Assembly (NCBI RefSeq): GCF_963678975.1
Contig: NC_089278.1
Location: 9,451,479 to 9,515,478 of the forward strand
DNA: 64,000 bases
Direction of reading: 5' to 3'
DNA from: Dysidea avara
Lineage: Eukaryota > Porifera > Demospongiae > Dictyoceratida > Dysideidae
In this document: one piece after another, positions 1 through 64,000 of the stretch
Layout: every line of letters starts with the position of its first letter
Position numbering within the stretch: position 1 is the first letter of the stretch
Notes under the pieces: generated by a model
Seen by the model: the letters and a program-made list of their open reading frames with translations, nothing else
Databases searched by the model: none
What the model was told of the DNA's origin: nothing
Translations under genes and position numbers: made by a program

Positions 1-1190
1 GGCTTATTTGTATTACTATAGGCATTTGCCTTTTCCAAATTTATAAACACTATATAGGGAAGCACAATCTTGCCCAATAACGTCCCCACATTAGCTCCCC
101 ACATTAGCTCGGTCATTGTTTTATGATGTCAGAAAACATCATATCATCCATTACAGGCTTCCGTATCTGATATACAAACAATAAATGGCATTTCCTTTCT
201 TCCTATTACCTGCAATTAGTTGACTATTTACCTACAGAGGATGAATGATGTTTTAATTAAATATTTGGACACCGATTCCTTCCCTGTTCTTGTGACGTCA
301 TGGTTGGGGTTCTAATTTCCTCTATGAATATCAGTGTGCAAAATAACTAATGCTGGCATGTTTCTTTTTGTATGCTGGGCTTTATAGACATTTTCTAGGT
401 ACTACATTATTAGTGTATTGTGTGAGTCTGTACTTGATGACAGCATACACAGAAGTCATATCCTTTATATATTGATGTACAAATATAATTGATCTTTTTG
501 TAATTACTTCTGACTGTCTGTTCTCTAAAAGTATCTTTTGGCACTCTGATTCAGTCAAGCAATTGGTCCGTCTTCTAATGAAGAGTAGCTGTCTTGAAAT
601 TTATATCCTGTGAAAGAGCAACAGTAAAGAATTCTGAATAGTTTGCATGTAACATGACAGTTATATGAATTTCATTCTAGTGAACTGCTCTACTGTGCAT
701 GCTTTTTAGCTGTAATGTCCTCCGTAACTAGACACATGTATATGATGCTAGCAAGAGTTCATAATGAACTCTTTGTTATGATTATGTAGAGACGTTACAT
801 TACCCGTGCTCTCAATGTGAGCACACTTGAGGGTAACAGTGGAGTGCAAACAGTCACATCTTCAGTTGTGAATTGCTCTGTTCCACTAACTAACATTCCA
901 TTGGTTGTTGTAGCAGTGTACTGCAAGTAGTTACACTTCAAGAACTTTGGAATTTATAGTGTTTCCTCTTGGTATCGTTACCCTAATATAATGAGATCAA
1001 ATTTCTGATACATTGATTGTCTGCCCTAACATGGATTATTTTGTACATAGTTGATGGCTAGGAACTGATCCTATACATATGTTGGTGATTTCTTTGCATA
1101 ATGATAGAAAGTATTGAGTAGTATTTTTAGACAAGAAATAGATAGCCAGCAGGATGGCTTGTCTCAAGAGTTTGAATTTGGTTGGTTTGT
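1..1190. other. No gene recognised
   Basis: AT-rich DNA with no convincing coding exon, RNA gene or complete mobile element on either strand. A palindromic TGACGTCA (CRE-type octamer) lies at 293-300 and a 21-bp inverted repeat at 753-773. Short open frames here look like chance. Confidence 0.5.
753..773. repeat. Short perfect inverted repeat
   Basis: Two 10-bp arms (AAGAGTTCAT and its complement) are separated by one base. The same arm sequence occurs as terminal inverted repeats around a small fold-back at about 29,484-29,546 and singly near 44,838, so it may be a relic of a small MITE family. Confidence 0.6.
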
Positions 1191-2016
1191 TCCCGAGGCT
1201 GAAAAGTAAAGCCCCTTGCCACCACCCCCAGCACAATGCTGGACATCTGAAACCAACCATTACACGAGTGAATAGCAAGTTTAAGATCTGATCTTAAGTA
1301 GACATGATTGATCTGTTGCTCTCTTCACATGTACACCTTCATCTTCCTAACACGTGTAGAATGTTCATCTTCCTAACACATGTAGAATGTACACTTTTTA
1401 AAGTGTCAAATTCATTGGAGGACATAAGACAGGTTCCTTGCTAGTTGCCACTGCAAGTGGGACTAGTAGACTGTGCCATGACTTGCAGTTTACATCAATC
1501 CATTCAAAGAGAAAGAATGCAATTAACTTGTAGAGACACGATGTATGTCTCGTTTGATTTTTAGTATTGTTGCAAGGAAGCTAGTACCTGATCACTGGCA
1601 AATACTGAATAAGTATTTTGTAGTTGCATTTCCCATATTTCAATTCTTGAGCGTTGAATATTTAAATTGCATTTAAATGTCCACTTGAGCAAATTTACTG
1701 GAACATTTCCAGGAAGGACATTTTTTTTTGTTATTACCTGTACATGTGTTAGCTACTTTTTAAACTGACTATTGTGATAGAAAGGTAAGACATACTCTTT
1801 GTGATGTTTCATTTGAGGATGTTGACCTCTCCTTACAAGACTTGAAACTTTGCGAATGCACATTTTAAAAGAAGACGGATAACAAGACACTTATTCTTTG
1901 ACAAAACAGAGATAGACAGTACAATAGTATGCAGGAAACACTACAATCACTTTAAACCTTAGCTCTCAGTTTATCGTCACTCCAGAATAGATGAGAATGA
2001 ACAGTACAAAATAGCT

Positions 2017-2893
2017 AGTTCCTTTGAACAAGTTACGGGGAGTCTATCAAGACATTCTACAAATGATGACCACCCAGAAAGGTCTCATCGACTGGATACG
2101 CCTGTGCCAAAGCAAGAATATAGATCTTTACTGGCATTAGTGACTAGTTCCTTTGAGCAAGTTGCTTGGAGTCCATCATTCTACAAATGATGATCAACCA
2201 GAAAGGTCTCATCGACTGGATACGCCTGTGCCAAAGCCAGAATATAGATCTTTACTGGCATTAGTGACTAGTTCCTTTGAGCAAGTTGCTTGGAGTCCAT
2301 CATTCTACAAATGATGATCACCCAGAAAGGTCTCATCGACTGGATACGCCTGTGCCGAAGCAAGAGTATAGATCTTTACTGGCATTAGTGACTAGTTCCT
2401 TTGAACAAGTTGCAGGGAGTCCATCATTCCACAAATGATGACCACCCAGAAAGGTCTCATCGACTGGATACGCCTGTGCCGAAGCAAGAGTATAGATCTT
2501 TACTGGCATTAGTGACTAGTTCCTTTGAACAAGTTGCAGGGAGTCCATCATTCCACAAATGATGACCACCCAGAAAGGTCTCATCGACTGGATACGCCTG
2601 TGCCGAAGCAAGAGTATAGATCTTTACTGGCATTAGTGACTAGTTCCTTTGAGCAAGTTGCTTGGAGTCCATCATTTAATGATGATCACCCAGAAAGGTC
2701 TCATCGATTGGATACGTCTGTGCCGAAGCCAGAATATAGATCTTTACTGGCATTAGTAACAAAATAGCTAGTTCCTTTGAGCAAGTTGCAGGGAGTCCAT
2801 CATTCTAGAAATGATCACCCAGAAAAGTCTCATCGACTGGATACGCCTGTGCTGAAGTAAGAGTATAGATCTTTACTTACTGGCATTAGTGAC
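2017..2893 (+). repeat. 124-bp tandem repeat array, about seven units
   Basis: The phrase TGACTAGTTCCTTTGA recurs at 2,141, 2,265, 2,389, 2,513 and 2,637, an exact 124-bp period, with degenerate units on both sides. Units differ by a few substitutions; the sixth and seventh are shortened. Because 124 is not a multiple of three, no frame runs through the array, so it is not a repeat-protein gene. Diverged single units (the portion ending ACTGGCATCAGTGAC) occur elsewhere in 2.9-8.2 kb, so the array probably grew from one duplicated block. Confidence 0.85.
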
Positions 2894-5800
2894 ATGTTGC
2901 AGCTTTTGACCTTAGCTATGTTTATCGTCACTCCAGAATAGATTAGATTGAACAATAAAAATGGCAAGTGCCTTGGAGCAAGTTAGCCCATTAAGACATT
3001 CTGTAAGTATAGAAATGGTGTCCACCCAGAGAAGATTAATAGACTGGATTTGCGTACATTAAAGTAACATACTGTAGCAGCATCTTGCTAGGCAATAGCA
3101 CCATCTTGCTATTTTTATACTCTGCAGTATTTTAGGGAAAAAGAGACCAGGGCAATCACCCCTAGTCTACTTGAGAAATATGCTGGACCATTTTCAGCAT
3201 TGTGTACAGTGAAACAAGGGGCACAAGGCATCAGTGACATGTACAGGTTTATTGTAACAATTTTATGCTCTGCAATATTTAGTGTGTTACCAGCCGAATA
3301 GCTTGACTAACGGAAAGCAGCAATGATGTGTCCATTTTTATTCGAGCTCATTTTTATTTAAGGGACAGCAAACCTCCATCCATAAAAGCAAGAAGAACCT
3401 TTCATCAAAATGTTTGAAGAGTGAAAAAGCAACTCACTTTATGACAAACTTGAACAAGGCAGTAATTGAGATGAGAGCACCTCTTGGTCTGTAACAGCAC
3501 AGTGGAATAATAATATATTTTCTTGTACTGCTCAGGGAAACTCCACATGGATGTCATTACTAGCAAGTGCCCACATGATACTCATGAGATGTCATGTTAA
3601 AGATCAAGTGTTACCAATGTTTGGGGATGCAGGAGATGATTACACCATTACTTGCGTAGTTGCTGAACTGAACTTGAAAAACATCCCTGTCCTGAATCTT
3701 AGGAAATAGATTAATTTAAGCTTATATTGCTTAAATTATATGGACTTTTACAGTCAGAAGGATACTCTCAGAAGTGTTGTGTTTATGTCACAATTCTGTG
3801 AGCCTTTAAAGGAAACATTTCTACCACTGGCAGATTGGATTCGTCTTTACTGGAGCAAGGGCACATCTTCACTGGCATCAGTGACATCTACATTACAGCA
3901 GGTTTAGTGAAAGTTTTATGCTCGGCAATGTTTAGGAATCGAATGAGCGCAGGATGAGTTTCATGAACAGACCAACAAAACATTTTTTGTACTTGTTATG
4001 GCATTGAAACGTTGAATACTAAGCTGAAGTGGTCTGGTCCGTGGACAACCCCAAGACAAGCAAAAGATAACATAGAATAGAAGCCCCATTGTATAAGAAC
4101 ACTTTTGTAAAAGTTTAGCAAAAAATATCGAAAGTATACTAAATGAGTAGGCAAAGGGTGCAGGAACTATTTAACTGCAAATAAAGAGAAACCACAGGTT
4201 GTATGTCTGTGAAAGTGATGCAAACAGGTGCTTGTTACCAGCTGAATAACTTGACTAAAAAGAAAGTGTGCATTTTTTTGAGACCATTTTTATTTGAGGG
4301 ATAGATATACACACCACAAGAGATAGCAGGCCCTCCCTCCATCCATAAAGCAAGAAGACTTTAATATGTTTGAGGAGTAAAAAAGCTGCTCACTTTACAA
4401 CAAACTTTGTGGACAAGTCAGTAAATGCACAGTGGAATAATAATATATTTTCTTGTACTGCTCAGGGAAACTCCACATGGATGTCAATACTATAGCAAGT
4501 GCCCAGATGATACTACTAATGAGATGTCATGTTAAAGATCAAGTGTTACCATTCTTTGACAACACTGGAGATGGTTACACCATCAATACTGCAAGTCATT
4601 GTAAGATCCAGCCTTAACGATCGCTTGACAAGAAGCTACACTCCAGTGCTTGGGGGCAAACAGAGAATGATTCCACCCCTAATGGCTCAACTCATATATG
4701 ATGGATGATGGGTCACTTGGACTAGTAGTGTTATTTTTATAGCTATTGATTTAAAATACATACATGTTCAAGTGACCGACAGTTTTATGCATGGACGCAT
4801 AATAAGATATTTGTAGGCAAGGAAATGATTGTGTATTGTTTCAAGCTACAAGCAGCTGCAATTATAGTATAAGACTCTTGTCTGTGGTAGTTTTCTGAAT
4901 CTTTAGATGGTGCATTAATTTGAGCCTAAATGTCGTGCTAAAGACGTTACAGTCAGAAGGATACTCTCAGAAGTATTGTGTTCATGTCACAATTCTGTGA
5001 ACCTTGAGAGGAAACATTTCCACCACTGACGAGATTAGATTCATCTGCTGGATCAATGGAACATCTTTACTGGCTGGCATCAGTGACATCTGCAATCTTT
5101 TTTTTAGGAATAAAGAGCCCAGGGCTTGCTGCCCTATACCACCACCCCCAGTATTCTACTTGTAGTAAAATACTGGACAACTAATCCAACACTGTACTGA
5201 TTGTCAGATTAGTACGCTAAACTCGTTGACTACAGACATTAACTATCAATCAGCAATATAGTGAACTGGTGCTGTTGAACTAACAAACAGTGTGCAAGAA
5301 GAAAGGAACATAAAAAATCATTACAGCTATCGATTCTTTGTTTTCACAGAATTACAATTAAATTTGTCATTAAACCTATGTAGCAAGCTGGTATTCAGTT
5401 GAATACGTAGCACATAAAAGAGATTATAAATTTGTTCCTTTTCTAATATTTTCATGACACGAATGAGGAGACTGTAAAACAAAACAGAATTACACCAGGT
5501 CTCAATTCACTTTGAAGGATGGGTAGAGAACAATCCTTTACAGGAAAGCAGTAGGAGTAAATAGTAGACTACAAATCGTGAGTCCAGAAATTATGCAGTG
5601 TGTGTAGTTTCTTACTAGTAATGATGGAACTTCAGGGGATTCCATTTAATAACACTGTACTCATTGAGAACAAGAAGCTCTTTAGAAGAGCAAATGTCGT
5701 TACATCTACTTGGGAGGACATGGAACAATCACCTGCTGCATATTTACCTACAGATAATAAACACTTGTATCTGAGATGGACAGGACATAGTGTGCAGTAC

Positions 5801-6872
5801 AATTCCTTTTGTCACAGAAAACAGCTTGGCTCAGGTGACAGCTGTGCATATTGCAGAGGGTTCATCAAGACATTCTATTAGTAAAAGAGTTATCGACTGG
5901 ATACGCCTATGCCAAAGCAAGAGCAGATTTTACTGGCATCAGTGACATTGTAGCAAATACTTAATACTCTTGTGTTGTTTTTATTGTGTTGTTTTTATTT
6001 AACTTAAAATAAGTACATAGTTGCAATGCTCAAGCAACTGACATGGATGCATAATAAGATATCTGCAGGCAAATCTATAATTGTTAATTGTATCATGCTA
6101 CAGTGATTCTATAAGATCAATATAGCTGAATTGAACTTGAAAAACATCCCCTGTTCTTAATCTTAAGAAGCAGAGCCTTGAGAGGAAACATTTCCACCAT
6201 GACAGATTGGATTAGTCTGTGCAGGAGCAAGGGTACATCTTTACTGGAGACAGTGACATGTACATTACAGCAGGTTTAGTGTAAGTTTTGTACTCTGCAA
6301 TGTTTTAGGAATAAAGAGCCAAGGGCTTGCAAACTAAACTGTTATGTAAACTGGTATGACTTCAATCACTTCGATTCTTAGCGATGCATCAAGTAGGGCG
6401 TCATAGTTGACACACACACGGAAGATTCATTTTCATTGCAAGGTAGACGGTACTAATACTAAAAATTACTAAACTACGTAATTATAACAAGTAGATGCGT
6501 TTCCAGAAATTCTTGACATTGCATACTTAAATTACATTTCAATGTCTACCTGAGTAATCTACTTGGGAAAGAGGACATTTTGTGGCAGAGTTATTACCTG
6601 TATATGTGTTAGCTACTCTATTGTGATATGAGGGACAAGAAGTGCTCCTTGTGATGACATCATTTGAGGAGGCTGCTCTTGTGGTAGGTACCTCTCCTTA
6701 TAAGTCAAGACCCTGAGAACAATTTTGAACAACAGAATCAGCTAATTACTGAAGCTTTTGCAAGTGCACATTTAAAAGGAGACGGATAATAAATAAACAC
6801 TTGTTTTTTCAACAAATCAGAGATGGACAGGATGTAGTATGCAGTGAGTATCTAGGAGAACAACACTTTGAT

Positions 6873-7205
6873 ATGTCTAGACTTGGTAGTGGCATAAGGA
6901 GACCTTAAGTCAGGAGACATGTTAACATGAGCACCAATGACTTGTTAAGGACTATGACAAAGTGACATTGTGACATTACAGCATTGTCACTTCTTGCTGC
7001 ATTAGTGACAGTACAGCAAGTATTTTATACTCTGCATTTAATATGTACATAGCTGCAATACTCAAGCGACTGACAGTTTATGTCTCGGTGGTGGTGTAAA
7101 GAGGCCTCTTGTCAGGAGGTGAATCAACATGAACATGAATAACAAACTGAGGACTTTAAAGATCATAGAGCAAGAAAATGAGGTCATTGCTGGTTAGGCA
7201 AGCTA
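6873..7205 (+). pseudogene. Two decayed copies of the Arg-rich first-exon module
   Basis: Segments 6,873-6,960 and 7,079-7,205 align with the intact modules at 7,327, 10,424 and 10,923 but carry in-frame stops or frame breaks. The second retains the intron-like tail, including the run TTTTCAACTGTTCATGGCAG, but its splice donor is GGTTAGG rather than GGTAAGG. They appear to be dead members of the same tandem family. Confidence 0.55.
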
Positions 7206-7273
7206 TTTGTTGTTGCAAATTGTTTTCAACTGTTCATGGCAGCTTAGTTAATTTATGTGCCAGGTGACTGCCA

Positions 7274-7444
7274 TATAAAAGAGCATGTCTTACAAAAAAA
7301 AATCAGTTGAGAACAATACTCGAGGTATGGCTCAACTTCGGATTGGTAATAGGCGACTGTTAGTAAGGAGAAGACGTGTTAACATGAACATGAATGCTCA
7401 TGACTTGTTGAGGATCATAGAACAAGAAAATGAGCTAATTGCAG
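7274..7444 (+). CDS. TATA promoter plus Arg-rich first exon, copy A
   Basis: A TATAAAA box (7,274-7,280) lies 53 bp before ATG at 7,327. The frame encodes 39 residues starting MAQLRIGNRR, continuing with an Arg cluster and ending HDLLRIIEQENELIA, and stops at a consensus donor (GCAG/GTAAGG) at 7,444/7,445, phase 1. No signal peptide or known domain is seen. I do not recognise the family. The matching downstream exon is not identified: no obvious acceptor follows within the duplicated block. Copies B and C preserve TATA spacing, frame and donor, and their length differences (118, 112, 115 nt) are all multiples of three, which argues for real coding exons. A non-coding repeat preserved by recent duplication is the alternative. 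Confidence 0.5.
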
Positions 7445-10371
7445 GTAAGGCAAGCTAATTGTTATTGCAAATTGTTTTCAACTGTTCATGGCAGCTTAGT
7501 TAATTTATGTGACTCTACCAAGTAAAGCAGGCATGTGTATTTAAGCAAGGCACTTGAAGTCAAAAGATTCCTTTTATGCCGCGGTATAACAAACAACTTA
7601 GCTCAGGTTGTCGTTGTCACTCCAGAGTAGAGTAGAATGGCTAGCGCCATGTTAGAACTTGGAGCATATTACAGAGAATTCATCAAGACATTCTAACAGT
7701 GAACAGTGGTGTCCACCCACTGTTCAATTGACTGTGACTGGACAATTGACTGGATTCGTCTATGCCGAAGTAAGGACTGGCATCAGTGACGTATACATTA
7801 CAACTAGTATTTTATACCCTACAATATTTTAATCAGACAATACACAGAAGAAAATGTTTGACTTGAAACATATACATAGTTGCAATGATGCTGCAGTGAT
7901 TCTATAAGATTGATATAGAGTATTATGCATAGACTCTTGCCTGTATACTTGCTGAATTGAATTTGAAGAACATCCCCTTGTGTATTAATTTGAGCCTAAA
8001 TAATATGCTAAAGATGTTACAGGATACTCTCAGAAGTGTTGTGTTCATGTCACAATTCTGTGAACCTTGAGAGGAAATATTTTCACCACTGACAGATTGG
8101 ATTCATCTATGCAGGAGCAAGGGTACATCTTTACTGGCGTGCTGCCCTATACCACCACCCCCAGTATTCTACTTGTAAAATACTGGACAACTAATCCAAC
8201 ACTGTACTGATAGTCTGACTAGTAAACTGGTGTGACTTGCAGTCACGTAATTCCCTCCAAACAAGCTAAAGATCCTGGATTAGAGACTGGAGTGCACATC
8301 CATGGTCATTGCTAATTATGTACTTTTAGTTTGTAGTTGTATTTAATGCCCACTTCTTGAGCATTGCATACTTGAATTATACTCCAGTGTCTACTCAAGT
8401 GATTTACTGGAGCATTTCCAGGAAGGACATTTTTTGCAGCAAGGTAATTACTGAATGTGTAGACAAATACATAATTAACCCACAGGTAGCACTTCTTCTG
8501 TGTTAAAATCCTGTTTTAACAAGAAACTATGCTACAGTGCTACCGTTTATGGGACAAGTAAGGGGTGACTCCACCATCAGTACCCCTTTGATGGGTCACT
8601 AAGACTAGTAGCGTTATTATTTGCCTGTGAGAATTTGTGATTTCTCATACACCATGTTTACTGTAATACACCTTGACTGTGTATGTACAGTACCTTTTGA
8701 TTGTTGTATGGCCACAAATCAATTTGCCTGACTGTCTCAAGATCTGCTTCCTCTTTATCACACTGTAGGTAGCTGCTGCCTTCTACACCTTTCACCTCTG
8801 ATCCTTGACTGAGGCTGTTGTACCTAACGTGTTTAAAGTCACTGTGACAGACATTCATCTGGCCAATAGTACAATATTATAGTAACCCTTATTGTCTATT
8901 CATGAATAGCATGTACCTATTTTGTTTTGTTTTTCTGCTTATCCAATTGCAAGAGTGTCAAGTTTCTCACCTAGGTAAGTTGTAGATCCTGCTAAAATGA
9001 TCTCTCAGCCATCACTGTATCAATGAAATCATCTTCAGTAGACCACATGAAGCCAATATCTTCTCAGCACAACAGAGCTACAACTCATTCTACTAAACTA
9101 ATGAACTGGGCTAAAATTTTCCAGTTGTTGCCCTTTTGTACTGGAAAAAATGTTCTACAATAGCAATAAATTACCTATTTATGAGAATGCAAAAAAAAAT
9201 TTTTCTGTAACCTGAGTCTGCACTCCCAAGAGAAAGATAACAAGTTCTCTTTGTAGTCTCACATGATAGGATTCTATAAACCAGGTATGCTAGATGGTGC
9301 ATACATTATTGTAGTAGTGGTGGACACCTGGGTGGCCAGCTACCAAATAAAACTATGGGCTTCAAGAAACATGGCTACTCCTCTTATAAAATTGACCACA
9401 ACTAATTTGCTTATGGTGGGCCAATTACAAGCAATGCTGCTTGTCATGTTTTGTTATACCTACTAAAGCTTGATGTAAATAACTAACCCATTCCAATGAC
9501 AATTACTCTGTAAACTTGGGAGTAGGATATGCTTCAGCAGCAAGCCTACCTAACTGTAACAGCCAAGGAGTCACTGGACTGTATTACCCAGCTATGGAAA
9601 ATCATTGTATCATCTCAAGAAATCCATCTTGTACCTTTAATAGTTCCAGGGTATGGGTACTAGCTTTGTGAGAAACCACAGGTCTGTGTACTGCAGACAC
9701 AGTGCTGGAAATCACATCTGTGGAATAATAATATGATATGTTGCAGAGTCACCACACAACGCTTCTAGGAGAATCTGTGGTATAAAGTTGGTAGGTTGCT
9801 GTCGAGAAATTTGGCATTACAATAAGTTGAGGTCTTTAGCCAGGCACGTCTTACTGAATACACACTAAGAGGAGGGTCTTACATTGTGTGATATACATAC
9901 TCTTGGAGGAATCACATTTACTTCCAGTGTAGAGAAGCGTTTTATAGTTGAAACACACAGACAGCAAGCCAAGTCTTGTCCCACAATGGCATACATTGTG
10001 GAACAGATTGTAGCATAGATTATTATTCATAAGCACTTTTGCTTTTGCAATTGCTGAATTGGGAGCTGTCTAGCAATGTCATGGATAGGTTTCCTTTAAC
10101 TACATGAACTGCACAGCATGACCAGTTTTGAGGTTAAGGTGTGTGGCCAGCTGGCTATAGAGAAGGTTATAGTCTTATTATTATTATTATTATTCTGATT
10201 TGTCAAAAAAGACAGGGTATGCAAAACCTTGTCGTTTGTTGTGTTTGTTGGCAACACACACCTGCGTTGCCTTGTCTTCTTGTTTGCTGGTTTATTGTCA
10301 CCTTGTTTTATGTTCATCCCGTGTTCTCACCTTGCTCAGTTATAGTAGGGGCGTGCGCCAGGTGACCGCCA

Positions 10372-10535
10372 TATAAAAGAGCATGTCTTACAAAAAAAAT
10401 CAGTTGAGAACAATACTCGAGGTATGGCTCAACTTCGTATTGGTAATAGGCGACCGTTACTAAGGAGGAGACGTGTTAACATGAATGCTCATGACTTGTT
10501 GAGGATCATAGAACAAGAAAATAAGCTAATTGCAG
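10372..10535 (+). CDS. TATA promoter plus Arg-rich first exon, copy B
   Basis: TATAAAA at 10,372-10,378 lies 52 bp before ATG at 10,424. The exon (112 nt) reads MAQLRIGNRRPLLRRRR then VNMNAHDLLRIIEQENKLIA and ends at a GTAAGG donor after 10,535, phase 1. Relative to copy A it lacks two codons (a Met-Asn repeat) and has Lys for Glu near the end. Nothing identifies a function; the basic N-half and acidic/leucine-rich C-half could form a short helix. The next exon is not certain. Confidence 0.5.
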
Positions 10536-10870
10536 GTAAGGCAAGCTAATTGTTATTGCAAATTGCTTCCAGCTGGGAACAGATTGTAGCATAGATTATT
10601 ATTCATAAGCACTTTTGCTTTTGCAATTGCTGAATTGGGAGCTGTCTAGCAATGTCATGGATAGGTTTCCTTTAACTACATGAACTGCACAGCATGACCA
10701 GTTTTGAGGTTAAGGTGTGTGGCCAGCTGGCTATAGAGAAGGTTATAAATCATCTTATGCAAAACCTTGTCGCTTGTTGTGTTTGTTGGCAACACACACC
10801 TGCTGTGTTTGTTCATCCCGTGTTCTCACCTTGCTCAGTTATAGTAGGGGCGTGCGCCAGGTGACCGCCA

Positions 10871-11037
10871 TATAAAAGAGCATGTCTTACAAAAAAAATC
10901 AGTTGAGAACAATACTCTAGGTATGGCTCAACTTCATATTGGTAATAGGCGACCGTTACTAAGGAGGAGGAGACGTGTTAACATGAATGCTCATGACTTG
11001 TTGAGGATCATAGAACAAGAAAATGAGCTAATTGCAG
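10871..11037 (+). CDS. TATA promoter plus Arg-rich first exon, copy C
   Basis: TATAAAA at 10,871-10,877 lies 52 bp before ATG at 10,923. The exon (115 nt) begins MAQLHIGNRRPLLRRRRR and ends NELIA at donor GTAAGG after 11,037, phase 1. Two acceptors downstream fit. One at 11,170/11,171 would add three residues and stop, giving a peptide of about 41 residues. The other, at 11,590/11,591 inside the first visible PKA-R exon, joins in frame to [11 protein letters not shown]. The second option would make this an upstream first exon of the PKA regulatory-subunit gene. Transcript data would decide; I cannot. Confidence 0.5.
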
Positions 11038-11565
11038 GTAAGGCAAGCTAATTGTTATTGCAAATTGCTTCCAGCTGTTCATGGCAGCTTACTTAGTTTA
11101 TGTGACTCTAGTAAGTAAAGCAAGGCATTTGTATTTAAGTCTATTATTTAAAACTATGTGTATTATTGCAGCTAGGAGCTAAAGTTCTGTGTAGCTGGCA
11201 GTTAATAAGTAGTTAAATAATCTCTGTATATGCTAAAATCCACCTCATGAGAAAGATCTTGTTCAGCAGCTAGTTCTCATGGAGGTGTCAACTTGCAATG
11301 TGTGAACTTTTGCTGTATCCAAGGGAACATTTGTGACACTGAAGGGCTATAAAGACTTGAAGCAAATACCATCAATTTGAAACCTTGGTGGGAAAAACAA
11401 TGGTTGCCCTTGGTGCATCACCTTGTTGCTGACACTGTGCTTTTCATAATGAGCTGCCCTCCTCCCTTTTATCACCACCATATACACTAGTACCACTACT
11501 AACAGTCATAACCATTAGTGAGACGCTTAAGTGTTGTTTGTGCTTAGTCTGCTCTTGCTATTACA

Positions 11566-14500
11566 ATGAGTAATTCTAAATTCACTTCAGATTCTGACCT
11601 TGATATACCACCGCCACAGTTTAGAGGCCGAAGGAAGTCAAGTGAGTGGCTATTTTGTTATGAAGGGGCTTGAATAATATGTTGTGTGTCACTCCTCTTA
11701 CTGCTATAGTCTTTGCTGAGCCATTTGATCCCACTACTGATATGGATGTAGAAAAGGTGGTGTTTTAGTTTTATTGTTTCTGTATGCTTCATAGTGTGTG
11801 CTTGACAGGTTATCTACCCCAAGACCGATGAGCAGAGGAGTCGTCTTCATGCCAGCATTGCTGACATCTTCATTTTCAAGACGCTTGATCCTGAGCAAGT
11901 CTCCGAGCTGGTTGATGCGATGTTTGTGAAAGAGGCAAGGCATGCATCTCCATGTGTGAATCTAATGCTGTTGTTTGAGCAGGTTTCTGATGGAGAGCAT
12001 GTGATTGACCAAGGAGACCAGGGTGACAACTTCTACATAATAGACAGGTGGGTGGGTATGCTACATAAAGTCAAAGACTATACATAGCTTTGTGAATCAC
12101 ATGTGTTAATCCTAGGAATACCTTTGTCTCACTATTAACAACATATTTAGGTCTTTACTGGTGTGCTTTGAGTTGGTTTGAGGGTAGTTAGTACATAGAA
12201 TGTGTCAAAATAACAAAGTTAGTTGGCATTTTCATTCTCTTTGTGTAGATATCAACAATGTATACATCATAGTACTTCACAGAACCTTTTGTGTGTGGCT
12301 TTAACTACAATGGACCCATACATGCTTCATACAGTACAAACCTATTTACCCATTGGTACTATCAACAGTTCATACATTACGAACTCTTGATATGTTTTAT
12401 TCAACATAATCATATTTCAAATGTATCCCCTAATAAACTTACTGCAGTAGCCAGGGGTTGGTCTTCCAGTGCTGTTCTCTTTGGCTGCAGGGGGACATTT
12501 GACATTCTTGTGAGTAAAGGCGGAGAAGATCCTAAGAAGGTGAGTTTGTGATACCTTTCATAGTGAGAACTACAAATGTATAGTGATATTTTTCACACAG
12601 ACTAAAATATGTAAATATTGTTCTAACTGTGGTGTTTGCCACCACAACTCCTCTAATAGAACATACAGGCAAGGTCACCTTGAAATCAATAAGTAACTAG
12701 AGACCTTTTATTGTATGCTAGGCAAGGTGGTAATATAACATGCATCACAATCTACATCATGCAGTGACTTACAACAGCTCATACTTTGCTTGAAGATTGC
12801 CAACCACAACAGTCTCTCTTCTCAGTAGTGTAAACAGCCAGTCACAGTTGAATCATATCTTCCTGACAAATATGCTGACAGCAGAAAACACACAAGTAAA
12901 TGTCTCCACAACATCTTTAAAAATTTTTCAGCATGCAAACTCTTAAGATTAATAAATAGTTTGACATGGTAATTCTATGCTATTGATGGAAACTATGCAC
13001 TTATTTATACAGTAGCAAACAGAGTGACCCAACTACATAACCTACCTTTCTAACAGCATTCCTATTGTAAAAGAGCAACAATAAATGTGTATACTCTACT
13101 AAATCAACCACTCACGCCCACTGATCAAATTGCAGCTCGCTCTTCATGGTCATTGTTCTTAAAGTCTTTGTGTCCACTAGTTCTTTGTCTAGAATTCTAT
13201 AAAGCCATACAAGCTCTGTAACTCACTGTTTTATAAAGTGACCAAATAAATCTCCCATAAAGCCTTACAAAGTTGTGAACGATTCAATTCTTTTGATGAT
13301 TTACTTCAAACGTTACACAAGTCAAAGTTTGGGACAATCGGCACTCCTGTCTGTAGTTCCCCAGTAAAGGAAAGCGTCGATCCCCTCAGGTTATAACTGT
13401 ACTCTGTCTGCTTTCCCATTCATGTAATGAAAGCATGCTCTCCCATGAATTCATAAATGGCTCAGACCACGGAGTGGTTGCCAGCTATTTGGAATTATAT
13501 GAAGAAGGTGAAGTTGAGCATATCAATGGTGTTTGGCCAGTTCTCTCAGTTGAACAGTTTTTCGCAGTAAAAATATCCTCCGGATAAAAATAAAAATCCA
13601 CAATCGAACCACCCACTTCGGCCTTTTGAATAGCTGCACCAACTGAAGTAGCGTGGGCACTGGGCAGACAGACGAGTCGCAAAGAGATCCACTTCCAGTG
13701 GACCAAAGTTTTCCTGTATTTTGTGGAATATGGAGGGAGACAGCTTCCAGTCTGTCCTGTCTGTCTGGGCTCGTGATTCTGCATCTGCGATAGTGTTCTG
13801 GATTCCGGGGAGGTGTTGAGCTGTGATGTGTATATTCCTCTCCAGACACCACATCCACAGATCCTTTGTCAGATTGACCAGGTCTCTTTGAGACTGTCCC
13901 CCCCAGATGGTTGATGTAAGCAACTGCTGTGGTATTGTCGATCCTCAGCAGGATGTTTAGTTTGGACTTGTTTTTTGCAAATGACTGTACTGCTAGTGTT
14001 GCTGCCAGCAACTCCAAACAGTTGATGTGGAGGGTTACCTCCTTCTGTGACCATGCTCCCCTTGTGGTTTGTATTCCACAGCGAGCTCCCCATTCCTGCA
14101 GTGATGCATCGGAGTCGATAATCATGTCTATCTCCCTCTTGAGGAGAGTCTTCCCATTCCATTTGGACATCTCCGTGTCCCACCATTTCAGCTCTTCCAA
14201 GCTGGCTGGCGAGAGGATCAGTGTTCCCTCGTAATCCTGGGAGTTGGTCTCCAGGGCATTGGAGAGAGCCATCTGCAGGTTTCTGTAGAAGAGGGGTGCA
14301 GGGGGAATTACGCATGTCGTTGAATTCCTTTTGCCCAATAGGCGTGCTAGTATTCGGGCTGAGGTTGGCCCCGCCATCCTCATTATCTGTCAAGACTCTG
14401 CTCGAATCTGTTTTATCTTGGTAGGAGGAAGTCGTAGCTCCATATTGATGGAGTTGACTGTGAGACCCAAGAACTCTATGGTCTGATCTGGGGTAAGCAC

Positions 14501-17500
14501 AGATTTCTCTGTGTTGATGATGAATCCCAGACACTCTAGTAGGTATACTACAGCTTGAGACTGATCCAGAGCTTGCTCCTTGGACTCTGCTATAAGGAGT
14601 ATGTCGTCTATGTAGACAATCATCTGAATCCCTCTCTGGCGTAACGCAGCCAGGGCTGGTTTCAGAGTCTTTGTGAACACCCATGGGGCGGAGCAGAGTC
14701 CAAAGGGAAGGCAGGTGAAGCGGAAGGTTTTCCCTTGGAATTGAAACTGCAGGTATCTCTGATGTGATTGGTGTATCGGAATTGCAAAGTATGTGTCCTT
14801 CAGGTCGATCTTTGCCAGCCAGTCTCCCTGCTCCAGAAGGTCCTTCAGGGTGTGAATTCCCTCCATCTTGAAGTGCTCTGGGTGAACAAAGCTGTTTAGC
14901 GCTTTGAGGTTGATGACGGGTCTTTGCCCCCCATCCTTTTTGGGTACCAGAAATATGTTTGAGTAGAAGTCCCTCTCCAAGGGGCACTCCACAGGTTGTA
15001 TCGCCTGTTTCTGTAGGAGTTTGAATATTTCCTCCTGTATTAGTGTGACCTGCTCCTAGGTATAGTGTGGAGGAGTTGGCCGTGACTCTTGGCGTGGCAT
15101 TGCCACAAAGTCTATCCGGTATCCCCGTACCATACTTAGTACCCACTGGTCCTGTGTTATGGCAGACCAGTTTGCCAAATAATGAGCCAACCTGCCTGCC
15201 TGCGGCAGGTCTGGTTGATGGCAATGTTCTACTCCGAGACATGCAATCTGATTCAATAGGGTACTTTTCCAATTCATTATCACACTTTTTGTAAAGGTGT
15301 GTGCATGAGTCACTTGTTCCAAGTGTTCTTCTGGAATAATTTTCCTTGGCTTGGACGTCCTCTCTGGGCTCCTCCCCCTCCTCGTGTCGGCTTGCGAGAG
15401 TAACCCCCCCCCCCCGGCTGTTGGGGGGGCCTGGTCGAAAAAATGGCTTGGACGTGCCAAGGGTGGACCTCATTGCCTTCACTTGATCCACATGCTGCTT
15501 CGACTTTTGGGCAAACTCCGGCCCAAATAAAGAGGGCGACGCTTCTCCGAAGTTTGAGTCCTCCTCGACCAGTGGGAGCAGTGCCTTATTCATCTGTGAG
15601 ATGACCTTTGTGCGTCGGAGGTGACTGATTCGGGCACTGGCATTTCCCAGTAGCTTAACTGCATCTGTGGCAGCACTAACAGTTTCCTTCGGGACGTCCT
15701 GCTTTGTTTCGAGGATGGCACTAAGTGGGGCAAGAGCATCAAGTACATGGGATTGAATTGTAGCCAACTCTTTGTCCACAGCCTTGGTTGCTGGTGGTAT
15801 CTCAGTCTTGAGGTAGCTATCCAGCTGAGGTGTCCGGGATGCTGTCACTTTAGGAAGAGAGTACACATTCCTTACTTTCAGGCGGTCTGCATACTCCAGT
15901 CTACTGGTACAGGCTTGTGAGATAATAGACCCCGTCTCCTCAGACACTGCAGCTACATTGGTGGGGGGAGCTTGGTGCTTACCCGGTCCCACGGGCTCAA
16001 TGTCGGAGTTGTACTCCCACTCAACTACCTCACTGTATTGAGGTGTATCAGGAATGTCCTCCCAGGATCGGGTCCTCTCACGAGTCGGACTCTTCGAGTT
16101 TCTGTCATGGCGGCCACGTGTTTCTCCCCGAGGTGGCAACGCTGATCTACTCCGAGATCGCTCAGGTAAGGAGCTGGGGTTCTCTCTCTGAGAGTGTGAC
16201 CCGCCTCTGTGGTCCTAGCTACTCCTAGATCGTGACCTCGAGGGTGAGTGACGTCTGTGGCACCGGCAAGAGTGCCGCTTGCCATGCTTCTTCCGCTTCT
16301 CCGAGCGATGCTTCAGCTTATTCAAGTCATTCTGTAAGCCGTCGAACTTGTCTGAAAGGTTTTTGACTAGAGACTCTAGTTCAGACATGACCGTTCGAAA
16401 TTAACTGCGAACACGTGTTTCAGCTAAGAAAAAGGCCGAAGTGGGTGGTTCGATTGTGGATTTTTATTTTTATCCGGAGAATATTTTTACTGCGAAAAGC
16501 TGTTCAACTGAGAGAACTGGCCAAACACCGTCGATATGTGAGACTGAGCCTTCTGAATTATAATCACTCTGCTTTCAAATAGCAGGAACCTTGCTTGGAG
16601 TGGACTCTACCGACTTGATGTCAAGGACTTCACATCTATCTTTAAGGAAACATCTATCTTTAAGGAAAGTTCTGATCAGTTTGGTAGGCCAATGGATGTA
16701 TAAACTAATTTAACAGGTGGATCATAAATGTCTGTGAATGGGGACCACAGTTGAGTCCTTGAAAACCCATTGGTTGAACTGCTAGATCTTGGAAGGAGAT
16801 GATCTGACCAGTGGTTTTTGGTAAGGTAAAATGCAGGCCTTTATCTAAGAGATGACTCATGAGGGGGCAATGTGTATAGGTAAGTATGCAACATGTAAAG
16901 AGGCCTGGGGGCATGCTGCTTCCCAGATTTTTTACTCTCAGATTGCTTTTGGTGCAATTCTCAGGTACCTGAGAGTAACCTCAGGTTATTACTGTTCCTG
17001 ATGCATTCTCAGGTACAGTTCTAGGTTACTGTACCTGCCAATACTTGTCATGTATTTCATTTATTACAATTATTTTTGTGTATTAGAGACTTGTATTTGA
17101 ACTTTGCTTAAAATTTAAGTTGTACTGTAAGAGAAGATGTAGCTGGTAAAGGATAATTATTACCAGATACTACTGGTCTATGATGGGCTGGCATGATGCG
17201 TCCAAGTCTTATGTCAACGAAGAGGTTGAAGGCATTGCACTTCTTTCGTTCAAAGTGTTTCCTCTACCACAGGTCTACTTATTGCTTGAGGAGATGGCAT
17301 AATTACTCATTACTGTTCGTGACACCCAGTGATACTTTGGGTAGTACCCTCCAGTTCAGCTGATCTTACCTGCAATGGTGTTGTGGGTGTACCCGTCTGA
17401 TGCTTTAGCATGTGTGCTTGTTAGTTTCATCAGTTGCTTCATCTCATCATGCACAAAATCATTATCAACTAGATCAGCGTTTTATTTCATTGTAATTGGT

Positions 17501-20500
17501 CCAACCGGCTTTCTATCACTTCTCTTGGACTATGGGGTGGACAGTGGATTGTCTTGTCACTTTTGACAGTAGTGTTGGTGAAGATCTATTGAGAGTGAGC
17601 TGTTACCAAGGGGGTATACACAGCAAAGAATTTACTACGTCAGAAAACATTTCACATGAGCCCAATAGACCCTGTAGAAAATACTGACGGAATGTATTGC
17701 TAGGGAAATAGAGTTCTACTTTACCTTTACTTTGCAATGGTGTAGATTTCACAAGTAAACAGTTCTGTTAAGGAGAAACTTACAGTAATGGACTTCCCAC
17801 GAAGGGTTACAGCACTCATTGACCGTATACAATTATCCATTCCTGGTATGTCATGAGTACACACAAGAAATGCATTTCTTTAAAATGATTTTACTAGTGC
17901 TTTTTATTAGTATCCCTTCTGGACTAATTCCCTGGGTTCTACTGTGTGGGAAAATGTCTTTTGCAATGTTTGCTGTAGTTAGATAACTGTCTGGGAAGTC
18001 TAGTCCACTGGATCCTACACTTTAAAACAAATTAAAGCTATTGTGAGACACCAGACCTTGGCCAATAAGACAATATTATAATGGCTTTACCTCTTCTATA
18101 GTCTGGCTTTATGTACTTCCCATGGGTCTGCACAGTGGAGAGGCTATGCTTTTCAATTGGAGTGATTTGGTCTGCAACAGTGATGATTCTTATGGTATTG
18201 GCAGTGAGTAGAATTGCTTGATGATGCGAGTTGGAGGACTCTACTTTTGCTGGTTGAGCTAGAACAAAGTCTAAATGCCATAGCATTTACATGTAAACTG
18301 TTAGTAGTATGCTATATGGTGATTATTGATCTGTATAAGGTGGAAACGTAAGATCCAAGCATTCTGTCAATAGGTCACCTTCAAGCCTGACCTTGCCAAA
18401 TAATGTTCTTGGGGTTGGTTGGGTGCCTTGCATAGTGACCAAATTAGAATGTACATAGACATTCCATTATTCAACTATATTTCTGTAGTATGGAACTTAT
18501 GACAACAAAGGGTCATTTGGCGAGTTGGCACTGATGTACAACACCCCAAGGTGAGTACAAGTATTGATAGTATTGAATGAATACTAAACTGGCTTGTTAC
18601 CTATACAGGGCTGCAACGATCGTCGCTACAAGTGATGGAGTACTGTGGGCATTGGTATGAACAAATTACAATGGAGTCCCTCAGAATATGGGCCCTGAGA
18701 TGTAGATGTCTTAATATAAATGAGGGCACTTGTTTGTGTTACCATCTCTACAAGTATTCATTTAGACCCCTAAACTCAGAACACTATAGTTGAGGGCGTC
18801 AGAATAGAGGGTGTATCCATTTGTACTTTGCAGGATATGTGTGATGTATATTTTACTTGTGGTGCTGTATAACAGGACCAGAGGTCGTTTAAGAGGATTG
18901 TGTGTACTGCTGCTTGCCGTAAGGTAAGTGTCATCAGTTTAGATAGTTAAAACAGTTTTATTATATTCTAGAGAGAAACATTTGAGAATCTGCTTGAGTC
19001 CGTTCCGATGTTATCTGCAATGGAAGTATGTGGAAGCATATTTTGTCACACCCTGTATTTTTGTTATCTATCCATACTTGTGTTATTCATATAAGCCTGT
19101 AATCCTATTTGTATGATGATTCTTGTAGCCTCCAATAATTGTAAGATTAAGTTATACAATGCAAAGCTCCTCACACCTGCAACTGTTTGAATTCTATTTA
19201 TGCCATTGAATGGCTACAAGTCATATCTTTGTATTACTAGAATTTGACAGTAGGTGATTTTGAATGGTATACAATATCAATTGCTGATACTCTACACCAT
19301 GCATTGATTACTGCTTGCCATTTTTGGTGTTTGTGTATATTATTTCTTTGCATTAGTGAAGTAGTCATGCAGTGTGTGTGGAGGATGTATAAAATTACCC
19401 TCCACAGTTTGTGGCTATAACACATCTGTGATGTGCATGTGTCCCTGTCCTTGTGCATGAGAGTACTTCTTGTGCGGTCTATTATCCTTTATAAAATTAT
19501 TTTGAGTTCCTTGGTCCTTACAAGGTACTTTATCTCCTCTATGTGTTGTGTATCCAGGAAAATTTAGTTTGGTTACTATGGCTTCTTGTATATTAGGTTT
19601 GTGGTGAATTACATCACAAGTGTTGTAAAACATTTTGCCGTTTTAGCAAACCACTTTGAATGTGCAGACCTTATAGAATTGATGATTTTATTGTGGCAAC
19701 AATGTGCTTGTTGTCCCTGGCTGTATACTGCCTATATCCCTTCCTTACTGACTTTACAGTTGTGCATGACCAGTAACTCAGTAGTAAGTCAGTCAGTCAG
19801 TCAGGTCTTCCATCATCCCATTAGCTCTCTTGCTCATTAGATAATTGTTATGATACATGTGTAATTAGTTTTGTATGTAAATAGTGGGATAGGGTGTAAG
19901 CTTCTCCATTGGATGTTCATGGTAGGAGGAAGCTCACATAGTTGTTTTAGATTGTTAGTGATTCTTATTGTTTGCAGTGTGACCATCCATCTTATGGTAT
20001 CATTAGTGGATGTGACTGGTGATCTTCTGAGAAAGACATTGATTGAAACTTGAATAATGCTTAACACCAAATATGTTTTTGGGTCTTCTTTGTCACCATC
20101 CATGAAAGTGACTTGCTTTATGGCATGCCCTTTTTAGTAATACCTTTTGTTAGTGGTGTCATATCCATTACTGTATTACTATCAATACATATTATCTTGG
20201 TATTGTGTTATCTTAATGACATATCACTTTTAGAAATATGAACGAATGAATTTAGCTGATGCGTGTGAGAGGAGAACATATACTGATGGAGAATGTATTA
20301 TCAAACAGGTTAGCCTATCAGACTGATATTACTGTATAGCATTCATTGTGCTCCAGGGAGATGACGCAGAACATTTTTTCTTGGTTGAAAGCGGGAAGGT
20401 GACAGTTACTAGGGAAGATCCTGTGAGTACTAGAACGACACCATTTTACTTTTAAATTCATTTTTATACTTTTGTAGAAGAAACCAGGAGAACAGGTGCA

Positions 20501-20897
20501 CCTTACCGATCTAACCAAAGGACAATATTTTGGAGGTAATTAATTAAAGGCTTGTGATGTTGTTGGTATTATGTGTTCTTACTTCATCAGAGTTGGCTTT
20601 GCTTACTAAAAAACCACGTGCTGCTTCAATCCATGCTGTCGGAGATGCCATTTGTGCAGGTTAGCAACCTTATTCCAGAATAGTGACCATTCACTATTCT
20701 CTTATTGTGACCAACAATAGCATATAGAGGTACTGAGGTTTCTTAATTTGCTCTGTCATGTAGTTGTGGATGTGGGTGCATTTGAGCGTCTCTTGGGACC
20801 GTGTATGGATATCATGAAGAGGAACATCGAAGGATACGAACAACAATTGATGGAGTTGTTTGGGACTTCTCTTGACCTATCTGAATTACGTCAGTGA
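11566..20897 (+). CDS. PKA type-II-like regulatory subunit, 14 exons
   Basis: cAMP-dependent protein kinase regulatory subunit: it holds the kinase catalytic subunit inactive until cAMP binds. Exons by splice sites and frame: 11566-11641, 11710-11756, 11809-11934, 11983-12047, 12491-12539, 18489-18550, 18609-18654, 18876-18923, 18972-19025, 20234-20308, 20357-20422, 20478-20535, 20591-20659, 20764-20897, giving 324 aa. The inhibitor site RRKSI (22-26) has a phosphorylatable Ser, as in RII. Two cAMP pockets follow: [14 protein letters not shown] (131-144) and [14 protein letters not shown] (256-269). The end ([19 protein letters not shown]) is typical of the family. Human RII is about 400 aa; the missing part is the N-terminal dimerization/docking domain, not found upstream. 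ATG 11,566 is the first visible start; an upstream exon could be spliced in. Intron 3 (47 nt) uses a GC donor. Confidence 0.93.
13487..13627 (+). repeat. DIRS terminal repeat, inverted relative to 16,430-16,566
   Basis: The core 13,527-13,627 is nearly identical to the reverse complement of 16,430-16,540 (shared run GGATTTTTATTTTTATCCGG). Similarity continues more weakly outward to an AATTATA-type edge near 13,487 and 16,566. Confidence 0.88.
13546..14383 (-). pseudogene. DIRS RNase H region, frameshifted
   Basis: The minus-strand frame from 14,383 shows an RNase H-like core: an [12 protein letters not shown] strand with the first Asp, then [11 protein letters not shown], then [18 protein letters not shown]. 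The frame then changes at the C tract 13,898-13,904 and resumes as [14 protein letters not shown] with [15 protein letters not shown], the last RNase H segment. The order matches DIRS elements, where RNase H follows RT in the same polyprotein. A TGA at 14,390 separates it from RT in the same frame. It ends at the terminal repeat with no recombinase. Confidence 0.85.
14390..15460 (-). pseudogene. DIRS reverse transcriptase, one in-frame stop
   Basis: The frame from 15,460 to 14,390 carries the RT palm: [55 protein letters not shown], the catalytic box [12 protein letters not shown], and EFLGLTVNS. These are DIRS-style RT blocks. The two adjacent catalytic Asp of YIDD are intact, but a TAG at 15,056-15,058 interrupts the segment between the gag-like end and RT, and a TGA ends RT. 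This is a dead copy, or one with homopolymer sequencing errors plus true stops. Confidence 0.9.
15403..16388 (-). pseudogene. DIRS gag-like region, broken
   Basis: It starts at ATG 16,388-16,386 with a short coiled-coil-like head ([20 protein letters not shown]), then a Lys/Arg/His/Ser-rich stretch and a TAG near 16,215. A second open segment (from about 16,139) includes [14 protein letters not shown] and [11 protein letters not shown], typical of DIRS first ORFs, and loses frame at the C tract 15,404-15,415. Such proteins are thought to act as nucleocapsid. No zinc knuckle is evident. Confidence 0.7.
16430..16566 (-). repeat. DIRS terminal repeat, inverted copy
   Basis: Partner of 13,487-13,627. 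The gag-like start codon lies just inside it, so this is the upstream end of the element. Confidence 0.88.
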
Positions 20898-21468
20898 AGG
20901 AGGTCCTGAGATTTCATGTAGCCAACTATCAACTCAACAGGACTATTAGACTTTATGTGTATATTATTAATATGTATTTATTGTTCAGTGATAGCTGGCA
21001 TGTGATTGGTTCCATGTCATTTTAAAGCAATTCAGTTTAAGAACTTGTGTTACATTTAACTATCAGTTGTGTTAGAAATAAATGAAAAGACTTTACATAA
21101 TGAAGCATTCGTTTTCTGCCTATTGTGGGTTGGTGCTGTCTACTTGAGGTTTTTTAAAAATTTTATGCACAAACTGTTGTATTGGGGTTTTATTCTGGTG
21201 GGTTGTCTTGGACTAAATTTATCAATTTGTCTGGCATTTCATTATTGCTCATTTCATTTAACTTCAAGCCTTTTTGGCCCTCATAAAATAGTTAATTGAC
21301 AAAATTATTGTCAATTATTAACCACTATCTTAAATCATGTAAGCCATTATTTGAGTGCTGGAGCTGTCAAGTTGTCATCAGTAATAATTGTCAGCATGAA
21401 CTGCATGGTAGGTACCATCATGAGGTGATGGGCATGTACAGTGTTTGTGCTATCCCAGCAGTAATAGT
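20898..21468 (+). other. PKA-R 3' flank with poly(A) signal
   Basis: AATAAA at 21,077-21,082 lies about 180 nt after the PKA-R stop and is the likely polyadenylation signal. Beyond it nothing recognisable precedes the MITE at 21,469. Confidence 0.55.
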
Positions 21469-21745
21469 GACCCAAGGGGGGCTCTTGATCCCCCTCCAAA
21501 AAATTTTAGTATACCAAGAGATACTATAATAGAGCAGTCACAGTATTAGAGCAGTGTGTAGCAAGCTATGTAAGGATTTTTATGTACTTTATCAGTAATA
21601 AATGTATATTTGGTGGGGTGGGCAGCTATTGTTAGCAGGCTGTGACCTGTTTTTCTTTATTGTTTTGGTCTCACCTTACCACACCAGACAATGTATAGTG
21701 CCATTTCATTTTGACCCCCGTTTCCAAAAGTCTGGATCCGCCCTG
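21469..21745. mobile_element. Probable non-autonomous hAT-like element
   Basis: The right end reads GGATCCGCCCTG, a hAT-style terminus in reverse (CAGGGCGGATCC). It is flanked by GTAATAAC, and the left flank is GTAATAGT, an imperfect 8-bp duplication. The left end is degraded. The interior (ATAGAGCAGTCACAGTATT, then a G-rich stretch and GTTAGCAGGCTGTGACCT) matches the interior of the better-preserved hAT MITE at 60,593-60,976, which supports the assignment. Confidence 0.55.
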
Positions 21746-21899
21746 GTAATAACTCTAGCACATTATCAGTTTGGTATTAACTAATATGTATACAACATAG
21801 TCCCAAAGTAGTACTATACTATGACCTGGGCCTGATCTATACAAAAGTGTCCTAAACTATTACTAGGTGGTTCAGTTAGCTACAAATCACTGATACATG

Positions 21900-22157
21900 A
21901 TTATTGTTACTTACCATTGACTGTATGGGACATTTGAATGGTTTAGTGAGTAGCCAAGGAGTATTCTAAGAACTCAAAATAAGGCAAGAAGTTCTTAAAG
22001 TGCATGAAGAAGTGGTCATGTTATAGATGACCATTTAAGCAGTGATAGAGTTTCACAGAACATAAAGATACCTTAAATATGCAGTGTCCATTTGGTATAT
22101 AAAGCTCACAGTTCAACACAGATTCAGTCAAGCTTTGCAATAGCAGCAAAGAAAAAG
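21900..22157 (+). promoter_or_regulatory. Peroxidase 1 proximal promoter and leader
   Basis: TATATAAA at 22,096-22,103 lies 62 bp before the start codon. About 200 bp upstream is recognisably shared with genes 2 and 3: an AGCAAGGA/GTATTC block, AAAATAAGG, AGAGTTTCACAGAA and TATATAAAGCTCACA. The leader CAGTCAAG...GCAAAGAAAAAG is also shared. Confidence 0.75.
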
Positions 22158-24765
22158 ATGAATATAGCAGCAATATTGTTGGTGATAGCACTCACTACTC
22201 TCCAACTGAAACTAGCAGCAAGCATTGGTAAGAGCAATATGACAGCTGTGTCCTTTTTACTGAGTTGCTATATAATATATATATATACATAATAATATTT
22301 TAACAGCCAAGAATACTTGTCATTTGTGTGTGTGTTTATTTACAGTGGACAGAAATGCATTTCAAGCATCAGATGAGGCACAGATGATACTGGCTGATGC
22401 CATTGCAATGAGGGAAAAGGAAGAGGCACAACCTGTCAGGAGCGTATTTCAACTATTTCGAAGATTCTTCAAAAGGGCTTTGCGACAGGGGAGAGCACAG
22501 AGTGATGCCCGAATCATGATGGAATGGATGGTACAAAGAACAGAGAGACTCAGTGGAATAACTAGTGAACAACCTGGAGAAGGATTATCTGCAGATACCA
22601 TTGATATGCTCTTTGATGAGTCTCGATGTGAGGGACCTACTCCCAACTGCAACATACCCACTGTCAATCAGTTTCGCACCATTGATGGAACCTGTAATAA
22701 CCTTAGGCTTCAAACAATTGGAGCTTCATTCACTCCGTTTGGGAGAATAGTACCACCAGTTTACGAAAACGGCATCAGTCAGCTTATAGGGTTTAGACAA
22801 GCTTTTATACTTAACAGACCTTTTGATCCTCCAAAACCTTCTGCTCGATTTATCAGCATAAGAGTGGTCCAGGATCTAGAGATAGAGCAGCAAGAGTCCA
22901 CTCTCATGTTGATGCAATGGGGACAGTATCTTGACCACGACTATGCTTACCTAATTGAGAGCTCCACACTTAATGGTGAAGAAATAGAATGTGACAATAG
23001 CAGACCTGAAGGAGAGTGTGTGCCCATTCCTGTTGAAAAAGATGATCCTCAGTTTGGTGTAGGCACAAAACAAAATGGTGTTTTCTTATCATTCATCAGA
23101 TCTGGTGTTAGCTGCATGCGTCCAGCTAGAGGGAGATTTAGCCCACGTCAACAGCTAAACCAAATTACTCATTGGATTGATGCTTCAAATGTCTATGGTT
23201 CACTACCTGAAGAAGAGAGACGATTAAGGGCATTCCGAGGTGGTCTACTAAGAGAAGGAAGCATACCTGGCACTCTACCTCCAGATCCTAACCCAAGGGA
23301 AGAATGTCCTGGTGAAAGAGAATGTTTCCTTGGTGGTGACATTAGAGCTAATGAACAAGTTGTCCTCACTGTCATGCATACAATATTCCTTCGACTACAC
23401 AACAAAATTGCTCGACGACTTGGAGCTCTGAATCCTACCTGGCTAGATGAGAGAATATATCAAGAAGCAAGAAAGATTGTAGGAGCTATAGCACAAGTCA
23501 TCACATTTGATGAATACCTACCAGAGATATTAGGAAGAGACAATATGCTTAGACTGTTGGGAAGGTATGAAGGATATGATCCAAACTTGGAAGGTGATCT
23601 ACCCAACTCATTTGGAGCTGCAGCTTTTCGTATCGGTCATTCTCAAATCCAACCTTACTTTGACCGCATAGATGAATTTGGAAGGCCAATGTCCCCATTA
23701 CCTTTACTCAATGCTTTTTTCAACCCACAAGCTTTCTTTGATAGTGGTGGCACCGATCCCCTCCTTCGTGGGCTACTCAGTCAACAATCTAGAAAGATAG
23801 ATTCTTTTGTCACAAATATATTGACTAACAGATTGTTTGAAAGAGATGGGATGCCAGGAATGGATCTTGCTTCACTAAACATTCAACGTGGCCGAGATCA
23901 TGGACTACCATCTTATCGAGTGTTTAGAGATTTCTGTGCTGACAAATTTGGACTTAGAGGACAAATTACAAATCGAGGTACACTCGATAGACTGCAAAGA
24001 GTTTATGGCTCAACAGAAGATATTGATCTGTGGGTTGGGGGCTTGGCTGAAGATCCGTTACCTGGTGGAAGAATTGGGGCCACCTTTGCTTGCATATTTG
24101 CCATCACTTTCAAAGGACTGAGAGAAGGAGATCGTTTCTACTATGAGAATCCTGGAGTGTTTACTCCTGAACAGCTCACTGAGATCAGGAAGGCTAGTCT
24201 ATCCAGAGTAATTTGTGACACTGCAGATAACATTCCTGAGATACAACCAAATGCTTTCAGTACTGTCCAGGCACGAAGACCGTGTAGTCTCTTGCCATCT
24301 ATTGATCTTACAAAATGGATTGAGGGATCAGGACCATCCTCACAAAGTTGCTACATTAAAGTACAAACTCGTTCTTCAACTGGTTCTGTCGCTACTGCTA
24401 GTGTATATACCAGACCTTCAGATGATGCCTCACTGTGGACCAGAGAAGACCGAGAGAGATCAACACCAGAGGATTCAACTACCAGAGCAGCCTGTCTCAA
24501 GTTTACTTGCCCACCACAAAATGGTGACATCAAAGTTGGTGTTAGGGTCCGAACTATCTCATCTCGTTGTGAACTAGAACAAGTGGTTGGTGCACTACCA
24601 GCAAATCGTGCCAGGAGTTCTACCACATACTACGGAGTTCTTCAAGGAGGAACATTTGGACCAAAGACAGGAATATACACCAGTGAAACAGAATGTCGAT
24701 CTGGTGGTGGTAGTCTACCAGATGAACCATCCAGAGGAGTGGCATTGGCTTACAGGTGTTTTTAG
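22158..24765 (+). CDS. Secreted animal haem peroxidase, gene 1
   Basis: Two exons (22158-22227, 22346-24765), 829 aa. Animal haem peroxidases use H2O2 to oxidise halides or organic substrates; the exact substrate cannot be told here. Exon 1 is essentially the signal peptide (MNIAAILLVIALTTLQLKLA); exon 2 holds everything else. After a propeptide-like stretch come RTIDGTCNN, WGQYLDHDY with the distal Asp220/His221, GDIRANE with Arg357 and Glu360, and AFRIGHSQIQP with proximal His455. The two haem-ester acids of mammalian relatives (Asp, Glu) are therefore present. The usual REHNR is RLHNK. The domain ends about residue 665, followed by roughly 150 residues with paired Cys that match no domain I know. 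The start is fixed by TATA spacing and the signal peptide. Confidence 0.93.
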
Positions 24766-25169
24766 TGAAATTACCTTATAGTGTTTTACTTTTTTTTGTA
24801 AAGTATATTTCTGTACATGTACGCGTACATGTGTTTGTATTCGTTTATTTATTATTCATTACAACTGAATTTAACAATTACAAATGTCTACAAAATTGCA
24901 TAGATGTAGACAAAAACATTTTTGTGACTTAAAATTCCAGTAGTGGCTCAATATGTGAAATTAAATACGCAATTTATTTGGCGAGAATTCACCAGTAACC
25001 AGTTACATAGGTTACAAAGTTACACAACACTATTAACGAAATATCACTTTTAAATAGGTGGTTAAATTAATGTGAGCTTTAATTATGGTACCACATTGTC
25101 TTCAGTAAGTATTATAATAAATGTTTTAAATGTTTACTATTGTTTTATTACAAGCAGAATTGCATGTAA
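24766..25169. other. Peroxidase 1 3' flank
   Basis: An AATAAA at 25,116-25,121 is a candidate poly(A) signal about 350 nt after the stop. A stretch at about 24,955-25,025 (GCTCAATATGTGAAATTAAA and CCAGTAACCAGTTACATAGG) resembles the reverse complement of 28,870-28,970, beyond the second minisatellite array. Confidence 0.45.
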
Positions 25170-26912
25170 GGATACACAGGGTTACATGAAGATTACAAGT
25201 ATATGTGTACAGGGTAACATGTGAAGGGTGTTACCCAGAGATTCAAGTAGATGTACAAGGTATATAATAGAACAGGATTAGCTGTGGATACACTGAGTTA
25301 CAGATAGATACACAGGGTTACGGGTGGCTACACAGGATTACCTGTGAATACACAGGGTTGCGGGTGGATACACAGGGCTGCGGGTGGATACACAGGGTTA
25401 CTTGTGGATACATAGGGTTACATGTGGATACACAGGGTTACTTGTGGATACACAGGTTTATGGGTGGCTACACAGGTTTCAGGGTAGATACACAGAGTTA
25501 CTTGTGGATACACAGGGTTACTTGTGGATACACAGGTTTATGGGTAGCTACACAGGTTTCAGGGTAGATACACAGGGTTACAGGTGGATACACAGGTTTA
25601 TGGGTGGCTACACAGGTTTCAGGGTAGATACACAGGGTTACATGTGGATACACAGGGTTACTTGTGGATACACAGGTTTATGGGTAGCTACACAGGTTTC
25701 AGGGTAGATACACAGGGTTACAGGTGGATACACAGGTTTATGGGTGGCTACACAGGTTTCAGGGTAGATACACAGGGTTACATGTGGATACACAGGGTTA
25801 CTTGTGGATACACAGGTTTATGGGTGGCTACACAGGTTTCAGGGTAGATACACAGGGTTACAGGTGGATACACAGGGTTATGGGTGGCTACACAGGGTTA
25901 CTTGTGGATACACAGAGTTATGGGTGGTTACACAGGGTTACTTGTGGATACACAAGGTTACATGTGGATACACAGGGTTACTTGTGGATACACAGGTTTA
26001 TGGGTGGATACACAGGATTACAGGTGGATACAGAGGGTTACGTGTGGTTAGGGTTACTTGTGGCTACACAAGGTTACGGATGGATACACAGGGTTATGGG
26101 TAGTTACACAGGGTTACAGGTGAATACACAGGGTTACGTGTGGTTAGGGTTACTTGTGGCTACACAAGGTTACGGATGGATACACAGGGTTATGGGTAGT
26201 TACACAGGGTTACAGGTGGATACACAGGGTTACTTGTGGCTACACAGGGTTACGGTTACAGATGGTTACACAGGTTGACAGGTGGCTACACAGGGTTAAG
26301 GGTAGATATACAGGGTTACAGATGGATACAAAGGGTTACATGTAGATACACAGGGTTACGGATGGTTACACAGGAGGGTTATGGGTGGATACATAGGGTT
26401 CCAGGTGGATGCACAGGGTTACTAGTGGATGCACAGAGTTATGGGTGGAAACACAGGGTTTCAGGTGGTTACACAGGGTTATGGGTGGCTACACAGGAGG
26501 GTTATGGGTGGATACATAGGGTTCCAGGTGGATACATAGGGTTACTAGTGGATGCACAGAGTTATGGGTGGAAACACAGGGTTTCAGGTGGTTACACAGG
26601 GTTACGGGTGGCTACACAGGTTTACAGATGGCTACACAGGGTTATGGTTGGATACATAGGGTTCCAGGTGGATACACAGGGTTACTATTGGATACACAGG
26701 GTTATGGGTGGATACACAGAGTTTTGGGTGGATACACATGATTACGGGTAAATACACAGGGTTACAGGTGGATACACAGGGTTACCGGGGGATACACAGG
26801 ATTACCAGTGGATACACAAGATTACAGGTAGCTACACAGGATTACATATAGATACGCAGGGTTACTTTTTAGATACACACAATTACTTGTGAGTACACAG
26901 ATATATGTGCCA
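25170..26912 (+). repeat. 20-bp minisatellite array, forward orientation
   Basis: About 85 units of a 20-bp motif close to GTGGATACACAGGGTTACTT, in near-perfect 20-bp register. Parts show higher-order structure: variants with TTTCAGGGTAGATACACAG recur with alternating 80- and 60-bp spacing between 25,477 and 25,840. The unit contains no stop codon in the three forward frames, so long repetitive open frames arise by chance; none has a promoter or splice context. Each typical unit contains one GGGTTA hexamer, a permutation of the TTAGGG telomere repeat, probably by coincidence. Confidence 0.95.
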
Positions 26913-27479
26913 TGTTCATCCTTGCCATTTGATACTGAAGAACTTAATATATTTAGAGATTTTCATGGCCGTGCGAAAAGCCATTTTTTGTCAATTATGT
27001 AATTCAGTGTTATTTTTGTACTTATATGTGTGGGTGGTGTAATGTATGCTATTGTCTTGCTTTGTGTTTATCTTGTATATTCTTGTATGCTTAGTTAGTT
27101 GTCATTGTTGTTGTTTTTGTATCACTCCAACAAGAAGGAACAGCATTGTGCCGATTGTTGTGAGTATAAAATAATAAATCAAATCAAATATTTGATAGTT
27201 ATACCATATGTTTAAGCAGGAGCATATGTTTCGCCGCCTTTGGCAGTTCATAAGCTCCTGATTTCAGTAATTGCAGACCTAAAATCTAAATTTCAGCGGT
27301 TCTATGCTAGGATTGTGGTAGTGGGGATGAAATCAAATAATTTTAGTATGTATAGAACTGAGTATGTAGCAGTGAAACAAGTATTTCATGAATTATCTGT
27401 GACAGTAAAACTTCTTCTACAGCTGATTCATGATCAAAAGACATTAGCTATATTTTGTGTTAGAAAGAGTAGTCCTCCC
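26913..27479. other. Spacer between inverted minisatellite arrays
   Basis: 567 bp of single-copy-looking DNA. The part at about 27,000-27,190 ends in TAAAATAATAAATCAAATCA, which resembles the 3' tail of a non-LTR retrotransposon, so a 5'-truncated LINE or SINE remnant is possible. The rest (27,190-27,470) is not recognised. Confidence 0.4.
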
Positions 27480-28735
27480 TGGATCTACCCCTGTGTATCC
27501 ACAAGTAACCCTGTGTACCTGTAACCCTGTGTATCCACCCGTAACCCTGTGTAGCCCCCGGTAACCCCATGTATCCACATGTAATCCTGTGTAGATACCC
27601 GTAACTCTGTGTAACCATCTGTAACCCTGTGTAGCTACCTGTAATCCTGTGTATCCACAAGTAACCCTGGGTAACCACTCATAACCTTGTGTATCCACCC
27701 GTAACCCTTTGTAGCCACCCGTAACCCTGTGTAGCTATATACCTGTAATCTTGTGTATCAACAAGTAACCCTGTGTATTCACCCATAACCCTGTGTATCC
27801 ACATGTAACCCTGTGTAGCCACCCGTAACCCTGTGTAACCACCCGTAACCCTGTGTATCCACAAGTAACCCTGTGTATCCACCCGTAACCCTGTCTATCC
27901 ACAAGAAACCCTGTGTATCCACATGTAACCCTGTGTAGCCACCCGTAACCCTGTGTAACCACCCGTAACCCTGTGTATCCACAAGTAACCCTGTGTATCC
28001 ACCCGTAACCCTGTCTATCCACAAGAAACCCTGTGTATCCACATGTAACCCTGTGTAGCCACCCATAACCCTGTGTATCCACAAGTAACCCTGTGTAACC
28101 ACCCGTAACCCTGTGTATCCACAAGTAACCCTGTGTATCCACCCGTAATCTTGTGTGTCCACAAGTAACCCTGTGTATTCACCCGCAACCCTGTGTATCC
28201 ACATGTAACCCTGAGTAGCCACATGTAATCTTGTCTATCCACAAGAAACCTTGTGTATCCACAAGAAACCTTGTGTATCCACATGTAACCCTGTGTAGCC
28301 ACCCGTAACCCTGTGTAACCACCCGTAACCCTGTGTATCCACAAGTAACCCTGTGTAACCACCCGTAACCCTGTGTATCCACAAGTAACCCAGTGTATCC
28401 ACAAATAACCCTGTGTAGCCACAAGTAACCCTGTGTAGCCACCCATAACCTTGTGTATCCACAAGTAACCCTTTGTAGCCACTTGTAACCCTGTGTATCC
28501 ACCTGTAACCCTGTGTAGCCACAAGTAACCCTGTGTATCCACAAGTAACCCTGTGTAGCCACCCGTAACCCTGTGTATCCACAAGTAACCCTTTGTAGCT
28601 ACTTGTAACCCTGTGTATCCAGAAGTAACCCTGTGTACCCTTCCGTACTTTGTGTAACCAGAACTATCCCTGTGTTTCCACAAGTTATTCTTTGTAATAA
28701 CCTTTCACCCCTTTGTAGCTTTCTGTAACCTTCTT
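27480..28735 (-). repeat. 20-bp minisatellite array, inverted orientation
   Basis: Same family as 25,170-26,912 but reversed (unit GTAACCCTGTGTATCCACAA on the plus strand), about 60 units. A 120-bp higher-order block (six units, including the variant CCCTGTCTATCCACAAGAAA) is repeated at 27,781-27,900 and 27,901-28,020. Units decay beyond 28,640. Together the arrays could form a very long imperfect hairpin with a 0.57-kb loop. Confidence 0.95.
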
Positions 28736-31160
28736 TAATTACCACAATTGTAATGATTCTTAATTATCTATCAATAATTTTGCTGACTTCTATACTTTAA
28801 TGCATAAGCTTGCACCATTCATGTGGTGTAAGGTGTGTATTACGCCATTTCTTTGAGCTAATTGTATGTAGGTCAACTATTGCATCACTGTCCTGTAACC
28901 ACGTAACCATTGTAACCAGTTACATGCCAAATTTTCACACATTTCTAGTTTCACGTATTGAGCCATATCTATAAGATTCTGTCAGGCTAAGATTGATTAA
29001 AACTGTCTTCCATAAATCTTCAGCACATATGATTGCCCTACCTGTTGTGCAATCAGTTCTGTGGTGATACAAATTGTGTAAGATATCTGTTGATGCAATA
29101 TGTTCGCTGGATATAGCTATACCTGAGCCAGGTAGTTCTCAGCTCATTATGTCAAGAATTCCGTCAATTATTATTGACAGTTGTATTACAACTACAGATA
29201 GTGTCAACAACTCCACATACTTACTGAGGACCTCATCAAACTCATATTCATGCATTATGTCCTCCACAAGGTATTCCATCACCGTGAAAAGTTTACCACA
29301 AAGTTTAACAGTCAACTACAGAATGGTTTAGCTATAATATAACCATATACCATGTATATGCAATGTTGAAGTTTTCACAGCTTAATTCTGTTTACACAAA
29401 GTAATTCAAAGTCATAAGTGGAATTCATTCCTCATTTATTTTGAATTCAACCTTATGCTAATAAAACTCCACCACATTTAACCAAGAGTTCATAAAATAG
29501 AGAAAGAGGGCTAGAGGGAGGGCCCTCCCTATATTATGAACTCTTGATGTAGCTTTGGCATTCCCCACAATTTTTTCAACTGTAAGGTCACATTTGCCAT
29601 CATACAGACAAACTTTGATCATTTACTCTATTCCTATCATGGTTGTACTAAAAAGGGGAAGCTATTTGCCAGGGGACTGTATGGTCTAGTTGCAATTATG
29701 TAAGACTATATTGGGTTTTGTACTAAAGCAGCACTTAGTTCTCATTCAGGTTACCAACATGTAGACATCCTCATAGGGGAGAGTGCTATCCATTCCAGCT
29801 TCCAGCTATGCTGATATCATCCTCAATGTCATTCAACATCTTTGCAGTACAGACCAATCAGGGCCATAACAGGTAAATAATAAAGTGTAATATAACACAA
29901 CAAACAAACAATGATTATTAAATGATTTTACTTCTCACTAAGTACCTGTCCATCCTTTGCATGATGCTCCAGCAGTGACTGTCCCAGCACTGTGAAATTT
30001 CATCCACAAATAATTCTCATTAAAATGATATAGAATACCTCCCAGAACTACCATAAAAAGACAAATTGTTCTGTTTTTCATTACAGCAGCTTATCATTTT
30101 CAGTTTCCTGGCTATTTTTCATTATACTGCATGCAGTGTTAAAATAAGTTGTATACATACGATTACTCCACACAAGAGTATATCAGAACTATATACAAGT
30201 TCTTGGATTCTTTATGAATATACAATTAAAGTTCTTTTCAACTAGTCAGGCGATCACATACACCATTGTTTGAACCACACACAACAACTCATTTTAGTTT
30301 GAGAGCTACAGCTGCTTAACAATATGCAGATAAATACAAGTCAGAGATTGAAGGAGCTGAAGAATGCACATAATAGCAATTTATTGCTGTTTGATGGTGC
30401 CAAAAAGATTTAGAACTTCAAACACACAAATTTGGTGTAATTAAGAAGCCAAATGGGGTTACAGTTGTAAGAACATGTATTACTACTCAAAACAGTAGAC
30501 CTGGCGTAGATTGATAGCTTGGCTTGCACATGTACATGCACACACCACCTGTAGACTCAAGTATATTGACCCACAGACTAGGATGATTAGTTTGACAAAG
30601 CAGGCTGACTAAATTTATGGTTGTGTGTGACAACATGCATCATGTGATAGATATAACCACAAACACATTCATTAATTCAAATTTGTTACTATCCTAATTT
30701 AATGTTGTCACATTCAAATACCAGAACTAATATTCTCGTCATGGCATTTTTCATCAGTTGATTAAAAACTAAACCATCTTCAATGGCACTAGCTACATTA
30801 CAAAATTAGTCACTGCACAGCCTAAGATCATCACAACACAAATTACTAAATCGTAAGAAATAATAATACACAGTTTTAGGTTCATGATTCTGACTTCCTG
30901 TGTTCACAGGCTTTAGCTTTCTCACAGGTCCCTAATGCAGATATACCTGAAGTATGTATGAGTCTATTCTCTTGACACAACAGCAAAAGTAATTCTGTAG
31001 ATAATATTAAACTTGAGAAATCCACAATGGATCAGACCTGGAAGCTTATCCACAAAATATCTATACTTTGACTTATAATTATTTGCATGTCCATAGAGTT
31101 GATTACATGGCCAAATATCTCTCTGTACTGCAAAAAATCACAGAAAAATTTTGATGGTTT
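28736..31160. other. Intergenic, no gene recognised
   Basis: AT-rich DNA between the minisatellite and peroxidase 2. The only structure I can support is a small fold-back at 29,484-29,546. The open frames are short and unconvincing. Confidence 0.45.
29484..29546. repeat. Small fold-back with CAAGAGTTCATAA ends
   Basis: Terminal inverted repeats CAAGAGTTCATAA and TTATGAACTCTTG flank about 37 bp that includes the palindrome GGGAGGGCCCTCCC. The arm sequence also occurs at 753-773 and near 44,838. Likely a miniature inverted-repeat element. Confidence 0.6.
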
Positions 31161-31279
31161 ACTACTTATTACGTCACACACCAAATTTGGGTAGCAAATT
31201 CCAGCTCAACATTAGAGCATGCACACATTCAGTGTGTGAAACAGTTGAATGAAGATGTGACTTTAGTGGGTAGCAAGGA

Positions 31280-31476
31280 AGTGTTCTGAGAAAGCAAAAT
31301 AAGGTGAGAAGTCGTGTAAGTACAAGGAAGTGATTACAATAAGGATTGCTGTTTAAGTAGTGGTAGAGTTTCACAGAAATGAAGAGGTCTTACAGTGACA
31401 GAGCCTAGTTGGTATATAAAGCTCACAAATGCACCACATAACCAGCCAAGTTTTGCAATAGTAGCAAAGAAAGAAG
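31280..31476 (+). promoter_or_regulatory. Peroxidase 2 proximal promoter and leader
   Basis: TATATAAA at 31,413-31,420 lies 64 bp before the ATG. AAAATAAGGTGAGAAG, GTAGAGTTTCACAGAA and TATAAAGCTCACAAA correspond to the promoters of genes 1 and 3. A further upstream phrase (CTGGAAGCTT, about 31,040) is shared with gene 3 (about 37,620), so a few hundred bases of promoter were duplicated with the gene. Confidence 0.72.
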
Positions 31477-34055
31477 ATGAAGATAGCGATATTGCTAGCA
31501 ATAGTCCTAGCTGCTTTCCGACTGGAACCAGCAAATAGCATTGGTAAGTGCATTGTGAACATTCATTTCATTAGTTCTCTATAAAACTACACCAGTATAC
31601 TTTTGACAGCTGAGAATACATGCAATTTATGTGTGCTTTATTTACAGTGGACAGGAATGCATTTCAAGCATCAGATGAGGCACAGATGATACTGGCTGAT
31701 GCCATTGCAATGAGACAAAAGGAAGAGGCACAACCTGTCAGGAGCGTATTTCAACTATTTCGAAGATTCTTCAAAAGGGCTTTGCGACAAGGGAGAGCAC
31801 AGAGTGATTCCCGAATCATGATGGAATGGATGGTACAAAGAACAGAGAGACTCAGTGGAATAACTAGTGAACAACCTGGAGAAGGACTATCTGCAGATAC
31901 CATTGATATGCTCTTTGATGAGTCTCGATGTGAGGGACCTACTCCCAACTGCAACATACCCACTGTCAATCAGTTTCGCACCATTGATGGAACCTGTAAT
32001 AACCTTAGGCTTCAAACAATTGGAGCTTCATTCACTCCGTTTGGGAGAATAGTACCACCAGTTTACGAAAATGGCATCAGTCAGCTTATAGGGTTTAGAC
32101 AAGCTTTTATACTTAACAGACCTTTTGATCCTCCAAAACCTTCTGCTCGATTCATCAGCATAAGAGTGGTCCAGGATCTAGAGATAGAGCAGCAAGAGTC
32201 CACTCTCATGTTGATGCAATGGGGACAGTATCTTGACCACGACTATGCTTACCTAATTGAGAGCTCCACACTTAATGGTGAAGAAATAGAATGTGACAAT
32301 AGCAGACCTGAAGGAGAGTGTGTGCCCATTCCTGTTGAAAAAGATGATCCTCAGTTTGGTGTAGGCACAAAACAAAATGGTGTTTTCTTATCATTCATCA
32401 GATCTGGTGTTAGCTGCATGCGTCCAGCTAGAGGGAGATTTAGTCCACGTCAACAGCTAAACCAAATTACTCATTGGATTGATGCTTCAAATGTCTATGG
32501 TTCACTACCTGAAGAAGAGAGACAATTAAGGGCATTCCGAGGTGGTCTACTAAGAGAAGGAAGCATACCTGGCACTCTACCTCCAGATCCTAACCCAAGG
32601 CTAGAATGTCCTGGTGAAAGAGAATGTTTCCTTGGTGGTGACATTAGAGCTAATGAACAAGTTGTCCTCACTGTCATGCATACAATATTCCTTCGACTAC
32701 ACAACAAAATTGCTCGACGACTTGGAGCTCTGAATCCTACCTGGCTAGATGAGAGAATATATCAAGAAGCAAGAAAGATTGTAGGAGCTATAGCACAAGT
32801 CATCACATTTGATGAATACCTACCAGAGATATTAGGAAGAGACAATATGCTTAGACTGTTGGGAAGATATGAAGGATATGATCCAAACTTGGAAGGTGAT
32901 CTACCCAACTCATTTGGAGCTGCAGCTTTTCGTATCGGTCATTCTCAAATCCAACCTTACTTTGACCGCATAGATGAATTCGGAAGGCCAATGTCCCCAT
33001 TACCTTTACTCAATGCTTTTTTCAACCCACAAGCTTTCTTTGATAGTGGTGGCACCGATCCCCTCCTTCGTGGGCTACTCAGTCAACAATCTAGAAAGAT
33101 AGATTCTTTTGTCACAAATATATTGACTAACAGATTGTTTGAAAGAGATGGGATGCCAGGAATGGATCTTGCTTCACTAAACATTCAACGTGGCCGAGAT
33201 CATGGACTACCATCTTATCGAGTGTTTAGAGATTTCTGTGCTGACAAATTTGGACTTAGAGGACAAATTACAAATCGAGGTACACTCGATAGACTGCAAA
33301 GAGTTTATGGCTCAACAGAAGATATTGATCTGTGGGTTGGGGGCTTGGCTGAAGATCCGTTACCTGGTGGAAGAATTGGGGCCACCTTTGCTTGCATATT
33401 TGCCATCACTTTCAAAGGACTGAGAGAAGGAGATCGTTTCTACTATGAGAATCCTGGAGTGTTTACTCCTGAACAGCTTACTGAGATCAGGAAGGCTAGT
33501 CTATCCAGAGTAATTTGTGACACTGCAGATAACATTCCTGAGGTACAACCAAATGCTTTCAGTACTGTCCAGGCACGAAGACCGTGTAGTCTCTTGCCAT
33601 CTATTGATCTTACAAAATGGATTGAGGGATCAGGACCATCCTCACAAAGTTGTTACATTAAAGTACAAACTCGAGGTTATGTCGCTACTGCTAGTGTATT
33701 TACCAGACCTTCAGATGATGCCTCACTGTGGACCAGAGAAGATCGAGAGAGAACAACACCAGATGACTCCCGTACCAGAGCAGCCTGTCTTGAGTTCACT
33801 TGCCCACCACAAAATGGTGACATCAAAATTGGTATCAGGGCTCGTACCATCTCATCTCGTTGTGAACTAGAACAAGTGGTTGGTGCACTACCAGCAAATC
33901 GTGCCAGGAGCTCTACCACATACTACGGAGTTCTTCAAGGAGGAACATTTGGACCAAACACAGGAATATACACCAGTGAAGAAGAATGTCGATCTGGTGG
34001 TGGTAGTCTACCAGATGAACCATCCAGAGGAGTGGCACTGGCATACAGATGTTAA
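31477..34055 (+). CDS. Secreted animal haem peroxidase, gene 2
   Basis: Two exons (31477-31543, 31648-34055), 824 aa. The signal peptide (MKIAILLAIVLAAFRLEPAN) differs clearly from genes 1 and 3, yet exon 2 is almost identical to theirs through the catalytic domain, with the same distal LDHD, Arg/Glu of DIRANE, proximal FRIGHS and the unusual RLHNK. Differences from gene 1 cluster in the C-terminal extension (for example TRGYVATAS in place of a longer serine-rich segment). A diverged exon 1 with a homogenised exon 2 suggests gene conversion. The stop codon TAA (34,053-34,055) overlaps an AATAAA (34,054-34,059). It appears intact and functional. Confidence 0.92.
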
Positions 34056-37000
34056 TAAACTCACTTATATGTGTCTGTACGCGTGTTTCATATATTAGCT
34101 TATTTATTACAACAGTATTGAAATAGTTTCTAGATAGGTCAGTTGTACTAGCCATTGGAAAAATAATAGCACATGTTCACCTCTGTGATATTGATGCCTG
34201 TTTTTAGGTGGGAGCTTAGGTCACGAATAAGGACAGATATATCAAAAGACACATAAAAATGAGCCACTGGTTTATTATGATTAAAGTACCTGGTAAAGGC
34301 AAAGCCTGTATACCAGAAGGCCTAAGATGTTTTGAGACTGATTAAATTAATTACTTATGGAGTCCAAAGACAAGGATAGTTCACTGCTTGGGGATGTAGG
34401 CATGGGGTACATGGATTGGCCTATGTGACAGTTGACCACAAATAATAATTTCCTGAGCAATTATTCCTGATCAAAACTCAACTTATGAAATTGTGTATGT
34501 ATGTAGCCCTCAACATTGATCGCCATTTGCATCGGTTTAGCACACATTAAACTTTGGGCTAAAAATGAAATGGCTTATTAGCCATCACCATAAAATTAAT
34601 GTTCAAAGGATCATCACTTAAAAGTAATGTGTAATATATAGCTATAGCTACACAAACAACTTGTCAACATTTTAGGCACCTGCTTAGAAACTCTTAGCTA
34701 ATGCAAGGTAACATATCAAATATTCACCATGCATGATTTCATGTATTCACTACACGTCTGTGCCAAAGTTTATCCAGATATCAATAAACAGGTTGTTTTT
34801 GAAGGACTCATTTGCTTAATTGTTTTATTCACATCCATTAAACAGACTATAGATGTAATGATACCCATGGCTTCTATACTATAGTCTTAACTTATGAGAG
34901 TTCTGTCACTATAGTTACCAAGTCAGGCTTTAACTCATGGAATTGCTAAAGCATTACAGTAAATCAATGCCACTCCACAAGCACAGAAAAGTTTACATAT
35001 AACACCTATTCCTTTAAGAGCCTTTAGTCACATCCGTCTGTGATCAACAGTTACAAGTCACTTCACTGTATTTCCTTTGACACAAGTTTTGTGGATGTGA
35101 AGCCATACTTTACCAATAGAAGGAAGCTCAACATCAACAAGTCATGTCATGTCAACCCAACAATGTAACATTTTACAGCTGGTCTTCCAGGCATATTACT
35201 TTATGCACCACAAATAAACATCTTAGTGTGACCAAGTTTGTCAGGTGTAACATTGTGACTATTGTCCCCATCTTGTTAATTGCAAAATGCTTCCTTGTTG
35301 AAACCATCTAACTCTTAATGAACTTACTGGTATTGTAAACTAGATTACCAGTAAGGGATCTAGGCATTTCTGTAATGTCATGTGACTCATCTAGTCTCAA
35401 TGGCCAGACCTTTTTATGTGCAAGGCCTCAGGGGATATTCTAAGAAAAACTCTACTAGAATTGGTAGGTAATAATCAGTTCTTGATGTAACCACAGTCAC
35501 ATCATAGTTTTTCATATATACTGTGTGGGTAAGATAATTATTCAACTTATAGATTTCTTTATGTCACAACCTTTGATCTAGGTGGATACTTGTACTGATA
35601 GTAATAAGGTTTCATGTAGACGACAGCAGCAGATGACCAGCCACAAAATTGAGCTGTTTGTATATAATATTATGATCATAACATGGAGTACTATAATCGT
35701 TTGTAGTAACTTGGTACTATTCGTGATCACTAAAGACATGATAACTCCTTCTTTGGTCTAATACAAACACCTGGTCACATTTAGTCACCAGGGGCATAGA
35801 GTATTACAACAAAATAAGGTTTCAATTAAATGCCAGGTCTAAAATGAATGTGACTAGTATACTTCTAATTTCTGACAATTCTGTGCTGTGTTATAAACAA
35901 TGAATCTGTGAGTAGACATCACGGAGAGTACAATACTGAGCTGGTATGAAGTTGATTTGTATAATAATACCGAGGTATAAAAGCTGCTTGAATGAAATAA
36001 TTTCCCAGGACATAACTACCACACACAATCTCTATCTTAGGACAATACCATGCATGTATACGTATGTACTTTACAACATCAATTCAATCACACAAAGTTG
36101 CATCAGGTCTAGAGGATCAAGTTGTTACTGGGACTGTTTCTGCATTGGACAGAGTTTCAACGTCATGAGACCTTATACAGGCTTTAGTACTCTTTCATGC
36201 AGGTTCCTGTCCTGCCTTAACTGGATACAATGTGTAATTCTTTGTAGATACACAGGAAGTGTTTACTAATAACACTAAACAATGATCTATAATTTGGTGT
36301 GAGAAAGGTAACTGTTTACTCTTTACTAGATCAATCACTTTCCAAATGTGTCTGTTCTTTGAAAATATGACTGTGACTAAAATGGTGATCTTGATTTCAT
36401 AACTGAGAATCACATGTAGTTAGCTACCTTCAAAGCAAATGGAACAAGTTTTGCCTAGCAGTTGTGACATCCCTGATATGAGGTGAACAGTACTTTAGCT
36501 CTTAAAATCAATCTATACAGTATTTCTATATGAATTACACAAAGACAAAATGATACTATTCTAGCTATTAAATGTTATCACAGCACAGCAAAATAAACTG
36601 AAGATCAAGTCTGATGGCAACTTCATGCCAAGGGCCAACTGAGCAATAAAGGCAACTGAGTACATAATTAGGAATTATAAATTTGAGTAGGGATCATAGA
36701 TAGAAATAAAAAGTAATGAAACAATGGAGGTTACCTGCAGCTATACTATAATGCACATTCATACAGGCATTACTTTCATGTCTTAATACACACCCCGCAT
36801 ATTAACTATTTGGAAAGTGAGGTGGCAACCCTGCTTTGCTTTCAGCTAGCCATTACATTATGACGAGTGCCTCTACAATCACTCCAATCACTATGGAGAA
36901 TAATGTTATAGTCAACACAAGAGGCCATATACGTGATACCCATGAATCAACACCTACATGTAGGTAGTGGAAAACACATGATGCTATAACTGTTGGTGGT

Positions 37001-37640
37001 TGGTGAAAGGAATGTCTCAGACTTAAGCAGTGAAGAAATTAAGTCTGTAACATTTACTGTAGTCAAATTATGCTTTGCTAAAAGCATTAGTTAGTTAGTA
37101 GAAAACTTTATTGGTACATTATTCCATTGAAACTTGTTGGCAGTATTTATGGTCGCTGTGAAGGCATATTCAGGCTTGGTTATGCCTTACCAATACCACA
37201 AAACTGTCATGAAGAGGATGGTTTGGGTGGTATTTTGGGGAGAAATTCTTCATTATCCATACTGTATGATAACAAGTAAAGGAGAAAACTTTGTAGACAG
37301 CTCCTAGTATGCCACTCACTCAGTCTTCAGATAAACTGAGAAAACAGATAAACTAAAATGAAAGCTTCTCCTGGTCTGGTAGTAGCTTGAGTGTTAGAAA
37401 CATAGGGTGTTAGATGGGCTAAAGAAGGAGATCAGCTTTATTAATTACTCCTCAATAGTTGAAGAAAAAATTGAATCACAATCACATGAGACAACGAAGA
37501 CTGTATTTAACAGGTACAACCACACACTGGTATAAGCTACCAAATCTATAAGGAGTCTGTTACCATGCATCCATTGATGGTTTGAAAGACTGTTTTTAAA
37601 AGACCAACAATGAACCAGAGCTGGAAGCTTGACCATAAAA
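34056..37640. other. Intergenic between peroxidases 2 and 3
   Basis: No gene recognised. The stretch 36,830-37,270 is a dispersed repeat also present, diverged, at about 52,980-53,460: shared phrases include the TGCCTCTACAATCACTCCAATCAC/GCGCCTCTGCGATTAATCCAGTCAC block, TGAATCAACACC, GTTAGTAGAAAA and TATGCCTTACCAA. Confidence 0.5.
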
Positions 37641-37859
37641 ACAGTGTGATTGTGACAACTTCATAACATAGTCATACCTGCAGCGTCTTTTGTGAAGTTG
37701 CACAATTCAATCCAATACAAACTGTTGAAAGTATTATGATTCATTATGCCACACCAACTATGCAAATTTAAGTAACAAAGGTTCCATCCCAGTACTTTAG
37801 CATGCCAGACAACATGTATGTCATCCACTATTGAGAACATGGAATACCTAAACAAAGAA

Positions 37860-38063
37860 TTAACTTTAGTGGATAGTAAGCAGAATTCATTGAAAAGCAA
37901 AATAAGGTAAGAGGTTGTGTGAGTGCAAGGAAGTGGTCACAATAAAAATTACCAGTAACAAAGTTTCACAGAATTCAAGAGGTCATAAAAACAAATTGTC
38001 TGGTTTGTATAAAAAAGCTCACAGTTGCAACACAAACTCAGTCAAAAAGTAACAAAGAAAAAG
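37860..38063 (+). promoter_or_regulatory. Peroxidase 3 proximal promoter and leader
   Basis: TATAAAAA at 38,008-38,015 lies 56 bp before the ATG. AACTTTAGTGGATAG, AAAATAAGGTAAGAGG, AAGTTTCACAGAAT and AAAAGCTCACAGTTGCAAC align with the promoters of genes 1 and 2. This copy lacks the perfect TATATAAA. Confidence 0.72.
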
Positions 38064-38169
38064 ATGAAGATAGCAATATTGTTGGTGATAGCACTCACTG
38101 CTCTCCAACTGGAACTAGCAGCAAGCATTGGTAAGAGCAATATGACAGCTGTGTCCGAGTTGCTATATA

Positions 38170-38200
<31 letters not shown>

Positions 38201-40666
38201 CATAATAATATTTTGACAGCCAAGAATACTTGTCATTTGTGTGTGTGTTTTTTTCCAGTGGACAGGAATGCATTTCAAGCATCAGATGAGGCACAGATGA
38301 TACTGGCTGATGCCATTGCAATGAGACAAAAGGAAGAGACACAACCTGTCAGGAGCGTATTTCAGTTATTTCGAAGATTCTTCAAAAGAGCTTTGCGACA
38401 GGGGAGAGCACAGAGTGATTCCCGAATCATGATGGAATGGATGGTACAAAGAACAGAGAAACTCAGTGGAATAACTAGTGAACAACCTGGAGAAGGATTA
38501 TCTGCAGATACCATTGATATGCTCTTTGATGAGTCTCGATGTGAGGGACCTACTCCCAACTGCAACATACCCACTGTCAATCAGTTTCGCACCATTGATG
38601 GAACCTGTAATAACCTTAGGCTTCAAACAATTGGAGCTTCATTCACTCCGTTTGGGAGAATAGTACCACCAGTTTACGAAAATGGCATCAGTCAGCTTAT
38701 AGGGTTTAGACAAGCTTTTATACTTAACAGACCTTTTGATCCTCCAAAACCTTCTGCTCGATTTATCAGCATAAGAGTGGTCCAGGATCTAGAGATAGAG
38801 CAGCAAGAGTCCACTCTCATGTTGATGCAATGGGGACAGTATCTTGACCACGACTATGCTTACCTAATTGAGAGCTCCACACTTAATGGTGAAGAAATAG
38901 AATGTGACAATAGCAGACCTGAAGGAGAGTGTGTGCCCATTCCTGTTGAAAAAGATGATCCTCAGTTTGGTGTAGGCACAAAACAAAATGGTGTTTTCTT
39001 ATCATTCATCAGATCTGGTGTTAGCTGCATGCGTCCAGCTAGAGGGAGATTTAGTCCACGTCAACAGCTAAACCAAATTACTCATTGGATTGATGCTTCA
39101 AATGTCTATGGTTCACTACCTGAAGAAGAGAGACAATTAAGGGCATTCCGAGGTGGTCTACTAAGAGAAGGAAGCATACCTGGCACTCTACCTCCAGATC
39201 CTAACCCAAGGCTAGAATGTCCTGGTGAAAGAGAATGTTTCCTTGGTGGTGACATTAGAGCTAATGAACAAGTTGTCCTCACTGTCATGCATACAATATT
39301 TCTTCGACTACACAACAAAATTGCTCGACGACTTGGAGCTCTGAATCCTACCTGGCTAGATGAGAGGATATATCAAGAAGCAAGAAAGATTGTAGGGGCT
39401 ATAGCACAAGTCATCACATTTGATGAATACCTACCAGAGATATTAGGAAGAGACAATATGCTTAGACTGTTGGGAAGATATGAAGGATATGATCCAAACT
39501 TGGAAGGTGATCTACCCAACTCATTTGGAGCTGCGGCTTTTCGTATTGGTCATTCTCAAGTTCAACCTTTCTTTGACCGCATAGATGAATTTGGAAGGCC
39601 AATGTCCCCATTACCTTTACTTAATGCTTTTTTCAACCCACAAGCTTTCTTTGATAGTGGTGGCACCGATCCCCTCCTTCGTGGGCTACTCAGTCAACAA
39701 TCTAGAAAGATAGATTCTTTTGTCACAAATATATTGACTAACAGATTGTTTGAAAGAGATGGGATGCCAGGAATGGATCTTGCTTCACTAAACATTCAAC
39801 GTGGCCGAGACCATGGACTACCATCTTATCGAGTGTTTAGAGATTTCTGTGCTGACAAATTTGGACTTAGAGGACAAATTACAAATCGAGGTACACTCGA
39901 TAGGCTGCAAAGAGTTTATGGCTCAACAGAAGATATTGATCTGTGGGTTGGGGGCTTGGCTGAAGATCCGTTACCTGGTGGAAGAATTGGGGCCACCTTT
40001 GCTTGCATATTTGCCATCACTTTCAAAGGACTGAGAGAAGGAGATCGTTTCTACTATGAGAATCCTGGAGTGTTTACTCCTGAACAGCTTACTGAGATCA
40101 GGAAGGCTAGTCTATCCAGAGTAATTTGTGACACTGCAGATAACATTCCTGAGATACAACCAAATGCTTTCAGTACTGTCCAGGCACGAAGACCGTGTAG
40201 TCTCTTGCCATCTATTGATCTTACAAAATGGATTGAGGGATCAGGACCATCCTCACAAAGTTGTTACATTAAAGTACAAACTCGAGGTTATGTCGCTACT
40301 GCTAGTGTATTTACCAGACCTTCAGATGATGCCTCACTGTGGACCAGAGAAGACCGAGAGAGAACAACACCAGTTGACTCCCGTACCAGAGCAGCCTGTC
40401 TTGAGTTCACTTGCCCACCACAAAATGGTGACATCAAAATTGGTGTCAGGGCTCGTACCATCTCATCACGTTGTGAACTAGAACAAGTGGTTGGTGCACT
40501 ACCAGCAAATCGTGCCAGGAGTTCTACCACATACTACGGAGTTCTTCAAGGAGGAACATTTGGACCAAACACAGGAATATACACCAGTGAAGAAGAATGT
40601 CGATCTGGTGGTGGTAGTCTACCAGATGAACCATCCAGAGGAGTGGCACTGGCTTACAAATGCTAA
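38064..40666 (+). CDS. Secreted animal haem peroxidase, gene 3
   Basis: Two exons (38064-38130, 38259-40666), 824 aa. The signal peptide (MKIAILLVIALTALQLELAA) and the intron, including its start GTAAGAGCAATATGACAGCT, are close to gene 1, whereas the C-terminal extension (TRGYVATAS) matches gene 2. The gene is thus a mosaic of its neighbours. The catalytic set is complete: LDHD, DIRANE and FRIGHSQVQP. One visible difference near the proximal histidine is QVQPFFDR in place of QIQPYFDR. The intron has a (TA)n run at about 38,163-38,200. Confidence 0.92.
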
Positions 40667-41047
40667 CAATAACATGACAAACATACAGTTATTTATTTAT
40701 CACATGTATTAACTACCTATACATATAAATGATCAAATCATTATTTCTTGTTTCAAACTAGTCATTGTTGTTGTTGTTGTATTTAATTAAGGCTGGCAGA
40801 AGTAATTTCTGCCAGACCCTCAGCACATTCTTAGTCCTTGCTTGGATGTGCTGTAAAGCTTTTAATAGTAATACTAATAATAAAAGCTCTCATCAACATA
40901 AACATATGCAGAATTTGTAATTACAGTATAAACATCATAAATACTTACTAGAAACAGTTTACACATTCACATGCTAACATCCCATCATGACATCATTCAT
41001 TTACATAAAAGTTGTCAATACTCGCACTAGCAGTACACAACTATATT
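40667..41047. other. Intergenic between peroxidases 3 and 4
   Basis: Short spacer. A stem-loop (TGGCAGAA...TTCTGCCA) at about 40,795-40,825 followed by a TAATAATAATAA-type tail near 40,870-40,885 could be a retroposon 3' end. A weak TATA-like ACATAAAAG lies near 41,002, about 45 bp before the ATG of gene 4. Confidence 0.4.
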
Positions 41048-43571
41048 ATGGAGAGAGGAGTTGTACTGCACAAGGCATGCATCATGCTGACTGCACTCTT
41101 GTTGTATCCTGTTTGTGTTGGAGCAATTATAGCCGGCAATGAAGACAGAGGTCAGTCAAATATATTCACAATAAATCTCCATATACAGAGCTCTTTTTTG
41201 CTTTTATTTAGTGACCAGTATTGTGCGCCAAATCAAAGAAGAAGCTAATCTTCTTGTTGCAAATGGTGATGAAGTGCTTGCCCGTGTGGAGGCACAAAAT
41301 GTTGATACACCTAACACAATGCTGAGAGCTTTCAAGAAAGCATATCCTCAAGCACGAGCACAGGCAACAGCCAGAGTTGCATATGAATGGATGAAAAAGA
41401 GAATGGAACAACAAATGATGAATGGATGGGTAGCAAGTGAAGAAATTATAGAAACACTCTATGATGAGTTACCTTGCAAAGGACCGACCCCTAACTGCAA
41501 TTTTCCAACTGTTAATAAATTTCGTACTATTGATGGAACATGCAATAATCTCAAAAAACAAACCTTGGGGGCAGCTTTCACTCCATTTGCTAGGATACTG
41601 CCTGCAGTTTATGAGGATGGCATTGCTCAGCCTATTGGGTTTGAACAAACTTTTTTATTAAACGATCCATTTAGTCCTGTAATACCTTCTCCTCGAATTA
41701 TCAGCCTAAAAGTCAATCAACGTATTGACAGAATAATTGACCAACCAGAGGCCACTCTCATGTTAATGCAATGGGGACAGTTTCTTGACCATGACTATGC
41801 TTATTTGATTGAGAGCTCTACTCTTACTGGTGAAGAAATAGAGTGTGATTCATGTAAAGCAATAGGAGAGTGTTTACCAATCCCTGTACCTAAAAATGAT
41901 CCTCAATTTGGTGTGGGGACATTGCAAAATGGTAACTGCCTACCTTTCATCAGATCAGGAGTCAGTTGCATGAAAACTGAGAAAGGAAAACTTGGTCCTC
42001 GTCAGCAGCTTAACCAAATAACTCATTGGATGGATGCTTCACAAGTTTATGGGTCACTGCCTGAAGAAGAGTTTATACTAAGAGCTTTTAGTGGTGGTCG
42101 TTTGAGAGAAGGAAAGATATCCAGAACACTCCCCCCTGACCCCAGTCCTCGACTTCCATGTCCTGGCCCTGTGCCGTGTTTCCGTGCAGGTGATCTAAGA
42201 TCTAATGAACAAGTAGTTTTGACTGTTATGCACACAATATTTCTCAGGGAACACAACAGAATTGCTACAGCACTTCAAACTATAAATCCCCACTGGAATG
42301 ATGAAAGGATTTATCAAGAAGCTAGAAAGATTGTAGGAGCTGAAGTACAGTCAATCACATATCAGGAATACCTCCCAGAAATACTAGGTGATGACAATTT
42401 GTTCCGTTTTCTTGGTATATATGAAGGATATGATCCCTCAGTTGCGTCTGGCTTACCCAATGCATTTGCAACTGCAGCGTACCGTTTCGGTCACAGTCAA
42501 GTTCCTAATTATTTTCAAAGGCTGGATGAATTTGGAAGGCAGCTGACCCCCCTTGCCTTAGTTGATGCTTTCTTCAATCCTCAAGTATTTTCTGCTAATG
42601 GAGGCACTGATCCTCTCCTTCGTGGGCTATTAAGTCAGTATTCTGGACTGATTGATGAGTTTGTCAACACTAATTTGACCAACAGATTGTTTGAAAGGCC
42701 TAGAATGCCAGGAATGGATCTTGCTGCACTAAACGTTCAACGTGGCCGAGATCATGGACTACCATCGTACCGTGAATTCAGAAACTTCTGCACCAACACA
42801 TTTAGATTGAGGGGACAAATAAAGGACCAACTCACACTCTTAAGGTTACGACAACTTTATAATTCAGAAGACAATATAGATCTGTGGGTTGGTGGGCTGG
42901 CTGAAGATCCATTGCCTGGTGCAAGAATTGGGCCCACTTTTGCCTGCATATTTTTCATCACTTTTAAGGCATTGAGAGAAGGAGATCGTTTCTACTATGA
43001 GAATCCTGGAGTATTTACTCCTGAACAGCTTACTGAGATCAGGAAGACCAGACTGTCTAAGATTATATGCGACAATGCAGATAATATACAACGAGTACAA
43101 CCGAATGCATTTAGCACTACAGAGGCACCAAGGCTATGTAGACAGCTACCATCTATTGATCTCTTTAAATGGTTTGAAAGAAACCGAAACTGTTACATTA
43201 ACATGCACGTTCATTCCCGTTTAACAGCACAAGCATTCCTGTACACTGAGCTAGATGATGAACGTGGGTGGAATTTAGAAGACAAACAATTGATCAGTGC
43301 TGGAAGCCCAACAACTTGTCTTCAGTTTACTTGTCCAATGACTAGTGACAACTTCAAGTTAGCGATCAGAGTACGGCGCTTACAAACTATCTGTCGAATT
43401 ACACAAATCAATGCATTACCCAGAAATTCTGTAGCAAGCATAAATACTTACTATACCATACACCGACCAATGTTTGGACAACGACATGGATTCTACCACA
43501 GCATTAAAGAATGCCAATCTGGAGGTGGAAGTGGTCAACAAGGTGGACAGGCAATCACATATATCTGTTAA
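41048..43571 (+). CDS. Secreted animal haem peroxidase, gene 4 (diverged)
   Basis: Two exons (41048-41150, 41212-43571), 820 aa, with the same intron position and phase as genes 1-3. The N-terminus is a signal peptide with a hydrophobic core MLTALLLYPVCVGA; an internal ATG at 41,081 is an alternative start. Distal WGQFLDHDY, Arg/Glu in GDLRSNE and proximal YRFGHSQVPN are present. Unlike genes 1-3 it retains the canonical REHNR. The sequence is clearly the oldest branch of the array, differing across the whole length, yet its C-terminal extension keeps the Cys positions and the SGGGS-type end. An ATTAAA near 43,635 may serve for polyadenylation. Confidence 0.92.
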
Positions 43572-44099
43572 CAATATTATTGATGGTACTATTTCCTGAC
43601 TTACTCAATTTTTTGCAATAATTATTTTCATTGTAATTAAACACTCATTTTATTGTTAAAAATCTAAAATTGTGTTTAATTTTATTCTGTGGTTACGAGT
43701 ACAATGTGCTAAGTTTTCTAACCAAATCGGGTATGAAAACATGATTAACACTACCATACAATTATTATACTATAATCATCGCTTTATTTGCTAAATGACC
43801 AACACTGTCAACACTACAGTACACAAATCACATACAGCTAGTAAACACATCACAATCTCAAGCTTTCCTATAAACAATACAGCTTCAAAACAATTATTCA
43901 ACACCATTTCTATCAGTTACCAGCATATAATACTGTATAGACACACAAAAGAAGTCTAAATCGCAAAAAAAAACAAATTAATACACAGAGATTATACACT
44001 AAATGCACAGATTCTGAAGTGGTATTTTAAATTCCCTTAAAAGAGACAGCAAACATACAGCAATCTATAATCCAGAGCACTGAAACACAGTATCATGCA
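43572..44099. other. Convergent intergenic spacer
   Basis: The ends of peroxidase 4 (+) and LTA4H (-) face each other across about 530 bp. AATAAA on the minus strand (43,783-43,788) is a plausible LTA4H poly(A) signal. Nothing else seen. Confidence 0.5.
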
Positions 44100-47000
44100 C
44101 TACTTTAAAGAGATGTCTTTCTCGATCAGTGAAGCAGCAATAGCATGGTAGGCGTGCTTGTTTTGTTTGAAAGTTTCAACAGCAAGTTGTTGCGACTTGG
44201 GACACTTGTAAAATTCTCTGTAGAAAAAAATGTGTGTACCAGTACCACTAGTGTTTATATTTACCTGTATAGTGGCCGGACAAATTTCATTCTTCCTTGC
44301 TCCACCAGAAACTTTACGACATGTGGGAAGCAGTCTTCATGGCTGCTCTTCAGACACAGTTTCTGCCACCTGCAACCGGTTGTCAGTCCACCAGTTGTCA
44401 GTGTAGTATTCTGTAAACATACACTCACCGAAATCTGATCTCAGCATTCTTTCTGGAGTTCATCTGATAAAGAGTCTCCATTGCTTTCAGGTGTTCACAA
44501 GACAAAGGAGACTAAAATAATGAAGAAGATGATTTTAAAAATAACGTGTGTTATTGTTATGTTCACATGCCACTGTTATAAAAAGCCATGCCATCTTCTG
44601 CGTTGCTTAAAGTTATTCTTCAACTTATAACTATCATAAGTCAGATTGAGTGGTCTATGACGCTGCATTCAGGCTGCAGTCTACTGGGCCATCTCTGATA
44701 ATTTGTACATACGTACACATTATGGTGATGCAAGTAAGCACACTGTAAAGTGGTGATGTAATAGTTTACTATCACTTCACGGTGAGGATACAGTGCTTAT
44801 GTATGTTTTGTAAAAGTATGATTATCACTCCCATAAATTATGAACTCTTGTAAACACTATACACCCTTTAACATAGAGACTACAGTTGCCATGGTTACAT
44901 CTACCTGCTCTTGCAGTAGCTTATCCAAAAATTCTTGCGTCTGTTTTGCTGTAAAGCTCTCTAAATCACTAGCTTTGAACTGGTTAAGATCTGATGCTGA
45001 TGCCTAATGATACAAGCAGTACAACACACTCAGGGACCAGCCCATTAGTACCTTAGCCCACTGATCAGCCAAGGAGTGGCAGGCAGCAGATAAAGTAGGG
45101 TCATAACTAAATCAGATGGAAACAAAATGCATCATGATGATGATCAACATTAAACTACCTTGGATTGTACGGTGGCATACCAGGTGAGTACAGCCACTTA
45201 TCCCACTCCACACCATCAAGTACTCCCTCCTCAACCTACACATGTATAATCATCCTGTTGATTCTTAAAATGCATGGCACAACTTTACAATGCACTGAAA
45301 CTTCTATAACCCAATGTCCATTGGAACTAACAAAATTAATTGTGTCAGATTAATGGTAGTAAGTCTTTTGGTGTAGTGAATATATAAGTTGTTGGATTAG
45401 AGAAGACTCATCTAGGACATGCTTAATATTTAGTGACTACAATTATAGTTTTGACATGGGCCAACATAACATACTCCAGTGTAATGGTATGCTCATACAT
45501 ACATTCATACAACACTGCTACAACAACAAAAAAAAGTAAAGTTAACAAAATAATAATATCAATGAGCCATGATAGTTACCTAGACAACTATCCCAAGGGC
45601 TTTATCCATTAAAGTTTAGTATTACTTCATAATGTGACGATTTTGTCTCGTGTATAATTGGTTCAATCTATACCAAATCACAATTAGCAAATTAGTGGGA
45701 ATTGAAATGTAGTTCTCAGATCAGTATAAATCACAAATTTTTGTTTTCAGTCATCAATGACTGCTCCATTAGAATAGTTTGATTGCTCTATTAGAGTACC
45801 TTGTTGTGTCAATGGAAAGGGAAGGGGAACTATGCCCTCCTCTAGATCCATCACTGTAGTGTGTGGCATTATTATAAAGGCATGTACACATAGCTACACA
45901 GTGTGCAGAAGAATGATATTGCTAAGTCTCCACTTTCTTGGGCTAAAGTGTTAATGGTATAGGTTTGATAATTAAAAAACACACACACACACTCACACAC
46001 ACACTAACTTGTTTGTGAAAGTACGAGAGAAAAAAGCTCTTCCAATCATCAGTTGTGATAACTTTGTACTTAAAGTGTTCAACATGTGCACGAAGATACT
46101 TGTTGAAAACTTCTACAGTTCAACAACGCAGGCACATGAGAGCATGTCTATGCCTACAATAAAATACCTGCGCCTCCCAATAAACTTTCCAGGTAGTAAA
46201 GAAGTGCAAATCCCTTTTCATAGGGAACTGTAGAAAAGGCATCATCGGGATCGACATCCTTCAAAACTGGCACAAGTGCTGTCAATGGATTATCACTGCC
46301 AAACGTGTTCACCTATAAAACACTATCACGATTTCCTTAAAATTACTAAAAAACACACAGAGTCTTGTAGTGTTTTCCAACCACCTTCAAGTCAAAAATA
46401 AACCTTGTAACAGGTAATAAACAAGTACAGAAGAACATACCAATGGCTTGAAACTGCCTCTCTTTCTCTCCATGCATCACAGCTGCAATCTTTCGCTCAA
46501 GAAATACCGTAAACCCTTCATTCAACCTGTCAGCAGTAGAGCCTTATGGTCAGCAATGATGCAACTAATGCTAACCAAAAATGCTCCCAAGTCTTGTTAG
46601 TTACAAGATTACCAGTCCAGCTGTGAGATATCTCATGAGCAACAACCTAAAATGACCGCATAATTGTTGAGTGAATAGAATAATGTGAAACTTACATTAG
46701 CTAGAGACCGATCTCCTGCCTGCATAACCAGACATTAGTGTTACACCAGAGAGCATGACATGAACATACCAGTAGGGTTGGGGTGACGAAGGTCAGACAA
46801 GGGTTCTCCATGCCACCATAAGGAAATGATGGAGGTAATACCACTAGATCATACACACCCCACAGATAAGGCCCTACAATACTTTCTGCTGCCTGAAGCA
46901 TTTGTTCAGTCTATAAAGTGACCTCAATAATGTCATCTCACAACATTACAAGTTTCACCTCTGCAAACTCATACGCGGCAGACTCCACGACTTCTTTCTC

Positions 47001-50000
47001 TGACCACACATGTGATCTTGGCCCAATTTGTCTGCATATAGAGAATAATAGGAGCTACTAAGTGTACAAGACTTGAACCTGCTCTCCAGGGCTCCTACAA
47101 CCAGAGCAATTAGATATGATGGGATGGCAACCTAGAATAGGTGATGTCATGTGATACACTACTAACACAAATCATTTCATACCGCCTGTTTAAACTGGCA
47201 TATTTTCTTATCACTTTCTGGTGACGGTTTGTCCTCCAACTTCACAGCACTCATCAAAGCAGTCAGTTCACTTGGAACAGTTATCTAACCAGTAGCCACA
47301 CAGTATTCACAACCCTTAGAGGGTGCATCCCTAACCTCAGCAACATAGCTACACTTCACTGCTGGTGTGTCTTGACATGGCAACATACTACGAGCATGGA
47401 TAGCCTACAAAACACACAGTCAATTCAGTGGTCATTAACCATTAACATGCAAATCAAATTACTTGACATTGGGTAAAGAGATAAGGATGAATCTTCCCTG
47501 CAGTTTGAGTTGGCTCCAGCCACTGCATGGCAGACACTGCAGATGGTCCCGGTTCCTTTGTCTCATATTGGATGGCAATCGTTAATTTGCTGGAATAATT
47601 AAGAAACTGATGTCAACTACACAGAGCCATACACTACAATGTCCTTTGTATTATGTAGCATACTACATCAACAGCACAAATGCAGTTAATACACTATGTG
47701 ACCTCCACCGTCAATGCACCACCCAAATAAGTTAATGTTATGCTGTTTCTAAAAACAAGGTGCCCAGTTAACACTATGAGTAGGAGATTAATCAGCTATC
47801 TTGTTTACAAAAAGAGGTATTTTAGTTTTGTAATCATGTTAATCGCGTAGTTTTCATAAAATAACTTTGTTTTTAAGAACCAAAGCCACTATAGTGGCGT
47901 TAGGGGCCAAAGGGTAACCCTTTGGCCCGTCTTAAAAATGGCTGAAAATTCTTTCAAACGCAGATTCGCTTTACATTACGCTCGATTATGCTACAATGAT
48001 CGGATAAAGCTTAGGATAATATCCGTTAACTACAGAGTAGCGTGGTCTAAACTGTATACCGTATAGAGGGAATCATTAGTTAGGGTAAACTTTGGCGAAT
48101 AGCCAGCTAAATTGCATTTGGTGAAATAAACATTGGCGAATCCAATTTATTTTTAACTATGAAGATGCCAATCTCACTTGCTACAAGTAATCGGCGGATT
48201 AAAACTTCGGCGAATTTGTAGCAAATTGCCAAATTCGCCAAAGTTTTTCCCCGCCAAGGTTTCCCTCTATACGGTATTCATAGGATATTTTGCTTAAGAG
48301 ACATATGCGTTTGAATGCATGCATGTAACAAGAGCCACTATAGCGGTGTTCGCATTTAACAAAACACTTTTTAAAATAACTTAGGGGCAAAAGGTTAAAT
48401 TAATTAAGTAATTAATTAATTAAAGGTTTCCAAAAATAACTTCATATTCCTTTTAAGGTATCAAACTTAATTAGGTGGTTTGATTTAGGGAACAAACGAA
48501 TAGTGATTTTTACTAGTCGAATATTCTATTTTTATGCATACCAACTGACTCAATGCATGTTGCAGATTTACCGGCATCTAACCACTTACATAAGAATATT
48601 GAGTTTTTTTTATTTTTGTGAAATCATCTTGAGCACACATGCATGTAAGTCAAAATGTAACTAAAACATACACAGATTAGATACATTATAAATATAAGTT
48701 TCACAGTATTATACTTAGTTAGAATTACATGTACTTATGCACCAAGCAGTTACAATAATTTGTAATTTTTGCTTAAAAACATCAGCAAGTTCAAGAGTTC
48801 TGGGTTTAAACTAGATCGCAATCGGTTAGCTATAATGCCAGCACAGGAAAAGATGCACTCCAATGGAGTTGAAGTAGCCGGAACACAGAAATACTTTTGA
48901 ACTAAAGGTATGAGTAAACTGTAACGTGAAGTACTAACTTTCCACCATTGTAGAGGAGAAGATTCATGGGAAGGAATGTTATCTGATAAGTAAGCTCTAA
49001 CTATTTCAGAGACATGATCACCACTTCAACAGAAACTTCGAGATGGGATGGCATTTAAACTATTTTCACTGTGTTATTTACAAGTATATACTGCTCCCTA
49101 GACCAGCATTGAGCCATGATAAGGTTAGTGATGAGCTTCTGTATCTCCTTGTCTATTGAATGGAGGGTTCCTAGGGGTCTTGGTAGGCACTTCTGTGATA
49201 AAGTTGATATCAGCTCTAATTTGTAGTCCTTTCTTCTGGAACTTCATTGGCTGTTGTTGTGGTGCTTGAAGTTCCTGCCACCATATTCTGCAGGGTAGAA
49301 TTACTCTCAAAAAATTTTTTCATTATTCTATTCCAACAGTCATTACTATGCTCTTATCATTCCCAAAATGTGTTCATTAATGATTCCAACTTTTCTCTCT
49401 TAAAAATCGAACCATTGCAATCAAGACACACATAGTGTCGTGCGGCCCAAGAAGCCAGCGCACAACACTGTGAGTATATTGACAGAAAGATAGAAAAACT
49501 TTTGCACCACCATAGCTTTGTGCTGCCTTTACGAAACAAGACGATTTTTGCTGTGGACACGCCCACCAATTACAGTACTCCACATACCAAATTTGAGCGA
49601 AATCACTTCGATATGCGACTTCAAAAATTGGCTTAGTTTTTTTCTTTTTCATATTTTCTTCCTCTTTTCGCACACTTACAAAAACTGCCTTAAAACGCGA
49701 ATTCCATATCCGATTGCCTTGAAATTTGGCACACAGAAGGGGGGGTATTAAGGCACATCTTGGTACCAAGTTTGGCTGAAATACAATAAACAGTGAAGGA
49801 ATTATTAGTGATTATTCACAAAAAATAACACCAATTGATATGTTGTCACGCCTACAGGGTAAACCGCTTACGGGAAGAAGCTGAAAATCGGTGGGTGAAT
49901 AGGTCAACTATTGAACTTCAAACCTTTTGTGGTTTGAAAGAAATCGAGCTAAAGACCACGAAGATACAACAACAAAACCAACAGTGTGTAACAGTTATGC

Positions 50001-53000
50001 AATGAAGATTAGCTGATATAAAACAACTACTTGCCATGCCTACCAGAAAAACTGCTTGGAGTAATGCTTTGAAAATTGCTGTACAGATGGAGTAATCATC
50101 TTAGAAAGGCTCTTCAATGGTGTAGAAAAATCAGGCTTAAAGCCACAGAGTTTATAACACGAAATCCAACTTGGTGTAGCAAGTGCAAGATTGAGATACT
50201 CTAATAGAACAGTCATTCTAATAGAGCAGTCACCCAGAAGAGAATTCAAGAGATCAGCTAGAAACAAGTAACCCATATAGAGATCAGCTACAAACAAATC
50301 ACCCTGTAGAGAGATCAGCTAAATACAAGTTACTCTATTGAGATCAGCTACAAACAAATCACCCAGTAGAAATATGTGCTGGAAACAAATCACCATGTAG
50401 AGAGATCAGTTAGGAACAAGTCACCCAGTAGGAAAGTTCAGCTAGCACCTTGTAGAGAGATCAGCTACAAACAAATCACCCTGTAGAAAGATCAGTTGGA
50501 AACAAGTCACCCTGTAGAGATATGTGCTGGAAACAAATCACCATGTAGAGAGTTCAGCTAGAAACAAATCACCCTGAAAAAGAGGTCAACTACAAACAAT
50601 GAGAGTTTCAGCTACAGTTCAGTTATGTAAATATTGCTTATGTGATATATTCAGTGTTAAATATACAAATATTTAATCAGACAAAATGCTATACACACAA
50701 TTGCTTCTTTTGCTCCTGCAGTAAAGAAAACAAAAACAAGTTAAAAGGAAGCACCAAAGCCAGTTTATGGCCAGCTTTGTTGCTTGCAATTCAAAAAAGA
50801 AGTGATATTTAAACCAAAACAGCCAAGCTGTAAAAAAAGAAAGCATCCCCCAAAAATTCCAGGGTGAAAAAAGATGCGAAATCAAAGGTGGTGGCCAACA
50901 AATGGCTGTGATGGTAGGTTAATAGCAAAAAAATTAATAACGACAATTCAGGTGAATTTAAGGGCTTTGGTTTAGATTTATAATGTTAGCAAGATTTTGT
51001 AGCAGTGAAACTACTGTAGAAAGCTAGCTTTTTAGATGGCAAGATGCTTAGTAACTGTTACAACAGAGAAAATATACTGTAATTATTCAGCTGACTGCTC
51101 TATTAGACTATCTCAATCTACAACTTGTGTATTGTGTCAATTACGCTCTTCAAAATGCTGGCAATTATTTTACCCAATCACTATTGCTGGCATAACAGAC
51201 CCAGGGTGCCCTTCTCCAAAAAATGACAAATGTTGTTCATTCTGTTAACCATTTGGGTGAGGTCCATCCTTGTTCTGGCTACCTTTGCTAAAGCTTCTGT
51301 TCCTCTATCCTTTTCGTGACTATCTCCAAAAAGCCACCAACAAACAAGGTTGTCTCCTTCACCTTGTCCTTGGTCTCCTCTGTGTCCTCTGGTGGGGCAC
51401 CCATGGTGGGATTAATTTGGGACCAAGTCATTTGTTTCCTTTCCTGAGTAATGGAGGACAAGGGTCAGTATGCTCCATAGAAATAGGATTACATCTTTGG
51501 GAATAACAGTAGCATTTCGACTGAGCAAGTCTGCCCATAAACACAAGAAAGGGCCTGACATGTCCAGGATTTGTTTTTGGATATATTAGACAAGTTGTTC
51601 TCTCAACTCCATAGTGGGGGTGATTGCCTGACCTCTCAACCTCCTGGCCCTGTTCACATGAGGAACCAGCCAAAACGCAGAACCATGGAGGGATTGGTTT
51701 CTTACTTGGGTGGCATTAGGTGTGGTGTAAGGTGACTGAGGTAGCGGGAAAGGGGCAAAAAAAATTGCATTGGGAACACTGGGGCCATAGGGTTTCCTGC
51801 CACGCCACTCTGCCATGATCTTCGGTACTAGGCGTGTGTTGCTCCACCACGTGGCTGCCCTATGTGACCTTTTGAATCAGTAAATATCTAATATCCGTGT
51901 TGTTTAACAGTGTGGAAATTTGTTTCTCTCGTTCTGCTGATTGTCTGTCACCTTCTATATGGTTATTGATCTCAGACCCTTCAGATGTACAAACTACTAA
52001 TCACATGCAGCAAAAGAAAAAAGCAGGCATTGGAGCACATGCGTGACCAAATATAGGACTCATTTTTTTCTTTGTATTGAGCTACTAATTGCCATGTTTT
52101 TGCATGTAGAAAGTGTTACATGCAGTGAATACAATTCCTAGTTTTTAGATACCTCTGCTTTCTTTGTCACTATGCCTCACATGATGTTTATAAAAACAAG
52201 TATAAGGAAAAATTCCTAATTTTTCCTTATGCCTGTTTGTTTACTTTTTTGTAAACATTATTGTGATTGGAGAACCCATGCTTACCGCATTAAAAGAAAG
52301 AATGGCACCAGAGTTAATGTTTTCATCTGAATGCGCATCGCAACTCTCAATTACTGATTTGAAAGTGAAGTGGCTATTATGCTTCACCTTCAGCTACATT
52401 CAGCCTGTTATATAGCACTACAAATCAGTAGGAGAAGCACTAGAGATGGGCGGTATTGCATTTTTGAAGAACGGTACGGTATTAGGAAAAATACCTCGGT
52501 ATCACTAAATACCTTTTAAACATGAATAAGCTATGATTTGCACTTATACCCAAAATTGTTTTAAAAGAAGCAAATGAAACAACAATAATAATATTGTGCC
52601 ACAAAGTAAGTTTTGAAGTATCCCAAAAAGTAAAAACCATTGTGAATACTTCAACATGCACTCATAGCTCTGTGCTTGTCCACAGCGTAAACATGTTTGT
52701 ATGAGGCTTGACTTCATGTACGTATGGTCACCACTAAACCACCAAAAATTAATTACTACATCAAATTCGGTATTCGGTATTTTTAGAAAACCACTTCAGT
52801 ATCTGAAAAATATCTTGATTTACTACTAATACCTACGTAAATACCTCCCAACCCTAAGAAGCACCTTCTGCGAGCAATCCAGTTACCACGAAAATTACAG
52901 ACAATTCACGTGCCCCAACTATCAATTACTGACTTGAGTGACCCTTCACTTTCAGCTATGTTCAGTCCATTTCACAGCATTGCAAACGAAGAACAGTAGG

Positions 53001-56000
53001 AGAAGCGCCTCTGCGATTAATCCAGTCACCATGGAAAATATAGAAGATTCCCATTTACAAATGTAAGTAGGGAAGGCATCGCGCTACCACGAATCAACAC
53101 CTTGGGATGTCAGCAAAAAGGAGGACAAAAGTAAGTCCATGATGTGTGCATTATACATACTGCAGTATGCCAAAAGGCACATCTTGAGACAAAGTGAGAT
53201 GTCAAACAGTGAAAAATCAAGCCCGTACGTAGCCTTAGCCGTTATTGAGTTGGGCAGGAAGTTAGTAGAAAATTCTATTGAATAAATGTTTTTAGAAAAA
53301 AATTTGTAACAGGTCATACTGAAGGCACTTTTGGGCTTGATTATACCTTACCAAAAAGGCACCAGGATGATATTGTGAAGCTGGTTTTTGGGTGATATTT
53401 TTGGCCAGAAAAACCCAAACCTCCAATATATACAGTACTACTGTACTGTATGATTAGAAATTATGAGTGTCCTTGAAAAGAGGTCTGCAGCCTGCTGCAT
53501 TAGGCCACTTGCGCTGCACAATGGGCACACAAGTTTGTTATGTTACCTAGCTAATAAAGTTCAGAAACTTTGAGCCAACAAATATTCCATGGAATAGCTT
53601 CAGTGAAGTGATCACTGCAAGCTGCTCAACACACCAACTTTGGGCATGTGGCACATGAAGTTGGAAGACTTGTACAATTTACAGCCTGATTTATATCCCC
53701 AGTTGCTGGAGGTACAAAAAATGAGTGGCCTATACAAATCCAGACCCTTTTCAGAATAGGCGTTCGTCTATGATTTAGTGTGAGGTACTATGACAGAGAA
53801 AGAGTGGTTTGGCTATGAAAGACTAGCCACTGTGACTTACAAAAGTATTTAGTACAAGTATAGAATGTATAGACATTGTAAAGTATATAGAATCTAATCA
53901 AAAACAGCCAAGCTGTAAAAAAAGGTGCGGCCCCCCAAAAAGGCCATGGTGAAAAAAGATGTGAAATCCAAGGTGGCGGCCAAGAAATGGCTGTGATGGT
54001 AGGTTAATGGTAAAAATTTTAATAACGACAATTGAGGTGAATTTGATGCCAAGACCAAGTGGCACAAAATTCACCTGAATTGTCGTTATTAAAATTTTTA
54101 CCATTAACCTACCATCACAGCCATTTCTTGGCCGCCACCTTGGATTTCACATCTTTTTTCACCATGGCCTTTTTGGGGGCCGCACCTTTTTTTACAGCTT
54201 GGCTGTTTTTGATTAGATATCACTTCTTTTTGTATTTGTATACTGCAAAGCCAACCTATGGCTGGCTTTGGGGCTTTTTTAACCCATGTGTTTTTTTTAT
54301 TTACCACAGGAAGAAGAAAAGAACTTATAGAAGATTTTTAATACTTCAATTATTTTTGATTTTATTAGTAATTATACAAATTATATACATATATTTATTA
54401 CATGCCCATTATTCCCCACAGTATATTTTTTAGCAGCTGATATCTCTACTGGGTGACTTAAAATATAGCTGAACTATATATAGGATGGTTTCTTGGTAGC
54501 TGAACTCTCTACAAGATAAATTCTTCTAGCTGATTTCTCTACAGGGTGATTTGTTTCTAGCTGAACTCTCTACAGGTAATTTGTTTGCAGCTAAACTTTC
54601 TACATCCATGGTGGTTTCTTTGTAGCTGAACTCTCTACATGATGGTTTCTTTGTAGCTGAACTCTCTACAAGGTGACTTCTTCTAGCTGAACTCTCTACA
54701 GGGTGATTTGTTTCTAGCTGAACTCTCTACAGGTGATTTGTTTGCAGCTAAACTCTCTACATGGTGCTTTCTTTGTAGCTGAACTCTCTACATGACAGTT
54801 TCTTTGTAGCTGAACTCTCTACAAGGTGACTTCTTCTAGCTGAACTCTCTACAGGGTGATTTGTTTCTAGCTGAACTCTCTACAGGTGATTTGTTTGCAG
54901 CTAAACTCTCTACATGGTGCTTTCTTTGTAGCTGAACTCTCTACATGACGGTTTCTTTGTAGCTGAACTCTCTACAAGGTGACTTCTTCTAGCTGAACTC
55001 TCTACAGGTGATTTGTTTGTAGCTGAACTTTCTACAGGTGATTTGTTTGCAGCTAAACTCTCTACATGGTGCTTTCTTTGTAGCTGAACTCTCTACATAA
55101 CGGTTTCTTTGTAGCTGAACTCTCTACAAGGTGACCTCTTCTAGCTGATTTCTCTACAGGGTGATTTGTTTCTAGCTGAACTCTCTACAGGTTATTTGTT
55201 TGCAGCTAAACTCTCTACATCCATGGTGGTTTCTTTGTGACTGAACTCTCTACATGATGGTTTCTTTGTAGCTGAACTCTCTACAAGGTGACTTCTTCTA
55301 GCTGAACTCTCTACAGGGTGATTTCTTTGTAGCTGAACTCTCCACCTGATGGTTTCTTTGTAGCTGAACTCTCTACAAGGTGCATGACCTCTTCTAGCTG
55401 ATCTCTCTACAGGGTGATTTGTTTCTAGCTCAACTCTCTACAGGTGATTTGTTTGCAGCTAAACTCTCTACATGGTGCTAGCTAAACTCTCTACATGACG
55501 GTTTCTTTGTAGCTGAACTCTCTACAAGGTGACTTCTTCTAGCTGAACTCTCTACAGGTGATTTGTTTGTAGCTAAACTCTCTACATGGTGCTTTCTTTG
55601 TAGCTGAACTCTCTACAAGGTGACCTCTTCTAGCTGATTTCTCTACAGGGTGATTTGTTTCTAGCTGAACTCTCTACAGGTTATTTGTTTGCAGCTAAAC
55701 TCTCTACATCCATGGTGGTTTCTTTGTAACTAACTCTCTACATGATGGTTTCTTTGTAGCTGAACTCTCTACAAGGTGACTTCTTCTAGCTGAACTCTCT
55801 ACAGGGTGATTTCTTTGTAGCTGAACTCTCCACATGATGGTTTCTTTGTAGCTGAACTCTCTACAAGGTGACTTCTTTTAGCTGATCCCTCTACAGGGTG
55901 ATTTGTTTGCAGCTGAACTCTTTAGGTGGTGATTTCTTTGTAGCTGAACTCTCTACAAGGTGACCTCTTCTAGCTGATTTCTCTATAGGGTGATTTGTTT

Positions 56001-59000
56001 CTAGCTGAACTCTCTACATGATGGTTTCTTTGTAGCTGAACTCTCTACAAGGTGACCTCTTCTAGCTGATTTCTCTATAGGGTGATTTGTTTCTAGCTGA
56101 ACTCTCTACAGGGTGATTTGTTTCTAGCTGAACTCTCTACATGATGGTTTCTTTGTAGCTGAACTCTCTACAAGGTGACTTCTTCTAGCTGAACTCTCTA
56201 CAGGTGATTTGTTTGTAGCTAAACTCTCTACATGGTGCTTTCTTTGTAGCTGAACTCTCTACATAATGGTTTCTTTGTAGCTGAACTCTCTACAAGGTGA
56301 CCTCTTCTAGCTGATTTCTCTACAGGGTGATTTGTTTCTAACTGAACGGTCTACAGGTTATTTGTTTACAACTAAACTCTCTACATCCATGGTGGTTTCT
56401 TTGTAACTGAACTCTCTACATCCATGGTGGTTTCTTTGTAACTGAACTCTCTACATGATGGTTTCTTTGTAGCTGAACTCTCTACAAGGTGACTTCTTCT
56501 AGCTGAACTCTCTACAGGTGATTTGTTTGCTGCTAGACTCTCTACATGGTGCTTTCTTTGTAGCTGAACTCTCTACATGATGGTTTCTTTGTAGCTGAAC
56601 TCTCTACAAGGTGACTTCTTCTAGCTGAACTCTCTACAGGGTGATTTCTTTGTAGCTGCACTCTTTAGGTGGTGATTTCTTTGTAGCTGAACTCTCTCCA
56701 AGGTGACCTCTTCTAGCTGATCTCTCTACAGCGTGATTTGTTTCTAGCTGAACTCTCTACAGGTGATTTGTGCGCAGCTAAACTCTCTACATGGTGCTTT
56801 CTTTGTAGTTGAACTCTCTACATGATGGTTTCTTTGTAGCTGAACTCTCTACAAGGTAACTTCTTCTAGCTGATCCCTCTAAAGGGCGATTTACTTGTTG
56901 TTGAATTCTCTACATGGTAATTTATTTGAGGCTGAACTGTCTACATGGCAGTTTCTTTGTAGCTGAACTCTCTACAAGGTGACTTTTTCTAGCTGAACTC
57001 TATACAGAGTAATTTGTTTGCAGCTGAACTCTCTACATGATGGTTTCTTTGTAGCTGAACTCTCTATAAGGTGACCTCTTCTATAGCTGAACTCTTTACA
57101 TGGTGTCTAGTTTTTACCTGATCTCTCTACAGGGTGATTTGTTTGCAGCTGAAATCTCTACAGGGTGATTTGCTTGTAGCTGAACTTCTTACATTGTGTC
57201 TAGTTTCTAGCTGATCTCCACAGTGTGATTTGTTTGTAGCTGATCTCTCTACTAGTTGATTTGTGTGTAGCTGATCTCTCTGCAGGTTGATTTGTTTGTA
57301 ACTGATCTCTCTACAGGGCAATTTGTTTGTAGCTAAACTCTCTATAAGGTGATTTGATCTCTCTGCAGGTTGATTTGTTTGTAGCTGAACTCTCTAAAGG
57401 GTGATTTGCTTGTAGCTGAACTCCTTACATTGTGTCTAATTCCTAGATGATCTCTCTACAGGGTGATTTGTTTGTAGTTGATCTCTCTGCACATTGATTT
57501 GTTTGTAGCTGAACTCTCTACAAGGTGATTTGTTTCTAGCTGATCTCTCTACAAGTTGATTTGTGTGTAGCTGATCTCTCTGCAAGTTGATTTGTTTGTA
57601 GTCGATCTCTCTACAGGGTAATTTGTTTGTAGCTGAACTGTCTATAAGGTGATATGTTTGTAGCTGATCTCTCTGCAGGTTGATTTGTTTTAGCTGAACT
57701 CTCTACAGGGTGATTTTTTCTAGCTTATCTCTCTACAGGTTGATTTGTGTGTAACTGATCTCTCTACAAGCTGATTTGTTTGTAGCTGATCTCTCTGCAG
57801 GTTGATTTGTTTCTAGCTGATCTCTCTACAAGTTAATTTGTTTGTTGCTGATCACTCTAAGATTGATTTGTTTGTAGCTGAACTCTCTGGAAAGTGTTTT
57901 GTTTGTAGCTGATCTCTCTACAGGATAATTTGTTTGTAGCTGAACTCTCTGCACAGTGATTTGTGTGTAGCTGAATTCTCTAGAGAGTGATTTAATTGTA
58001 GGTGAACTCTCTACAGGGTGCATGACTTGTTTATAGCTGAACTCTCTTTAGTGTGACTTGTAATACTCTGAATCTCTACAGTGATATAATTGTAGCTTAA
58101 TTCTCCACAGGGTGACTTGCTTCTTGCTTAACTGTCTATAAGATTAACTGTTTGCAGCTGAAGTCCCTACAGAATAACTTGTAATGTAATAGAATTCTAT
58201 AATGGAGTAAATAAATTAGCTGAATGCTCTATTAGGGTGACTGTTCTATTAGAGTATCTCTATCTCGCATTTGCTACACGGAGTTGGCTTTCGAATCATA
58301 ACTCAGTGGTTTGTAATCCAATTCTTCTATACTACTGCAAGGACTTTCTATGAAGATTATTCCAGCTATACACCGATTTTCAGCTCATTGCTCTTAGCGG
58401 TTTGCCTAGTAGGCGTAAAAACTAATACTTTTTTATTACTAAAAATCGATCGCGTAATTGTGACACAGGTTGGGTTTTGTGTCATATCTCCGTGGTCTTA
58501 ATCTCGATTCCTTTCAAACTACCAAAAGGCACTCCTACGATGGTTACTCCATCTACATAGCAATTTTCAGCTCATTCCATGAAGCGGTTTACCCTGTAGG
58601 CGTGACAACAAATCGATCTTGTTTTACGCGAATAATCGGTCATAACTCCTGAACCATTCATCGGATTTGCACCAAATTTGATGCTAGGATGCGCCTTTGG
58701 ACTCCCTTTCTGTGTGCCAAATTTCAAGGCGATCGGAGCACGCGCTTGCGTTTTATAGCAATTTTTGCAAGTGTGCGAAAAGACGAAGAAGAAAAAAACG
58801 AAGAAAAAAAAACGAAACTTTGGCCGCTCATATCTCGGAAATGGCTTGAGTGATTTCCTTCAAATTTGGAATGTAGACTTCCCTAGCTGGCGGGCAACTC
58901 TGCAGCAAATTTGGTTTCAATCGGATAAGCCATCACCGAGATACAAAAGTGTGAAAATGACGTTTTCTTTCTTCCTGTCAATATACTCACGGTGTGGCGC

Positions 59001-59735
59001 GCCGGCTTCTTGGGCCGCACGACACACTATCGTGTGTCTTGATTCTACAAAATGTTGGGTCCCTGCATGGTCCTTGGTCCCCGGTCCACTCAGCCGATGA
59101 AAAACTTTGTGGTGTAAACCTAGCCCACCTGACAGATGGCTACAACATGTCTTGATAAAAAAATTAGAGATGTAACCAAAACACCTAAATTGTGTTTATC
59201 CCTAAAAAGGAATATCCGGTAATTGCTTTTCTAGGAAATATTTATTCCTGGAAACCAATTTTTACTAGAGGTCAACATAAACCAAGGGTATGCCACCTCA
59301 GCAACCACAGCCGCACACTTCACAACACACAATGCACTGGCACACAAACTAATCTACTATGCTCTACATTAATCACAGATACACACACACACTACCTATT
59401 AGCTGATGAGTCTGGTAGCTGAACAGTGAGAGGTGATCCAAATGCAGGGTGTGCATCACCTAGAGTATACTCTAGTCGTTCTCCTGATTCTGCAGCTACC
59501 ACATTCAGTATAACTAGATCACGTGTGTCTAACACCTGAGCAGGTTTGTATAAACTATTAATAGTACGGCTATCAATTGGCTTACCAGTCTGGAAGTGTC
59601 GTCGTGGTGAATATCTATCACAAACGTGACTACTCCTTTGAGTATTTTCCTTTTAAAGTCTACCTCCAACTTTATATCCAATTCCTTGGCTGAAGCGTCC
59701 TCAAAGTTGGAGTACGAAGTTGGATCAGCTGACAT
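44100..59735 (-). CDS. LTA4H: Leukotriene A4 hydrolase / aminopeptidase, 20 exons
   Basis: M1-family zinc enzyme, in mammals both an aminopeptidase and the epoxide hydrolase making leukotriene B4; expected cytosolic, no signal peptide. Exons 1-20 (plus coordinates): 59586-59735, 59396-59535, 47463-47589, 47336-47404, 47183-47284, 47079-47131, 46959-47031, 46770-46910, 46696-46719, 46576-46646, 46441-46526, 46359-46384, 46168-46312, 46009-46112, 45159-45235, 45052-45106, 44905-45003, 44429-44511, 44265-44369, 44100-44217; all phases agree, 615 aa (human 611). Key residues: GGMEN (270-274), zinc site HEISH (297-301) with Glu320 of NEG, Tyr385 of PYEKG, and QGRMK (566-570) for the substrate carboxylate. 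The position matching human Tyr378 is Phe380. Exons 9 and 12 are only 24 and 26 nt. Intron 2 is about 11.8 kb of mobile DNA. Confidence 0.96.
45976..46008. repeat. (AC)n microsatellite at an LTA4H donor
   Basis: An AC/TC run abuts the exon 14 donor, so on the gene strand the intron begins GTTAGTGTGTGTGTG. Length change here could affect splicing. Confidence 0.7.
48057..48276. mobile_element. TIR MITE, TA-flanked
   Basis: Terminal inverted repeats TACCGTATAGAGGGAA and TTCCCTCTATACGGTA enclose about 216 bp, with inner echoes (TTTGGCGAAT and ATTCGCCAAA). If TA is the target duplication, the element proper is 48,059-48,274, as for Tc1/mariner-like MITEs. No coding capacity. Confidence 0.75.
48750..49065 (-). 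pseudogene. hAT transposase C-terminal fragment
   Basis: The minus frame reading from about 49,065 down to a TAA at 48,750-48,752 shows the hAT dimerization domain: [40 protein letters not shown], then [30 protein letters not shown] and the N/R-L-L-P spacing are diagnostic of the family. A TGA at 49,026-49,028 breaks the frame and the catalytic N-terminal part is missing or unrecognisable. It is a relic, but it shows that autonomous hAT elements lived here, fitting the hAT MITEs nearby. Confidence 0.85.
49419..50962 (+). mobile_element. Unclassified element, copy A (short array)
   Basis: The left end AATCAAGACACACATAGTGT then CGTGCGGCCCAAGAAGCC matches in reverse complement the right end of copy B at 59,044. 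Then come about 0.75 kb of shared sequence (for example TTGCCTTGAAATTTGGCACACA, in copy B as its reverse), the motif ATACTCTAATAGAACAGTCA (50,194-50,232), a short tandem array (50,240-50,600; unit about 30-40 bp, AGATCAGCTACAAACAAATC) and an AT-rich piece ending in a segment (50,811-50,962) homologous to the fold-back arm at 53,892-54,050. No coding capacity is recognised. Confidence 0.72.
51230..51840 (-). pseudogene. Possible retroelement gag-like relic
   Basis: The minus strand reads, across a [11 protein letters not shown] then [20 protein letters not shown] and [20 protein letters not shown]. The pattern (short helix, GPF-LWA-LL, then a helical repeat) resembles the first ORFs of DIRS-type elements, but I cannot confirm it by eye and the frame is broken in several places. 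It might equally be a decayed host exon set. No partner RT is adjacent. Confidence 0.3.
52441..52856. mobile_element. hAT-type MITE with 8-bp target duplication
   Basis: Ends TAGAGATGGGCGGTATT and the reverse complement of AAATACCTCCCAACCCTA form imperfect terminal inverted repeats. The flanks are identical AGAAGCAC octamers (52,433-52,440 and 52,857-52,864), the hAT signature. A diverged copy of the flanking sequence without the insert is seen at about 52,995-53,040 (AGTAGGAGAAGCGCCTCTGCG), which serves as a natural empty site. Confidence 0.85.
52900..53460. repeat. Dispersed repeat, related to 36,830-37,270
   Basis: Diverged match over several hundred bases to the region upstream of peroxidase 3, including GTTAGTAGAAAA, a TTATACCTTACCAA phrase and ACTGTACTGTATGAT. 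The part at 52,300-52,440 plus 52,857-52,920 resembles 52,905-53,060, a local tandem duplication. Confidence 0.55.
53892..54218. repeat. Long fold-back palindrome, 160-bp arms
   Basis: 53,892-54,051 is almost the exact reverse complement of 54,060-54,218, with an 8-bp loop (AGACCAAG) and only scattered mismatches. The arm carries AACAGCCAAGCTGTAAAAAA and AATAACGACAATT. A single diverged arm is present at the end of element copy A (50,811-50,962). The structure could extrude as a cruciform or, if transcribed, form a long RNA hairpin. Confidence 0.93.
54060..59044 (-). mobile_element. Unclassified element, copy B (expanded satellite)
   Basis: Reverse-oriented relative of copy A: fold-back arm at 54,060, tandem satellite 54,430-58,150, the paired CTCTATTAGAG motif (58,221-58,260), then about 0.78 kb of shared sequence (ACCCTGTAGGCGTGACAACA, AATTTCAAGGCGATCGG) ending GACACACTATCGTGTGTCTT GATT at 59,044. 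A short hairpin (GACACAC/GTGTGTC) sits at this end. There is no CTRR Helitron end, no obvious terminal inverted repeat with the other end, and no coding sequence, so I leave it unclassified. Confidence 0.7.
54430..58150. repeat. Satellite of ~31-bp monomers with 153-bp higher-order units
   Basis: About 120 monomers near TAGCTGAACTCTCTACAAGG plus a variable 11-base linker (GTGACTTCTTC, GTGATTTGTTTC, TGGTTTCTTTG, TGCTTTCTTTG). Five linker types cycle in order, giving a higher-order repeat of 153 bp, measured from AGGTGACTTC at 54,671, 54,824 and 54,977. Past about 57,120 the array is more diverged, with TGATCTCTCTAC monomers, as expected at an ageing edge. The matching array in copy A has only about ten monomers. 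Confidence 0.92.
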
Positions 59736-60180
59736 GTCTTAGTTGAGCGAGAATTACGACAGATTGAATTCGGGACTGTACCGATTTATAGTATCTATGA
59801 CGTCATCAAGTGCAGCCGCTGTCGAGAAAAAGGTGAGTTCTACCATTTAAGTACTCTATTATCTATGGTTCTACAGATTCGATTAAAAAGTAACTAACAT
59901 TCCAACAATGTAGATGAACTCGGATTGTGTGACTTTCGACAAAACTAGTAATAAGCAATATAGTTAGCTAAGCAGGAAGTTGATTTGATTCCTCAGAATA
60001 CCACATGCACTAGGAAGAATAGCAAGATACTCTAATAGAGCGGTCACATAGAGATACTAAAAATAATAATATAGATTTGATGTGCATACCTCCATAAGTG
60101 GAGTATAATTGTACATATCTGAATCATAATTATGATTGTGTGTGAATGAATGTTAACAATGATTAGCTGTTTGTCAGTTA
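59736..60180. promoter_or_regulatory. LTA4H upstream region with CRE-type site
   Basis: A perfect palindromic TGACGTCA lies at 59,798-59,805, 63 bp upstream of the start codon, where CREB/ATF-type factors bind in animals. No TATA box is evident at the usual distance; TTTATAG at about 59,785-59,791 is a weak candidate. Further out (60,026-60,047) is another copy of the dispersed ACTCTAATAGAG motif. Confidence 0.5.
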
Positions 60181-60184
60181 ATTA

Positions 60185-61006
60185 CTAGTGTGTGTGTGTG
60201 TGCAAGTTGGCTTGAAAATTTTCCGCTGAGTTTTGATTGACAACATCTCCCAGCAAGGTATTCCAAAGTTTAATTGATGATGGCATATATGAATATTTGT
60301 ATGCATCCACTCTTGTGTAGGGCTGCATGAGGTGACCACGTGTATAGTGACATGTTACTGGTACTAGTAAGTTTATATTGTCATCAATGTCTACATCAAC
60401 AATATCATTAATTATTTTGTAAAACATTATCAGTTTTGCATTTGTCCTTCTGTTTTGCAAACTAGGCCATCCCAAAGATTCCATCATTTTAGTTACACTA
60501 GCATATCTGTCTTTTTTATTTAAAGCAAATCTTATACTGATCATCTTTGCACCATCTCTAGTCTATGTCTGGTATAGTGTGGTGACCATACCCAGGGCCG
60601 CCCACAGGGGGGGGCAACTGGGGCATTTTTCCCTGGGCCCCAGCCTGAAAGGGGCCCCAGGAGGCCTCATGAACGGCCCCTTGAATACCTGTTTAAAAGA
60701 TCGATATACTCTAATAGAGCAGTCAGATCTAAATACTCTAATAGAGCAGTCACAGTATTCTTCAGAGGAGCAGTGTAGCAAGCTTATAGATAAGGAGATA
60801 TGGTTGGTGAGGGGTAGTTATTGTCATTGTTAGCAGGTTATGACCTTTTTTTTTTTTTTTTTGGTCTTCAACTTACAGCTTGGGTGAAATTGTGATTCAG
60901 AATGGAAACCTCCTTGCCTCTGGGGCCCCACTTTAACTCTTTTCCCTGGGCCCCTTAATTTCTCTGGGCGGCCCTGACCATACCACTGATGCATACTCTA
61001 AAAATA
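60185..61006 (-). pseudogene. LINE reverse-transcriptase C-terminal fragment, interrupted
   Basis: Read from 61,006 on the minus strand with the MITE (60,593-60,976) and one target copy removed, the frame gives EYASVVWSPHYTRHRLEMVQ, then after a TGA and a frame change the tail RYASVTKMMESLGWPSLQNR with LIMFYKIINDIV, HLMQPYTR and SYMPSSIKLWNTLLGDVV. This is the end of the RT of CR1/L2/Jockey-type non-LTR retrotransposons. A (TG)n run follows at 60,188-60,203. Upstream RT and endonuclease are absent: a 5'-truncated, dead copy. Confidence 0.85.
60593..60976. mobile_element. hAT MITE inserted in the LINE fragment
   Basis: 384 bp with termini CAGGGCCGCCCACAG and the reverse complement of CTCTGGGCGGCCCTG. 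Both flanks are ACCATACC (60,585-60,592 and 60,977-60,984), an exact 8-bp target duplication. The LINE frame reads through if one duplication copy and the element are excised, proving the order of insertion. The interior has two ACTCTAATAGAGCAGTCA motifs (60,703-60,752) and a long T run, and is related to 21,469-21,745. Confidence 0.92.
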
Positions 61007-61009
61007 GAT

Positions 61010-62215
61010 CGTTCCCATTGCAGAACAGCTACTACTATAAGAAGAGATTAAAAGATAGCCCTTTAAATTTAGTTGCTGAATCTTGAGGCTACCATTTTCA
61101 ATTGGAGAATTCATATTTGGACCTATACCTCCACTATATTTCATGACCACCTTGATTACTTGTTTCTCATCCACAAAATTTTGGATTTCCATGCAGGCAA
61201 GAGGATACATTTTGTTATTCATTATGCTCCAAATCAGGCTGTCTGTGCTATAACGGTTAGCTAAAGTCTTGTAAAGGACTTTTCTGAGGTACAAGAAACA
61301 GTTGTTGTGCAGTGAATGATACCCAACCTTCTTAGCATCAAAACACGTGTCACTGTGCATGTGACTGATAATAGCAATAATGAAATTTGAGGTAAAAGTG
61401 ATGTGAGCGGGATGAGAAACAATCAAGTTAGCCTGGCCTAAATCATAAGTAGAGAATATAGCATGGAATCATGAATTTAGTAAATTGTGTGCTGCTTTAT
61501 CCAAATTGTCACTTGCTGAAGACTGCACCCCTGTACTTCTGCATGCATCTGTGACCTACTATTAACTCTGGAAACTGCTCTTTTTTAATCTCCACACCTA
61601 TATCCATGCTTCCACAAGATAGGATGAGTATGAATAACATCTTTCATTTATCATTGGATAGGGGGTAGCCAATGAAAAGGGAAAAATTTGTAATTTTAAC
61701 AGGATTATTGTAGTATGATAATAAGTTACCACTCTAAAAATATTCTCTCATAGTTTGGTCATGGGCTTTTGGAGTGGATTATGTAGTCCATAACTGAGTA
61801 GTGCAAGTCACCAATTATCTATAACAGTAATGATGTATGCCGGAACTTCTGGCTAGCATAGTCTTTTGTCTCCTGTAAGTAAGTTCCAAAATGATATAGC
61901 GTAAGTTACCCACACCAATTATATTGACAGTTGTTAAGTAAAAAAACTTCAGAATATGTAGAGACTATCCGATTACATAGTTTTTTTTTTGTTTTTTTAA
62001 TGAAAACAGTACATAATACATAATAAGCAAATACAAGTGAACTTAAATACGAGCTTCAGTGACGTGCACAGCAATGGGTGCCTCAACAACAGGACAGTGC
62101 AAACTGGACCTGGCTCCACAAATGCACATAATTGCATATCTCAACAAGGAGAAGTCCAATACATAGTGGACTGCTTTACTCTCTATACTGATATTAGACC
62201 AGCCCTCAGCCTCGT
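61010..62215. other. Intergenic, no gene recognised
   Basis: AT-rich. A 142-codon minus-strand open frame at 60,998-61,426 runs into the LINE remnant and resembles nothing I know. Poly(T) at about 61,980. No splice-supported exon. Confidence 0.4.
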
Positions 62216-62218
62216 CCT

Positions 62219-62350
62219 CGCTTTGAGTTAAACCTAATCTCCTTATCAGGTTGCAGCCAAAAGTGTTTGGTGTTTCCACCACACTATAAAGACCAAAGTG
62301 GCATCCTGGTCTGTCCATCTCTACATCAGACACTTCATGGGAAATATATG
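62219..62350 (-). pseudogene. Coding-like segment, inverted partner of 62,577-62,710
   Basis: The minus frame encodes VSDVEMDRPG... then SVVETPNTFGCNLIRRLGL and a QSEDEAEG tail. It is homologous at DNA and protein level to the plus-strand segment 62,577-62,710. Function unknown; no recognised domain. Which copy is ancestral, and whether either is expressed, is unclear. Confidence 0.4.
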
Positions 62351-62576
62351 ATGTGAGAAATGAGTCACAGTACATAATATGTATGCATGTGATTATTGTA
62401 CATGTATGGCAGTACAAAGTATTATTATTGTATTAAAGTGACCCAAATAACTATTTCTTAGCTTATATGATACATATAACAATCATAACTTAATATGCAG
62501 AGTAGTGCCAATACATGCACACAAATATGATCACATAATATAACATGTACTCACTTCTCGCATCCTATTTTCCCAC

Positions 62577-62783
62577 AAAGTGTCTGATGTAGAGATGGAT
62601 GACCTGCCAGACCAGGATGCCACTAGTGTGGTGGAAACACCAAACACTTTTGGCCGTATCCTGATCAGGAGATTAGGTTTAGCTCAAGGTGAAGACGAGG
62701 CCATCGGCACTTCTTCTAATAACAATGCCGAAACAATTCTACATTGGAAACTATCTAAGTACCAACCAACACCAAAACTATAA
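62577..62783 (+). CDS. Coding-like exon of unknown family
   Basis: The open frame from about 62,580 to the TAA at 62,781-62,783 reads VSDVEMDDLPDQDATSVVE, then TPNTFGRILIRRLGLAQGED, an acidic short tail and a stop. The first ATG in frame is 62,595. A pyrimidine-rich TATTTTCCCACAAAG precedes it and could be an acceptor, so this may be a terminal exon. Its inverted partner at 62,219-62,350 preserves the SVVETPNTFG and LIRRLGL blocks while the middle has changed, which is more conservation than random DNA would show. I do not recognise the protein. Confidence 0.4.
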   Translation, partial: KVSDVEMDDLPDQDATSVVETPNTFGRILIRRLGLAQGEDEAIGTSSNNNAETILHWKLSKYQPTPKL

Positions 62784-63093
62784 TGGGTATCCTTACAATA
62801 AGCTCTGCTAGTCACTTAGTTGCATGCCAGCTCAAGTAACTATATGCTTCCAGTGAATGTTTTATTAGAGTAGTTAGCTGACTGCTCTATTAGAGTATCT
62901 CGATCTTGTACACCTCCAATACTGATCCGGGTCTTTGTTGCATAAACTTTAGCATAAATCCACTGATAATACCTTGGAAAGATGTTTATAAGGTGGTTTT
63001 ATGAGTATTTGTATTATTAGTGATCATATAATTATGCTAAGACAAAATTTCATTATAATACTCAGTATATTGATCAAGTAAAGCCTAAAAGTG

Positions 63094-63146
63094 AAGGGGG
63101 GGGGGCTTCAGCCCCCAAAACCCCCCCCCCCTGGATCCGCCCCTGG
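63094..63146. mobile_element. Solo end of a hAT-like element
   Basis: Runs of G and C end in CCCCTGGATCCGCCCCTG (63,129-63,146), the reverse of a CAGGGGCGGATCC terminus like that at 21,745. The other end is not found, so the element is truncated or its far end has decayed. Confidence 0.45.
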
Positions 63147-63802
63147 GGAGATATGGTCAACTTACTGTTTAATACATTCAGTACGTACAAACTGGACTTA
63201 ATGGTGACAAATGATCGGTGACTTTGTTGACAAATATTTCCATTCTTGCAGTCTATTATATAAACAGACATTTCTGATGTTTAATCAAGGAGAACTGATA
63301 CTTTAATTTGTTTGTATCATTATTAATTTTTATAGCAATGATTGCATTCTATTACGTCTGTGTAAAGCTATGTGTGTTATGTTAGAGCTTTAGCTACATA
63401 CATGTTTTTGCAAATTAATTTTCAGGGAAGGTTTGCGTATGTATTAATGTAGGGGTATCCCATTGTACTTCCATCAGCTATTCATAATCTTGTCTGTTCA
63501 GTACTAGTCATGATACAGGCTGGACTCAAAGGTGCAAGATCCATATTATATTGTGTTGAATGAGAGTACAATAACTTTGTAGGCTAGCTGCATGTGGCTA
63601 CCACTATGCAAAAAAATTGTTTTTCTAGGTTTCCATGCATAACTAAATAATTGCGGTGAGATAACCAGAACTGGATTCAAATGTATGAATACACAATGTT
63701 CTTAAAAATAAAAATTAATGGTATATTGTATGGGATTTCTCATTAGCAGTTTTTATTTCTGTATTTAAAACAATTAGGGAATATACTTAATTCCAGTCAT
63801 GA

Positions 63803-63874
63803 ATTATAATAAATATGAATATCGACATTATAATAAATATGAATATCGACATTATAATAAATATGAATATTGAC
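63803..63874 (+). repeat. 24-bp tandem repeat, three units
   Basis: ATTATAATAAATATGAATAT plus CGAC, three times head to tail; the third unit has one C-to-T change. Confidence 0.95.
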
Positions 63875-64000
63875 ATCCTAATCACTCATTAACTTTGTAA
63901 AAATACATTTGAGTTTAAATTCCAATAAAATTGAAGCAGTGGTTTAATTTTGTGCTCTGATTTCTTTGATAATTGTACTATGTCACTTTTGTGTAGCTAA

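Follow-up and report, generated by a model that had tools for sequence, protein, structure and literature searches.

The window (the whole 64,000-nt stretch of Dysidea avara DNA analysed here) holds two copies, A and B, of one interspersed family, inserted in opposite directions. The family quite probably consists of non-autonomous transposons that work like a Helitron2/Helentron-type rolling-circle element. Its members have defined ends and a fixed internal order, and they carry a satellite with them.

Two inverted copies and their limits

An earlier note on this DNA had proposed two inverted copies of one element with common outer ends and a common internal block, and both proposals were borne out. 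Besides sharing ends that occur family-wide, A (49419-50215) aligns to B (59044-58238) through the ends and the 0.8-kb block with 72% identity over 819 columns (E 2e-113). The boundaries of A were defined by comparison with 20 genome copies (Table 1), and the 2.9 kb that separate A from B lie outside both elements. For the 5′ block of B, the 39 best-scoring other matches in the genome are 97-99% identical.

Table 1. Parts of the two element copies, in positions of the window
Feature	Positions	Strand	Remarks
Copy A, whole element	49421-50976	+	5′ hairpin end at left; 3′ palindrome reduced to one arm
Copy A, 5′ conserved block	49421-50195	+	about 84-87% identity to 20 fetched copies
Copy A, 5′ terminal hairpin	49425-49439	+	3 nt less than in other copies
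Copy A, motif pair	50197-50232	+	TACTCTAATAGAACAGTCA / CATTCTAATAGAGCAGTCA
Copy A, satellite	50249-50599	+	31-bp monomer, 11.6 units
Copy A, leader	50600-50806	+	from satellite to palindrome
Copy A, single palindrome arm and 3′ terminus	50807-50976	+	ends in TTTGGTTTAGA, followed by T
Copy B, whole element	53893-59042	-	5150 bp; limits set against genome copies
Copy B, 3′ palindrome	53893-54218	-	two arms of ~160 bp; inner arm repeats the 3′ terminus in inverted form
Copy B, 3′ terminus	53893-53934	-	subterminal GGGCCGCAC, hairpin ACAGC-TTG-GCTGT, end TTTTGATTAGA followed by T
Copy B, leader	54219-54465	-	
Copy B, satellite	54466-58115	-	31-bp monomer, 118.7 units
Copy B, motif pair	58221-58256	-	
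Copy B, 5′ conserved block	58257-59042	-	
Copy B, 5′ terminal hairpin	59021-59038	-	GACACAC-GATA-GTGTGTC, 4 nt from terminus

Ends, copy number and target sites

The ends of the element are sharp and, with a slash for the junction to the target, read A/TCAAGACACAC...TTTTGGATTAGA/T. Exact matching in the 551-Mb genome gave 5,860 5′ ends and 10,298 3′ ends, with 0 matches for the controls. We fetched 20 further copies via their 5′ hairpin end and sought the 3′ end in the 8.5 kb retrieved; it was present in 17, with the satellite in between in 16 of these, and in some fetched copies the motif, the leader or a palindrome arm was incomplete. Together with A and B, the 17 two-ended copies make up 19 complete ones. 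All 19 are flanked by A at the 5′ side and 17 by T at the 3′ side; L024 and L025 have C past the 3′ end, and L025 also starts with TG. An A likewise precedes all 29 listed 5′ ends, other subfamilies included. For four of the 19 joined flanks (L009, L015, L016 and L021, of which L015 is the weakest at 75% identity), we found uninterrupted, empty sites without target duplication, an AT duplication being indistinguishable from none at these sites. Both boundaries, the A/T target and the fixed internal order are established, and the target duplications about which the earlier note had asked do not exceed this ambiguous AT at the four sites. No match to the 5′ end or the satellite was found in the viral contigs scanned, and a literature search with four sequence strings gave none either.

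The earlier note had also named independent occurrence of the parts as evidence against a single element. This was seen for the motif only, as the 3′ end accompanies the 5′ end in 17 of 20 copies and the leader accompanies 11 of 11 palindromes. The motif pair is indeed present in both A and B, but it is not confined to the element. The motif CTCTAATAGAG is dispersed and also found outside the element, and CTCTAATAGA, with at most one mismatch allowed, occurs 22 times in the window versus 5.6 expected, so that the motif is not element-specific. A dispersed motif pair would fit independent repeats brought together by chance or by segmental assembly, with no mobile unit, as would the most diverged subfamilies, which have little in common past the terminal 25-40 nt. 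However, the satellite keeps its place and orientation in 16 of the 17 two-ended fetched copies as well as in A and B, the ends are constant and empty sites exist. Chance assembly is thus largely refuted already, and we find it hardly credible.

Terminal hairpins and inverted repeat

The 5′ hairpin has a 7-bp stem starting 4 nt from the terminus. Pairing is kept in 94.8% of cells, and its fold energy is below that of shuffles in two subfamilies (z -2.8 and -3.3). Two diverged subfamilies have an A-T to T-A double change, a covariation of one pair in two sequences only, and 201 of 500 shuffles reach an equal number of double-changed pairs. At the other end, the hairpin ACAGC-TTG-GCTGT is conserved 11 nt from the terminus, with unremarkable energy (z -0.9 and -1.4). 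In 10 of 19 copies, a 9-bp inverted repeat, GTGCGGCCC, occupies nt 23-31 and recurs at a distance of 33-43 nt from the 3′ end; it follows the 5′ hairpin directly and is not in it, and in 9 of 19 copies it is not the longest shared word.

These ends might also be read in reverse, as a canonical Helitron1-type non-autonomous element with its 5′ TC end at the fold-back, A/TCTAATCC, and its 3′ end at the hairpin by TTGA/T. The A/T target, a TC start in either direction and a terminal hairpin agree with this, and a Helitron ending in CTAG/T exists in the same genome (L037). Yet CTRR is found at neither terminus, which reads TTAGA or, in reverse, CTTGA; the terminal hairpin stands 4 nt and not 10-12 nt from its end, the other end's hairpin being the one at 11 nt; and the seeming Rep-helicase partner by the hairpin end, at L037, is a separate element (see below). 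We hence regard the reversed orientation as unlikely.

The 3′ palindrome

A fold-back arm had been described for both copies. It is present, with two arms in B and one in A, but it is no extra arm, as the structure consists of the 3′ terminus plus an inner inverted copy of it. In B the arms (53918-54051 and 54060-54193) are 93% complementary around an 8-nt spacer, and the 328-nt fold-back strand folded as DNA yields -193 kcal/mol (z -41). The arm left in A is 81-86% identical to the arms of B. Palindromes mostly measure 320-330 bp and are partly lost in several copies, A among them. Their outer ends are identical on both sides, A/TCTAATCC...GGATTAGA/T.

Such a long palindrome with identical outer ends recalls a fold-back or MITE-like cut-and-paste transposon, of which the 320-330-bp palindrome would be the inverted repeat. 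We therefore fetched 11 of the 18 listed palindromes that had both of their ends but lay close to no exact 5′ end. None was free-standing, and all 11 had the leader, on one side only, which led us to reject the palindrome as a separate MITE. Moreover, target duplication is absent at the four empty sites and the element's opposite end differs in sequence, which makes a cut-and-paste origin very improbable. Of 64 palindrome loci in the initial 4.85 Mb of C1, 24 had an exact 5′ end no more than 9 kb away on the expected side and 9 had one in the wrong orientation, while 23 of 50 exact 5′ ends had a palindrome; this pairing relied on exact matching and missed mutated ends.

We also considered that conversion might keep the two arms alike. 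The arm comparison covered 20 copies with at least 100 aligned arm bases, 8 of 28 palindromes having been set aside because their arms were short or missing, and two copies, A and L011, having been excluded beforehand. Conversion was unsupported, with 95.5% identity within copies versus between-copy means of 93.3-94.9%, and in just 5 of the 20 copies did the within-copy value reach or exceed that of the best-matching other copy. The arms of copy B stand out in this comparison with 99.3% identity.

The satellite as part of the element

The satellites of A and B belong to one 31-bp monomer family and, as the earlier note had it, the array is about tenfold longer in B (118.7 versus 11.6 units). 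In 18 of the 19 complete copies the satellite occupies a single place in a single orientation, with arrays of 246-4,264 bp; over all 19, array lengths range from 0 to 4.3 kb. From this constancy it follows that the satellite moves with the element, and its length varies from copy to copy. Arrays presumably change by slippage, unequal exchange or replication. With fixed ends, fixed orientation and thousands of exact ends, the family clearly exemplifies a mobile element that carries its own satellite. The close relatives of copy B (best 39 matches of its 5′ block, 97-99%) would allow array growth and palindrome loss to be measured across nearly identical copies.

Coding content and the search for an autonomous partner

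The element has no recognised coding sequence. Ten of the 22 listed open reading frames overlapping A and B gave no Pfam match at E ≤ 0.1, and tblastn with a Rep-helicase of the same genome found no match in the window and the 20 loci. The element thus apparently is non-autonomous, which, with the co-mobile array, supports the satellite-carrying non-autonomous element that had been suggested. A Pfam scan of 20 of 48 frames of at least 65 aa in and around the copies returned a single hit, a hAT transposase fragment. These frames thus revealed no exon to the left or right of the copies that would support the single intron in which the earlier note had placed them.

Rep genes are many in this genome: 150 Helitron_like_N matches were scored, all listed above the cut-off, and their open frames reach 2,798 aa. 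A search at a few loci found no autonomous element with the family's ends. At L037, a Rep-helicase frame of 1388 aa terminates 0.9 kb away from a copy's satellite and points to that copy's hairpin end. L037 and L038 are 97.9% identical, and their similarity stops at a hairpin and CTAG/T before the copy. We hence withdrew L037 as a partner, since the Rep-helicase element has its own end there, and with it a flip of the element's orientation. Around three other Rep genes, no family end was found in the flanks searched, which were both sides of one gene (L039 upstream, L053 downstream) and the upstream sides of the remaining two (L051, L052). At L053, 22 bp match the 3′ hairpin region with 86% identity (E 0.001), which was judged chance or a remnant. 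At L051, a truncated copy of the element adjoins the Rep gene.

Discussion

For the Helitron2/Helentron-like reading, we infer a rolling-circle mechanism with the hairpin end as 5′ end and a Rep-helicase acting in trans. This enzyme would recognise the terminal hairpin at the 5′ end together with the 3′ hairpin and might then copy or peel off one strand, which would be joined between a target A and T with no target duplication. The satellite, lying between 5′ block and 3′ leader, travels inside the element, and an inverted duplication of the 3′ terminus has given rise to the palindrome. We may further speculate on a rolling-circle lineage with a symmetrised 3′ end, in which the whole 3′ terminus and the adjoining target base were duplicated in inverted form inside the element; we consider this rather unlikely. 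If true, the copying machinery could stop at either arm, or the single-stranded end left behind could close on itself. Together with the built-in satellite, ends of this kind may then explain the very high copy number and the array expansion, and would be a distinct route by which satellites arise.

The earlier note knew no named family of this architecture. Close named relatives exist, namely Helitron2 and the Helentron-derived HINEs (DINE-1, Cg_HINE); HINEs are published carriers of satellites (PMC4067079, PMC7492417), and non-autonomous Helitron2/Helentron (HINE) elements come closest in anatomy. Helitron2 has an 8-15-bp asymmetric inverted repeat, whose 5′ copy is terminal and part of the 5′ hairpin, and is mobilised by a Helitron2-clade Rep-helicase (PMC3627910, PMC5148889). 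Like Helitron2 (Bao and Jurka 2013, PMC3627910; FoHeli, PMC5148889), our element has hairpins at both ends, the 5′ one beside the 5′ T, in 10 of the 19 copies a short asymmetric inverted repeat with its 3′ copy upstream of the 3′ hairpin, and in two diverged subfamilies a compensatory change in the 5′ hairpin; FoHeli1 begins with TCAG and a hairpin (PMC5148889). In contrast to Helitron2, the 5′ hairpin does not include the inverted repeat, which follows directly inside it, the target is A/T, the 3′ end has an inverted duplication of ~160 bp and nearly every copy carries a satellite (PMC3627910, PMC5148889). Combining Helitron2-like ends with the canonical A/T target and an inverted 3′ duplicate, the element bears on what the rolling-circle machinery needs.

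With DINE-1 (PMC4067079) and the oyster Cg_HINE (PMC7492417), the element shares a non-coding sequence, subterminal inverted repeats, a 3′ stem-loop, central tandem repeats in fixed orientation and no target duplication. HINEs, however, insert at T-rich or TT sites (T/T), whereas this element sits between A and T; its long terminal palindrome finds no mention for HINEs in the excerpts of both papers. Canonical Helitron1 likewise features a TC start, an A/T target without duplication and a 3′ hairpin ~11 nt from the end, and differs by its CTRR and by having no additional 5′ hairpin (PMC5148889, PMC3627910). The fold-back transposon Tetris, from which a satellite in Drosophila was seeded (cited in PMC7492417), resembles our element by description as a mobile element with tandem repeats and a fold-back; in our family, none of the 11 fetched palindromes was free-standing.

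Results

Copies A and B are one element in inverted orientation, as the earlier note had claimed; both ends and a 0.8-kb block are common to them, and the outer 0.8 kb aligns with 72% identity (E 2e-113). They also carry the same monomer family with a larger array in copy B, the 31-bp monomer being repeated 11.6 times in copy A and 118.7 times in copy B. The proposed fold-back arm is intact in copy B, where two arms of ~160 bp each lie 8 nt apart at the terminus (DNA folding of the pair: -193 kcal/mol, z -41), but only a single arm is left in copy A. Immediately left of copy A, at 48750-49025, there is a hAT transposase dimerisation fragment.

Coordinates of features in the window
Feature	Position	Remark
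Copy A	49421-50976 (+)	outer 0.8 kb aligned: 49419-50215
Copy B	53893-59042 (-)	outer 0.8 kb aligned: 59044-58238
Motif GATCGAGATACTCTAATAGAGCAGTCA	50197-50232, 58221-58256, 60707-60752, 62854-62897, 45758-45798, 21522	
20-bp-monomer array	25284-26865	GTGGATACACAGGGTTACGG
20-bp-monomer array	27489-28685	CCCTGTGTATCCACAAGTAA; opposite orientation to the former, 0.6 kb apart
Long open frame, animal haem peroxidase type, first of four consecutive	22276-24765	confirmed by Pfam
Second	31614-34055	by translation likeness
Third	38180-40666	by translation likeness
Fourth	41175-43571	confirmed by Pfam
Retrotransposon remains	13523-16214	reverse transcriptase domain at 14390-15055
Tandem array	2015-2877	124-bp unit, 6.9 copies

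With the copy A 5' end as query against the genome (551 Mb, and that of an animal to judge by the haem peroxidase genes of the window), 40 of 4,427 candidates were scored, the window included, and 20 of the 39 other scored places were taken as 10-kb loci (numbered L). In these loci, chosen by their 5' end, the element always started with A|TCAAGACACAC or a near variant, and the 3' end ..ACAGCTTGGCTGTTTTGGATTAGA|T or a variant followed downstream in 17/20; it was not found within the fetched stretches of L017, L022 and L028. Together with copies A and B this gave 19 complete elements of 1,067-5,838 bp (median 2,154). Their ends, which the earlier note had proposed to define from genome copies, proved sharp: an A precedes all 19 and a T follows 17, with C in L024 and L025. 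The genome contains 5,860 exact matches to the 5' end pattern and 10,298 to that of the 3' end; the reversed patterns, used as controls, gave 0 in each case. Motif and satellite are both missing from L015, a single motif instead of the pair is present in L014, L026 and L027, and the palindrome arm is partly missing in several copies.

Joined 80-nt flanks of the 19 complete copies were compared with the retrieved loci, and those of L009, L015, L016 and L021 matched an uninterrupted site, L015 most weakly (75%). All four empty sites show one AT at the insertion point, so that an insertion between A and T that duplicates nothing is indistinguishable from one that duplicates the 2-bp AT; a target duplication longer than this ambiguous AT is ruled out there.

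At the 5' end, 4 nt from the terminus, lies a hairpin whose 7-bp stem has 94.8% of cells paired (19 ends, 11 distinct), and two diverged subfamilies (L010, L027) show an A-T to T-A double change in the stem. Shuffles reached the observed pairing in 8/500 cases and the covariation score in 7/500. Because 201/500 reached the observed number of double-changed pairs, the evidence from pairing and covariation counts as support but not as strong support. At the 3' end the hairpin is short, of unremarkable folding energy, but conserved. A 9-bp inverted repeat, GTGCGGCCC, joins both ends in 10/19 copies, reached by 0-5 of 200 shuffles per copy; the remaining nine share shorter words between their ends.

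The satellite starts 813-871 nt from the 5' end in 18/19 complete copies, with zero bases reversed in these array carriers. Array lengths range from 246 to 4,264 bp, which places copy B (3.7 kb) near the upper end; the array of L023 is longer. Directly after the satellite of the L022 copy, for which no 3' end was found, comes a 3.5-kb array of an 18-bp unit (L022:2771-6255, AATCACTCAGATCACTCC), open in several frames.

The motif pair, held to be part of the architecture, is common to copies A and B but not confined to the element. A scan of 264 kb gave 106 near-matches to the motif, against 1 in a single shuffle. Of the 68 merged sites, the cluster formed by the element with its relatives accounts for 28 and four further clusters for 19, while 21 sites stand singly. 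It occurs in several otherwise unlike contexts, frequently as tandem pairs or triplets. The AA-prefixed form AAGATCGAGATACTCTAATAGAGCAGTCA has 7,011 exact genome copies as a bare string in any context (control 0); among the 20 fetched copies L016 alone carries it. Since the motif lies, within the element, at the start of the satellite and its 17-bp repeat resembles, by eye, a shortened monomer, the array may have grown from it.

The inner palindrome arm is the entire 3' terminus, with the T after it, inverted. For either end pattern the listing covered the first 100 places; those of the 3' pattern gave 64 loci, of which 36 hold opposed pairs, and 29 of these span 313-336 bp, i.e., whole palindromes. 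Eighteen of the listed two-ended palindromes had no exact 5' end nearby. Independent occurrence of parts, the refutation envisaged earlier, was not seen for the palindrome in the 11 of these that were fetched: none was free-standing, and all had the leader (the stretch between satellite and palindrome) on one side only. The satellite was also present in 9/11, weakly in L049.

Ten of the 22 listed ORFs overlapping copies A and B were scanned against Pfam and gave no match, nor did tblastn with a Rep-helicase from the same genome match the window or the 20 loci. Helitron_like_N yielded 150 scored genome matches, every listed one above the cut-off. One Helitron (L037:747-5859, 97.9% identical to L038) has OTU, Rep and PIF1 domains in two long frames. 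It was rejected as partner and is considered a neighbour, its 3' end, the only one seen, being its own hairpin plus CTAG|T. Family ends were likewise absent beside three further Rep genes; the suggested autonomous partner was thus not found at the few of 150 Rep places examined.

Discussion

A literature search found no published mention of four sequence strings of the element. The earlier view that no named family has such an architecture is overstated, as close named relatives appear in the literature. There, Helitron2 combines an asymmetric inverted repeat with a hairpin at either end (PMC3627910; PMC5148889), HINEs/DINE-1 insert at TT and bear subterminal and tandem repeats as well as a 3' stem-loop (PMC4067079), and oyster elements of the HINE kind carry satellite-like arrays (PMC7492417). 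The element probably works like these Helitron2 and HINE-type relatives. It shares tandem arrays with HINE/DINE-1 but is not filed as a HINE because its target is A|T instead of TT, nor as Helitron1 because CTRR is lacking. With Helitron2 it shares a hairpin at each end; the end-linking inverted repeat, present in about half of the complete copies, lies just inside the 5' hairpin, whereas that of Helitron2 is part of this hairpin. Helitron2 is provisionally the best fit, ahead of HINE and Helitron1.
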